From contig KV918994.1 of NCBI GenBank assembly GCA_002049455.2, positions 60,866 through 124,865 on the forward strand: a stretch of DNA of 64,000 bases, written 5' to 3'. The notes under the pieces are model-generated. The model had not been told where the DNA came from, searched no databases, and saw nothing but the letters and a program-made list of their open reading frames with translations. The stretch is from Porphyra umbilicalis. Taxonomy: Eukaryota; Rhodophyta; Bangiophyceae; Bangiales; Bangiaceae. Each line of letters starts with the position of its first letter. The stretch's first letter is position 1. Shown here piece after piece: positions 1-64,000 of this stretch. Made by a program: the position numbers and the translations under genes.

Positions 1-38
1 GTGACGCTGTCCATCCAAAGACCATAAGCCGCAGAAGC

Positions 39-809
39 GTGAGCGCCGTAAGCAGCACCGAGTCATTTGACATCCAGGACACGAAATATTTCAGAGTTCA
101 GGAGCGCACGCATGCGATCATGTCAGCCGTTAAAGGATCAGTGGATCAGTCAGCAGACTCCTTGAGGGATGCCCTCCTGTTGTATGGCGTGGCAGACAGA
201 GTTGGGAGCCAGTTGATGCGGTTACATGAAGCCCGGGGTGCCAGAAGCTTTGATATACACCAACACATCATCATTGCTCCATCGCACATTATTAACTACA
301 AACGTAAGTCCCATCTCTTAATAAAAGCGTACGATGCACTCTCTCTGCAGCAGCGAGACAATTTTATGAAGGAAACGCGTCGCAGTGCGAAGCATGTACC
401 CACGCATACTATCCTTCCTTCGTTCGATTTTGGAAAGATTGGTGGAACGACGGTGTATTACCACAATCTAGGGGGTTGCCTCAGAAGGAGGGAAGTAACG
501 GCTGTCTTAGCCGCTCGCGCGACACCCGCAATGGGACTCGAGGTCGGGGAAGTCGGGCCGATCGAAACGCCAAGACATCAAGACACGGTTTACTTGCCGG
601 CGACGACGGTGCCTCCCACCGTCGTCGCCCTTCGTCCTAAAAGGGCGGAAACCGTCAAACGGGCTCAATTTTCCCCTATGGGAATTGACCTGGGCCGTCA
701 CCAACCAATGCAGATAATTCCCTCCATGCATGTCAAGTCCCCCGAGGCGATCATTACAGACGAGGGGGAAAAACCGTCCCGCGCGCAACGCGCTGCACCC
801 GCCGCGTAG
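39..809 (+). CDS. Open frame of unknown function at the left edge
   Basis: An uninterrupted 256-codon frame that begins with GTG, so the true start may lie outside the window or in an upstream exon. I recognise no domain. The first 500 bases are less GC-rich than what follows and the first half has an ordinary amino-acid mix. The last third becomes Arg/Pro-rich, as expected when GC-rich non-coding DNA is translated. It could be one exon of a larger gene, part of a transposon, or chance. Nothing nearby supports a function. Confidence 0.2.
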   Translation: MSAVSSTESFDIQDTKYFRVQERTHAIMSAVKGSVDQSADSLRDALLLYGVADRVGSQLMRLHEARGARSFDIHQHIIIAPSHIINYKRKSHLLIKAYDALSLQQRDNFMKETRRSAKHVPTHTILPSFDFGKIGGTTVYYHNLGGCLRRREVTAVLAARATPAMGLEVGEVGPIETPRHQDTVYLPATTVPPTVVALRPKRAETVKRAQFSPMGIDLGRHQPMQIIPSMHVKSPEAIITDEGEKPSRAQRAAPAA

Positions 810-2354
810 CGCCCGGTCTTCCGTCGCCTGCCGCGCCCTCTCAGGCGCGCCAGCGCCCTCTCGGGCGCGCCAATCCGGCCTCCCGCGGGGCCCGCGTGCC
901 GGGCGCGACGGATCGGGTACGCTCCCCCGGGTGGCCCGAGCCGGGCAGCGAGGCCGCCCCCTCGCCCCGCCCCCCGCGTCGCCGACCCGTCGGCCACCAT
1001 CGCCGCTGGTGTCGCCACCTCACGTCGGGGACCGCGTCCCCCGTCTTCGCCGACGTCCCCGCGGAAGCCCCTTGGCGCATAGGGGGCCCCGTAGTACCAC
1101 AGACGGTGTCAATGTCGGAATACGCAGTCCTGATCACGGTGAGGTGAGTCCCACATTTCTACAGTACCTCGTACACACGAACACGACGTCTCCGCATGCT
1201 GTTGCTTCCCTTGGTGCTCTGTAAGCCCTCTGACAGCTCGCTGCTGAACTGTTTTTTCGTCCAACGTTTTCACTTGACGGAGAGTCAGCCATTAGGGAGC
1301 GGCCAACAGTTGTTGACCGTCAGCGGCTGGGTGAGGGCCTCATGATTCAGCTGCGCCTACTCCTACTTTTAGACGGCAAGTAGAAGCGACCATCTGTTCA
1401 TCGCGTGTTCGAGCTGCTCTATCATACTCTTCCACTAGCGCAGCCTGGGTATGCGAGCTCATATTTGAGAAGCTCCACCATCAAGCCAAGCGCGAAGTGG
1501 AACAGAGCAGCAACAAGAACTCTGCTGAGAATGCACTGCAGCGATGGCGCGAAATAGAGACCTTGTCAAGCGTTTGTCCATGCCTGCAGACAACAGCATT
1601 CCTCCTTCATTGCTGCCCGGAAAATACTGAGAGCCTTATAAATCCGTTGAGTTTCACCAGCTTTCTCCTTCAAAGCGCTACACAGCTGCTATAGTGAACA
1701 CGTGGTGCCCTAGGACAGCGCTGCACGCGATTTCGGCCGCAACACAGAAGTTCTGGCGATCCCACGCAGTCAACGCGGCGGTCATGTTCTGGCGGAAGGC
1801 CCGCCACCCGCAGCGGGCCCTCACAATACGAGAAGGTTCCACTATGTCCATACCTAGCAGGGCGGAGACTTCCAAGAGATTATCCGGCTCCTCTTCAGTC
1901 CGCGACGAAACCGTACACTTCGTCCTGATTCAAACGATCGGGACAATTGATGGCGATGTAGACCTTGCCTATTTTGCTTGGAGAGAGCCAGAGACGGAGC
2001 CTTCTGTCTTGGGGCATCCTGTAGTAGTCAGACGTGGTCCTGAGGCGGGCGTCATTCTCGTACGAGCCGAAAGTGTCAGGATGATGGCGTTTGTACTGCC
2101 GTCCGGGAACAAAGACGTCATGTTTAGTTAGAGGTCAGGTGTCAATTTTAAGGGTTGTTGAGCGTGCGGATGCGGCTGGAGTGGTCAGCCGGCTTGTTTT
2201 GTTATATTTTTTGAAACAAGGAGAGCCTCTTTTACGTCGTGGCCATCGACTTACGCACGGGCACGACAGCCAACAAAGAACGGCCAAACTACTGATCGTC
2301 ACTTGAAAAGAATATAAGAAGCAAAAAGCACTCAAATGCAAACACGCAGCTCAC
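810..2354. other. No recognisable gene; GC-rich then mixed DNA
   Basis: Short frames occur on both strands but none has a recognisable domain or splice structure. About 790-1080 is a very GC-rich block. The rest has ordinary composition. No repeat or RNA gene was seen. Confidence 0.4.
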
Positions 2355-2765
2355 TCATGCCCTTCCTCCACTGCCGTTGCCACCCATAATCATGGGCCAC
2401 TCGAGCAGCAAGTACGCGCGGCCGTTCGGAAGCCGCTGTACAACCAGAGGAGCGTGACACCGGAGAAGACCAGGTTCTTCGTCATGCTGTGCCGCTTGGT
2501 AGAGGGACTCGTCGTATTTCGACAACGCGCAGCGCCAAAGGCATATTGGGGCCCGCGGTCCCGCTCGCGCTCCCAGCTGCTCAATGCACATCGGGCACAC
2601 AACGACAAAGAGCCAGGTGAGGCCCGTTCCGTGACATGGGTCCGTGTTTGTGACGGTGTTTGTGACAAGCGTTGTCGAACGCTGGTTGGCTGAATTCTGC
2701 CACGTGCTAAACTTGACCATGCCGATCCCAGACATGCCTGGCTTGCGCCACTCGGCCGGAGCCAT
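2355..2765 (-). CDS. Possible exon of unknown protein
   Basis: The minus-strand frame here has a balanced amino-acid composition, unlike its surroundings. It includes a hydrophobic stretch followed by a Cys pair (VVVCPMC) and ends in GGNGSGGRA before a stop. The same frame runs on upstream to about 3128, but that part looks non-coding. No family is recognised. It could be a terminal exon. Confidence 0.2.
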   Translation of the reverse strand: MAPAEWRKPGMSGIGMVKFSTWQNSANQRSTTLVTNTVTNTDPCHGTGLTWLFVVVCPMCIEQLGARAGPRAPICLWRCALSKYDESLYQAAQHDEEPGLLRCHAPLVVQRLPNGRAYLLLEWPMIMGGNGSGGRA

Positions 2766-3110
2766 GTGACGAGGCAGGCTGAATGGCCTGCCTGGAGACT
2801 TAGAATCGATCACGGACGTAGTGACGCAAGAGTTTTCCGATGCATTGGCGAGGGAATGGTGTCGAGTGATCTCACCGCACGTCGGCCGAGGCCGCAGCCG
2901 CTGCGCTGCAGTTGGGCGGGTCACACCTTCTCCCAACGCACGCAGCGGTCGGCGCACACAGTCTGCTTTTTCGTATTCGTACGCGGCCACCCCGCTTCCC
3001 GCCACAGCCTGTACGTTCTTTACCTTTTTGTGCTGTGAGGGGACCGGTGACCCGGGCCATCCCGCATCAGACGCCAACCGGAGATGCAGCTGTGTGAGCT
3101 TACGCAGAGG

Positions 3111-3660
3111 GTGCCGTGGTGTGGGCATGGATCGGCAGGTAATGATTTCAGGACCTCAACTCACACACCCCGACGTGGATCCCTCGCTTCACGTTTGCCT
3201 GTTTGCTTGACTGGTTGTTTGAATGCCCCGCCCCACAGGGGTGCAATTGTACAAATGTTTGAGCGGGGTGAGGGTACGTGCCGGTGCTGCGTCGACGAAA
3301 GGGGGGTGCTGAGGTGGTGAGGGGGGCACAATCTGGGGCAGATATGCGGGTGGATGGGACGGACGCACGTTTCATGAGATGGTGCTGTGGTGGGGGCACC
3401 GATCGGTCGGTGATGGTTGTAGAGCATCGACTCAAACCCCCCGAGGTGGCTTACTCGCTTCATGTTTGACTGTTTGCTTGACTGGTCATTTTGCATGCAC
3501 GCCCGACAGGAGTTCAAGTGTACAAATGTTGGAGCGGGTGGCGGGTACGTGCCGGTGCTCCGGCGACGTGAGGGAGACGCTTGTATCGCGAGGGGGGCAA
3601 ATGCGGCGGTGCATATGCGGTTGGAAGAGACCGGGGCACATGCGCAGATGGGTTGCGGGG
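3111..3660. repeat. Imperfect tandem duplication, period about 271 bp
   Basis: Two adjacent units begin near 3111 and 3382. Each carries the same ordered landmarks: GTGCYGTGGTG, GATCGGTCGGT (or a variant), TTTGCTTGACTGGT, TACAAATGTT and GGGTACGTGCCGGTGCT. Point differences and small indels separate them. No gene function is evident. Confidence 0.7.
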
Positions 3661-4371
3661 GGGGGGGGGTGTTCACCGCTGCGGGGGTGAGGTGCACACA
3701 CACCGTGCCAGCTAGGTTTCGTTCCTCGAGTGCGGGCTCTGCCCGAGGTCTTGTTCGACCGACACCCAAATCTCTGTCGGCCGCATTGTGCTTTGTTTTT
3801 CTCTCACAACAGGAATGCATAGCGGACATAAGGCCGTCCACGTTGTACCTGCTTTGCGAAGCTTGTCTTGCCCTGTGCCTTCATTTCGCAGGGGGCAAGC
3901 GCTCATCAGGAGGTGGATCTCATTGCAGGAGCAAGGCGGAGGAGTGGCGAGGCGGGGTTGCGCCACCGCAGGTCAGACATCCGAATCACACACGGACCTG
4001 AGCCGCTGATCTCCATCACCGTTTTCTTGTTTTTGATTTATTTCATCTTATGCTTGTACGTTCGCGCCAGGCCCATGATATCTATCCGCACAGGCACAAG
4101 CTGTCTTCTATGTCAACGCACCGAATGATGCAGTCAGAGTTGCGGAGATCCGCACGTCAATTTGAGCCCGCCCTTTTTCTCCCGCCATCCCGCACGTGTC
4201 GTGCGTGGGGGGTGCGGTTGAGGGGGGTGTGGGGGTTGTGGGCGCACAACGGTTGCGAGTGAGGGGCACCAGCGGCCATAGGGGGAGGGCTGCAGGTGTG
4301 AGACTGCCACCTCGGGCGAAGAGTGCGGGTGCTTGGCCGCAACGTGGGGGGGAGGAGGGGAGGGGGCGGCG
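3661..4371. other. No gene seen upstream of the SAP gene
   Basis: Mixed-composition DNA with a poly-G run near 3657-3669. Only unconvincing short frames are present. The last 180 bases are G-rich and precede a TATA-like site. Confidence 0.4.
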
Positions 4372-4379
4372 TATAAGAG
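4372..4379 (+). promoter_or_regulatory. TATA-like promoter element
   Basis: TATAAGAG sits in a G-rich stretch 128 bases upstream of the ATG at 4500, a plausible spacing for a core promoter plus a short leader. Inferred from position only. Confidence 0.35.
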
Positions 4380-4499
4380 AGCAGCTCCGTGACCATACAG
4401 CTTACCTCACCAACGCACTGTGCCTCACAACGCTCCGTCTCTCTTGTTCCGGTGGTTCAGCCCCGTTTGCACCCCATCCACTCCCCGAACCGTACCACT

Positions 4500-5899
4500 A
4501 TGGACGCCGTCAGGAGTCCCCAAGCCGGTGTCCCTGCCTCCCCCCCCCCCCCCCCGGCTCTACCTCGCACCCAGGTGGCATTTCCCCCGCTGGTGCCGTA
4601 GCAGCTGCGTCGATTCTCCCCGGCAACCAATGCTCCACCAACACGGAGTTTATCTCCAGCAGTGACGCTTTTCGCAAGACACCGCTCTCCAAGCGCACCG
4701 TGCTCGTTCTGCGTGAGGAGTGCACCTCTAATGGCGTATCAAGCCACGGGAAGAAAGAAGACCTCATCGCGCGGCTGCGAGAGTTTCATGCGTCGCAGGC
4801 GGTGGGCGCTTTTGACGAGGCAGGCGCCCCAAGCGGTCCCGTCGCCGTGCCGCCTGGCGCTCAGGCGCCTACGTTTCCTAAGCATGAGTTCGCCCGGCTT
4901 TTCCACGTCATGGCCATGTCGAACATCGCCGAGGGCATCGTCGCCTCGAGAGGTGCGCTCTCCCGGCAGCAGCTTGACGCCGGGGTGGCCAAGCACGACC
5001 AGTGGTCCCTCCTTGTAGCATCCGCGTTCAATAACACGGCAAACGAGTTCGAGACGCCGCAGTCTTTGTTGGCCTATGGCTTCAACCCCAACCCCCACCC
5101 GTTCATCCGGTCTGGAAGCAAACTCAAGGCCAAGTTTGCCGAAGTAAGCTTGGACTTATTTAAACTTACACAGGACTGTACACGACTCCACACATGTGCG
5201 CGCACTTTCACGTGTACACACTGCGACAAATTGCTGACCTTTTGGCATCACTCGCATTTGGTTGGCTGTTCTGCTCTCATGGCATCCGTGCATACTTCTC
5301 ATTGGCTCCCTTGATCACTATCGCACTTACAACAAGGGCGACTCTATTCTTCATTACATGTTGTCATGTATAAGGACAACGCTATTCTAATGAGCTTGGC
5401 TGACAAGAAAATCGATGGGGGTGCTGGGGTGGAGAGTGCCGTTGCCACTGCCGCGTTGCCGGCGGCTGCTCCGGTCTGTCCCGTCGTGTCTGTGCGAACC
5501 CACACCCTGTGAAAGCGGATGGGTCGCGAGCGGAACGATTCTTTGGCGTCGATGGCCGAATCGTAGGCGTCGATGGCCGAGTCTTCGCGTCGACGCGCGG
5601 CCGCCACGATTGTCCGAGAGTTGACGTCGTCACTAAGCGACGCCCGCAAGTCTGGAGCCGCTGACGCAGCCATTGATGCTCTGGAGCAGCAGCTCCTGGA
5701 TTCTATCAGCGAGTGCTCTTTGAAGCGCTCGAGCAAGCGTGCACGGGACGGTGCCGAAATTGAGGTGGGGAAGCAAGGGGGTGGGACGCTGCCTGTGGTG
5801 GACAATGGAACTGCTGCTGCCGACCGCGTCGCCTCTCCCGGAGATACCGACGAGGATGGCAGCGCCGTTGGGCTCCCGCCTCTGGGCGACGATGAGTAG
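4500..5899 (+). pseudogene. SAP plus SANT/Myb-like DNA-binding protein, probable Harbinger accessory gene
   Basis: The likely start is the ATG at 4500 (MDAVRSPQAG). The frame then meets a 16-C run (about 4540-4555). One extra C would join it to the long frame that carries the rest, so this looks like a homopolymer miscall. That frame encodes a SAP motif (LSKRTVLVLREECTSNGV then SSHGKKEDLIARL, about 4687-4782), a fold that binds AT-rich DNA. Next comes a SANT/Myb-like segment (LDAGVAKHDQWSLLVASAFN, FETPQSLLAYGFNP, SGSKLKAKFAE). A donor GTAAGC follows at 5144. Downstream coding (ILMSLADKK, and 5573-5899 with VRELTSSLSDARKSG and an acidic tail) is interrupted by in-frame TGA and TAG between 5500 and 5570 and by an apparent 1-base shift near 5370. 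PIF/Harbinger elements normally carry a SANT/Myb-type second protein. This gene converges on the DDE transposase at 6.1-7.0 kb, which supports that role. Confidence 0.6.
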
Positions 5900-6108
5900 C
5901 CCCACGGTGGTGGAGTCGGCGTCGGCGCGGTGCTGAGTTCTCTGGTGGATGATTTCTCTCTGGATGGTGTGCATGAGGGAGGGAGAGCTTGAGGTGTTGT
6001 CGGCATCGACAGAGAGATGTGTCACAGGTGAGATAGTGTGGAGGACACTTGGTTCTGTCTTGCATAGAACTGGGTCTAGATAAGACACAAGAAAAAGTGG
6101 ATGTGTTC

Positions 6109-6951
6109 TCAAAGCACTGGCACGAGAGAACGAACCCGCCCACTATCCTCTACCTCCTTGGTCATACGCCGGCGCAACTCCGGCCCAATGCCCCGTTGGC
6201 GCAGGTTAGGCTGTTGGGTTGCCCCTCGGCCCTGTTCGACGTGCATTGCTCGGTGGGTGGCTGGCGTGCCGTCCAGCAGCGAGAGCGACCCCTCATCTGT
6301 CCGCCGACAAAGGTTGTGTGGCAAGAACGCCACGTGAATGACCTTGGGCCGCTTGGCAAAGGGCATGCGTAGCGGCTTCCACAAAATGCCCCAGCGCCAC
6401 ACAAGCTGCCCGAAAGCTTACTCAATGTGTAAGCGTGCAGATGACTGATAAAAGTTGTAGGCGTCGCGCCATTCGTCCGCTCCCCCGCCCCCAGGCCACG
6501 GGACAGCAAAAACTTCCGATTCCCGATAGGCCTCGTCGGCGGTAATGCACAAGCACTCGCGAACCATCAAAGCAACCAGTGGACTGCACGGTGCTCTTAG
6601 CTCCTGGCCGAAATCGCTGCAGACCAGTGCAGACGAGTCGTGAGAGGAGCCCGGCGCCTTGCAACTCATCCACAGGAACTCGTAGTTGGAGTCATATATG
6701 GCTTGAACGTTGAATGCAAAGAAGCCCTTACGGCTCCAGTACTCCTTGGGGCACGTCACCTCGGTGGCCGTTGGACGATCTTGCCGCACGACAATGCCGT
6801 CCAGCGCCCCAATCACATTTGTGAGGGGGCTGTCCGAGCGACGTTGGAATCCCGCTGACGTGCGTTGACGCCACGCGGCGTCCCACACCGGCATACTCAT
6901 CTGCAGGTCGGGGGTGCCTAGTACCGCGTCAGTGAATGTCCACACAGCTTC
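6109..6951 (-). pseudogene. PIF/Harbinger DDE transposase, broken
   Basis: This minus-strand frame carries the DDE_Tnp_4 signature of PIF/Harbinger transposases. The first Asp is in NVIGALDGIVVRQDRP. YWSRKGFFAFNVQAIYD and KAPGSSHDSSA follow, then the second Asp in ITADEAYRE, and the catalytic Glu in SSARLHIE. Directly after that Glu a TAA (6418-6420) stops the frame where the family continues, and the same frame goes on with AFGQLVWRWGILWKPL, a typical C-terminal block. The TAA is therefore a nonsense change inside the conserved core, most simply from a CAA or AAA codon. The N-terminal helix-turn-helix expected in the family is not visible. Instead the frame runs straight into the JmjC-like region upstream, separated only by TAG (6952-6954). 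The SAP/SANT gene at 4.5-5.9 kb is its probable partner. Confidence 0.8.
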
Positions 6952-8150
6952 CTAGAATGCTGAGCTGGACACCCCGGTACCGGCACACACGTCGGAACTC
7001 CCACAGTGTGGGCACGCAGCACCGTCCCTTGAGAAGTCTTTGCCAGCGCCATCCTTCCCCTCAGGGAGCGCAAAGGGCTCTCCCGATGGTTTGATGGCAT
7101 TTTCGACGATAACCCGTCGCACAAGCTGGGGAGCCTGGGCAAAGTCCACCGCCGACGACTTCTTGCCACTCCAAGCTGGACTCGCTTTCGTTTTCATGTA
7201 GGAGAGGACGGAGGTGAGGTACTGGGACAGGACGGACACAATGTCACCAAGGTCCTGCTGGAATTCTGTCGGCTCAAGGGCCTCATAGGCAATAGCTTCG
7301 TCGAGCCACCATTTCTCATCAGCCAGCTTCAAGTCACTGGGCACCAGCAACTCCTCAACAGGAATGAGCGTCCCAAGCTTTCCGCGCCAGTGCATGGCGT
7401 GCTCAATCGTATGCACAAGCCAGCCCGTGCACGCGAGGTTCAAGGCCGAGGCCTTATTAACCCCCGCGTTGATACCGTTGTGAGGGACCCCGTAGCCTGT
7501 CACGACAAAGTCCCCAGGCTCCATTTTGTGGAAATCCACACGAAAACCATGATTGAGGAAAAAAGAGGCCGGCCATAAACTAGCCTTGAGCCCCAGGACC
7601 TGCCAGGCTTCCCCCCCTGCGGTTGCGAGAACGCCTGGATCCATGTGCTCAACTCAGACACGTACCATACGAGGAACTTTGCACATGCAAAATGTGGTTC
7701 TTCATTGCGTAGCCCCGGACTGCAAGCACGAGACGGACTGTAGCAGGTCGTTCTCAAGGTGCCAACTGAAGTGGGATCCGGTAGTGCTCATGTACAAAAT
7801 ATTTGTGTTGATGCCTTCGCATTCGGCGGCTTCACCAAGCATGCTGCGATGGTTCAGAGCTCTGAGGTTCTCCAAGCTTTCTGATGGGGGGAATGGAACG
7901 ACTTTCGCAGGGCAGGCGTGGTCGCCCAGACTCCTACCACACCTATCTTCATTTGACGGCGTTAGGTCCGAGACGTAGTACACATCGACTGGTTTGGGCT
8001 TTCCAGGACACATGAACTTCGTCTCGTGGCCACCAGATGTCTTTCCTTTCACTCACGTCACGGTTAGATCATTGACGCAGGCGAGGAACTGCGGCACACC
8101 AAACTCATGGTACTTGTGGCAACAAAGAAGGCGCGAACAAATATCCTGTA
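6952..8150 (-). pseudogene. JmjC (histone demethylase-like) domain, same frame as the Harbinger transposase
   Basis: The minus strand encodes a JmjC fold in order: GINTNILYMSTTGSHFSWHL plus ENDLLQS (about 7740-7800), WYVSELSTW in a shifted frame near 7660, then FFLNHGFRVDF, KMEPGDFVVTGYGVPHNGIN and NKASALNLACTGWLVH (about 7430-7580). The Fe(II) ligands are visible as His-x-Glu in SWHLEN and the distal His in VPHNGIN. A Cys pair (CPHCGSSDVC) lies near the 3' end. Known JmjC proteins are 2-oxoglutarate/Fe(II) oxygenases that demethylate histones. The frame has TGA stops near 8056 and in 7650-7715, where compensating indels seem to have occurred, so this copy is not intact as written. Upstream coding-like sequence (HEFGVPQFLACVNDLTVT, about 8060-8115) ends at a GTGAGT that could be a donor. 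The segments before and after the shifted stretch and the DDE segment all share one frame. Confidence 0.65.
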
Positions 8151-10050
8151 GCAACACTGACAGTACAAAAGAGAGGGACCCAAAGGGTTGACCTACCGAG
8201 AGGACCTAGACGGCGCAAAGGCGCGCCGAGGCTAGGATTCGAGAGGGACGCCAACATTTCTATGGCGAGCAAGGCGGGACGGCGCCGGGCAAGGCCGGCG
8301 CCGTAATAACAAGACGAAAGCATACGAAAAATAGAGACGAAAAAGTATCCCCTGGCCCAAATAGGGGGCGTACCTCGGGAGGGACAGCCGTCTTGTAGGC
8401 CGCATTCCAAAGTACAGAAAGACTGGCGCAAGTCCTGGTTCGGTCATTAGTACTGGAGTTAGCCCCTGCCGAATGCAACCCCCCTCTCGGGCCAAAATCT
8501 GGCGGTCACCCGCCAGCAAGGACGAATGTTGGGCCGCGCGAGTCGTGCAGCCGCGGGGAATCGTCATCGCGCGGGCGCAGCGCGGGGTCATCAGCCGACG
8601 CGGACCGCGTGGGGGCGCGCGCGCGGGCAGCACGCGGCGGGGAGCGGCGGCGTGGCGGACAAACCACGTTGCGGGGACCGGCGGGTGCGGGGTTGAAGAA
8701 CGCGGGGCGCCTGCGACGGCCGGCCACGACGGGGCCGCCAACGCGGTCGTCGGCAGGAGGCGGCACGCGCGGACGCCAACGGCGTGAGCTTTCTGCTGAC
8801 TCGGGCGGATGGCGGCGACCGGGGAAGCGGCGGCGATGGCGTACATCGCGCCTCCCTTACGGAACGCATTGTGGGTGTGAAGTGAGCGGTTGTTGAATGG
8901 ATGCGTTTCTTCATTCGAGAGCGGCCTGAGGCGCGAGGCCAGCAGACTCTTAACCCAACGGTGTGCCTCTCTCGCCACATCCTTCCGGAACACCCCCTGC
9001 CAGCGCAGTGCTCCCCCCATTGGAGGAATCATGCTCGCACCACCCCACTAATCGCGACGCTCATCGAGGAGCCCACGAGCATCTCTCCGAGCTCAGCTCC
9101 AAAGTGAGCTGCCCTCGAGATACAAGTACAAGTAATTACATCACACACAAACAGCAATGCATGCCAATGGCACAGCCAAGCAATCCCATGCCCACTTGAG
9201 TACTCATGGAATTAGTCAGGCAGTCCACGGTCACTCCGACTTACCTGCGCGGGTGTGGGGGGCTGCCTCAACACTCCCTTCAGCACCGCAGAGTCCGCGC
9301 CATTGACGCCTCAGCGCGGTCACAACCCGTCCCGACCAGTGCAGCGTCTCCCGCCATTATCCGCTGTCGAGAAAATGCCGAAGTCGATTTCGAGGTGCCA
9401 GGTGTACTACTTGCAAAATCGACCTCCATCGGAATCACCAAAAATCACCATCGACGTGAAGCAGACGTCGAGGTGAGTACAGCGCACTCGGGCGCGTCTC
9501 AAATGGAGACGATCCGGCGCATTGGCGGCCCGTGAAACGCGGCTCAACGACTGGGCCGAAAATCGGCTTGATCCGAGGGAGCAGGAGGCCTACTGCTTTG
9601 TACCACATTCGACCCAAAATCTACTTGCTCGAAATCGATTCGGGCCCGACCGGCCGACTTGGCCCGAAGCTGGAAAGTTCCAGATGCGGGCCCAAGACCA
9701 CAAAAAAGTCGACTTCACCAAATTCGACTCGACCCGCCGGAGCTGTAGGCCTACAGCTCCCGGCCAAAATCGCCCAAAATCGACTTCGGCCAAATCGAGT
9801 CGGACAATCGCCGCGAACCCGCAGCTGCGCCACTGGTCGGCCCCAGTGGCGCCACAGCGCCCCAGAACGGTCCCAACCGGCCGTCCTTCCAAGCCAACAG
9901 CGCCCAATCGCCGGCCCCAAGCAAGTGGATGGTAGCGCAACCGTCGAGGGCCGTCACCGGTCCGCGGCAAGGTCGACGGAGGTCGCTGCCGCAAATCCGG
10001 GGCTGCGCCACTGGACGCCTCCAGTGGCACCATGGCGCCTCAGCAATCCC
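8151..10050. other. No recognisable gene; short hairpins near 9.8 and 10.0 kb
   Basis: 8.5-8.9 kb is very GC-rich, and the long frames there are composition artefacts. At about 9827-9853 and 10012-10041 two similar hairpins occur, each with the arms GCGCCACTGG and CCAGTGGC. They lie within a direct repeat of roughly 180 bp spacing, next to the copia pol relic. No gene or long terminal repeat could be demonstrated. Confidence 0.4.
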
Positions 10051-11500
10051 TCAACAGGGGGGCGCCAAGCCAGGCGCCAGGGCAGCCGCGCCCAGGTCTT
10101 CACCAACCCCGACGGCAGCCTGGAAAGCCCTGAATTCCGGCGACGGCAGCGGCTTGGCGAGCCCATCCGCCGGCATGTCGGCACTCGGGAGGAAGTAGAA
10201 GGCCACATCCCCATGCGCCTGGTAGTCGCGAACAACGTGGTAGGCGACGTCGACATGATTGGTCCGCCCCGTCGCCTCGGGGATTTTGACAGGCGCCATG
10301 CAGGACTGGTTGTCCTCCCCCATCGCCACAGCCCCACCGTCGACGCTCACAGCCGACAGCAGCTTGCGTAGCCACAGCGCCTTCTTGGTCGCTATTGCGG
10401 CGGCCACGTACTTGGCCTCGGCCGTCGAGGTTGCCACAGTCGTCCGCCGCTTGCTTGCCCACGCAGTCGGCCCGCCATTGCAGGTGAAGACGAAACCGGT
10501 TGTCAACCGACGACCGTCCATGTCGCCGGCCCAATCGGCGTCGACAAATCCATGCAGTGGCTCGCTGCCGCCGTAGAACATCCCCAGGCGAGTCGTTCCG
10601 TGCAGGTATCGCGAAACCCCCTTGGCCGCGCGCATGTTGTCCTCCTCAGGGCAGGACATGAAGCGCAACAGCACCCCCACGGCAAAGGCGATGTCTGGCC
10701 TCGTCGTGGTAGACAAATAAAGGAGGGAGCCAACCAACTCGGCGTAACGGTTGCCTTCCGGCAGAAGGCCCGCCCCTTTCTTGGTCGGCTTGACGCCCGG
10801 CGCCATCGGTGTCTTGTTTGGCGTCGCCTTGTCCATCCGGAACGCCTTCAGCAGCGTGGCGGAGTGCCCCAGGTCGCTCAACGTCAGATTCTTGGCCGCC
10901 CGGTTGCGCATGAACTTCATGCCGATAAAGTCCTTGACCTCCCCCATGTCGCGTACCTCACACTTGCCAGAAGTGAAGCGCTTAATTGCCTCGACTCCGT
11001 CCAACTTCTCGCCCGCCACGATAAGGTCTTCGACATACACGAGGATGAAGACGCGCCCGTGCACGGTGTGGCACCACTCGTAGAGGCACAGTTCCACCTT
11101 GGACCGGACCGCCCCCATCTCCGTGAGGTCTTTGTCAAGCTTGATGTCGCAAAGCCGCCTCGCCTGCTTTGTCCCGTAGAGTGCCAGATTCAGCCGACAC
11201 ATCTCCTCCAGCCCCTTCGGATCGACACCGTCGGGGAGTTTGATGTACATCTCCTTGTCCATCTTGGCGCTGAGGAAGGCTGTCTTGACATCGACATGAT
11301 AAACCCCCCAGTCTGTTGCTGCAGACATAGCCAAGAAAGCCCGAGTCGTAGCCGCGTTGGGCACCGGCGCCATGTCTCATCAAAGCCGCGCCCGGGCACT
11401 TGGTTGAACCCTTGGGCCACGAGTCGGGCCTTGTCCCGCGTCATCTTGCCCTCTGCGTCGTTCTTTGTTGAATGGGATTCAGCAACTCCCCAGGACCAGT
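10051..11500 (-). pseudogene. Ty1/copia retrotransposon pol fragment (RT and RNase H)
   Basis: The minus strand encodes the reverse transcriptase core of a copia element: KARLVAQGFNQVPGRGFDET, then after a 1-base shift at about 11372 VPNAATTRAFLAMSAATDWG and VYHVDVKTAFLSAKMDKEMY, and SLLYLSTTTRPDIAFAVG. The RNase H follows (FVDADWAGDMDGRRLTTGF, WASKRRTTVATSTAEAKYV). The catalytic box that should read YVDD is YVED (about 11026-11037), a Glu for the first Asp. Integrase, protease and gag are absent upstream on this strand. The C-terminal part runs into unrelated sequence before the stop at 10051. This is a decayed, truncated copy. The family call is firm. Confidence 0.9.
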
Positions 11501-11699
11501 CACACCGCTCATGTGGCGTAGTTCGTTTTTGACTGGTCAACAGGCTATGGGCCCAATGTCGCTGGTAGTCATCTTCGTCTTCCTCGTTGTCTTTTGCGGG
11601 GTGCCGTTGGTCGGGCTGCTGTGTGTTCCGGCGTCGGGCAGGCGGTCTTAGTCTCCCACGTCGTCAGTGTTGCGCCTCGTGGCGCGGTTAGTCATCGTC

Positions 11700-12512
11700 A
11701 TGTCGGAGCATGGTCGCTACGTTGGCCCTCGCTTCGCGCAGCTGGACGACGACTACCAGGTCTGGGCTATGTACTGCCGTGCACAGCTCATCAAGAAGAA
11801 GTTGTGGTCCGCGGTCGTGACGGATCGCCCCGTGTCGGGGAGTGATGCCAAAGGCAACGTGGCGGCGGACGATTGGGACATCACCAACGAGTCGGCGTTG
11901 GCCACGATCCAGGTGTCGGTCAAGCCGGTTCATCTTCACTCGGTGACGGGGGTTAGTACTGCCAAGGAGGCGTGGGAGGCGCTCAAGAACATCTTTGAGG
12001 CGCGTGACAACGCATGCCTGCTGCAGCTCATGCATGAGCTAAGCAATCTCAAGAAGAACGGCGACGAGAACATCATCAAATACACGTCGCGCGCCAAGGG
12101 CATCCGGCAAGAGCCCGCTATGCTGGGCAACCAGGTGGACGAGGACACGCTTGTGCTGCAAGTCCTGTCGGGTCTTCCCGCAAAATACGACATGATCAAG
12201 ACCGTCCTGGAGAACATGGACAGGAAGCGCAACATCGCTGACATGAGCGCCAAGTTGCTCACGGTGGAGCAGCGGGGCAGCAATGGGCGGTCGTCATCGA
12301 CCACTGGGGTCAAGTCGCAAGCGTTTGCAGCGTCGGCGTTCAAGAAGCCGTGGGACAAGAAGGCGATCGTGTACTTCTACTGCGACAAGAAAGGGCACAT
12401 GAAGTGCGATTGCCTCAAGAAGAAGGCCGATGACACCAAGGGCAACAAGACCCTTCCAGCACTGACGCGCCCTCAGACCCCTGAGGACAGGAATGCAGAA
12501 TGCCACCTCTGA
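11700..12512 (+). pseudogene. Copia-type gag fragment (UBN2/retrotrans_gag with zinc knuckle)
   Basis: From the ATG at 11700 the plus strand encodes a copia capsid-type protein: YQVWAMYCRAQLIKKKLWSA, STAKEAWEALKNIFEARDNA, LMHELSNLKKNGDENIIKYT, VLSGLPAKYDMIKTVLENM. It ends in a CCHC knuckle written YFYCDKKGHMKCDC. The first Cys of the knuckle is Tyr (TAC for TGC), so zinc binding is probably lost. Gag lies on the opposite strand to the pol fragment at 10.0-11.5 kb. The two are therefore not one colinear element: either two insertions or an inversion. The last 63 bases of the frame belong to an 86-bp sequence found again at 26025-26110. Confidence 0.85.
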
Positions 12513-12535
12513 AACGGAGAGCAAGTCCCGGGATC
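12450..12535 (+). repeat. 86-bp dispersed repeat, copy 1
   Basis: These 86 bases match the reverse complement of 26025-26110 with seven differences and no gaps. The shared block ends abruptly on both sides in both places. In this copy it supplies the 3' end and stop codon of the gag frame. Confidence 0.8.
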
Positions 12536-13336
12536 AAAGACCAAAGCCAGCAATGTCGGGACTATATTCTTAAATTCTCAATTGAGCATGCGACGTGGCG
12601 CCCTCCCAGAGGTCGCCTAACGGCGAGGCCTGAAATGGACGATATACGCAATAGACTTACTCACAAGTAGGCTACTTTCTCGACGATAGTCACGTTTATC
12701 GGTGGGTCATTTGTGGTCTATTTCAATGGAGTACATCTCAGTGGAATCAGAGAGGCGCAAGCACGGCGAAATCCCTGTGATCCGTCCGAGATTCCTGTCC
12801 TCAGGCTGGTACAGTCAATATCCGCTTATATGGCACCCTTGGGCACTTCGTAGCTCCTGTTCCAGCGATGCATTCTTGTGGCTCGATGCACGGGAGATGC
12901 CCCGAATCACTGGCGATCGTTCCTGGCTCGGCCAAGATCGCGGCTGGAGGCAGCTTCCAGACACTCTCGATTGCACATTCTGATACAAGAACCAGGCTGT
13001 CTGCCTTTCGTCGATCGCCCCGGGAAGCAACCAAATACTTGTGGAAGCGCATTTTATGCTGACTCACGTGTGCTGTGTCATCGTGCAACAGCGGCCACAC
13101 GGCCAAGTCTCAACAAAACCGTGCAGCAACCGAGTCGACTTCGCGAAGAACGTGCCACACACCCGCGCCTCGACCTGCGTTCCACGACGCCCGCGTCTCG
13201 TCCTTCCGCTCCCCTCTTGCTCACCCCGCATCCATGAATGTTACCGAGCCATAGAAAAGCCAGGCAGACTGTCATCACCATCTGATTCTGCACGTGCAGG
13301 AGAAAGAGAACGGAGAAAACGAAAGAAAGATGCTCA
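12536..13336. other. No recognisable gene
   Basis: Ordinary-composition DNA between the copia and pogo relics. Several short overlapping frames are present on both strands. None shows a domain or splice pattern. Confidence 0.4.
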
Positions 13337-15777
13337 TTAATTGTCTCTGTCGGAGGGGTCCTCAATGCCGTTGTCGACCACGCCGTCCCGCCGCCCCCCT
13401 TTCTCAAAAACAATCCTGTCCGCCGTAGCAGCTCGCAATTCCTCGTTGTCCTCCTCCGTCAGCCAGCTCTGTACGGCCATCTCCCGCACAGGCTCCGAGT
13501 CCTCCCCAAAGGCCTGCTCCCCAAAGCGACAGCCCGACATGAAACTCACCACCGAAATCACATCTGAGCCCAGGGAGCGAGAGGATGCACGGTCCTCCAC
13601 GTACAATGCAGTCACGTCCGTCTCGAGAGCATGCGGCAAAATATTAGACCTGACCGAGCAATGTGCAATCGTAGACGGCTCTACGGCATCCCATTCCTCC
13701 TTGACAATATCCGCCGCATCTTTAAGATGGGCGGCCGCACCGGCTTGGACACCACGGATCACGGCGGGTGCGGCGCGCATGCGCGAGCGTCGACCCGTTG
13801 GCTGCTGATCATTTGGGGCGGCTGACCAGTCAAATGGCCGGCCCCAAATGCCTGGTCCAGCCGCAGCCGCAGACGAGTTGGTTCCTCCACCCAACACAGC
13901 CACAGACGGTGCTACGTCGGCAGCGGGCTCGGAAGCGCAGTCAATCCCTTCGGTCGTTGGGCCACCGGCTTGCGCTTCGGCTGCCGATGCGGCCGTTGGT
14001 GGGGTGGTCCGAGAATCTACTGCAGCGACCGCACGGCTCGCTGCGCTGCGCGCCGCCCGCCGGATCTCGAGCCGCAAGGCGCGCCGCACCGCCTCGCGCT
14101 GGACGTTCGGGTATGCCCCCGCAGATTCAGGGATGAGTGGCTGCTCGCTGGCCGCATCACTGGCACCAGGCCACCAACCGTTCGCCGACAACCACCCACC
14201 GACCCCCAATTCGCCACCCGATGCCGCAACGGGTGCTTCGGACGTCACTCCTGCCGTCCTTGCACCGTTCGGTGTCTCCGCGGGTACCGCCCCACCCAGA
14301 ACCGCGTCAGCGGGCCCGCCCCCCATAGAGGCGCCCGCAGTCGACAGCTGCGCGGGCTGCGCAGGCGCGGGCGGCGCGAGCGTGGGCGGAGCAGGCGCTG
14401 TGGGCGCTGTGGATCCCGTGGGCGTGGCGGGTGGCTCTGGCGCGGCCTGCGGTGCGGGAGGCGCGGTCGCCGCTGCATTGGCGAGAGGCACGGGCATCGC
14501 TGCTGGCGTCGCGGGCCCTACAGCCTCGGCCGCTGCCCGTGAGCCCAGCCCCGACGATGGAGCGGCACCCGCAGTTGTTTGGTCGCCCACCTGGAAGGCA
14601 CTTACGACCAGGTCTTAAAGACGCCGCTCGTACCGCCGTTTCAAACACGCGATGATACCCAAGTCCAGCGGCTGGGATACAGATGTACAGTTCGGTGGAA
14701 GAGGGATGAACTTGACCTGGGCGCTCTCGAGTTCGTCGTGCGCCCCACAATTGTTGGAGATCATGGCCACCCGGAAAGTAGTGCGGGCCCGTACAGCGGG
14801 AAGAAAAAGATATCAAACCAGGACTTGAACACCTCCCCATCCATCCACGCACTCTGTTGGGAAAAGTACGGGAGGGGGCACGCGTGATGGGGGGCCTTGA
14901 GGCACTTGGGCTGCTTGGCCTTGCCAATCATGGCAACCGGAATCTTGTTGCTCCCTGTAGCGTTGCACGCCAATACGAGGGTGATGCGGCCCTTAGATTT
15001 CATAGCCTTGGTGCCTAGTGCCTGCCGTCGGTGGCCCGCTTCCACGTACGCCCGATTTGGGACGCAGCGATAGAAGAGCCCCGTCTCATCCATGTCGTAG
15101 ACTCGATCGGCCCGGTAGGACTCAAGTTGCGCACGGATCTGCGCGATGTGCGGCGCCGCCGTCTCCGTGTCCGCAGACACGCCTTGACCCCAGAGCGCCA
15201 CATTTCGGAGGTTGTGGTGAGCTGCCCAGTTCTGGATGAAGTGCGGGGACCCCCTAAAGCCCGTCGCACCCAGCTCCCTGGCAATCCGCCGGGCGAGGGC
15301 CTCTAGAAAGCTCCCAGACACCGGGAGGTGCCGCGTGCCCACCCGTTGGAGCGCCTTGTACGAGTCCCAAAGTCCCTGGGATACCTGCTCAAAATAGGAC
15401 CGCCGCAAGCGGGTGGACGTCAGGTCCTCCGCCACCGCTGCGCGGCGCTTGTACACATCCCGCTTGTCGTAGATATCTCGGGCGGCCAACATGCTAATGT
15501 TGACTTGAAACATGTCTGGGGTTTGTGCCCACGTGTGGCCAGCGTCCTTGATGTCAATAATGGCGAGTTTATCCCCTAACGACACGGAAGTACGGGGCTT
15601 ACGTCGCGCTCCCGACCGCGCACGCTCAACACCCCAGCTACGCCCAGAGCCGCCCCGCCCGCGCCCCGCCCCGCCCCGCCCTTGACCGGCGCCGCCACGC
15701 CCGCGCGCTGCGCCGCCGCCCTGGCCGCGTCCGGAGCCGGCACGACCACCAGCACCTTGCCCCGTCATATCCGACAT
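13337..15777 (-). pseudogene. Pogo/Tigger-like (Tc1/mariner, DDE_1) transposase, broken
   Basis: The likely start is the ATG at 15777 (MSDMTGQG), after which comes a Gly/Arg tract. A CENP-B-type N-terminal HTH follows (SVSLGDKLAIIDIKDAGHTW), then an HTH_Tnp_Tc5 region (FLEALARRIARELGATGF, SPHFIQNWAAHHNLRN). The DDE_1 core opens with VYDMDETGLFYRCVPNRAYV and SKGRITLVLACNATGSNKIP. Near 14800-14815 the frame slips by one base. The continuation is MISNNCGAHDELESAQVKFI, then PLPPNCTSVSQPLDLGII and ACLKRRYERRL, where TAA (14615-14617) stops it. In MISNNCGAH the usual catalytic Asp is Asn. The same frame then resumes as a long Ala/Pro-rich tail ending in the family block LKDAADIVKEEWDAVEPSTI. Three independent lesions make this an inactive copy. 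Confidence 0.85.
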
Positions 15778-16711
15778 GGAAGACGCCCAGGGCACATGGG
15801 AGGGTTCCGTGGGGTCCCCGCGCAGCGCCGTAGCCGTCGCTGCCGTCGCTGCGCGGGCGGCGATCTGGATGACCTGCACCGTTTCGCTTGAAGGGGAGGG
15901 GCAGGTCTCCTCCACCGCAGTCGCCGCAGCCGCCGCGGCGACATGGCTCACGCGACGAAAATGTAGATCCTCCTGCGGGAGAGATTGATGAGTAGGGATA
16001 ACTACAGCAAGCGCACAGAGACTGGCGTAAGCACACAAAACAACGAGGTAGAAAATCAAGGCTACCACACCCAGATCCATTTGGAAAGCGCACTACCACG
16101 AAACAGAGAACTCATCGGCGGGGAGCGGGAAGCGCAGGACTGCTCCGTCGCACACAGCACCCCCGAATGGTACACAAAAAGACTAGCAAGCACTAGCGGG
16201 ACCGCACCGCAAGCCCCACACACCGTGACCGGGACCAGCACTCGAGGACGCGGCGCTGTTGACAGACGCCCGTGCGGTGCGCGGGAGTGGGCGCTGGAGC
16301 GGCCGAATGACGCATGTGGGAGCGACAGCGCGGGACGACGATGGTGGGTGCCACGACGGCGGGGTCGACGTCGGCTGGGGCCGCGCCAGTGGGCGCACCT
16401 GGGTGCACCCCAGTGGGTACCCCCTGTCGGTGCCTCCTTGCTCCTCGTAATTCGTTTCCTCTCGATCGGACTGTATGCCGAATGACGATCTGGCAATCCT
16501 CCGATCGAGTCTGTGAATGACGCGATCGAGATCCTCCCAGTTATATGGCAGGGTGCCATATAACTGGGACGCATATATCCGGATATTGACTTTAGGCGGC
16601 GATCATCTGCCACGACGCAGCGCCTTGATACGTCACGGCGTCTCACGTTGATTGCGTCTGCGTCCGTCGAGGCAAGAAGTGTCGATTCTTGGGTCACCTG
16701 TCGTTCCCAAC
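15778..16711. other. 5' flank of the pogo relic; no gene
   Basis: Contains the putative leader of the pogo gene and a T/C-rich stretch that could be an intron on the minus strand. No other coding signal. A perfect hairpin lies at 16536-16568 and a hAT-type element begins at 16712. Confidence 0.4.
16536..16568. repeat. Perfect 15-bp-arm hairpin
   Basis: CCCAGTTATATGGCA, then a 3-base loop GGG, then the exact reverse complement TGCCATATAACTGGG. It is AT-rich within GC-rich surroundings. It could be a fold-back insertion scar or a structured RNA element. No terminator-like T run follows. Confidence 0.85.
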
Positions 16712-17105
16712 TAGGGCTGTTGAAGCGGACAGGACAATTGCGACGGTCGCGGACACGGACTGTCCGGGACGGTCAGTTTCGTCCGGTTCGTCTCATTGGG
16801 TGCATCTGAGATCCGCAACAGTCGTCCTTTGCCGTTTGATTGGTCCCTTACCCGCCCTCAGCCGTTGCTGTCAGCTTCGCGGACGATTTTTGTAATGGCT
16901 TGTGATCCGGGACTGAGCTGCTCTGTCAGCCAACCCCTCCCACGGGCGTGCCGAGCGCTACGTAACGTGACGCCCGGAGGGTGGTCTACTGTTTCAGTAT
17001 TACGGATAGTCCAGAATTGTCCGAATGGGAAACGGACAGCCGTGAGGCCATAAAGACATTCTGGACAGTCTTTTTTTGTCCGTAATGTCCGATATAACAG
17101 CCCTA
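16712..17105. mobile_element. hAT-type MITE, 394 bp, 8-bp target duplication
   Basis: The element starts TAGGGCTGTT and ends AACAGCCCTA, with further matching inside the ends (CGGACA then a short gap, AC). It is flanked on both sides by the identical 8-mer TTCCCAAC (16704-16711 and 17106-17113). An 8-bp target duplication with short TIRs of TAGGG type is the hallmark of the hAT superfamily. No coding capacity. GGACNGTCC-like motifs recur inside. Confidence 0.85.
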
Positions 17106-17215
17106 TTCCCAACCTTTGCGTGGAGCGGCGATCGTTTCGCCGTCGTCGTTTGGCGTGGTCGTTTGTCAGCAGACACGTTTTTTGTTGCAACGATTTGGTG
17201 TCCAGCCATTGAGAG

Positions 17216-18215
17216 TAGGGTTGTGCATCACGCCCCTTTTTGGGTGGCGGGGTGGGCGATGCACACCTAATCACGCCCTTCTGCACGCCCCCAACATTGG
17301 CACGCCCCACTTCACGCCCCTAATGTAGCCCCCATGTTTTGGCACTTAATTGATAAGCGATTCAAAGTACCCAATATTCTTGCAATTTGGATGGTTCAAA
17401 GGACCACAAAAATGCCAGAAAACATGAAGGAAACAGCTGCATGCGATACACTCTCTTGGCCTCTACCACTCTGCGTCAAAGATGCTTTGCAGCATAACGG
17501 GACGTCGGCTCGCCTAGCCTCCACCGGTCGCCCCACCGCCCGCTGTCCCACCCATCTCACCGCGCACAAAGCCAGAGCAGATGGTCATCATATCATTCTC
17601 GGTCGTGGCCGCGGGGGCGTCCTCGTCGCCGGGACGACCAAAGTCCGGTCCAGGGACGCCGGCGCAAACCATGGCGCATCGGGCGACCTCCTCGTTCAGG
17701 AGGCGCGTAGCTCGCCGCCGGCACCCCTCCATCACTGCCGTCGGCCTGGTCGTTGCCGGCGCGCGATGCGTGGCATTCAAAGTCCTCATTGGCACCCGTG
17801 TCAAGGAGCCCCTCTGCGTCCTCCCTGGCTGATGACAGCAGGTGGCCGTTGCTGTGCCATTTCGCACAGATGGCGTCCGCGCATCATGGCGGCGAGCACC
17901 TTGTTTGTGGGCGCACGACGCAAAAATGGTTCCCACTCCTCATAGCGTCGAGCACCTTGTTTGTGGACGCTCGGCGGAGCAGGAAGACACCGCGCCCTGA
18001 AAAAGTAACGAAGGTGGCACGGAACTGCACCGAAAAATATTCGGTGGACTGGCGCCCCAAGAGCGCATGTGAAATTATGTACTTTTTTTTATCAAGCACG
18101 CCCCAATCACGCCCCTAAAATTCTGGGCGTGCAGGGCGAGACACGCCCAAAACACGTGAAATGGCACGCCTCAGGCGTGCAATTTAGCACGCCCCGGGCG
18201 TGTTGCACAACCCTA
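17216..18215. mobile_element. hAT-type non-autonomous element, 1000 bp, 8-bp target duplication
   Basis: Ends are TAGGGTTGTGCA and TGCACAACCCTA. The identical 8-mer ATTGAGAG flanks both sides (17208-17215 and 18216-18223). Both subterminal regions carry many copies of CACGCCC or its complement (17230-17320 and 18100-18200), the kind of clustered motif that hAT transposases bind. The interior has frames but none that resembles a transposase. It lies only 102 bp past the preceding hAT MITE's duplication. Confidence 0.85.
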
Positions 18216-18223
18216 ATTGAGAG

Positions 18224-19626
18224 AGGCCGTGGCATATCCGAGTTAGGGTTGGCCAACTTGTTTATCGTAATTGGTTAAAACTGGTTTACATTGGGTAAAA
18301 ATCGGACATCGCTTGCACACTAGTTTCGGATGCAAAATATTGGTTAAACTGGTTATTTTTAAATACGGTTGCGGTCACGTGACCGGAATTGTCCCAGCTC
18401 TTTGGCGTTAAGTGCGTGACGAGTCCCAACTTGATGACGCGTGCACGACCAGATCCGACGACTCGTGTCTTCGTCTCTCACACCGGCCCCGTCGCCGGCG
18501 CTTCCCGTGCTGCGAGCCCACCATGGCTCCCGCACACAAGTCGGGCAACCACACCCCACACGCCCGCACAGGAAAAGGACCGCCACGCACGCATCACGCC
18601 GCCGTGCGGGAAGAGTGAAGGTGCATGTACCTAGCAGCCTCGCGTAGATCTGGGAAAGAAAAGAAACAAGGAGGACCAATGCGCATGCCAAGAACACATC
18701 ATGCACACAGAAGCAAAAGAGAAGGGAACGCCGCGCAGAGGAGACAGATGCTCGTGTCAGACGCGCTGCACACAGACAGCATCACATGTACTGGCAGCTC
18801 GAGCGACGTCCACATATCACCTACAAACGTTTCACCCACAAACACACACCAGCACAATTCCATGTATCATACCATGCGGCTGGACGTGATGATGAAGGAT
18901 GATGCCACAACCCTATGCGGTGCAGTAGACGGATGCCTACAACAAGTCAAAGACCAGCGTGGGTACAGCACATGGCACCAATGACCAACCGACGACAGAG
19001 CGTTGGGCGGGGGCGCGAGGAGGGAGGTAGACTTGCAACGGGCTCGTTAGGCGTGGCACCGAGAGCAACAGAGACAAAGGAACAGGATAGGGTGGGGGGG
19101 GGGACGAGTGTGGCGCTTGGGTCGGCGTGGCCTGGGAGAGTGGATTGCCCATGCCTGGGGAACCCAGCACCAGCGTGGGGTTGCGTTGAAAATCGCATAT
19201 CTGGTCCGCATCTTCCGCCGTCGACATTGCGCTGATTGCATGGTGCTCCCACTCTGTATAGGCGCGAGGGGTGGGGTTGTGTTAGAGAATAGTTGCAGTA
19301 AGGCCATTTACATGTTCTGATGTAATTGTACGGTCGATTGGCGCGAATCACCTGGGGCGCCATCGGGAGTGCGCCAAAACGACCTGCAGCGGCGACCGAA
19401 GTGGCGCGCAAAATGGACGGCTGAGACCTGGGCACTTTGCCTGCGTGAGCCAGTGGTCGGTGCTCCAGTCGGCTGACCCGGCCTCCGCCGTCCTGCCATA
19501 CACTACGGTGCCCAGCCCTCGCCAGGCACTCCCCCGCCCTGTCTCCCGTGCGTCTCTCGCGAGCGTATTTTTGTGTCTGTGTTGCGGCGACCCCTCTTAC
19601 TCTGTCCTCTAGCGCCTGGCTTGGGG
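18224..19626. other. No gene; AT-richer then mixed DNA upstream of the Mutator-like gene
   Basis: 18240-18370 is AT-rich with repeated ACTGGTT and begins TAGGGTTGGCC, like a hAT end, but no partner end could be assigned. The rest shows only unconvincing short frames. Confidence 0.4.
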
Positions 19627-22600
19627 ATGGCATCGCCACGCAGCTCTGAATCTGAGGGATGCCCCTCGGGGGAGGCCAGTGGCGCGGCAGACCCGTCATC
19701 GGCTGTCCCCGTGGGCCCTTCCACTGACGATGTGTCGGACCTCTTTGAGAAGGAGCAGTCTGGGCTCTACCGGGTACGTATATTTCTTCGTGCTGAGCAC
19801 TGTTATATTCTATATGCTGAGAGTACTGGAGCTTATCAAGAGGTGAGGAGGAAGTCAGGTGTACGGACAGACGTTCTCGGAGCTGATTCTGTTGCATCGT
19901 GGCAGTGATGTGGTGCCGCATGCCCTTGAGGCAAGGGCCCGGCCTTACGCGCTGAGTGTGTACTGACCGGCCCGTACAGTGACTCCTTCTCTTCCGTTCT
20001 GTGATTGCTGGCATCATTGCTTGACACAGGTGTCCCGCAAGACCACCGTGGAGACAGTCACGTTTCACAAAGAGACGTCAGCAGCGACGTATCTGACCAC
20101 GTCCGTTCGTGGAGCAGCGCACGTGTTCTACCTGTCCAAGGAGGCTTTGTCATCCTTCTGGAGGGACAGCCCGTCGACTTGGGATACCCCAAAGTTCAAC
20201 ATTGCGTCAGTGTCCGTAGCCATCGGTGGGAGTAGCGTCAAGCACAAGGGCACCATGCGGACATGCCATCCTCCACTTGTGTGCTCCAGGATGAGACCGG
20301 CTCTGTCGGGCCTCGTACACACTGAGGTCAACTTTGAGCACCCCGACTGGGTTGCTGCGATGGACAGCACCGTGACAGAGGGCACTCCCGAGTATGTGGT
20401 CTAGAAGAGGTCAATGGTATGTTCTGTGACTGGCTCGGAGCGTCGCCCTTCCACGCGTGCATGCATTCCTCGTATTCCCTCACTCGTAATGTTGTTTCAG
20501 ACCTGCTGACATCTCGTGGCCATGTGTCTGCTTTTGTAATATTTCTTGTCTTCCTTGTGTTTGTAGGCGGCCTTCAAGCTGGTTGAGGAGGTCATGACAT
20601 CATGTGCATTCAATGACCCGAGCGGGGCGACGTGCGGCCAGTCGTGGACAGTGGTGCGCCCACAGGACGGGCGCCGGCCCTTTATCGGGTGCCAGGGGTG
20701 GCAGCCAGGCGATCCCCGCACACGAGATGGCGGCCATATGGGCTGCAGTCTGAAGGACGGTGTCGACGCTGAATTGCTTGAGAAGTACCGGAAGGACGGA
20801 CTTCTCGAGCCAGAGCTGGTTGCGGCCGGAAATTGCACATACATCGCGTCAAAGACCCACCGTGGCAGGGTGTGCGACGGCCTCGGAGGGGAGGACCCGC
20901 CTCTCGTGCGCGCGGGGGTGGGGACCTGCAAGGTGCGTGCCCGGCTGTAGTGGCCCGTGGACCCGCCGGACCCAGCCAGCATCCGCGTCATCCTGCTCTT
21001 GTTCGGCGAGCACAACCACATTTACCCTGTTTGCAAGCCACCAACGTCGGCCATCATGGACGCCATTGAGCACGCTCCCACGGCGACAGTTCGCCAGCTG
21101 CAGGTACGCCGCCCATGCTGAGCTGTTTGAGCTTTCCTCCTGCCTTTCCGTCTCCGTGCTTCTCTGCTTTCCTCTTGTGGTTGATGGGCTTTGACACTGA
21201 CTTTGTTTTCACGTCATCACTGGTTTCCTCACCGGCTTCTTCCGTTCTGCTTGTGTTTTCATGGCATATCATCTTTAATTGTTCCGTTTCACCTGCAGAG
21301 GGCGGCGTCGGACGCTTGCGATGGCGCTCGTGCTAGTCCAGGGCACGTGCGATCGCTACGGGCCACGGCTCGTGCGTTGGCAAGCCCGCACGGCCAGGAC
21401 ATTCTCGGTGTCATGGATCTGCGCAGGCGCGCTGACGGCGAGCACACCTACATTCGAGGCGTGGTTGACAACGAAGACTTCAAGATCATCTTCCTGCAGA
21501 GTGACGCACAGGCTGAGCTCTCTGGCCGCATGCGCTATGTCATGGTGGACACCACGTTTGACGTGGTCGCACCTGGCGCCGCCAGAGAAGGCGTCTCCCA
21601 GGCCGGCATCGATGCCAGCGCAGCAATGGATTATGACTGGCACCACGTTTCCTTTGTGTACGTCCTACTGTGGCGTACTTTGTTTCCATATGAGTGATTG
21701 TACTGCTTCTCACTTGGTGTTGCCACTTGTCAAGTGATTTGGCTACTGACGTTGGCCCTAGTCACCGCCCACTGCTTCCCCGTTGTGTATGGTTCTCTGT
21801 CTTCCCTTCTTTGTCACACAGGACGTGGGTGTACTCTTTGAACCGCGCCGTCGTGGTACTGCGGGCCATGGTCATTGGCAAGTGCAGGGAAATGTACTCG
21901 GAGATTTTCTCCTTCTACTTCCGCAATGCCATGATGCACGGCTTGGACGCGCCGGTCAAAGTACCGCGCACCCCTCCATTTGGTTCGCCCCCGCCCTCGC
22001 CGGTGTCTACGCCACCGGTTGAGGTCGCCGTGGTTGTGGCTCCTGGCCGACCAAGAGCCAAAAAGCCATTCGTTGCAGTTCTGCTGGACTTTGAAACGGC
22101 AGAACACGACGGGGCATTTCGGGCGATGTCAAGAACGTTTGGTGGCTCCCCTGCCGACTTTCACGGACGGTCTATTGGCTGTCGCGTTCATTTTATCGGC
22201 TTTTTGCTGAAAAAGTGCGGGAACGACATCCACCACCCGTTTTTGCGGTCGGTCGTGGCGCTGCGGGACTCGCCGCCAGCGGGCGGGATGACGGAGGTGG
22301 TGGCTCGTCTTAGTGCCCTCAAAGACACTGCCAATGCTGCGGGGGAGACAAAGCAGGCGACAGCTTTGAAGTGGCTGCTGCACAACCGGGCTGCCCGCGA
22401 GGCCGCCTTCCCGCTCTCCTCCTGCACACTCTCGCGTACTGAGGTGCTCGCGGCGGGGCAGACAACCAACGCCATTGAGTCGCTCAACCGACAAACGCAG
22501 TTAGAGGTCAAGCAGCAGGGCTCGCCTACACTGCTTGGGGCCATCCGCGCGCTCATGGACTTTGACGCCACCACCATGCTTGAGGTGCTGCCCAAGGGGC

Positions 22601-23190
22601 AGGCCTTTAGCGTCGGTGGGTCGTCGGAGCGCGCTCGGCTGGTGCGGAATATGCGGCGACGGCAGCGGAATGCTGTGCCGCGTGGCGGTGCTCCCCCAAA
22701 GAACCAAACGCCTAGAAAGATGCGGAAGGTCGTGGGGGGAGCACGTCAAGGACCAGCGACCTCGCCGGCCTCTGTCGCGACAGCGGCGGGGGCGGCTGCG
22801 GTGACTACGTCGCCGAGCTCCACCCACCCCCTGCTCCCCCCCCTCGCCCCGTTTGATGTGCTGCTGCCCCCCTCCGTGGCCCTCCCCCTTGGCGCGCCAT
22901 CACCCGCGACGCATGCGGTTCAACCCACTGCACTTGTACATCAGGTTGTCGGCGCCGGCGCGTCGATGGGGGGCGCCGTCATCTCCCCACTGTTCTCCCC
23001 TTGGTCGCAGGCGACGCATGATGCCGGCCATCCGGCATTCCAATATGGGCTCGGGTTACAAGCTCACCCCATGGGCTTGAGCCAGCAGCCCATTTGGTCA
23101 CTCTCCGCTATTCCGTCGCCGTCACCTGCTGCGAGCGGTAGCTTTTATGGGACCGGGGGTTTTCATGGAGGGTGGTCGCCTGCTCGTTAA
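19627..23190 (+). pseudogene. Mutator-like (MULE) transposase gene, six exons, two in-frame TAGs
   Basis: Exons placed from frame and GT-AG ends: 19627-19773, 20030-20416, 20567-20932, 20951-21103 (or continuous from 20567), 21299-21657 and 21822-23190. Donors are GTACGT, GTATGT, GTACGC and GTACGT, and all joins keep phase. The N-terminal half has a Cys-rich zinc-binding type region (MTSCAFNDPSGATCGQSW, FIGCQGWQPGDP). The DDE core has its first Asp in YVMVDTTFDVV, second in VAVLLDFETAEHDGAF followed by GCRVHF (the MULE CxxH motif), and a Glu in AGQTTNAIESLNR. The tail is basic then Pro/Ala-rich. TAG codons at 20402 and 20948 lie in frame. The second could be removed as an 18-base GT-AG segment (20933-20950), otherwise it is a nonsense change. 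No terminal inverted repeats were found. Confidence 0.7.
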
Positions 23191-25967
23191 CATCCTTTTG
23201 TAGCCTGTCGCTATCGTAAACACGTTTCTTCTCACCGTTTAGCTCCGATTCCTTTTTTTGGCTCCACCAATCAGAGTGTCTAGCTCCTACACAGAGATCA
23301 CAGCAGAGCGTGGCTCTATTAATCGGACACTTCGGCTCCAGGAGGCAGACGGAGGCGACGACCGAGCCAGGACAGCCGCTCGCAGCGTCCGGTTGTGCGC
23401 GTCATATGCAGAGCCCGCCGAAGCTTTGGAGGTGGTGGAAAACGTACCTGCTCCCTTTGATAACGCAGGGTGCATTTCCCTACGCGGGAGTCGCGTTGGT
23501 ATGGCTCCTTGGCACCGACGCATGGTCGTATGACACAAGGTGCCCCCCGGTGGTACGGGTACAACAGAACGTCTCGCAGGTTGTGAGCTCTCCCCAGGAC
23601 ACGCGATACCCCTGAGCAGTTCGTGTACCACCAGCAGTCCTCACCCACATAGATTCATTAAAAGCGATACTCATTCCCCGTCGCAAAGGAGGTTGGCTCG
23701 CGGTGCCGGCATCGACTGGTGTGGCTTGAGAGCGCCTGCACCGGCATCCTTGCCGAGTTTCCATCCATTCTTGGCCTCCTTTGTCACCTTGCCCGCCACC
23801 AATATGATGCTGAGCCCCGCCGTCGATCACAAGAGAGTGATACTCGCAAGCTATATGCGCGAGGGCAAAGCCGCTCTTACGCACAGCGCGGAGCCTGGAG
23901 GGATTTTGAAGGTGGTGGGGAAGAGTGGCCGATGCTGGGAGGCTGAGACACGCATGCCCGCGATTTACGTTGATGGACAACATGTACATCATGGCGGATG
24001 ATCACAATGCCAAGCGGGCACCGAATGGTACGACAACAAAGACCGGGGGGCGTATTGCGTATAAAGCACGCACCAGGGGCGGCGTGGATCATTTGAGAAG
24101 TGGCGGCAGGGGAGATAGTGAAAACAAGCGTAGGAGGCTGAAGAGAGGAACTGGACGGGAAGGCTGAGTTGGGCCGTTGCGGCAGGCCCAGGTCCCGGAA
24201 CCCGAGCATCATGGCGCAGGCTATAAGACGACACAGTGGCGGAAACAACTGGGTGCATAGAAATGCAATCTGTATGCACTGACGAGGTCTGCAAAGACAT
24301 GTCAGGGCATTGCCACAAGCCGTCGCATTCACGGGGTGAGGCACTCGCGTGTCGTTGGGGTTGGAAAGGTCGCCCGGTGCAGCCACTCACATGCTTCCCA
24401 AAATGGAACACAAGGTGCAATACCAAGCGAAAAGTAGATCCAATTGAGATTCATTAACGTCGAAGTATCACGGGACAAGACGAGCTTGATGCAGGTGACG
24501 GACCGAAGATGGGACCAGCAGAGGGGGCAACGCACGGTTGCACGCAGGGTGAAAGAGCCATGCAGGCCCCAGGATGGTGATTACAAAACGTCCAGAGAGC
24601 AGAAAAAGGAGGTCTCGTGCAACGCCAGTGTCGAGCAGCAGTGTAGCTGTTCATGGCTCCCCTGACCTGCACCCTGAGGCGGAGCAGCCGCCATCTCCAA
24701 CACTCACCTCCAGGCTGACGTGCTTCTCTGTCCACTCCGCTCGTGCGCGGCACCACCCAAGTCACCGTGACACAAACACATACACCCAGTACTGGACGAA
24801 AAAAAACCGTGCATGCCTCCAGTCCTCGCGTCGCCTGACTGAGCCCCCCCCCCCCCCCCCGCCTGTCTCCCCGCCGCCCCCTCCCCCTGCCCCCCCCCCC
24901 CCCCCCCCTCACCCCTGTCGAAAACGTCAAAGTCTTGACCGACAACTCCACGGAAGGCTTCGTGGCCGCGTGGAGGTTGGCCTCTGTTGGTTGTTGGCCT
25001 CGGCGAGGGTGCACATGCCGGTGCCGATCGTCTGCTGCTTGAGGTGCCGAGAAACGAGCAGCACAAGAACACAGATGGCAATAAAAGGAAGTGAGACAAG
25101 AGCACGATAGGGAGCTGCTCCTTGTTAGAAATAAACTCGTCAAAAAAGTCGTCGAAGCCCCGCATCACATCCCCTCCCGATGCAAGAAAGGAGGACATCC
25201 GCACGCGTACCCCTCAATTCACGCTCGCTCACGTACCGTGCACACAACCTTGCGGGGCTCGTTAGACCGAGAAGAGCAGGGGGGTGCCGGTGGCTGTGGC
25301 GGCAGCGCTGATGAAGAAGGCAGCGGTGCCGCCGAAGAAAGCGACCGCAGCGAGAGCGGTGTCGGCGGTACACAACGCGCCCATCGCAGTTGTCGGTAGG
25401 CGAAAGCCACCGCTCGAGGCGAGTCCGGTGGTCAAGAACGCTCAGCTGCTCTTTGCCCGTGCGAGCGCGTCCTCTCGGATGAGGAGCGCGTTTGCCCGAA
25501 TACGCGCGCGCGCGCGCGCACACTGTCTTCATCATCAGCCTCGTTCAAACTGCGAATGAGTTACCGTGGTCCTTGCTTGGAGGACTTTGATCGAGCTTGT
25601 CAGTCCATATCGCCTATCCCAACCCCACCCCTCCCGCCCATACATCAGATGCCGATGATTGGAGCGTGATTGTATCTGGGCGAATCTCTTGACACGCCCG
25701 TCGAACCGCCACAATCTGATCCTAACGCAACCCCACGTTCATGGCGTACCCGCATGCCTGGGATGGGCCAACACGGCTGAAATTGCCGTGCGGGCTGTCC
25801 GTGCACCTGTCACCTCTTGGGTGGCTGCGACCCACTCGCTGCGGAGCCACAGACACCCAGTCTCATTTGTGGCTGGCGCTCGCCCTTGTCCAACTAACTA
25901 GTTTAAAAACTGGTTATTGGCTACCGAACACATCGGATGAACTGGTTCGTTCGGCCGCGCGAACCAA
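23191..25967. other. No confident gene
   Basis: Holds a C-rich tract (24846-24908), a short alternating GC dinucleotide tract (25505-25520) and many short frames. On the minus strand 25270-25450 encodes a hydrophobic segment (SAAATATGTPLLFSV), and 25060-25200 another (LPIVLLSHFLLLPSVFLCC). They could be exons of a small membrane protein, but I could not join them. Nothing else is recognisable. Confidence 0.35.
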
Positions 25968-26024
25968 TTCCCTGGCCTTTAGGACAGGGTGCTCTCAAAG
26001 TGTAGTGATGCGCACATATAATTA

Positions 26025-26110
26025 GATCACGGGACTTGCTCTCCGTTTCAGAGGTGGCAGTCTGCATTCGTGTCCTCAGGGATCTGAGGGCGTGTCAGCG
26101 TTGGAAGGGT
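26025..26110 (-). repeat. 86-bp dispersed repeat, copy 2
   Basis: Reverse complement of 12450-12535 with seven differences and no gaps. Here it lies just inside the left TIR of the 25968-27340 element. The minus strand reads TRPQIPEDTNADCHL before the stop, parallel to the end of the gag frame at 12512. Confidence 0.8.
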
Positions 26111-26697
26111 CTCGATGACGCAAAAAGCGAATAGAGTTACGTTGCTGAGAGGGACTGCCCTGCCGAAGGGGTCACAGGGCCCGGACGGCGCGTGCCCCCC
26201 TGCCCCCCCCCACCGCCCTGAGTTGCGCGCGGCGACCACGCGCAGCGACTTCCGGGGTTCGAAGCGCTCACGATAACCCGCGGGTGATCGTGCCTGCGCG
26301 CCGGCTTCTGTTGCGGCGGCGCGTCGGCGGTTGCTGACGCCATCTACCGGCGCGGTTAGAGGCGCCCCGTCGCGCGGCGGTCGAATACACCCGCCCACCC
26401 GTGCGCGGTGTCGGCCGCCCCGCCCGCCGCGCGCAGATGCGCTGCGCGGCGGGGTGACGGTCCTGCCCGTGGGCGTTGCGCGACGCCGGCGGGCCGCCCC
26501 CGCTGCGGTGGCGGCGGCGGCACCCCTTCCCCCGCCCCACGCCCCCCCCGCCACGGCAACGTGGCCGTACGTGCCCCCGGGCGTGCTCGCGGCCATGGAG
26601 CCAGCCGGCGTGCCCGGTGTCGACGCGTCGCCGAGCGGGCCACCGCCCTGAAGGCCAGGGTGTTGCACGCACGTGCCTGGAATTTTGGGCAACCCTA

Positions 26698-26777
26698 GTC
26701 CGAGTGTCCTGAATAGGGTGCGCGTGCCGTATTTCGGCTTCGAATAGGCCATGCGCGACCTATTGTGACACTCGGAC
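26698..26777. mobile_element. 80-bp TA-flanked fold-back (mini-MITE)
   Basis: Begins GTCCGAGTGTC and ends with its exact reverse complement GACACTCGGAC, flanked by TA on both sides. Pairing continues inward (AATAGG with CCTATT). A TA duplication plus TIRs suggests a Tc1/mariner-type MITE, or a transcribed hairpin. Confidence 0.6.
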
Positions 26778-26959
26778 TATCAATCCGAGTTGGACTTATC
26801 CCAACTCGAGGAGGTCGTTCGACGTTCAATAGGGTTCAATAGGGCACGTTCACATTGACACACAGCTGTTCGTGGCCTATTAAGCGAATTTAGACACGTT
26901 TCACCAATAATTGAGACACGTTGCGATAGACCGACATTGCTGGGTTTGCTCTAAGCATA

Positions 26960-27289
26960 TGTGGCGGCTGATTTTAGAATCCGCGATCTAGGTGAGCTTC
27001 ATCGAACGGAGATACGGCGAGTTAAAGATTGTTCGATCTAAAGTCACACGGGTCAATCCTGAGTCGCGATCCCCCTTCATGGGTGATCTGGCCAGACCTT
27101 TCCTGGTTCTGGGCTAAAGTCAGCAGAACGTCAAGGATCGAGAAAATTACATCCCTGCTCTGGGATTTGATTCACTGCAGATGGCGAAGGCGGCGTTCGA
27201 CAGTTCGTGACGAGACGATTCTTGAGGTCTGAATAGGTCAGAAATGTTGACAGCCCCATAGATCGCGGATTCTAAAATCAGCCGCCACA
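26960..27289. mobile_element. 330-bp TA-flanked MITE with perfect 31-bp TIRs
   Basis: Starts TGTGGCGGCTGATTTTAGAA and continues TCCGCGATCTA. The last 31 bases are the exact reverse complement. TA flanks both ends (26958-26959 and 27290-27291). This fits a Tc1/mariner-derived MITE. Perfect TIRs suggest recent insertion, here next to the right TIR of the larger element. Confidence 0.85.
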
Positions 27290-27668
27290 TATGTGTGCAT
27301 CACTACACTTTGAGAGCACCCTGTCCAAAAGACCAGGGAAAACAGTCTCGACAGCGGATGGCGCATGGGTCTATCTTATTCGTCGCACGAATAGACCATA
27401 TCATCGTCGCCCAATGCTCGTCAGACAATTGACCGGCAATCCAACCCGTCATCGTTCGATGTCCCATCTTTTTCGAGGGGATGACGCAACGGCCCTTTAA
27501 ATCGACGTCAGCACTACCGCAGACCACACAGCAAGCGATCTCTCCAGCTTAGGGGCCGCGTGTGAGAATTGGCATGGGAGGTCCCCCTCCCTTTGTGTTG
27601 GGATGCTGCACGCGCCTGTGCTCTGCGCGTGCATCAAGAGCCTACTGCCGCGTGCAACAGCGAAGAAT

Positions 27669-27676
27669 TATAATAG
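27669..27676 (+). promoter_or_regulatory. TATA-like promoter element
   Basis: TATAATAG lies 129 bases upstream of the ATG at 27798, almost the same spacing as the TATA-like site of the SAP gene. Inferred from position. Confidence 0.35.
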
Positions 27677-27797
27677 GGGGGTCGCCGCACGTTTTCTGCC
27701 TCACAGGTCTCCTCCAGTACAACTCCACCCCTCGCCAGCAGATGCCTTCCGCGTTCTCCTCGATACCAAACTCATTGTGCCCCCACCTCCGCTCACC

Positions 27798-28520
27798 ATG
27801 GTTGCGCGCTGCGGTCAGCAGCTGGTGCCCATCTTCTGCTCCCTGCTGCTCCTTGCGTCTTCCACACCATGTGGTCGTGCCCTTCCCGTCTACCAGGAAC
27901 GCCCTCTGCTCAACGCCACCGAGGTGGATACGCTGCTGCCCATCCGGACCTCGGAAAAGCCTGCGGTGCGGCGCGACTTCTCGCCAGAGCTGGAAGCAGC
28001 TGGCCGCACCACCAAGCTTAAGTTGACCGCGTGCTCCGCAGAAGAGCGTTCACGCGCCTGGTCGCTCCGACGCCCAACCTCCCCAACGTTCGCACCTGTC
28101 GGCAGCTCTATGACTCCTAGAAACGACCCAACCGTGCTGAAAAGGGTCGTGGTGCAGGCGTGGGAGGTCAGCTGGGTGCACATCGTGCTAACGCCGGCAA
28201 CGGTTAAGCTGCACCCTAAGCCGACGCAACGTCTGATTGCCTTCTTCCGCAAGCCCTCTACAGAGCCACCCGAGAATCCGCGAGTAATCTTTCCGCGCTC
28301 CCCGGGCCTCAGAGGCTGTCCTTTCCTGCAGTGGGAGGCCAAGGTGGTCGCACAAGCACGCAAGGGGCCCGTCGACTTTTTTATCGCCTACCGCTACGAT
28401 CACAACCGCTCCGAGGTGCGCCCGGTGTGGATTCACTCGGCCATGCGGTACGTGACCAAGGAAGCCAACTCACCGATCACCGTCACTCGCCACGAGGGGT
28501 GGGGCTTTGACAACGTCTAG
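27798..28520 (+). CDS. Small secreted protein of unknown family
   Basis: A 240-residue frame from the ATG at 27798, chosen because it begins a classic signal peptide: charged start, hydrophobic core PIFCSLLLLASS, then a likely cleavage around CGRA-LP. One potential N-glycosylation site (NAT) follows. No known domain is recognised. The C-terminal third (FLQWEAKVVAQARKGPVDFF, AYRYDHNRSEVRPVWIHS, TRHEGWGFDNV) is repeated in a truncated duplicate at 30.8-31.1 kb. Between the copies this stretch changes mostly at third codon positions, whereas beyond the TAG changes fall at all positions. That supports the protein being real and the stop genuine. The gene probably acts outside the cell or in the secretory pathway. 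Confidence 0.65.
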   Translation: MVARCGQQLVPIFCSLLLLASSTPCGRALPVYQERPLLNATEVDTLLPIRTSEKPAVRRDFSPELEAAGRTTKLKLTACSAEERSRAWSLRRPTSPTFAPVGSSMTPRNDPTVLKRVVVQAWEVSWVHIVLTPATVKLHPKPTQRLIAFFRKPSTEPPENPRVIFPRSPGLRGCPFLQWEAKVVAQARKGPVDFFIAYRYDHNRSEVRPVWIHSAMRYVTKEANSPITVTRHEGWGFDNV

Positions 28521-28890
28521 GTGGGGGTGACCACGTCGCGCGTGGCGGCGGTGCTCAAAGGCGTGACGGTCGAGTCTCTGTGGTGCCACGCAACGGCTTG
28601 CTTTCCGGCTTAGGGACGTGCGCAATTTTCGCACATCTATATAGTCTTTGCTTTGCCATCGCTGTGACCGTCTGGGCCAGGTGCCGCTCGGATCAACACG
28701 TCCATAAACCGGCCTGCATGCGTCACCCCTGTTGGTCGTCCCGGAAAAAACAACCGCAACCCCACCACCGCTCGCCGCTGCTCCCCTGTCGCGTCGAGTC
28801 CCGCGTACGCCCCGACGTTCCTGGTGCCCGCGTCGTTGCCACAGACAGGGGCCGCCGTCACCCCCCCGCCCTGCCGCGTCGCGCGGCGGC
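28216..28890 (+). repeat. Segmental duplication, copy 1
   Basis: Runs from within the secreted-protein gene into its 3' flank. It matches 30762-31440 in direct orientation with scattered substitutions and a few small indels. Conserved landmarks include AAGCCGACGCAACGTCTG, GACAACGTCTAGGTGGGGGT and CATAAACCGGCCTG. Confidence 0.8.
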
Positions 28891-30761
28891 GTAATCCCCA
28901 ACGGTCGCCTCCGTCGCTTCACAGACGCGTGCAATGGCGCCAACCAACAACGCCTCGGCCACGGCGACGGCGCCACACGCCCGAGCATCCCCAACCGCCA
29001 TCCGCCGCCCGCCGCCCGCCACTCACCGCCCATTGTCCTCTGCCTGCTCAACCCCCTCGTCTCTAGCACGCGGTGGCTGCCAGACATATCTAAGGCCCGG
29101 GCGGCAGTCCTTAAGTCTATCTCATCTTATTAGTCCTATGGAAAAACGGCTCTGGTTTCGGCACATGTACATCAATCGACCCCAAAATTCGTAGACGTAT
29201 CAGAGGGTGGCCCTCGGGTCCTCAGAAGAAAAAACGGAGCACGAAGCGCAGCACATCCCACCCGTTGATGCCCACTTCCCCATTCGTATCGATCAGGGGC
29301 ATCCGATCCGCCCGATTCTCGACAGCACCCGATTTATGACTGACCAAATCGGGAGGAACGCAAGGACAGGGAGGCTACGTTTTCAGCCTCGTGATCGAGA
29401 TCTCGTCATGGAGAAGGAGCAAGGACGGTGGCAGCTGACCAAAGGAAGAGAATTCACAGTGAACAAGTATCTGAGAAGCGTCAGCCATATCAACTTACTG
29501 GCAGCGGCCTCCGACTAATGCGCACAGCTGGACGCCCACCGGCGTCGGCGGCATGCTGCCCTGGCTGTCGGCGCCGGCTGCCACCGCCCCCGCACGCGCG
29601 CCGTCTGAGCGCAGTTCCGCCTCCGTCCCCTGCCCCCCCCCCCCCCCACCCGCCCACGCTCGGGCCCTTCTGGTGGTGGGCCGGCGCGGTTGGCCCGTGC
29701 GGGCTGTGGGGTCGGCAACGGGGCGGTGGATGTAGGCGCGGTGGCGGATACGGTTGCGATCGCAGCGCCGCCGCCGGCAGCGGCGGGTGCAGCCGTAGCG
29801 CTGACGCCGCTTGCCACGGCGGGTGCGGCGCACGCGACCACGTCCGCGGTTGGAGCTCGCCCGTCGCCGGCGGCGTCAGCCGCCGCGCTGAAGTGCAGAG
29901 CGGCGCTCGTCGCCACCGGCGCGACGCTCGTCACCGCCGACGCAAAGCAACTGCAGTTGCGGAGCAGCTGTTCCCCCAACCCCCCCCCCACCCCCCCCCG
30001 CCCCCCCCCACATAGCGCTCCCCGGCGGCGCCGTTGCTTTTCTGGAGCGAATAGTCCGCTTCGGCCACCGGTGCAGTGGCACACACACGCTGCCCCACGA
30101 CGGCGACCGCGGGAGGCTCGACAGCGACGGCGGGGGAAGGGTGGGGGGGTAAGTGTGCGATGGCGCTTGAGCCACTCAGAGAGGCTTTCGAGGGCATTCT
30201 TGGTTTTAATTTGGGAGTGCCCATGCACAGGCGCTCATTGGCTACTGACGAAGCGCGCGACTCGATGCACTGCCGGATCTCGTGAGATCGAATGTCAGAA
30301 GTCGCGCAAGAGATCGCACTTGTGGATGAGCGAACTTTTAAGTAGCCTCCCAATGTCATGGGATCGCTGCAACAAAACGTTTACGCTTCTTCTCGACATA
30401 CTCTTTACGGACGTCTACCTTCGGCCAGTGGGTTTGGAGCGCTGCGCAGAATAGTGCACTCGAATGCACGAGGTATGTGAACATGGGACAAATGCGAGAA
30501 ACGGTGCTGTGACCTCGTGCGGCTCGCCCAGTGTGCCGGAAGGCCTGAAAACGATGCGTCTGAGCCGTATCTTTTCGACATAGGTGTGCCGTTGAAGGGC
30601 TTCCTACAGAAGAATGCGTACCATTTCTTGCAGTAAAAAGGGTTGGCGGGTCTCTATCCCTTGTGTGAAGACTGCTTGTCATTTGCGGTCGTAGCGGCGG
30701 AGTTCTGGTCTCTTCAAAAAAAAGTGCGGTTCTCAGAGGACTAATAGAGTGAGACAGACTT
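28891..30761. other. Spacer between duplicate copies; no gene
   Basis: 29.5-30.1 kb is very GC-rich with C runs at 29634-29651 and 29980-30012. Long frames there are compositional. The rest has balanced composition but no recognisable coding sequence. Confidence 0.4.
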
Positions 30762-31067
30762 TAAGCCGACGCAACGTCTGTTTGCCTCGTTCCGCAAGAA
30801 CGCTTTGGCGTCACACCCGAGATGGCACGAGCAGTCTTCCCTCCATCCCCGGCCCTCACCCGTTGTACTTTCCTGCAATGGGAGGCCAAGGTGGTCGCAC
30901 AAGCACGCAAGGGGCCCGTCGACTTCTTTTTCGCTTACCGCTACGACCACAACCGCTCTGAGGTGCGCCCGGTGTGGATTCACTCGACCATGCGGTACGT
31001 GTTCAAGGAACCCAACACATCGGTCGCCGTCACTCGCCACGAGGGGTGGGGCTTTGACAACGTCTAG
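30762..31067 (+). pseudogene. Truncated duplicate of the secreted-protein gene
   Basis: Starts at a point equivalent to residue 140 of the 27798 gene, so signal peptide and N-terminal half are missing. The first part reads KPTQRLFASFRKN, then shifts frame, and from about 30870 it matches the parent again (FLQWEAKVVAQARKGPVDFF, AYRYDHNRSEVRPVWIHS, RHEGWGFDNV) up to the same TAG. The 3' flank is also duplicated, to about 31440. No start codon in context, so probably not expressed as the same protein. Confidence 0.7.
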
Positions 31068-31440
31068 GTGGGGGTGACCTCGTCGCGCGTGACGGAAGTG
31101 CTCAAACGCGTGACGGCCGAGTCTTTCGGGTGCCACACAACGGCATACATTTCGGCTGGGGGACGTGCGCATTTCTTGTACATCTCGTCTTTGCTTTGCA
31201 ATCGCTGTGACCGTCTGGGGCAGGTATTATACCGCGCGGATCGACTTGTCCATAAACCGGCCTGTATGCGTCACCTCTGTTCGTCGCCCCGGAAAAAGCA
31301 GCCGAAACCCCATCGCCACTCGTCGCTGCTCCCTTGCCGCGTCGAGTCCTGCGTACGCCCCGTTGTGCCCGCCGCCCGCGTCGCTGCCGCCGACAAGGGC
31401 CGCCGTCACCCCCCCGCCCTGCTGCGTCGAGCAGCGACGT

Positions 31441-33030
31441 CCTCCCCACCGGTCACCGGGGCGGGCGGTGGGCTCCGCTCCTCGCTGTCGAGGGGGGGGG
31501 CGGGGGGCGCCACCGCCGACACTGTCACGACGGCGGGGCCGACGCGGGCGGCCGCGGGAGTGGCGGCGGGCAGCGGGGGCCGCCGTGGTAGCAGCCGCGG
31601 CGGCGCCCCGTGGTGGGGACGTCGGCACGGCAGCGGCGGGCCGGCTACGAAAGCGCGCGCCGTGGCGCCGGGGCGTCGCAGGCCGGGCGTGGAAGCGGGG
31701 AGAGCAAGCGTTTCGATAAAAGAAAAAAATGTCGTGAAGATTGGTCTGAGGGCTCGAAGCGGCCGCCACGGCTACACGGGCGGCGCGGGGCGCCCGCGCC
31801 GCCCCGTCGACGCTGCGGGTGGAAGGACACGCAGCCCGTCGGGCGCCACCCCCCCGGCGCCACCCCCCCCCCCCCCGCCCGCACACACCACCGCCGTCGC
31901 CACGTCCGCGGCGGCGCCCGCCCGCCGCCGGCGGGCGTGCGCCGGCGCGGCGCCGACGCCACCCCCGCACGGCTCCCCACCCCCGGTCGGCGCGTCTGCC
32001 GGCGGCGACCGGGGGCGACGGCAGCTACGGCGCGCCGCTGTCGCCGCACGGCGCGGCCGCTACGTCCACGGTCGCGGGCGGCGCCGCCCCCCCGCGCGCA
32101 CCGCGGCGGGGGCGCGGCGCGCGCCGCAGCGGCGGCCGACAGCGTGCCGGGGCGCGCGTCGACAGCGAACAGCGTCGGTCCCGTGTCGCCCCGCCACGCG
32201 TCGAGGGCGCCGAGGGGGGTCGGGCGCGCCGGCGCACCCCGCCGGTGGGGGAGGGGGTGAGACGCGTGGGCGGGGGAGCCGCCGTCACGGGGCAGGGGCA
32301 TGGAACTCTGCGACGGGGCGGGGAGGGACGAGGGCCGCCGCAGGGAGGGGGCCGCGGGGCACGCAGCAGAGGAAGCGCAAAAGAAAAAAGCAGCGCGCGA
32401 GGCAGCCGCGGGAGAGCACTGGACGGCCGCAGCGGGGGGGCGCACCAAGGGAGGTGGGAGGCGGAGAGAGTGGACGCAGGCGATGGAGACGCCCGGCGGG
32501 TGTGCCGGGTCGCGAGGCGACGGCCGCGCAGGGCTGACTGCTGGGGCGATGCGTCAATCTATGGTGCGTCTCACAAGAACTGGACCTCGGTGCATCAGCT
32601 TCCGTTGCAAAATCTCTGTTCCATTGGCTCAGGCGGCGGTTCTTATGATGCTGAAGCGGATGTTGCGGATCCAATTTGTGTGAGGAGCACAATCAGCACC
32701 GTAGGTGAGCACACAGCTGTGGACGTTATTCAATATGTTCAATGACCCACATTGTTTTTCTATTACGACCTGTACAGTGTGGCCTAGCCAATGGAGTTTT
32801 CCAGAGGGATACAATGCCCTTCCCCGACACAGAAAAGACACACAGTTTGAACAACATTCGATACATACTCCTTTCATAACTGTAATCTACTTTTTCATTT
32901 CACACATCCAGTGCACCATCGCACAGGAAAACCTAGATTGCTCATTGAAGCACCGCCACTACGTCTCACGTGATCGCCGTTACAGCACGCGGCGCGGCGA
33001 GCGGCCCGTCGCCAAACCCCCCCCGCTCCC
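31441..33030. other. Extremely GC-rich low-complexity DNA; no gene
   Basis: 31.45-32.5 kb is almost entirely G and C with C and G runs. Long frames exist on every strand because stop codons are rare, not because of coding. 32.6-32.95 kb is AT-richer and featureless. Confidence 0.5.
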
Positions 33031-34863
33031 TCACACCGCCGTCACCTCGTATACCGCGTCCACCGGCACCCCCGTCCGCCGCACGCTCACCCCGTTGCTC
33101 CACCGCACGACCAGCAACTCGACGGTATCCGCGCGGCCGAGCCCAAAGTGCACAATGCGCAGGTTGTCGGTGGAGCCAGCCCCCCCCGCCCCCCCCACCC
33201 GCCGCACGAGCGTGCGGCGGCAGCCGCCGCCGCCGCTGACGGTCAGCGTCAGCAGCGCGCCGGTCGGGGCGGCGCGCAGGCCCGGACTCCGCCCGACCGA
33301 CGCTTCGAGCCAGTGCCCCGCGCCGCCCCCCGGGGGCGGCGACGCGCCGTGGAAGAGGCGCCACCCCCCCTCGGGCCCCTGCTTGGGCACCTCGGGGCCC
33401 GAGCCGACGAACAAGTCGAGGCGGCCGTCGCGGTCAAAGTCCAGCGCCTGCACCGAGTCGCCGCCGGCGGCGGTCACGACCGTCGCCCCGTGCTCCGTGG
33501 TGCCGACAAAGCCGCCGGCCCCGTCGCCCGTCAGCAGCGCGTCGGGCCGCCGACGGGGCGTGACGCCGTCCGCCGCGGGTGGTTGGGAGGAGAGGAACAC
33601 GTCGACGTTGCCGTCATTGTTGAAATCCCCAATGGTCACGTCGTGGTGGCGGCGGCGGCTCCCCGCTGGCGGCGCGCCGAGAGAAAAATGATCATTGTCG
33701 ACGTTGAGCAGCAGCGCGTCGACTTCGTGGTTTTTGGCCAGGTACAAATCCCACCGCCCGTCATTGTTGGCATCCAACTCGGCCGCCGCCCACACATTCT
33801 TGCCGATCCGGGCACCGTCGGGCACGCGCGCCATCCACTTGGCGGTCACATCCTCAAACATACAGTTGCCGGTGGCGCGGAAGAGGTGGAGGAGCGGGAA
33901 GGCAACCACGTCCAGCCGCCCGTCCCCGTCAAAATCGGTGATGATGGCGCGCTCGACGTCGGCATTTTCCAAGCCGGTGCGCCACTGCCGCACAAAGCGG
34001 CCGCCCCGGTTTTCCACCACGTGCTGCCGGTCGCCCTTTACGCCGCGAGGGAGGATGAAATTCAAAAAAATCAAGTCGAGGTCCCCATCGCCGTCGCAGT
34101 CAATGAGGAGGGGCGTGCGGCCGCGGCCACCCGGCGTCGCCGCCTCCAAGCCTGTCTCCTTGTCGGCGCGGCGAAAGACGCGAGGCCCCAACTCGTTGAC
34201 GTGGCGGACGAGGAAGGGCTTGCCGGGCTTGTTGCCGTAGGCGCCGCCCTGGCTCGACACCACCGCCTCGGTGCCACGGAGGAAGATGTCCCCAGCCGTG
34301 AGGCCGTGCGTGTCAAAGCGGAAAGTGAAAAGGTCGCGGCCCCGCGTAAACGCCTTGGCGGGACCAGCGATTGTGCGACGGGTGTTCCAATACACCGCCA
34401 GCGGCGTGCGATCGTGGTTGTGGAGCACCAGGTCGTACCAGCCATCACTGTCCAGGTCGGCAATGAGCGCACCGCCCCACTTGAGGGACGTGTTGCGGTC
34501 GAGGCCGGAAAAGGGGGCGGCGGATGACCATCTGGCGGGGGGAAAGGTAGCTGCCGCCGCCACGAAAGGCATACCGGCGGTTATCGCCAGCGCGACCGAC
34601 GCCGTGACGGCGGCGGCCAAGAGTGCTGACGAGACGGAGGACTTGGGGTGGCTGCAAAGGAGGGTCATGGTCGTGGCGAGGATCGACGAGAGGCTGGAGC
34701 GAGGCTGCGCTTGTGGTGGTGGCGTCGTGGGAGTGGACGGCCGCCCACTCGACAATCCCGCGGGGTTGTGCGTCGCCGTGCCGGTCGTCGGGGTGGGCAT
34801 GGGGAGGCTACCGGTGGCGAGGGCGCGGCTGTTCAAGTCCTCACCAGTGCCGCCGCCGCTCAT
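33031..34863 (-). CDS. FG-GAP/VCBS repeat protein with C-terminal ASPIC/UnbV domain
   Basis: An intact 610-residue, apparently intronless frame from the ATG at 34863; the in-frame ATG at 34668 (residue 66) is an alternative start just before the hydrophobic segment. Residues about 75-105 form a signal peptide or anchor. Six Ca-binding DxDxDG-type loops of FG-GAP repeats are visible: DLDSDGWYDL (136), DCDGDGDLDL (255), DFDGDGRLDV (310), DANNDGRWDL (364), DFNNDGNVDV (413), DFDRDGRLDL (475). They predict a beta-propeller. The C-terminal about 90 residues (LRIVHFGLGRADTVELLVVR, WSNGV) match the ASPIC/UnbV domain found in CRTAC1-like extracellular proteins. It is probably secreted or membrane-tethered and involved in adhesion or ligand binding; the ligand is unknown. 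Unlike most genes here it has no frame breaks. Confidence 0.9.
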   Translation of the reverse strand: MSGGGTGEDLNSRALATGSLPMPTPTTGTATHNPAGLSSGRPSTPTTPPPQAQPRSSLSSILATTMTLLCSHPKSSVSSALLAAAVTASVALAITAGMPFVAAAATFPPARWSSAAPFSGLDRNTSLKWGGALIADLDSDGWYDLVLHNHDRTPLAVYWNTRRTIAGPAKAFTRGRDLFTFRFDTHGLTAGDIFLRGTEAVVSSQGGAYGNKPGKPFLVRHVNELGPRVFRRADKETGLEAATPGGRGRTPLLIDCDGDGDLDLIFLNFILPRGVKGDRQHVVENRGGRFVRQWRTGLENADVERAIITDFDGDGRLDVVAFPLLHLFRATGNCMFEDVTAKWMARVPDGARIGKNVWAAAELDANNDGRWDLYLAKNHEVDALLLNVDNDHFSLGAPPAGSRRRHHDVTIGDFNNDGNVDVFLSSQPPAADGVTPRRRPDALLTGDGAGGFVGTTEHGATVVTAAGGDSVQALDFDRDGRLDLFVGSGPEVPKQGPEGGWRLFHGASPPPGGGAGHWLEASVGRSPGLRAAPTGALLTLTVSGGGGCRRTLVRRVGGAGGAGSTDNLRIVHFGLGRADTVELLVVRWSNGVSVRRTGVPVDAVYEVTAV

Positions 34864-35685
34864 ATGCCGGTCGATATCGTCAGGGGCCGCGACTCCAACG
34901 CACTCGTCTCGCTAGGGATTAGTGTCGACGACAGGGCTAGTGTCGATGCCGGCAGAGGCGGTGTGGCGGGGAAGAGCAGGGGCATCATCAACAAAAAAGA
35001 CAGCACCGCCACCCGTGGCGAGTGCTCAGTGCGGGGTACTGTATCCGGCTCTTGGCACGGGACGAGTGGATCGCGGGTCCGCCGCGGAGACGTGTATCTA
35101 GTCTGGGTGGGTGGCCTAGTACTGGCAACCACAGCTGCGCGGTCCTGCTCGGAGGGCGTGCTGACCCGTTGCGACATAGCACCTGGGGTCCCGTGCGCGC
35201 TCTTGTACGTCAATTGTGACTCTGGTTCGTCGCGCAAGCATCTTTGGTTTGATGACAGCAACGGCTTTCAGTGCGTCTCACTCTTCTCGCTTTGGCGGCA
35301 TCTGGCTTGCGGTTGGGCCCACACCCAACAGTTTTGCGGTGTCACCAAACACAGCAGACCACTCGCCGTGCACCCTACGTTCCAATACAGGCGAAAGAGA
35401 CTGGATGTTTAACCACCGCACTCACGGCCGCGACGCATCGTATGTAGATGACCTATCCGGTGGATACCTGGGGCCGTGTAGCGTGTAGAGCGCGTCGGCG
35501 AATGAGGGGGCCGGCCCGGTGATCCGTCGTCGACAGGAAAGTCAGGGCGGGTCCCGCCGTCTGGTCAGCAGGCGGTTTTTCTGCAAGTCCCCGAGTGCTA
35601 CGTTGATGTGACAGCTGTTGTGCCAAGTGCATGGCGGAGCGGTGCGTGCGTGTGGTGACCACACGCACGCAGACAAGCAGAAGAC
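34864..35685. other. No recognisable gene
   Basis: Upstream flank of the FG-GAP gene. Plus-strand frames exist but lack any family match or splice structure. Confidence 0.4.
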
Positions 35686-35689
35686 GTGT

Positions 35690-36715
35690 CATCGCCACTG
35701 AGGCAGTCCAGCGCCCACATCGTCTACTTCGGAGTGTTTTTCCATCGACATCCCATCGAGGCCTCGATGAGGCCATCGACCCATCAAAATGGGGGCGTCT
35801 CGATGGGAGCCATCCAGGTTCCCATCGAACCCATCGATTCGATGCGGTTGCAGCTGAAGAGCCCGCACCGCGACCCATCTGATTGGACGGCCGCGATGAC
35901 CTCACCTGTGGACCACAGAGTCTGTACTTGTTCAATTTGCAAGTCATTGGTACTTGGGGTTCAAGTCATCTCAGTAGACGATCGTTTCACCGTCGTTGTG
36001 ACCACGTCTTCTTCAGGAGGTTTGAGTCCGCGAGCAAATGACTTGTTCTCCACAGAGAAGAAAAATGGCCATGCCGCCGCACCCCGAGCACCCCAAAGCA
36101 CAGGCCAGAGGACTGTGAGCATGCAAAAAACCCATCGTGTGCAGTGAATATGTCGACGGGCCGTTCCTCAAGGGAAGCTGTCATCCCACCCTGCCAGCAC
36201 ATGGCACGCGCTTCGTTTGACGCGACGGTGCCCGGACCTCGACGAAGTGATGTCGACCTTCGCGGTGGCCGTGGTCTTCTGTGGCCGTGGCCTTCTGCGG
36301 CCGTGGCCTTCTGCGGCCGTGGCCTTCTGCGGCCGTTGCCTTCTGCGGCCGTGGCCTTCTGCGGCCAGGCAACCAATAAGGCAATCCGTCCCAGAGCAGT
36401 CGGTGGCCATGTGAAGGCAAGTTTGGCCGTCCGCGTCAACAGCAGTGACTTCTGCATGTTGAAGGAGGCGACGAGATGACATATGTCACACAATACATTA
36501 CAATAATGTATTTTATTTAGTACAAATGGACCCTCGATTCGATCGGTCGATGGCTCTACTTCAATGGCCGAGGTCCCATCGACTTTCCCATCGATGTCCA
36601 TTGAAACCCAAGGCAGACGCCCAAATCCTGCGAGGTCCCGTTCCCATAAAAAAAGAGCCCTCGACGGAAGAAACTCCGAACAAGACGATGTGGAGCACTC
36701 TGTCGACCAGTGCCT
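35690..36715. mobile_element. Probable element with long, imperfect terminal inverted repeats
   Basis: The reverse complement of about 35690-35850 resembles 36530-36715. Both read ACTCCGAANNAGACGATGTG (N varying) and both are studded with TCGATGGG or CCCATCGA (about ten copies in total). The interior holds a 16-bp minisatellite and no transposase. The exact ends and any target duplication could not be fixed. Confidence 0.5.
36276..36366. repeat. 16-bp minisatellite, about 5.7 copies
   Basis: Unit CTTCTGCGGCCGTGGC repeated head to tail at 36276, 36292, 36308 and onward, with single-base variants. It lies inside the probable TIR element. Confidence 0.9.
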
Positions 36716-37126
36716 CTGCGGCAGCAACGTTGGTCAACCAACCGCATGAGCTCACGCCTCATGAGGCTGCGCAGTGCTCCTTAAAGCGTGGGCGCACGCA
36801 AGGGGCAAATCAGCACGTTTTGGACTCGAAGAAAGTGTTGGCACCCCCCTCACAGTACCCTGTGGCCCGATTTTCAGTACAACTGGTTTGCAACAAGGTT
36901 TTGCACGGATCGCACTTGTAAAATTCATATCACAAGAAGCGTCTCGCGGCGGTGCAGACTGTGAGTGCAAGAGAACACGTTTTCATGCTGCAGAACTGCG
37001 CATCAGAGTGCGTCAACAACCGCTCGTATCCAGCCCTGCAACAAACTTGCGATAAGGGCTCGCCATGCTCTCTGGGTCATGATTCTGGAGCACTAATTAG
37101 CAGCTTACTTATTTATCGAGGCTCTA

Positions 37127-37258
37127 CAGCCGTTCTCTCAAAAATCCCGCACTCCAACTGTTGCAGAAGAGTTCCAAATCGGCCTCTGCGGGGTCGTAGA
37201 GGCCGATTTGGAACTCTTTTGCAACTGTTGGAGTGCGGGATTTTTGGGAGAACGGGTG
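37127..37258. mobile_element. 132-bp near-perfect palindromic MITE, TA-flanked
   Basis: Left arm starts CAGCCGTTCTCTCAAAAATC and the right half is its reverse complement over roughly 62 bases with only a few mismatches, leaving a tiny loop near 37191. TA flanks both sides (37125-37126 and 37259-37260). A fold-back of Tc1/mariner type or a small-RNA hairpin precursor. Confidence 0.8.
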
Positions 37259-37981
37259 TACCCACCAACCGTGAACAGGCAAGAACTTCTTGCGAAAACG
37301 GGCTTGCGTGCGCCCACGCTCAAGGAGCACTGCACCTAGCCTCATCTCTGCAGAGAGGGTGGCGATCGAGGGCGGTCTTTGGGACGCGCTGTGGTCGATG
37401 CGCCGAGTGGTGGAGAGCAGAGCGCGCAAGGTATCCAAGCAGCGCCGCATGGCCGGTGAACCACCGCGGCGGCGAGACGATGCACCCGAACCGAGCTCCA
37501 GCGGTGGTCAGAGAGACGATAGGAAACAGTACAGGGGTATGGTTAACGTGGTGGGTGGCGGCGGTGCAAAGCCCGCCACTGTAGCCGCCCGTGTCCGCGC
37601 TAGGGGGCACCTGTGGCCGCCGCCCGACCTTCGCACTCATGCCGGCTACCGTTAAGTTGTGGCCCCAACTACACGTACGTAGGGTTCATCATAGGTGCTG
37701 TTTTGTGCGCAACGTGCTTGCTAGGGGCACCCGTGCGGCGGTGGCGGGCGGCCGCATTGCCTTGCCCTCCGATACAGTCACCAGCCACCAGGTCGTGGGA
37801 CCGTGATGGGCCGGAACATCGATAGGGTGCTGCCGCTCGTCGTAGAGCCGTCAATGAATGCCCTTCGATGTCGCGCCGCAGCTGCCCCATTGTACGGGCG
37901 GCCGCCGCGCGCGGCCGGCCGGCAGCAGCAAATAGAGGCACCGTGCCCTGTGGGAAACCCGCCGCTTCCGCCGGCCGTGGT
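37259..37981. other. No recognisable gene
   Basis: Mixed to GC-rich DNA between the palindromic MITE and the partial membrane-family copy. A plus-strand segment near 37640-37720 encodes a short hydrophobic stretch (GFIIGAVLCATCLLG), but no gene could be built. Confidence 0.35.
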
Positions 37982-38430
37982 ATGGCCACGGCGCAGGCGC
38001 GCGGCTACCGTCGTGCGGCGTGGCTGCTGGCCCCGGCCGCAGCGGACTGTGTGACTGGTGCGGGCGCAGGGACGTCTCAAGCGGCCGAGCGGTGGCCTTG
38101 TGGATCGCACTCGCTTCCGCCTTTGACAGTCGTGGTGCGAGGCAGACGTTCCGTCGGCCGCCAGCTGCTACCGACGGACCTGTGGGCGGCGCCCGCGGGC
38201 TTTGTCGACGCCGACTCGCGCACGCCCGAGGGCGCCGACGTGCCCCGCGGCGCGGCCTGGCTGACCCACCCCCGCTCGGGGGCGGGCAGCTCCACCGTCT
38301 GGCGGCACGCCGTCAAGGTGATGCCCGCCACCGTGTGCGACGGCGTCGACGCCGACGCGCCGCCGCCAGTGCGGGATGGCGGCGCCGGGGTGGGGGTGGC
38401 CGTGGACGCGGCGCCGCACCACAACATAAA
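37982..38430 (+). pseudogene. Partial plus-strand copy of the signal-peptide/membrane protein family
   Basis: From an ATG at 37982 a signal-like start reads MATAQARGYRRAAWLLAPAA then ADC, echoing the AADC junction of the two full family members. It then enters the 267-bp arm that is identical to the minus-strand gene's ectodomain (VGRQLLPTDLWAAP, RGAAWLTHPRSGAGSS). The intron, the first half of the ectodomain and the transmembrane segment are missing. The frame continues beyond 38417 only as low-complexity sequence. Probably a by-product of the inverted duplication, or an assembly artefact. Confidence 0.5.
38151..38417 (+). repeat. Perfect 267-bp inverted repeat, left arm
   Basis: Reads base for base as the reverse complement of 38873-39139, with a 455-bp spacer. 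The arm codes for the middle of the membrane protein ectodomain. Flanks differ immediately outside both ends. Confidence 0.9.
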
Positions 38431-38555
38431 GTGCATGTTGAACACAGGTTCACTCATCACAGCTCGACTGCGGGCCTCCAGGCGCACCAGCCCAACAGCA
38501 GCTCGCCTCGGGCAACCGCCGCGGCGGTCAAGGCGCGCCCGCGGCCGCGCCCTCG

Positions 38556-39793
38556 TCAGGCGGTTGCCCCCCCCCCCCCTCCCCCCCATCCAGCGAGCTC
38601 CGCCTCCCCCCCCCCCCCCCCCCCCCCCCACCCACTCCCATCCACCGACGACCGGTGCCTGGCAGGCGACGGCAGCTCCCACGCCGTTGCCGGGAGGGCG
38701 CCCTTGGTCCACCCGCCGCCGTCTGCCTCGGCCACCCCGCGGCGGCGCTCGCGGCGCAGCGTCAGCGCCGACACGACCGCCGCCGCGGTGGTCGCGGCGA
38801 GGAGGCTCCCCAAGACAGACGACGCGACGGTCGGGGCCGTCGCCCAGCGACCGTCCCCGCCCGACGACCGCGGCGGCGCCGCGTCCACGGCCACCCCCAC
38901 CCCGGCGCCGCCATCCCGCACTGGCGGCGGCGCGTCGGCGTCGACGCCGTCGCACACGGTGGCGGGCATCACCTTGACGGCGTGCCGCCAGACGGTGGAG
39001 CTGCCCGCCCCCGAGCGGGGGTGGGTCAGCCAGGCCGCGCCGCGGGGCACGTCGGCGCCCTCGGGCGTGCGCGAGTCGGCGTCGACAAAGCCCGCGGGCG
39101 CCGCCCACAGGTCCGTCGGTAGCAGCTGGCGGCCGACGGTACTGCCGCCGCGCCACGACCAGGAGCGGTCGGTCAGGATGGCCGTCGTCGTCCCGTCGGT
39201 GCGGCGGAGGTAGATGGCCGCGGCGACGCCGTGGCGCGTCGGCCACGAGCCGGGGGGGTCGTCGGGACACGTCGGGTCGTCGCGGACGGAGAGTTCGACG
39301 GTCATACCCGCCGCCACGCGTAAGGGGGTGGCCGAGTTGGCACCCCACACGTTTTGGAGGGCGAATGTGCTGCCGCTGTTCTGTGGGTGGGGTGGAGCAA
39401 GGGAGGGCGGGCGGGGCTTGCACGTCAAGACGAGCGACGTTGTGTACAGCGTCAGTACTCTGTGCAGGCCCACTCGCGCCAGCGGACGGCAACGTGCCGG
39501 CCGCGGCACCTCCATCAGCTAACCACCCGTCCCCAACGAGTCAAAAGCAAGCGCAAGCACTGGGCGAGCACCTGCATCATCCAACGTACCAGCTTGGTCG
39601 AAACCCGCAGCACCGTTCGCGCGTACAAGCTTGTCACGTTGACGACGGCGGGGCAGTCGGCCGCCGTGCTGGTAGCGGATGCGAGGTAGCCACCCACAGC
39701 GGCGGCGAGCGCCACCACGCCGAGGCGACCTCTGCGGAGCGGCCGCCGTTGACGGCGGCTGGGGGCGCCCGCCCACGTGGTGCCGTAAACCAT
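38556..39793 (-). CDS. Signal-peptide, single-pass membrane protein (novel family, member A)
   Basis: Exon 1 (39793-39590) encodes a basic start, a hydrophobic core (LGVVALAAAVGGYLASA) and the signal-peptide end STAADC, followed by an N-glycosylation site in VVNVTS. The intron begins GTACGT and ends CCACAG. Exon 2 (39380-38556) keeps phase. It encodes an ectodomain with TVELSVRDDP, AAIYLRRTDGTTTAILTDRS, WSWRGG, VGRQLLPTDLW, RGAAWLTH and a conserved Cys (TVCDG), then a transmembrane helix near residues 253-275 (VLGSLLAATTAAAVVSAL), RRERRR as a stop-transfer signal, and a short Gly-rich tail. Total 342 residues. The paralogue at 58.7 kb shares the same layout, the motifs and the intron position. 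No known family is recognised; a type I surface or secretory-pathway protein is inferred. Part of exon 2 is the right arm of the perfect inverted repeat. Confidence 0.7.
38873..39139 (-). repeat. Perfect 267-bp inverted repeat, right arm
   Basis: Exact reverse complement of 38151-38417, lying within exon 2 of the minus-strand membrane protein gene. The 455-bp spacer contains C runs near 38570-38630. Confidence 0.9.
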
Positions 39794-40239
39794 GGCGTCC
39801 GGGCGCCCCTGCCCGCGCCTTCGTCGCCGCCGTCGACAGCGGTCGACGGGGCGCGTCGGGCCGCGATTGTCCCACGCGAGTCGCTTCACCGCGTGGCGCT
39901 GGCTGCCACGCCGACACGACGACGACAACGCAAGACGTGAGCGCACGGGCGGCCGCGGCGGTGGTGCAGTGCGCCTTTATGGACGGAAACGAGGAGGGGG
40001 TCCCACGGGCGATGCGAGCGCCCGCTGCCTAGCGAGACGTCTGCCAAACGAGCACCCCGCGTGGTGCGGCAGCCTCCTCACGGCTCGTGGTCAGGCCATT
40101 GGCGGTGCCACGCGAGGCGCGTGCTGACCCGTCGCCCATCCATGGATGCCAGCCCCTACGTACCCCGCGCATGGAAAGCACGGCACACGAGCTGCGGCGG
40201 CGCCACGATCGGGCCGGGCGTGATCGCTGTACAGTACTA
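39794..40239. other. No gene; 5' flank of membrane gene A
   Basis: GC-rich DNA without a convincing frame, up to the MITE at 40240. Confidence 0.4.
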
Positions 40240-40475
40240 TGGCGCGTCGCCAAAGAATGATCGGATCCGAGCAAGTTCCATAGAAAGTTACAGCATGCTG
40301 TGACCGTGCTGTGACTGTGCTTTGAAATAAAATTCTATGCTGAGGGCTCCTGGATGGCTCTGTGGGAGGCATGGGCGATCACAGCAATGTTAAATTCTGT
40401 GCTGTGAGCAGCTGTGAACTGCTGTGACTTGCTGTGAGCGTTTCTCAGATCCGATCATTCTTTGGCGACGCGCCA
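40240..40475. mobile_element. 236-bp TA-flanked MITE with perfect 28-bp TIRs
   Basis: Starts TGGCGCGTCGCCAAAGAATG then ATCGGATC, and ends with the exact reverse complement. TA flanks both ends (40238-40239 and 40476-40477). The interior contains repeated GCTGTGA. Consistent with a Tc1/mariner-type MITE. Confidence 0.85.
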
Positions 40476-41239
40476 TATCCAGTCACTGTTGTCAGCGCGC
40501 AACAACGGACGCCTTATGGTTCTGAGCGTACAATCAGAGCACATTGACTTAAATCGCACTGAATCGTTGTCTGCACTTCGCGCCCGCAGTTCAGTCCGAC
40601 TCGGCCACTGTACGCGCGCAGGAGGCCGCGCACATGCGTCAACTTTTCAACAGACACTGAAGAGAATCACAGGTGCTTAGTCCTGAATTACGGTCACCTA
40701 GCGGGGCACGCTCTGGATTCCGGCAGCGGTCGCTGTCGGGCCACCTGGAGCCGCGCGGCCTCTCGTGCTGCCTCGCGCCAGACCCTTCCGGGAGGGCGGC
40801 TGGCGCGGTGGGCGGTCGTTGTGCCCGTGCGCATCGTCGACTTTCACTAAGATTCCCAACGATTCCCGAACAAACCGACTGTTGCGCCAAAGAGCCAACG
40901 ATTCGCGTCTTCGTCAGGCTTCGCTAGGCCCCCAACGGCGGAGCCCAACGAAGCCGGCACCCCATTCTCTCGTGACCGGGACGTGATGAGACACGGCAGG
41001 ATTTTTAAGTACTGGTGAGCTCGCTCAAAGTCGAAATGAGCGACGTTAAGGACCAAACACAGTGTATTGGCCGATCAAACTGCGGGCAGTGCCCTACACA
41101 ATTTTGCGAGGGAAACACCGCGTGAAGCGCAGCAACCAGCGGCACCGCTCTCTGGGCAGACTGATGATGGCTACAACTTCGCAATAGTCGAGATAGGCGG
41201 AGGCCCTACGTCGATGGCGAACGTGTCGGCGAGTGCTGA

Positions 41240-41830
41240 CCGCACATGGGATGGGGGCGAGCCGGTTGGTAGCGGCGGCGTTATCCGTGCGTGGCGCGGC
41301 GCGCGCCACGCACGACATCATTTCGCAAGTCGCTGAGTGCGGCGGCGCGGTGCCGACTGCCGACTTGGCGATGGGCGCGTTGCTGCGGATAGCGGCGACC
41401 GTGCCCGCTGCCGCGCGCGCCGCGCTTAACGTCGTCCCTCGAGTCGCGGCGCGTGGCGGCGCAGTAGCGGCAGCGGACGTGTAGGCGGGGGCGTTCATGC
41501 AAGCGGCAGCGGCCATGCGAGCCGCCGGGCGCGCAGCGGCCAGAGTTCTCGTGCACGTCGCAGTGCGCGGCGGCGCGGCGCCGGCGCCGGATGTTTAGGC
41601 GTGGGCGTTGATGGAGGCCGTAGCAGCAATATATGTTCCCGCGGGCGCGGCACGCCACCTTCTCGCGCGCGCCGCGCTGCGCAGCGGCGCGGTGGCGACG
41701 TCGGAGGTGTGCGTGGGGACGCTGGCGCAGGTCACGGCGGCCATGCATGCCGCGGGGCTCAACATCGTCGCGCGGATCACGGTGCCATGTTTGCGAGCTG
41801 CGCGGCGGTGGTTGGCCCCTCCACATAAAC
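41240..41830 (+). repeat. 114-bp (38-codon) tandem repeat, about five units
   Basis: Units recur every 114 bp (equivalent points at 41338, 41452, 41566, 41680 and 41794) and keep one reading frame. The consensus resembles MGALxxxAAxxxAAR then a gap, VAxRGGAVxxADL. Units diverge strongly but stay Ala-rich and amphipathic. Two units carry TAG at the same position (after ADV and PDV) where others have Leu-Ala or Cys-Val. Either a decayed repeat protein gene or a non-coding satellite; no family recognised. Confidence 0.65.
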
Positions 41831-42133
41831 ACGCTGTCATCGCGCTAGTGATTGCCCTATGGGAACAGAACCGCGATTTAAACGCGATCCGTGATCCCCG
41901 TGACAGCGAAGCAGGCGCAGGTCAGAACCGCGATCAAAACGCGATCGGTTGGACTTTGATTGGCTCACAAACGCCCTCAGATGCCAGCAGCCAGAGAAAA
42001 TGGGGTGTGGCGAGCGACACCGCTTACAGAAAACTGCGTAGGCTACAATCAGCTACCGCGATTGGGATCACCCCGGTCTTCCTGTTCGTATTACTTTTTG
42101 GTGGTACACCAGGCTATTTATTTCTCTTCTCTA

Positions 42134-42660
42134 TTACTCGAGCTGGTTGAAAAACCCTACTTGCTCCTGCTCAAGCTGCTCCTCGTGGGCGGCCTGCGCC
42201 GGGGCGTCGCCATCGTCGCCTGTCGCTGCTGTGGCGGCGGCGGCGGCGGCGGCAGGGGCGGCGGCGGCCGGGGAGGCGGCGGTGGCGGCGGCGGCGGCGG
42301 CGGCGGCGGCCCGGGCAGTCGCACGTATTCGTCTCGACTGCCGGTTATGAAGACTACGCGAAAGAAGAGCACACGCCCCCCAGCTGGAATCACATTGGGC
42401 GAGGCGCGGCTCACAGTCCTTCAAGTAGGCGACAGCCGCGTACAGCCTGTCCCCGGGGTGCGAGCAGAAAGGCTTGGTGGACCGCAAGATCTTCTCGATG
42501 GCAAACGCCACCCGCGGCCGCAAGCGCCGCCGGTCCGCCGCAGACAGCCCGAGCCGTGCGTCCTTGAAAATGTTGATGTTGGCGATGGTGGCCACCGGCG
42601 GTATCAGCGAGCGGCCACCCCCCAGGTACAGCCCGCCCCGCCCGTTGGTACGTCGGTTGG
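42134..42660 (-). CDS. Possible 3' exon of an unknown gene inside the outer CACTA element
   Basis: The minus frame reads LGGGRSLIPPVATIANINIF, AADRRRLRPRVAFAIEKILR, HPGDRLYAAVAYLKDCEPRL, then an Ala run and a Glu/Gln-rich end before the stop at 42134. Its balanced composition contrasts with the GC tract upstream (42.7-42.9 kb). Exons may lie further upstream near 43190. CACTA elements usually carry a second gene, and this could be that gene, but no homologue is recognised. Confidence 0.3.
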
Positions 42661-43612
42661 CACATGGCTCGCCTTCTTGGGACGCATCACCAGGCGGAGG
42701 GGGGGAGGAGGAGGGGAGGCCCGCAGCCACGGGTGGACAAGCCAGGGGGGGCGGGATGGCCGGAAGGGGCACGAGACGGGAAGGGGGGGGGGGGGGGGGG
42801 GGGGACCGGCGGGGGCGGTGGGGGGGGCGCCGGGGCGGGTGGGGGGGGCGCCGGGGCGGGTGAGAGGCGAGGGGAGGGGGTGGAGACTGGCGCAGAGGTC
42901 GACAGGGTCGAACCAATGGCCATGGCAGAGACACGCAGACGTGATGACCGGCGGGGAGGTGCTTGTCCATCTTGTTGGGTAGTCCCTGACGATGCATGAC
43001 GACCACCATTGACTTGTGAAGCATGCTGTTGTCCATCTGCATTCAATCCAAAAGCCGATCCAGCAGAGCAGCATGGCACGCGCAACGCAGGAAGGAGAGG
43101 TCAGACGCCACACAAGGAGCAGGTAAAGCACAAATGCAATAGAAATAGGGCTCCATCTCATCTTGTGTGAAGCCGTACATACCTGCAAGTGTCATCTGGT
43201 TCCTACCCGACTTACCAAGATGCAAATGCAGGCGCTGGCGGGATGGTATCGTGGCTTGTAGACTGTGACGGTGCAAAAAAAGAACGCGATGTTACCTGCG
43301 GTGTGGTGGCACACAATGCGCGGCGAGCCAACTCGAAGTCGAAGGCGACGGCGTCGGGTGGCAACTCGACGCCGTCGCTGAGACGTTGTCAATGGTCCAG
43401 AGAAATGCAGACGTAAAAACAAGTACACCCAAACAATGAGAAAATTCTTCCTGTTGCGTCAAATTTGCCAGTCCCCTTGCACCGCGGCCCACATCCCGGC
43501 CTTCTCTTGCCCAGTGCTCTGGCGAGAGCATGCATGCCGAAGGGCATGATGTGCCATCCAAAGAGGGATTATGAGATGACAGATGCAGCGAGAGTGGAAA
43601 AAAATGATCAGT

Positions 43613-44614
43613 TTAATCGGTGCTAAACACCTCCCTCGTGTACAAGACAATATGCTTCCCTCGCACAAGCAGTGTGCCCACAACAGCGTCGATGGCCAAC
43701 ACGTTCACGTAGCGCTTCAAGCCGCCCAAGCTCGTAAAACAGTCGGCATCACGACGCTGTTCGGCCAGCCCTGATATGCCGTCGCGGTCCGCCGATGAGC
43801 GCACGCACTCGATGTATGCATACGCCTTGGGGACGCCGTCGATAAAGACGAGTGCAAAATGATGCACTGCGCCATACACGCGGGCGGGGGCTTGTACCTC
43901 GCCGCGCCCCCGCCTTGCCGCCTGTCGCACGTGGGAGTTGACGCGCACGAGATGGTCGCGACGGCGGTCACCCGCCTCCTCCGACGAAGACACAGTCCCC
44001 GCGATCTGGCCATTTGGCAGTCGTGCGCGAAAATACTTCTTGGCAACTACATTGCTGGGAATTCTCGTCGCACCTTCCAGCGCAAGAACGGCCTTCATCC
44101 GCTGCAGCTCGTCGCCAATAAGAGCAGTCGAGGCCGTTCGAGGAGGAAGAAGATCCGACTTTGGCTCCTGCGAAAGTGAAAAGGTGCCGTCCGGATCTTG
44201 AGATTCACGACGAGCAGGCTTGCCTGTCGCATTCTCCCATGCGTCCGCGACGTGCGACTCTGCAAAGCTGGTGACCAGCTCAGCAGAGTACTTAGAGGAG
44301 ACGGCATTGGTCAGAGCCGCGTAGGGAAAGCGGCGCGACCGAATAAGCCGGGAGAGGGTGCCTAGAAGACGCTCCGCCGGAAACTGCCAGTATGACCATG
44401 CCGGTCCACATGAACGAAGGTTTGCGGTGACGTCCAGCAGAGCCACGACGGTTGGGCGGCACACTCGCAGCCGCCCCTCTTTACCAGCGTAAACGTGCTC
44501 GTAAAATGCTCGGCAAAAGCGCCGCAGGAGCTTGTCCACCTCGTGTAGCTCCGTTTCCGTCAAAACACCTGGCTTGAAAATCAAACGACCGGCATCGCAA
44601 AGCAGCATGAACAT
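43613..44614 (-). pseudogene. Outer CACTA transposase, 3' part (after the insertion)
   Basis: Begins immediately after the inner element with FMLLCDAGRLIFKPGVLTET, then LRRFCRAFYEHVYAGKEGRL, RVCRPTVVALLDVTANLRSC, GPAWSYWQFPAERLLGTLSR, the usual C-terminal block of Tnp2-type CACTA transposases. It ends with YVNVLAIDAVVGTLLVRGKH and a stop at 43613. Joining it to the part ending at 54967 across one AT gives an uninterrupted frame. The gene cannot be expressed whole while the inner element is present. Confidence 0.85.
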
Positions 44615-45291
44615 CGTCGGGAAAGTGTACCACCCTACTTGGGGGGTACTGGGGCGTACTGGGGCCCGATTTCCGTACTGTGGGGCCAAAACGGAGGCCC
44701 GGAGCCCAAAATGGAGCCCGGCCGCAGCCCGGCCTGTGCCAGGGCGGCCGAAACGTGGGCTACAAGTCTGCATGTCACGTACTCGAGACGGCTCGAGACG
44801 GCTCGAGACGGCGACCGGATTCCGCGTCTTGTAGCCCACCTCTGAAGCAGGCTACAAGTCGATCAAAACCCAGGCAAATCGAGGCCGCAAGGACCACTTG
44901 AACCGCGGAGCGGTCTCCCTCACGCGACTTGGAAGCAAGCTGCCAGCCACTGGTCAAGGATCAATCTCGGCGGGCATCGCTGGACCGCTGGACCTCTCCC
45001 CAACGCAGCACGTATCACCGCAGGCTCGGTGATGGACTGACTAGTCACACCTCCACTTGAAGCGCCTCTGTGCGTGCCGCATCGGCGGCCTCGATTGAGA
45101 AGCACGTCGATCCACACAGGTTCCTTGGGCTGCTTGCGCATGAGCCGCACGCACCGTGTCTTTCTCGCTGGTGAAAGGGGCTAGGTGAATGAGGTTATAC
45201 ATTCACACTACAGGTTATACAGTCGCACTACAAACGGGCCGGCCTGCACGTGGGGCCTCGCGGTGCAAAAACAGAAAGAAGACGACGACGT

Positions 45292-48200
45292 TCACTCGCT
45301 CTCGCATTCTCCCTCCTCCCAATCGCCCTCATCCCGTGCACGCTCTGACACGAACGCGTTGACAAAGAAGCGCGCCGCACGGAGCTCAGCCGTCGTCTTG
45401 GGCACCTTGTCGGGCATGACTGTCGCGCCGTGACGCTCGCAGAGGTCTTCCCAATCGTACTCTACCGACAACCAGCGCACGATGTCCTTGGCCTCGACGG
45501 CGTCGAGGCGTGCCGCGTCCGCGTCGGCCGGCACACTCCACTGCAATCGCTCACACCCGTACTTTGTGAGCACGCAACCCTCGGTTGTCGGTGCACTCTC
45601 AGCACGCCGTACGACGAGGCGCGCCCACGCGCTTGACCTCGCCTGAGTGACTAGCGCGGCTTGGCTAACCCGAAGCTCCCCTCCTGGCCCCCGGTAGCGC
45701 ACCCAGTCAAACCACGGTGCGCCGTGGAAGCTCTGAGCCGCTCGCACAGTGTGCGACATCCTCCCGCGTCGCGGGCGGGCGGGATCGCCGTAGTACAATG
45801 ACTTGGCACACCCCAGCGTCGTACTGTCACTTACCCCGAGCGCAGTACCCAGCCCAGGCAGGCCGTGGATGTGTGCCAGGTGTGCGATCGTGTACTGTTT
45901 CGTGTACCGCCGCCGCCGCGCCCCCCTCCGCCGCCGCCGACGCCGCCGCCGCTGGCGCGCGTCGCTACTCTGGCTGTCGTACTCGGGATCTGACGACACT
46001 TCGGATGATGTCGCGGACGGCGGCTCATCGGCGCCATCATCGAGAAGGATGCGGGAGACCTGCTCCACCAAGATCAGCTGCTCAATGAACTGGTCTCTCC
46101 TGTGGTTGGTCAAGTTGTACGCCTTTTTCACCGCCTTGTGTAGCGTTTCGTTGTACGCCGTGTTGCCATCGTAGAGGTTGCCCCGCAGCCGAAACTCATC
46201 GAGCAAGTGGGCAGCCATACGGTGAAGCTTGGTAGTGTGTGACGGGCCAAGTACTGGCTGGTAGTGGTCCACCACCCACTTGTGGGCCTTTGTCGTCTGC
46301 ACCTCCGCCTCTGCTAGCGTTATGCCGCCGCCAGTACACCGCGCCGAGAAGAGCTCGTTGGTCACATGGACCAGCTCGCAGATCGCCAGTGTGAGTGTAC
46401 TGTGATCCACGCCATCCCCGTCCGAGCCGGCCACACCAACCACCGCAAAAGGAAGAAAGGGCAGAGCACGCCGGTGCTCGCTACCGGTCATCGTTGCTTG
46501 CTTCTTTTCTTCTGGTACAAAGTACCTGCGGTACAGAGAAAACACGAGATACGAATCAGCGAATGAGGCTGTGGCTCCCGTTGTGTCAGAGCTTTGATAG
46601 CACCCACACAACACGAGCACCGCCCACACCACCCGAGCACCCCCCGCCCCGCCGCCCCACGGACCTTCCACATATCACGTACCCTGGATGGATATGCGGC
46701 ACCCGTAGCCTGCGTGATGCGTACTTGAAGCGCAAGTTCATTGCTCGCTCTGCGTTGGCCGCGGTGTCAAACCGCGTGCGGCCGCTCGCACCAGCAACTT
46801 GGCGCAGGTACAAGGGTACTTTGTTGGCCACTTTTCTGTTGATGCCCGAGTCCATCACCTGCGTGCTTGCGTTTGCGTGTGTGTGGAAGTGTGTAAGAAA
46901 AATCCAGGTAAGAAGCACAACGAAGATACGGAGCGGCGCCGTGAGATGAGCCGTTCTCAGCAGTATGTGCGGTGCCCAAACAGGATAAAAAACGTCGAGT
47001 GGAGCCAAGGGTGGCGATGCACACCATCATCATGATGGCCCATCATGGGCGAAGAGGGGACTCGCACGGGGGAGCCACCGTGAATTAGAGAGCAAGCGAA
47101 CGTACGTGCAGGCGGTCAAACCCAGGCAAGCGATAAAGCATCCGCGGTCCGTTTCCAAGTCCGGCCCAGGCGGCCAGGGCAGGTACCACACTGTTGAGGC
47201 TATGCTCCATCTCAACCTCTGCTCTCCGAGATGCAGCCCCCCAGAAGGTACCCATCGTCGCGTTACTGAGCTGCGACTTGACGGTAGCTTCGACGTCACG
47301 ACTCGGTGCAGCGGCACCCGCCGCAGTGCACGAGTTGTCTCGCTCCACCATACACGGCGTGCACGGAAAGAAGCACCCAGATCCTTTCAGGCACATGATC
47401 GCACGCTCCTCCGGCTGGTCACAAACATACAGGAGCACCCGCGGGGAGACGCGCACGCTGCCACCACCGGGCACTTGTAGCCACACCCCGCGGTGGCTTG
47501 CCACCATGCACGTGCGGAAGACGAGATGTAAAATCCGCTGCAGCAGCTCTGCGCGCACCTCGTGCCCTTTGCGCGTCTCGAGGAACTTGGACTCAACTTG
47601 GGGGATGTAGGCCAGCGTCACCCACCGCACCTCCTTGTTAATATTGTTGACGATCCGCATCCGTAGCGGGTAGGCCGACACTGCGCCGCTACTACTGAGA
47701 ACCGTCGAGTCCGAGTAAAGGTGCAGGCCAAGTACTCCGGTGCCTTGTCTCGTGGTACCCTGCACGTGGTAGAGCTGCTCCTTGTACATCTCCCCGTCCC
47801 ATGCGCCTCGTAGTACAGTATCAGGGACAGAGTCGTCAGTGGTGTCGGGTCCCCAGTACAAGTCCCCGTGCTGGGTGTTGGCGACCTCGCTCCGGATAGC
47901 GTCCAGCGCGTCGCGGAAGCAGACACTGTACACCTTGCCGTCAATCTTCATGGACGCCTTCTTCCACTTGAGCGGGGCGATGAGCGCCCGTTTGAAGCGG
48001 CGCACCGAGGCGATAAACCGGTCAACTGTCTTGAAGGTATCGGAGAACGGCTTGATGGTGGCGTTCGTACCCTGTTCGACGACCTTGGTGTACCTGTACA
48101 GCTTTCGCAACTGCTTTTGCGACAGACAAACGCCTCCCCCTCCACCAGTACATGCCCGTTCGAAGACGTGCCACAGCGCCTCATTCGTCCACGGCGCCCC

Positions 48201-48950
48201 ACCACCGGACCGACGGCCACGACCGCGACCGCCGCCCCTTCTGCCCTCCCCCTCCCCAAGTGGTGGAAAAGCATCTGTCACCTTCCTCACATCCCCAAAG
48301 CGTTCGTAGTGCTCAAAAACATCATCACAAAGCGCCCTGTCGGCCCTCTTGCCAGGGTCTCCACCACCCACGCCACCCATATCCCCCCCATCAACGTCCC
48401 CACCACACGTACCATCGTCTCCTGTGCCCCTACCAGCCGCATAACCGCGACCACGCCGCGCAGCACACGCGCCGGACCCCCAGTCCCCTGTAGAGCTGCT
48501 GTCGTCGTCGTGCGCCCCACTCGCTGCGCGCCGGATTCCACGCCCTCGGCGGCTTCGGTTGCATTGAGCACGGCGCACCTGCTTGGTGCGCTCGGATGGT
48601 GCTCGCCGTCGGGTACGACCTCGGCGAGGCGATGGCGGATGTGCCGTCAGTGTACGAGATAGCTCCAGGAAAATGGGCGCCTCTAGCTCGACCACGTGCA
48701 CACCCATCCCACCAAGGTTGGTCCCACCTGGGTCAGTCCCATCCAGGCCAGGGGTAGGAGCATGCACATCTCTCGCCACTGCAGCTGCCGTAGCTACGGG
48801 ACCGTCGTCAGACTCAACGCAGTAGGTCTGAAGGGACGGTGCCGAGTTGCTGGGGGCGTCACGGGCATGAACGACGGTCACGTGCCTCTGCTCACCCAGG
48901 GCCGTCTTGAGCAGACGGCCGCAGCCTGGTACCCGACACAAAAAACTCAT
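45292..48950 (-). CDS. Plavaka-like (CACTA superfamily) transposase, three exons, intact
   Basis: Exons 48950-47106, 46858-46683 and 46525-45292 join in phase to 1084 residues with no stop. Introns start GTACGT in both cases and end ACGCAG and CCGCAG. The start at 48950 places a C2H2 finger at the N terminus (C5, C10, H23, H28 in FLCRVPGCGRLLKTALGEQR). A low-complexity basic/Gly region follows. The conserved core, roughly residues 400-530, contains VLGLHLYSDSTVLS, LRMRIVNNINKEVRWVTLAY, VRVSPRVLLYVCDQPEERAI and CFFPCTPCMVERDN, as in Plavaka transposases. Exon 3 contains KLHRMAAHLLDEFRLRGNLY, YNETLHKAVKKAYNLTNHRR and an Arg-rich stretch. It should cut and join the element's ends in the nucleus. 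Divergent from the accessory gene, it lies within the 44615-54966 element. Confidence 0.85.
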
Positions 48951-49859
48951 GTCAGTCTCAGACACATGCGAGCAGTCGGTCTCGGAATGGAAAACCCAGA
49001 CAGAGGCGACTGGTCGGTGTCGGAAGGAACGAGCGTGTACCACGCACTGACCAGTACTGATTCAAGAGACACCGTCAAGGTCGCAGTACAATCATCTTCA
49101 ATCAGGCGCTTGTCAGTAAGTAGCCTCCTAAAAGTAGCCCCCCAGAACTTCATGGTGGGTGACAGGGCTGTCAGATCATATGTCTCCTGTCAAATCGCTC
49201 GCCAAGCCGACACTCTCTGCGTGCTCTGTGTGGCAGCTGTGGAGACCCCCGCGCGCGAGAGGAGATTTCATTTCTTCGGTGTGTCAGAGTACATATCTGG
49301 TCACATGTCCAAGTGTACCGCGTCGCGGTCAGTACAGACCATCGTTTTTGTGCTGAACAGCAGCGATTCGCCCAGCGAGGGTGGCCTCGCGAGCGCGTGA
49401 GGGGCATGCGCTTGGCTCATGCCTGACTTGGCCCGCGGCTTGGCCCGCGCACGACCAGCGGGGCCGTGTGGCCCGGTAGTGGCTCGGCCGGTCCTTGACC
49501 AGTCTGACGCCTGTCCTCTGCCCCTGGCACCCGCTGTCCCTCGCACCACTCCCGTGGGCTTCAAAAGTGAGGACCTTGCCCCGCTCTGGTACGTTACCAA
49601 CCGTGGTGCCCCAGTTGCTGCTCTCAGCACCAGTACCCTCCTCCACCACCGCTCCACCGCCCACCTGCGCCACCGGTCAACCCGTCCCTGATACCGCCTG
49701 CCCCGAAGTCGGCTCCCAAGCCGGCCAAGTCGACCGTCCCAACCTATCCCGCCCCCCCCCCCGCCCCCCCCGGACCTCCTGCCCGCACGCCCCTCCCTGG
49801 TGTTTTTACTGTGTCTTGGTGCCGTTTACGCGTCTTCTTCTGACCGCTGACAGAGCAGG
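48951..49859. promoter_or_regulatory. Shared upstream region of two divergent transposon genes
   Basis: 909 bases separate the start codons of the transposase (minus) and accessory gene (plus). GTACTG/CAGTAC motifs like those at the element ends occur here (for example 49049-49055 and 49330). A C run lies near 49755-49775. A bidirectional promoter with transposase-binding motifs is inferred. Confidence 0.4.
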
Positions 49860-52800
49860 ATGTCTGTCGGGCCATTCCTCGGCCGCCTCCTGGTCTCCGT
49901 TGGCCACGTACTGGCCCCAGAGGTGGCAGAAACCGCCCTGTCGGCTGCCGCTGATGGTCGGCGGCGTCGCGCGCCGCTGGCGCACGCGGCCACGTCGCCG
50001 TCTACGGACGACGACGTCGTTCTGGTCTCTACCGTGGCGGCCGCTGCCACCACCGCGCCTCCCCCCGCCCCCGCCACCCTTGCCGCCCGCGCCACCCTTG
50101 CCGCCCCCGCCCCCGAGCCCGAGACTTCGCCTGGGTTCACTCCTCGTCACGCCTGCCCCTCTACAGAGATGGCAGGCGGTGGTCATCCACGTTTTCGGCG
50201 TTTGCGCCCGATGAGTGACGTGGCGAGGACGGCGTCGGGCGTGGCGACAGAGGGCGGTGCGGGCGGTGCAGCCGCACCGGCACGCCCTGCGACACCGTCT
50301 ACACTGACGGACACCCCCAAGTCGGCGGCACCTGTGGCGGCGGTACCGGTGGCGGCGACGGTGGCCGAGACAACCAACACCGGCGGTGGCCCAGATGCCG
50401 TTGTCACTACCGGCGTGCCGCCGATAGGGAGACCGACTGTGCCTGGGGGTGGCTCTCGGTTGGCCGTCGTGGCGGACACGGCGGCGGACACCGGCGGTGC
50501 TGCGGCCGGCGACGTGGCCTGCAATGTCGGCATTGGCCGACCAGCGACGGCCGCGGCTTCGTCTGCACGGAACAAGAATCGAGTCATTTCAAGTGGTATC
50601 GAGAAATTGTACGTACCGCGCCTGCGCCTGTGCTTTGTACTGTAGTAGGCGGGTCCTGGGAGCCGTGGCCCGAGTCAGAGCTTTACTGTCCATGTGAGGT
50701 GTGCTCCAGTGTGTACTCTGTGGCGCGCTCTCATGTACTGACACGGAAAGCGTGCTTGCACCGCTCTTGCTCTTCTTTTCTTGTGCTGATGAGCTGGTAC
50801 TTGATTGCTTTACTGTGTGTTTCCTGTGTGTACCTACAGCCAGACCAGCCTCACCTTCCTTTGGCAAGGCCGCAAGTCGGTTCCAGGGGGTGCTGCCGCT
50901 GCTGCATCGGAGCTCGTTTCGGGGGCCGCTGCCTCTGCGTCGAATGGCAGAGGCAATCTGGTGAAGAAAGGAACCGGGGGGCAGCCACTACCTCTGCGGA
51001 TATCGAAGTCGGCACCAGCCATTGTTCCTCCTTCTCCTAAGCGTCTCAAGCGCACGCAGGCGCAGTTGATGGCGGCCGCGGCAGCTACCGCGTCTGGGGA
51101 GCTCGTGTGGCAGGTGGACGGGGTGGACGTCCCCGTCGCGCCGCCGGCTTGGGACCCCGCCACTTCCAACACTCTTCTGTGCTCCCAAATCGTGGCGCAC
51201 AACTCCTACGTGTCCGCCCTAGAGACGCGAAAAGTGAACGAGGCGATTGCGGCAGTGGCGGGGGCGGTGGCCGCGCTATCCGCCAACCACAAGGCTCAGT
51301 CTAAGGCGGCCGCTGTCGACGTCGGCGCCGGTGTCGGCGCCGGCGTCGGTGCCGCGGACGCAGACGTCAATGCCGACGCCGACGCCGGCGCCGATTCTGA
51401 CGTCGACGTCGACAAGGTCGACTTTCCCGCGAAGAAGCGCCTCCGAGTGGACGAGAACAAGGTGGCGACCACGGCCGCGGCCGCCTCCGACGCCGAAGAT
51501 GAGATTGTCGTCGTGCCCCGGCAGCCCGCAGCCAAGACGTGCGGTGTCCGCCGCCGCCATAGTGGTCGGCGAGTCGCGGCCGCCAAGGGTGAGGGCGGCG
51601 CTGAGTCCGAGTTCACCGAGTGCGGCATCCGCAAGCCGCGGATCCAGTCGTTGCGCAGCTACCTCATCACGAAGCTGCACACCCTCTTCTTAGCGCCGGA
51701 CTGTGCCGACGACGTCTTCCACTCCCTGAACGGTCACATCACGTTTTTCGAGTCGGTGGTCATGCGGGTGGGCAAGGTCGGCCAGGCGGATGCGCAGACG
51801 CTGCTCAAGGAGGAGTTTATGGTGCCAGCCAAGAGCGACGGCAGTAAGCCGTCGCCAAAGAAGCTGAAGCCGTGGCTCGGCAAGGCGCTCAACAACGTCC
51901 ACTACAACCTCAAGGAGGTTATCGTGCGGGCGTGGGCTGAAGCCACGGGCTACGACGGGACCAAGGCGGAGGCGGGCCGCTTCCTGAAAGGGAGGAGTTA
52001 CTTGATGGAGTCTGTGGGGAGGCGCGGCGTGCTGATGGCCTACTTGGCGGCCGTCAGCCACTGTGGGGGGGACGCCGACCAGTTCGCCTTTCCTGACGGA
52101 GAAGAGAGTGATGCAATCGTGACAGTCAGCCTTGCTACTCTCGCTTTCGTTCTCAGCAAGGTGCGGGTGACATGTGGTGTGGGGTGTCTTGTGTTGTGTG
52201 AGTGAATGGCAGTGAGAGATGCGCGTGGTCGGTGCTCTTGTGATGTCGCGGACTGGCACAGCTCATTTCAACTGGCTTGCATTGCGGACGTTCGGTGCTC
52301 GGGATGTATACTGACTTTACGAATGGTCGGCCGTGCTGTGCTTCACCGCTGGTCCTTGCTGTCTGCTGCTTCACCGCTGGTCCTTGCTGTCTGCCGCTTG
52401 CTACTTGCTGCCTTTGGACTGCTTTGTGTTGGTGCTGGCTGCTTGCCGCCGTTTGCACTTGTCGTGGTTGTGCTGCTCCTCGTTGCCCGTTGACTGCTTT
52501 GTACTGGTGCCTGCTGCTTGCCGCCGTTTGCACTTGTCGTGCTTGTGCTGCTGCTCGTTGCCATTTGACTACTTTGTGTTGGTGCCTTCTCCTTGCTGCC
52601 ATTTGCACTCGTCGTGTTTGTGCTGCTTTTGGTTGCCCCTTGACTGCTTTGTGTTGGTGCCTGCTGCTTTCTGCCGTTTGCACTTGTCGTGTTTGTGCTG
52701 CTGTTGGTTGCCCCTTGACTGCTTTGTGTTGGTGCCTTCTGCTTTCTGCCGTTTGCACTTGTCGTGTTTGTGCTGCTGCTCGTTTCCCGTTGACTGCGTT

Positions 52801-53794
52801 GTACTGGTGCCTGCTGCTTGCCGCCCGTTTGCACTTGTCGTGTTTGTGCTGCTGTTCGCTGCTTGCTACTTGCTTCCTGCTATTGGACTGTTTCTTGCCT
52901 ACTGTCTTTGCTACTGTCTTTGCTTTCTGTGCTGGCCTGTTCGTTTTCTCTTTTTGTTCTCGTACTTGGACAAGCAGATTCGCATCATGCTGGAGGCGGC
53001 GTACACGTCGACCGCGGCTGGGCCGATTGTACCCAAGAGCCGCAAGATGGCCAAGCACAAGGAGCGCGTGAGAGCGAAGCGCCCCCGTGACGATGCTGGC
53101 GACTTGGCCGAAGATGTGGACGGCAAGCACATGCACACGTTCTTGCATGGTGGCGTCATCAAGTCGGCCAGGGTGGTGTGGGCGAAGGAGCTGGCGTACT
53201 TGGACGTGAATGTGGACGAGTGCGGTGACTTCTGGGCCAAGGTCTTCAAGACAAACAAAGACAGTGCGGACAGAGCGACCATCGCTGAGCACCCCGGGGT
53301 ACCGAGCGCCAAGTTCTCTATCGACGTCAGCGTTGACGACCACACGGTCGTCGACTCCGCCGTCACTACCGAGGAGCTCGACTCGTTGCGCGTCTTTGCA
53401 CAAGAGTGGGTGGCGGACCAGATCGCATCCAACGTCGTCATGGACGTGGACGACAGCGAAGACGGTGACGGGGCTCGTGGAGGGGGAGGGGCGGATGGTG
53501 GGGACGGCGGGGCGGGTGGCGGTGGGGGCGGCGGCGGTGATGGTGGGGGGGGGGTTCCGGTGGTGGCAACGGCGGCGGCGGCGGTGATGGTGGGGGGGGG
53601 ATTCCGGTGGTGGCAACGGCGGCGGCGGCGGTGATGGTGGGGGGGGGGATTCCGGTGGTGGCAACGGCGGCGGCGGCGGTGATGGTGGGGGGGGGGATTC
53701 CGGTGGTGGCAACGGCGGCGGCGGCGGTGATGGTGGGGGGGGGGATTCCGGTGGTGGCAACGGCGGCGGCGGTGGTGATGGTGGCGAGGGGGAT

Positions 53795-53827
<33 letters not shown>

Positions 53828-54226
53828 CATGGTGGCGAGGGGGACACCGGTGGCGGCGGCGGCGGCGGTGATTGTGGTGGGGGGGACACCTGTGGTGGCA
53901 ACGGCGGCTATGGGGGCTATGAGGGAGGGCGGCTCGTTGGCGTGGTTGGCCCGCACGGTGCCTCGGGGTGGCCGAGCGGCGGCGGCGGCGCTTCGGATGC
54001 GCCTTTCGTGCCGCGGCGTCTTGGTGCCGGTACCGGGCGCATCCCCAGTCCCATGCCTCGCCACCCGTTTTCCTCCGGGGAGGAGGAGGATGACATTGAG
54101 ATCCGGCGTCCAAAGAAAGCGCTTTGGACGCGCCGTCGGTCGCAGGGGAGCCGCCCGACGGGTGACGGCAGTATGGAGTCGGACTCACCCTTTTCCCTGG
54201 GAGACGCCGACAGCGCGTCTTCTTAG
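49860..54226 (+). CDS. Large accessory protein of the inner transposon, unknown function
   Basis: Exons 49860-50608, 50840-52160 and 52978-54226. Donors are GTACGT and GTGCGG, acceptors CTACAG and AAGCAG, and the joins keep phase. Exon 1 is Ala/Thr/Pro-rich. Exon 2 has basic nuclear-signal-like clusters (PSPKRLKRTQ, PAKKRLRVDE) and an unusually normal, probably folded part (YLITKLHTLFLAPDCADDVF, HSLNGHITFFESVVMRVGKV, KPWLGKALNNVHYNLKEVIV, RAWAEATGYDG). Exon 3 continues with DGKHMHTFLHGGVIKSARVV and WAKELAYLDVN, then a Gly-rich repeat of 16 residues, and ends acidic then basic (EEEDDIEIRRPKKALWTRRR). Two single-base losses in the Gly repeat shift the frame as written. They may be base-calling errors, since the same frame resumes to a sensible end. 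No known family is recognised. A DNA-binding or regulatory partner of the transposase is inferred from its position. Confidence 0.6.
52425..52860. repeat. 75-bp minisatellite within intron 2 of the accessory gene
   Basis: About six units, each containing TTGACTGCTTTGTGTTGGTG, CCGTTTGCACTTGTCGTG and TTTGTGCTGCTG. Because 75 is divisible by three, long frames run through it on both strands, but the splice sites place it in an intron (52161-52977). Confidence 0.8.
53553..53792 (+). repeat. 48-bp coding minisatellite (16-residue Gly-rich repeat)
   Basis: Five units, with full 48-bp spacing at 53601, 53649, 53697 and 53745. The G-rich frame reads SGGGNGGGGGDGGGGD. The first unit lacks an A before TTCC and the next has 9 rather than 10 G. 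Together these shift the frame by two bases. Confidence 0.85.
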
Positions 54227-54966
54227 TCTGGTTTGAGTTCTCTGTATGTGTGTTTGTCCTGGCTATCGTCTTGCTTTGCCTGCATTGTCTTCTTTTGTTT
54301 GTTTGTTTGTTTCTCGTGGGGGTTGTGTCTGGGTGGGGCATCGGGAAGAAGCGGGCGCAGGCGTTGGTGCGGGGCACCGGGAGGGAGCTCGCGGGGATGG
54401 CTGGGGGCGGGGGGTGGGGGGGGGGGGGGGGGGGGGCGTGAGAGCCCCAGGAGCGACCTGGAGCCTATCCCAGAAGGCGCCTGAAGGCCCTGTAAAATGG
54501 ATATCAAGCAGCAACGTATAGCATTGGGAGGAGGTAACGTGGCCTGTCCACTGTGCCGCATAAGAGCGCTTCTGAGCACGTCACGTATCTCCTTGGGGTC
54601 GGTGTACGTCGCGAGACGCAGGTGCGTCGCGCAGGTGCTACAGGGTTGAGTACGTTGCAGTGGAATGGTCGGCTACGCTTCAAGTCCTGTGCATTTGCAT
54701 TCCGTCAGGACAGGGCCCCCACAGAGCCCTTGAGGGGGGGTGTATGATAACCACCCCCCCTCCCAGAGGCATCACTGGCCAGTGTCACAGTACATGCACG
54801 TCTTAAAACGCGAATAATCGCTGATGTACTAGTTTGGAAGAACACTGTGGGGAAACGAGGCAAGTAACCCCGCGAATATGTGTACTGGGCACATTTCACC
54901 TCAATCTGAAATGCGACACGCTGTACTGGTCAGTACGCCCAAGTACAGTGGTACACTTTCCCGACG
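54227..54966. other. Right subterminal region of the inner transposon
   Basis: No gene. Contains a G run (54414-54437) and repeated GTACTG/CAGTAC and GTAC motifs toward the right TIR. Confidence 0.5.
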
Positions 54967-56819
54967 ATCTTGAAGAAATCTTCCGGAATTCTGTCAGCAA
55001 GTACAGCTTCACCGGTGCATAGCAGGAAGTACATCTAGTCAACTGCTTTGTATGAACCGGAATGCTTGTGGATGTCGCGAAGTGATCTTGCTTGGCTGAG
55101 GGGAATCGTCTTCCGTCCCGTCTTCATCTCGCGCCCAATGCACTCACGGACAGCCTTAGGGATGATGCACGGCTGGTCGTCATCCAGCTTCTCGTTCTCA
55201 CCGGAAAAGAGCCCCCACAAGCTCGGAACGACGTTGAGCAAAAAAAGATGCATCGTGTCGTACGGCAGCAGGTCCGGGCCGATGTCCCAAAGATACTTGA
55301 GCGAAGGATAGCGAGCCTTGTCTTCAGGACTGGGGCATATGAAGAGCGAATATCCTTTGAAGCCCTCCTTCTGTGCAAGAGCCCTTATAGCTGTCTTGCT
55401 CCCGCCTGCTCTGCGCGCATCCTCGACCGTGGCGACGCTTGCAGAGACACTGGCCGCAGTGCGTCGCGGTGTAGATTCGCCTCGGACATCGAAGCGTGGG
55501 TGCTTAGATGGAGGTGGGTCGGCTGGTGCGTACGGGGGGTAGTAGTATCGTCGCTTGTGCCAAACTCCGGCGAAGTCCCGAAATCTGCCAGGGTGCTCGC
55601 CATTCCCCCCGATTGCGTTCAAGAGCTTGTCCCCTGCCGGCATGTCTGTCGTGAACTGGAGCACAAAGGCTTGCAAAACTTGCGGCTCGGAGAAGCCCGC
55701 GACGGTCACACCGCTGACGCCAGCGGCCAGAATGTCGAGCTCTTCCGCGATAGGGTGCAGGAATGACTCCAAGTCAACAGGTTGTCCCGGTCCGGGGGTG
55801 ATTCCGACGATAATTTGCGAAACGACTTGAACCCTCGAGCTTGGATCGGCGCTGAGGATTGTGATAATTATCGGCCATCCTTCGAAACCGCGCTGCCTCC
55901 AAGCTTGAAAACCGTCCGTAGAAATACTCAGAGCGACGCACGTGTTCGTGGAAATGTAGCCCAGCTCCACCAGTTTGCGAAAGATGGCGCCGCTGAACCA
56001 GTCTCGGATGTCTTCGACAGGGCTGATACCGGCGGCTTCCCGTGCTTCTTTCATGGCGTTGACCATGCCTGTCCCAATATCGGGGTCGGCTAGCATCATT
56101 CTGAGCCAGGGGAGCAGAGGCCAGTAAGTCGCTTGCTTGTGGGGCTTGCCGTCGCTTCGGTAACGTGGAGCCTTACACATATCGCACTCCGTTAGATTTG
56201 GTCTGCCAGCGGTGAATGCGACACAGCCAGCGCTGCAGCAGTCGACCTTTCTATCGTAGAGGTCGACACTTGCCGCCACCATTTTATTTAAGAGGTGAGA
56301 CGTGCGGCATGTGCCGGCAGCACGGCGCTGCCGCAGGTAGTCATCTGTCGCCTCTCGGGAAAGGCAGTGCTGCACGATGAAGTTGTAGGCCACATAATCG
56401 TCTACATTGTCTTTAAAGACGGACGCAGGGATGCAAACGCCGTTGGGACGCAACTTGTGAGGCTGGGAGTCTGGCGCTGGCGCGCTCAGGGCCTCTCTGC
56501 TGCTCCCAGTGGCGTCGTCCGCCCCGCCCGCACCCCCGTCGCCATCACCTTCGCCGCCTTGCCCGGTCGCTCCTGTCGCAGCCACCAGTGTCGGGACCGC
56601 ACGGGCGGCCACTGCAGTATTCCTGGGCGCTGTGCTGGAAGCCGCCGGCATCTCAGCCGCCGCCGGCTGTTGACGAGAGGGACGTCCGCTCCGTGACCGC
56701 CTGTGATGGAACCAGGTCCTGCGGGGTAGCCAGGAGGAGTTACCCGGCACCCCGCCACTGCACAGGGGGCAGCTACATTCCCGAAGACCCTGGTTGTCGG
56801 CGAGGGGGGGGCGTTGCAT
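54967..56819 (-). pseudogene. Outer CACTA (Tnp2-type) transposase, 5' part
   Basis: The start ATG at 56819 precedes a Cys/His N-terminal motif (CSCPLCSGG then LPRRTWFHH). The Tnp2 core follows: HLLNKMVAASVDLYDRKVDC, LTECDMCKAPRYRSDGKPHK, YWPLLPWLRMMLADPD, VALSISTDGFQAWRQRGFEG, WPIIITILSADPSSR, IIVGITPGPGQPVDLESFLH, PIAEELDILAAGVSGV, then YLWDIGPDLLPYDTMHLFLL. At 55035-55037 a TAG stands in SYKAVD-stop-MYFLL, where the family has Trp, so it is most simply TGG to TAG. The frame then continues (CTGEAVLADRIPEDFFK) to the insertion point at 54967. The 3' part is at 43613-44614. A TATA-like element lies upstream at about 56968-56976. Confidence 0.85.
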
Positions 56820-56967
56820 GAGATGTGAGGCTCGAGGAAGCTGGTGATAAAGTGGGCGGGGGGGGGGAGATGGTGTGGTGGTGGGGGGTGGACTAAAAGG
56901 CAGTAGGGGAGTGCGCGCTGGTGGCTGTTGTGAGTAGCATGATGACCTGAGCCCGTGCTGGGTGGAA

Positions 56968-56976
56968 ATATATAGG
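56968..56976 (-). promoter_or_regulatory. TATA-like element of the outer transposase
   Basis: The minus strand reads TATATATTT about 150 bases upstream of the ATG at 56819, inside otherwise GC-rich DNA. Inferred from position. Confidence 0.35.
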
Positions 56977-57077
56977 CTCTGGCGGAGGGGTGACGCGCAA
57001 ACGGAGCACCATCCAGGCCGGTGCAAGCCAGGTGCGCGGAAAAGTATGGCAAGGCAGCCTTGGTTATGGAGCTCCAT

Positions 57078-58680
57078 GGCTCCTGATTGGAAGCTTTCAG
57101 ATGACTAGGGAGGCTTCCAGAATCATCAAGAAGCGAACTGTCCAAGGCCAATCAGAATGCTTCCTGGATCCGCACCGCGCCCCGGAACTGTCAGGAACCT
57201 TTGATCCGCCGCTGGCCTCCTCCACATTGGTGTTCCTGGGTGGGGGATGCCCGATATCGCGTTTGGATCGCGGTTCTGTTCCCATAGGGTTGGTTCGTAG
57301 GGTGCATCATGAAAAAGAGGTGTGCGGCCATGCTGGGGTGTAGATGTCGTATACCGAGCGGCACAACTGCCAGCATAGTTCTATCAAGGTTTCAACCACA
57401 GCGTTGTTGTTAACCATTGCGGACCTTCTTTGGCATTCAGGTCCAGGCCTCCTTCAGCTGTTCACAGCTCACAGAACGCGGCAGGCCGGCAATCGACGTG
57501 GCCGCCAATGGGCCACCCTCGAGGCAAACTGTAGAAAAAATACCAAAGCGTGTCGCTCTGGCAACGACGTCCCGGGGTCGTCCGTGAATGCCACGCCACC
57601 GTCCCCAACGCCCTGTCCACGAGTCCGTCCCTGCCGGGCTTCTCCTCCTCTCCGGAAAGTGCTACTTTCATGCGCAATCTGCTCCTGTAAGTGCAGTGCC
57701 CATCTAATAGACAGCAGTATCAAGTGGTAGTTGGGAAGTGGTAATCGGACCGTGTGGCCAAGAAGGCGTGTCCTTGCACTACAGTCACGAGAGAGGGTTC
57801 GAAAGGGATTCGTTGGGCCGATCCACAAGGATCCCCAACGAAACGAAGACCCCAACAAAAGCCCAACAAACCCCAACCTTATTTAGAATCGTTGCGCCCC
57901 GCCCCGTAACAAAATGCCAACCAGAATTGCGCTCGTTGGGAAACAATAGAACAGCTCACGATGGGTACGTTGCCCATTAGTGTGCACATGCGTCTGTAAT
58001 CTGTCGCGCGGGGACCATGGGGCCGTCACCTGCCGCGGTGCGTGTTTCCGCCGTCCAAGCTCCGCCTGGACGTTGGCCAGCGCGTTGCGGCAGCAAGGAA
58101 GGGTCACCCTTCCGTGCTGCCACACGGTGTGGCCAGCACGCCACGGCAGCAATGCAAGACGAGTCGTTGCTACGGCGGCATGGAATGGTGACGCCCCAAC
58201 CGCGGCTCGCGCGCCGATCTGGTCGGGCACCCCGCCAACGTACGCCGCCGCTGATACCCCAGCAGCACCGCAAGTGAGCGCACCAGGCGGGCCGTGCGCT
58301 GCCCCTGTGGGCCTGGCGCATTGACAGCACTCAGAGCTACCAAGGAGGACTCGCGCGGGGCGCGCCGCGCCTCCGTGGCGCCCCGGCCAAGTCTGAGGAC
58401 GCCCACAGAGGGGCCCCCTTGTTTGGCGCCTCCTCTGCAAACGCCAGCTGGCGTCTCACAGACGGGCCTCGCTGCCGCCTTGCAGTTGGTGCGTGCCGCC
58501 GCCGGCGTCACGCGGGCCAGACGCCCCGCTCGCGGCGGCCACGCCGGCGGTCAGAGGCGCCGCCGACGTGCCCGCCGCCGACCTCTTGTTGCGACCGTGT
58601 GGCCGCCGCTACGCCTACGCCCCAGGCGTCGTCGAGCCGCCCAGCCGATCGCGACGCCACACCACCCGACGAAGGGAACG
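57078..58680. other. Right end of the outer element and intergenic DNA; no gene
   Basis: To about 57951 this is the right subterminal part of the outer CACTA element (CCAACGA/CCAACAAA motifs at 57810-57945). Beyond it only short unconvincing frames occur up to the next gene. Confidence 0.4.
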
Positions 58681-60423
58681 ATGGCGCTCCGGCCGCGCCG
58701 CCGACGGCCCGTGGTGGTGGCCGCCGCCGCTGCTGCCGCGGCGGCGGCGACCACCATTGCCGTCGCAGCCACGGGCGTGGCCGCCGACTGCGTCGCTGTG
58801 CTGAACGTGACGAGCTTCTACCCACTGATGAGACTCAAGGTGGTACGTTACGCCGGGTGCCGCCCGTCCCCGCCCCGCCCCGCGCCGGCGTGACGGCGTG
58901 AGCGCAGCCGCCCCGCACAGCCGCGCCTGATGGTCGCCGACACTGACGCCGAGGCGGGGCTTCTCCCCGTACTGCGGGCGCCGCTGCACGTGCGTTTGCC
59001 CAACCCCCCCCCCCCCCCCCCCCAACAGATCACGACCGGGGACGGCGTCGCCATTGCTCGTCAGAACGTCGAATTCTCCCGCTTCTCCTCCCCCATCCGC
59101 GTCGTCGGCGGCTCCCAAGTGCAGTTGACGGTGCGGGTGGACCCCGCGTGCGCCGCCACCGCCGGTCAGGCGTCGTCTCTCGCCGGCATTGCCGCCGCCG
59201 TCTATGTGCGGCGGCGCGACGGCTCCACGCGGGCGCTGCTGTCGGACAGCTCGTGGGGGTGGCGCGACGGGGACGTGGCCCGCCTCTCCCCGTCGCCGCT
59301 GTGGGGCGGACAGCCGCTCGCCCAGGAGTTCCCGCCGCGCGGCGCCGCGTGGCTCACGCACCTCCACCCGCCGTCGGCAACGTCGTTTTGGACGAGCCTC
59401 GTCAAGATTTTGCCCGCCGACGTGTGCGCCGACGCGGCGCCGGCGGCGGCCGTCGGCGCCGTCGGTGGCGCCGCCCAGGGCGGGGGCGGGACGGTGTGGG
59501 GCACGCCCCAGCTCGTGGCAACGGCCCTCCTCGGTGTGCTGACGGCGCTCATGGCCGCCCTGACGGGCGCGCTGCAGGTGGCGCTCCGTCGCACGCGGCG
59601 GCGCCTCGCGCCGGGCGGCGGCGGGCCCGACGGGCGGCTGGGCAGCGTCGACGCCCCCACGTCGGCCGCCGCGTCGGGCGACGCGGGGGACGGCGGCGCA
59701 CCGCCGCCGCCGCCGCCGTCGCGACGATCGACGGGGGGCGGCGGGGGCGACCGGCCCCGCCGCTCGTCGGCCGCCGTCGACGGGTCGGCGGCGGGGGGGG
59801 GGGGGGCCGCCCCAGCCCTGCTGGGCGCCACGCGGCAGCGACGCCAGCGCCGCGTCGGGCGACGGCCCCTCCCCGCGCTCGTCGGCGGCCGCGCCGCCGT
59901 CGTGGGGGGGAGCGGCAGCTGCTGTTGCGGGCCGTCGGGGGTGGCGTCGACGCGGCCGCGGGCGGCGGGTGGCACGCGGCGGCGGCGGCGGCGGTGCCCC
60001 GCCACGCGGCGCCGCCGCGCGCAGACGGCGGCGGCGCTGCCGCGGCGGCGGCGGCGGCAGTGGCAGCGGCCGCGCCGCCAGCGCCGCCGGCCCCGGCGCC
60101 CGCGGCGGCGGCCGCCGCCGCTGACCCCACTCGCTTTGGCCCCCTGTACGACCTCCCCCCTCCCCCCCCGACGACGGCGCCGCCGCCCCCACCGGGTGGG
60201 GCCTCGGCTCGACCATCTCGTCTGGCGGCCGCGCGTCCCTCCCCGGCGAGCGGCCGGTCGACCGCGACGACTCGGGCGGCGACAAGTGCGGCGGTGGCGG
60301 CGGGGAGAGCCTCGCGTCGGCCATCCGCGCGGGCTTTCCAGAGCCCCCGTCCATGCCGTCGGTGCTCATGTCGCCGGCGCCAGCGTCGTGGGCGTCGGCA
60401 GGCGGGCAGCCAAGAGCAACGTG
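58681..60423 (+). CDS. Signal-peptide, single-pass membrane protein (novel family, member B)
   Basis: Exon 1 (58681-58842) encodes MALRPRRRRPVVVAAAAAAA and a signal-peptide end VAADC, then VLNVTSFYP with an N-glycosylation site. The intron starts GTACGT and ends AACAG after a C run. Exon 2 from 59029 keeps phase: IRVVGGSQVQLTVRVDP, AAVYVRRRDGSTRALLSDSS, WGWRDGD, RGAAWLTH, ILPADVCAD, then a transmembrane helix at residues about 215-238 (LVATALLGVLTALMAALTGA) and LRRTRRRL. A long Ala/Gly/Pro-rich cytoplasmic tail follows. After frame changes at G and C runs (59793-59806 and near 60150-60200) the most natural end is WGLGSTISSGGRASLPGERP through SLASAIRAGFPEPPSMP to TGA at 60421-60423. Layout, motifs and intron position match member A at 38.6-39.8 kb. 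Function unknown. Confidence 0.65.
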
Positions 60424-60987
60424 AGGGCGGCGGCGGCCGGGGGGGAGGGAGGGGGGGCGGGCGCCGCGTTGCGCCGCGGTCGTCTGGCCGAGACCAGGCG
60501 GGTGCCAGAGCCGGGTGGGCGCCCCACCGTGCCGGGCGGTCTGTCGCGGGCGTCGAGGCCGTGTCGACCGTGGGCGGGGGCGACCCGAAAACGGGTCCCC
60601 GCTGCGCCCATTTGCTGCCACGGCGGGCCGCCGCCGAGACACGGCTGTGCGGCCATGACGCAACAAGGCCATTGCCGCCCTCCACAGCAGCGGACGCGGG
60701 CGCGGGCAAGAGCGAAAAATAAAACCGTTTAAAAAAACAAGGTGTCACCCGCCGTCGACAAAGGAAAAAGAAAACAAACTAGGAGTAAACAACTCGAGCG
60801 ACAAGCATAGCAAAAAAAATACACAAGAGGCACGCAAACCTAAAGATAACAAAAGGAGTAGTAAAAAAAAAAAAGCGAAGCAGCGAGTGCGAGTGCCGCC
60901 CGCACCACCCCCCGTACCGGCCGGGTGGCACACACGGGAAAGCGCACACCGCGCGCCGCGCCGCCGCCCCCGGGGCCCCACCCCCGC
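60424..60987. other. Intergenic region between convergent genes
   Basis: GC-rich then A-rich (60700-60880 has many A runs, plausible 3' untranslated or polyadenylation sequence for one or both convergent genes). No coding evidence. Confidence 0.4.
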
Positions 60988-63900
60988 CTAGTCGCTCTTC
61001 TCCTCCGCCGCGGCCGCGTCGCGCGCAATCTCCTCCTTGGAGCGGGGCTTGAGCGTCGGCACGTCTGGGCGCTTGGCCTTGGGCTTGGGGTCCGCCGACG
61101 AGAGCGCGGCGGCGCCAAAGATGAAGAACCCCCCCGCAATGGCGTCGGGCCCAAAGCCCTCCCCGAGCGTCAGCGCCGACAGGGCGGCCGCAAACAGCGG
61201 CTGCGACGCGAAAATGACGGCCGCGTCGCTCGGCTTGACCGCCGCCTGCCCCCGCGCCTGCAGGTACCCGCTGAGCGCCGACACAAAGAGGCCCGTCCAC
61301 ACGACGACGGCAATGTTGACGGCAACCTCGCCGGCGAGCCACTCGGACCCGAGAAAGCCGACGACGGCACGATGCGGCCGCCCGGGGCGTAGCTCGCCGC
61401 CATCTCCTCGGGGGGCGTCAGGTAGGCGGCAGAGGCCACCCACGCGAGCGACAGCGCCGCCTGCGCAAACACCTTGGTGCGACAAGCGGCGGCACGTGCA
61501 TGCGGCGGCTAAACTGGGACAGCCGCAGGATGTAGATGGAGAAAAAGACGGCCGATAGCACCTCGAGGCCGTCCCCATTGAGCGTCGACAGCACCTCCAC
61601 ATTGTCGAGCGACAGGAGCGCCACGCCGGCGAGCGCAATCGCCGACGACGCCCAGTTGCAACCCGACACGGCCTGCAGGCCGGTCGAAAAGGCAAGCACC
61701 GGCACAATGACCGTTTGGAGTTGGTTGAGGGAAGGCCGCCTGCGACGCCGACGTCACGTCCGAGGCCGAGCACCTGCGTCACGTTGGCGAGGAACACCCA
61801 CGTGCCGAGCTCAATGCCCGCCGCACAAACGACCAGCGGGGGCTCGGCGGGCGGCGGGGGGACGGCCAGGGCCTTTTCCGCCGCCGCCGCCACGTCGAGG
61901 ATTTCCTCCCCGCCCTCAGCGTCCTGGCTTCCGCGCCGAGCTCGTCTTGGACGCCTTGGCGTTGGACGCGTGCCCGTCGGTCAGCGCCTTGACCTCCCGC
62001 TCCTCCTGCCAGCTCTTGAATTCGCCCCACAGGGACGGCCACAAACACCGCCGACGACAGCAGCAGGCGCTCCGCGTTGAACAGCTTCGGGCGACGGCGC
62101 GTGCTCCTGCGCATACAAGACGCGAACGAGGGGCGAAAAGGAACCCCACAGGCCGGCCACGGCAAAGAGGAGGATCTTGCCGGGCACCTTGACGGCGCCC
62201 AGCCCAAAGTCGAGCGACACGGTGCCACTGTTGGCGAGCGCCATGGCCGACGCCATCTCGGCCGCCCGCCGCTGGGTGCGGGCGGCAATGGCCGCCGCCC
62301 GCTGCGCGGGGGTCCGCGACGGCGGCCGCTTGACGGCCGCCTTGCGGTTGGCGGCGGCGGCAGCGGCAGCGGCGGCGCGTGCCGCCTCTGCGTCGGCGGC
62401 GGCTCGCACCTCGCGCGCCTCGTCGTCTTCAGCGGCGAGGCGCTGCGTCTGAGAGCTAATGCGCTCCTGCATCGCCTCCTCGGCTCGCACGCGGGCGGCT
62501 TCGGCCGCCTTCTCTTCGGCCGTGGGGGGGCTCGTCGGCCTTGACGGTCGACGGCGTCGCGTCGACCACCTCGGCGTCGCGCGTCGGCGACGCGTCGCGG
62601 TCGACGGTGGGGGCATCCGCGTCGGGGGCGTCGGGGCGACCCGCCGTCGCCGCCGACGCTGCGCGTTTGGCGTCGGCCGCCTCGGCGCGGAGGCGTTGCA
62701 TCGACGCGTCGAGCGCGGCGCGGCGCTCCTCATCGGTCGGCACCCGATCGGCGGCGGCCGCCTGGGCGGCTTCGGCCTCGGCCCGCTCTGCCGCTGCCTC
62801 TTTGGCAGCGGCGCGCTCGGCAGCCGCCGCCTCGTCCCGCGCCCGCCGGTCGGCGGCTTGGCGCGCCGCCTCTTTGGCAATCGCCGACCGGCGGCGCTCC
62901 ATCTCGGCGGCCGCCTCCTCCCGCGCGACACGGTCCGCGTCGGCCTTGCGCGTCGCTTCGGCGGCGGCGGCCGCCTCGGCCGCCACCCGCCGCTCGGCGC
63001 GGTCGGCCGCCTCGGCGACGCGCGCCTCCTCCGCCGCCTTTTCCGCCGCCTCGGCCGCGTCTGCCTCCCGCTTGGCCGTCGCCGCGCGGGACGAGAGGCG
63101 CCCCCGCTTGGGCCGCCGCCGCGCGGTCGGCTTCCGCCTCCTCGGCGGCGGCGCGCTTGGCTTCCGCCTCCTCGGCGGTCAGGCGCTCCGCTTCCGCCTC
63201 GTCGGCGGCTTGGCGTTCGGCGAGTGCCGCCTCCTCGGCGGCCGACTCAGCCGCCGCGGCTTGCGCGTCGAGGCGGTCGGCTTCGGCTTTTTGGGCTTCC
63301 CACTGCTGCGCCGCGGCCGCGCGCTCGGCCGCGCGCTCCGCTTCTGCCTTTTCCGCCGCCTGCCGCTGCATGGTCGTCGCTTCCGCGGCGCGGCGGTAGG
63401 CCTCGGCAGCGACCGCCGCGATGCGCTCCTGCTCGGCGGCGAGGGCGGCGACGCGGTCCGACTCTGCCTTTTCGTCGGCGAGGCGCTGCGCTTCCGCGCG
63501 CTTGGCCTCGGCGCTCGCCGCGGCGGCGCGCTCCTGGTCGGCCTTTTCCGCGGCCGCGCGCTCCGCGGCGCGGGTTTCCGCTTGCGCCTTGTCGGCGGCG
63601 AGGCGCTCGGCTTCGGCCTTGCGGGCAGCGAGGCGCTCGGCTTCGGCGGCGGCAGCGACCTTGCGGTCAGCTTCGGCCTTGACGGCGGCTTGGCGCTCGG
63701 CGGCCGCCTCGGCCGCCTGCCGCCGCCGCTCCGTCTCGGCCTGCGCGACGGCGCGCTCCGATTCCGCAGCTTCCTGCTTTCGGCGCTCTGCGTCGGCGAC
63801 GCGGGCGGCTTGGCGCTCGGCTTCGGCGGCTTCGGCGGCCCGCCGCTCGGCCTTGGTGGCTTCGGCGGCGCGGCGGTAGGCTTCCCCGCCGCCTTGGAGA

Positions 63901-64000
63901 TGCGCTCTTGCTCATTCTTCATGGCCGACACGCGGTCCGTTTCGGCCGCGTCGGCGGTGGCGCGCTTGGCGTCGCGCCGCCGCCGCCGCCGACTTTTTTC
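60988..64000 (-). CDS. Long coiled-coil protein fused to an EamA-type transporter (5' end beyond window)
   Basis: Reading from the right edge, the minus strand encodes over 500 residues of Ala/Glu/Arg/Lys heptad-like sequence (AEAERLAARKAEAERLAADK, ERAAAEKADQERAAAASAEA, MERRRSAIAKEAARQAADRR), with the block EQERI...AAEAYRRAAEAT occurring twice about 160 residues apart. It leads without a stop into an EamA/DMT-type membrane domain: VPGKILLFAVAGLWGSFSPL, KLFNAERLLLSSAVFVAV, ELGTWVFLANVTQVLGL, VIVPVLAFSTGLQAVSG, IALAGVALLSLDNVEVLSTL, FFSIYILRLSQFSRR, QAALSLAWVASAAYL, VNIAVVVWTGLFVSALSGYL, FASQPLFAAALSALTLGEGF, GPDAIAGGFFIFGAAALSSA, then a charged tail and TAG. Single-base frame breaks occur at 63884-63887 (C run), 63101-63105 (C5), 62524-62530 (G7), 62089-62091 (G3), near 62030, 61920, 61765, 61733, 61475 and 61385. 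Each is repaired by a one-base change, so base-calling error in a real gene is likelier than decay. The substrate is unknown. Confidence 0.7.

Follow-up and report, generated by a model that had tools for sequence, protein, structure and literature searches.

We found that a Plavaka-type transposon has very probably entered the transposase gene of a CACTA/TRC-like element at an AT, duplicating this dinucleotide. In the window, by which we mean the whole 64-kb stretch of DNA analyzed, the terminal and flanking repeats of both elements were observed, as were the order and strand of the genes on either side of the insertion (Table 1). The original prediction, in which the transposase gene of one DNA transposon houses a second DNA transposon, is supported by the terminal inverted repeats (TIRs) of the inner element, the AT at both of its flanks and the continuity of the frame across a junction that retains a single AT. 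The nesting dates the two elements relative to each other, the outer one having been in place before the inner one arrived. Such nesting, although well supported here, is ordinary in eukaryotic genomes; in the part of DeMarco 2006 (PMC1636069) available to us, 3 of 14 SmTRC1 copies lie inside repetitive elements, two of which are LTR retrotransposons.

Table 1. Features of the nested elements, in window coordinates.
Feature	Position	Strand	Remarks
Outer element, CACTA/TRC-like	41855-57289	-	15,435 bp in all; about 5.1 kb when the insertion is subtracted
Outer element, left TIR	41855-41888	+
Outer element, right TIR	57256-57289	-
TTG target-site duplication of outer element, left copy	41852-41854	+
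TTG target-site duplication of outer element, right copy	57290-57292	+
Outer transposase gene, 5' part	54967-57077	-	ATG at 57077; in-frame TAG at 55035-55037
Outer transposase gene, 3' part	43613-44614	-	open in the frame that follows from the 5' part if a single AT remains
Inner element, Plavaka-type transposon	44615-54966	-	10,352 bp
Inner element, left TIR	44615-44633	+	CGTCGGGAAAGTGTACCAC
Inner element, right TIR	54948-54966	-	CGTCGGGAAAGTGTACCAC
AT at left flank of inner element	44613-44614	+	presumed target-site duplication
AT at right flank of inner element	54967-54968	+	presumed target-site duplication
Inner transposase, predicted exon 1	47106-48950	-	Plavaka domain, first two D residues, CxxC
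Inner transposase, predicted exon 2	46683-46858	-	GT..AG splice sites read from sequence
Inner transposase, predicted exon 3	45292-46525	-	histidine motif and putative last E
Left subterminal GTAC cluster	44627-44678		4 copies
Right subterminal GTAC cluster	54882-54954		5 copies
Putative second gene of inner element	50169-53634	+	exons 50169-50608, 50840-52160 and 52978-53634; 3' end uncertain

The TIRs of the inner element are a perfect inverted match over 19 bp. Allowing up to three mismatches, CGTCGGGAAAGTGTACCAC was found twice in the window, at the two ends of the inner element, against a chance expectation of 0.01 matches on average (100 shuffles). The similarity of the ends extends imperfectly beyond the 19 bp, to 39-42 bp at 88-90% identity. 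We scanned the whole window for inverted repeats that match perfectly over at least 17 bp and are separated by 3-20 kb. Of the pairs listed, three were judged not to be of low complexity: the inner pair (21 bp, including the AT), the outer pair (23 bp) and a 30-bp pair at 12501/26043. The remaining pairs were, in our assessment, low-complexity sequence of G-run, C-run or GGC type. Ends lying at 44615 and 54966, as first proposed, proved exact to the base, with both the TIR match and the AT on each side confirmed. We also considered ends shifted inward to an internal TGT..ACA, which would suit PlavakaA; these were rejected, as the bases outside them (AG/CT) form no direct repeat and the argument from the reading frame would be lost. 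Within the window, no second copy was detected by blastn (E 1e-5) or by tblastn with both transposases, nor did a natural empty site come to light, so the inner ends rest on a single insertion. A 17-base piece of the TIR had no match in a viral contig collection, and protein searches of viral, prokaryotic and phage collections returned no relatives, a result that says little about a eukaryote.

When the flanks were joined with one AT, the sequence ..RIPEDFFKMFMLLCDAGRL.. was obtained in a single frame reading FFKMFMLLCD, whereas the frame was lost if zero or two AT were kept; the proposed restoration of the frame was thus borne out. Over its first 600 bases, the 3' part of the outer gene is free of stops in the continuing frame, whereas the two other frames contain 4 and 6. 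The outer frame does continue across the insertion, as had been claimed, but it is not open right up to it, since an in-frame TAG is found at 55035-55037. The three lines of evidence put forward at the outset, namely TIR match, AT flanks and frame, were all present but carry unequal weights, the TIR match being overwhelming. By our own rough estimate, rather than by computation, equal flanking dinucleotides would arise by chance in about 1 in 16 cases and a matching frame in about 1 in 3.

These observations also bear on whether the 10.35-kb segment could be native to the outer element, as part of a compound transposon or as a large intron with a second transposase. In favor of this, a single pair of outer TIRs encloses the segment, and the two transposase genes share the minus strand; however, the segment is bordered by perfect TIRs and AT flanks of its own, it splits a codon, and an in-frame junction is obtained only if one AT stays between the flanks, and we regard a native origin as very improbable. 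That two elements were artificially joined in the assembly appears more improbable still: our reading is based on one assembly, but matched TIRs, a matched AT and a kept frame would hardly come together by chance.

The AT adjoining both inner ends fits a 2-bp duplication. AT is its own reverse complement, so that an insertion between A and T without duplication, in which the ends of the element would be TCGTCGGG..CCCGACGA, gives an identical sequence and an identical empty site, and the two readings are indistinguishable from one site. Plavaka families are, however, reported with 2- or 3-bp duplications in the part of PMC12730594 available to us, and we consider insertion without duplication improbable, in favor of an AT duplicated upon insertion.

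The inner transposase was modelled with three exons and GT..AG introns, placed by splice-site letters only, without transcripts, and the model gives an open reading frame of exactly 1084 aa; the intact transposase of 1084 residues in the original prediction holds in the form of this open frame. Residues 327-559 of the predicted protein match the Plavaka transposase domain PF18759 (E = 2.5e-17, 63.6 bits, Pfam cut-off 26.3), and exon 1 alone also gives the domain match. The candidate motif residues D414 and D511, the CxxC at C530/C533, the histidines H770/H775/H780 and E800, which were chosen by eye and aligned to no reference transposase, follow the order described for the CMCT clade. A match to CDC45 (E = 0.29) was taken as chance. 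Querying the PDB with a partial sequence of the protein returned three matches, all at chance level (E 1.2-1.5), and the single-sequence AlphaFold model of part of exon 1 had a mean pLDDT of 34.8 and was left unused.

The original prediction placed the two elements in related superfamilies; this agrees with Kojima 2025 (PMC12730594), in which, as far as the available part goes, Plavaka and EnSpm/CACTA both belong to the CMCT clade, with target-site duplications of 2-5 bp and CA..TG ends common to most lineages. The inner element resembles Plavaka in its transposase domain, in the order D, D, CxxC, H(4)H and downstream E, and in flanks compatible with a 2-bp duplication. Its termini, CGTCG..CGACG (CGTCGGG..CCCGACG), differ from those given in the same part of that article for PlavakaA (TGT..ACA, 2-bp duplication) and PlavakaB (CATCA..TGATG, 2- or 3-bp duplication), and CA..TG ends are absent from the inner and outer elements alike. 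As the ends fit neither subgroup described there, the inner element was assigned at the superfamily level only, its termini suggesting neither PlavakaA nor PlavakaB. It differs further from the TET-carrying PlavakaB described in that source, as no TET/JBP dioxygenase was matched in Pfam scans of the ORFs of at least 100 aa and the two spliced models, a scope from which short exons could escape; it also differs from the Plavaka elements described there in having a probable second gene that lacks a Pfam match. Outside fungi, Plavaka-type elements or transposases are mentioned, in the parts of the reports at hand, for the green alga Auxenochlorella, whose EnSpm-Plavaka elements (PMC12633428) were compared with the inner element by description only, and for Amoebidium, a protist related to animals (PMC11244446). 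A search of the open-licence literature with the first 13 bases of the inner TIR found no paper, and a published Plavaka relative may still exist.

The ends of the inner element are rich in GTAC, with 4 copies in its first 100 bp and 5 in its last 100 bp. These 9 copies in the terminal 200 bp compare with 0.7 expected at the window rate; the inner element outside its ends is richer in GTAC than the window, and at the rest-of-element rate 1.3 copies are expected (Poisson P ~1e-5, uncorrected for the choice of the motif, which was picked after the ends had been inspected). Four of the gaps between neighboring sites measure 8-10 bp. CACTA elements have subterminal sites bound by the transposase and, by analogy, the GTAC sites may be candidate binding sites of the inner transposase.

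A second gene, divergent from the transposase, is probable in the inner element and, as modelled, encodes 805 aa. In its first 758 aa, Pfam matched nothing with an E of 1 or less, and among 39 further ORFs of the inner element Pfam returned one weak match (E = 0.044), taken as chance; the single-sequence AlphaFold model of part of the second gene had a mean pLDDT of 42.7 and was left unused. A G-rich array of 48-bp repeats at 53515-53908 lies within the gene. The first two units of this array are 47 bp long, differ at or next to the G run and shift the frame, so the 3' end of the gene is uncertain; these units could reflect slippage or an assembly error. A 75-bp tandem array of about six units is located at 52417-52862, inside the predicted second intron.

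The outer TIRs, CCCTATGGGAACAGAACCGCGAT, match perfectly over 23 bp and have 2 mismatches over 34 bp, and together with the TTG/TTG they bracket the whole nested unit. The termini start with CCCTATGGG and are of the form CCCTA..TAGGG, i.e., CCC-type, unlike the CAC(TA) of canonical CACTA/EnSpm elements. The 5' part of the outer gene matches Transposase_21 at E = 1.4e-4 and 21.6 bits, below the Pfam cut-off of 28.6, and the 3' part has no Pfam match. G+C is lowest at codon position 2 in both parts (0.618, 0.532 and 0.647 at positions 1 to 3 of the 5' part; 0.655, 0.483 and 0.643 in the 3' part). The name CACTA given to the outer element at the outset stands in the broad sense only, considering its CCCTA..TAGGG ends and the sub-threshold Transposase_21 score. 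In the available part of DeMarco 2006 (PMC1636069), the TRC elements, a CACTA-superfamily group of animals, have CCC-type TIRs, with a quoted Tribolium TIR that starts CCCTA, and 2-bp target-site duplications. The outer element is like SmTRC1/TRC in its CCC-type TIR and Transposase_21-like protein; it differs in that score and in its 3-bp duplication, TTG, vs. 2 bp, although 3 bp falls within the 2-5 bp of the CMCT clade.

Two lesions interrupt the outer gene, the insertion and the TAG, either of which may be the older, with 22 codons between the TAG and the split codon. Because of this in-frame TAG, the outer copy seems to have been disabled independently of the insertion. We considered whether the TAG could be a 3' splice site paired with a GTGAGT upstream at 55147. 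This was disfavored, as the intervening stretch, judging from tnp2 proteins, seems to be part of the protein, and we prefer to regard the TAG as a probable nonsense codon rather than a splice site.

As for the mechanism, the inner transposase, a putative DDE enzyme of the CACTA/Transib/RAG1 kind, would bind the TIRs and the adjoining GTAC arrays and then excise the element by cut-and-paste. Joining would take place at cuts in the target that are offset by 2 bp, and repair by the host would convert these into the AT duplication; the insertion would have split the outer transposase gene. Here, the limits of a Plavaka-type element whose transposase gene is open are clearly drawn, helped by the coding frame of the target, and the element adds a terminal motif absent from both Plavaka subgroups in the part of PMC12730594 available to us. 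It is conceivable, though we would rather doubt it, that the element represents a third Plavaka sublineage in a possibly non-fungal host, with CGTCG..CGACG ends, GTAC sites about one helical turn apart near these ends, insertion at AT and an accessory protein encoded by a second, divergent gene, and that it may still be mobile.

The window has a G+C content of 63%, and scans of it with Rfam (gathering threshold) and for tRNAs found nothing. Away from the nested elements, two segments of about 90 bp at 12448-12538 and 26022-26112 form an inverted pair with 91-92% similarity and could mark another mobile element. A copia-type reverse transcriptase (RVT_2, minus strand) lies near a copia-type gag (plus strand) at 10051-12512, and a DDE_1 transposase match (E = 5.6e-12) is found on the minus strand at 14764-16092; DDE_Tnp_4, EamA and JmjC matches were also obtained among the 61 ORFs scanned in the window. 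The minus strand at 33034-34911 encodes an FG-GAP/ASPIC-UnbV protein weakly like cartilage acidic protein 1, and 38129-38417 is repeated in inverted orientation at 38873-39159, over about 289 bp and with 97.6% identity.
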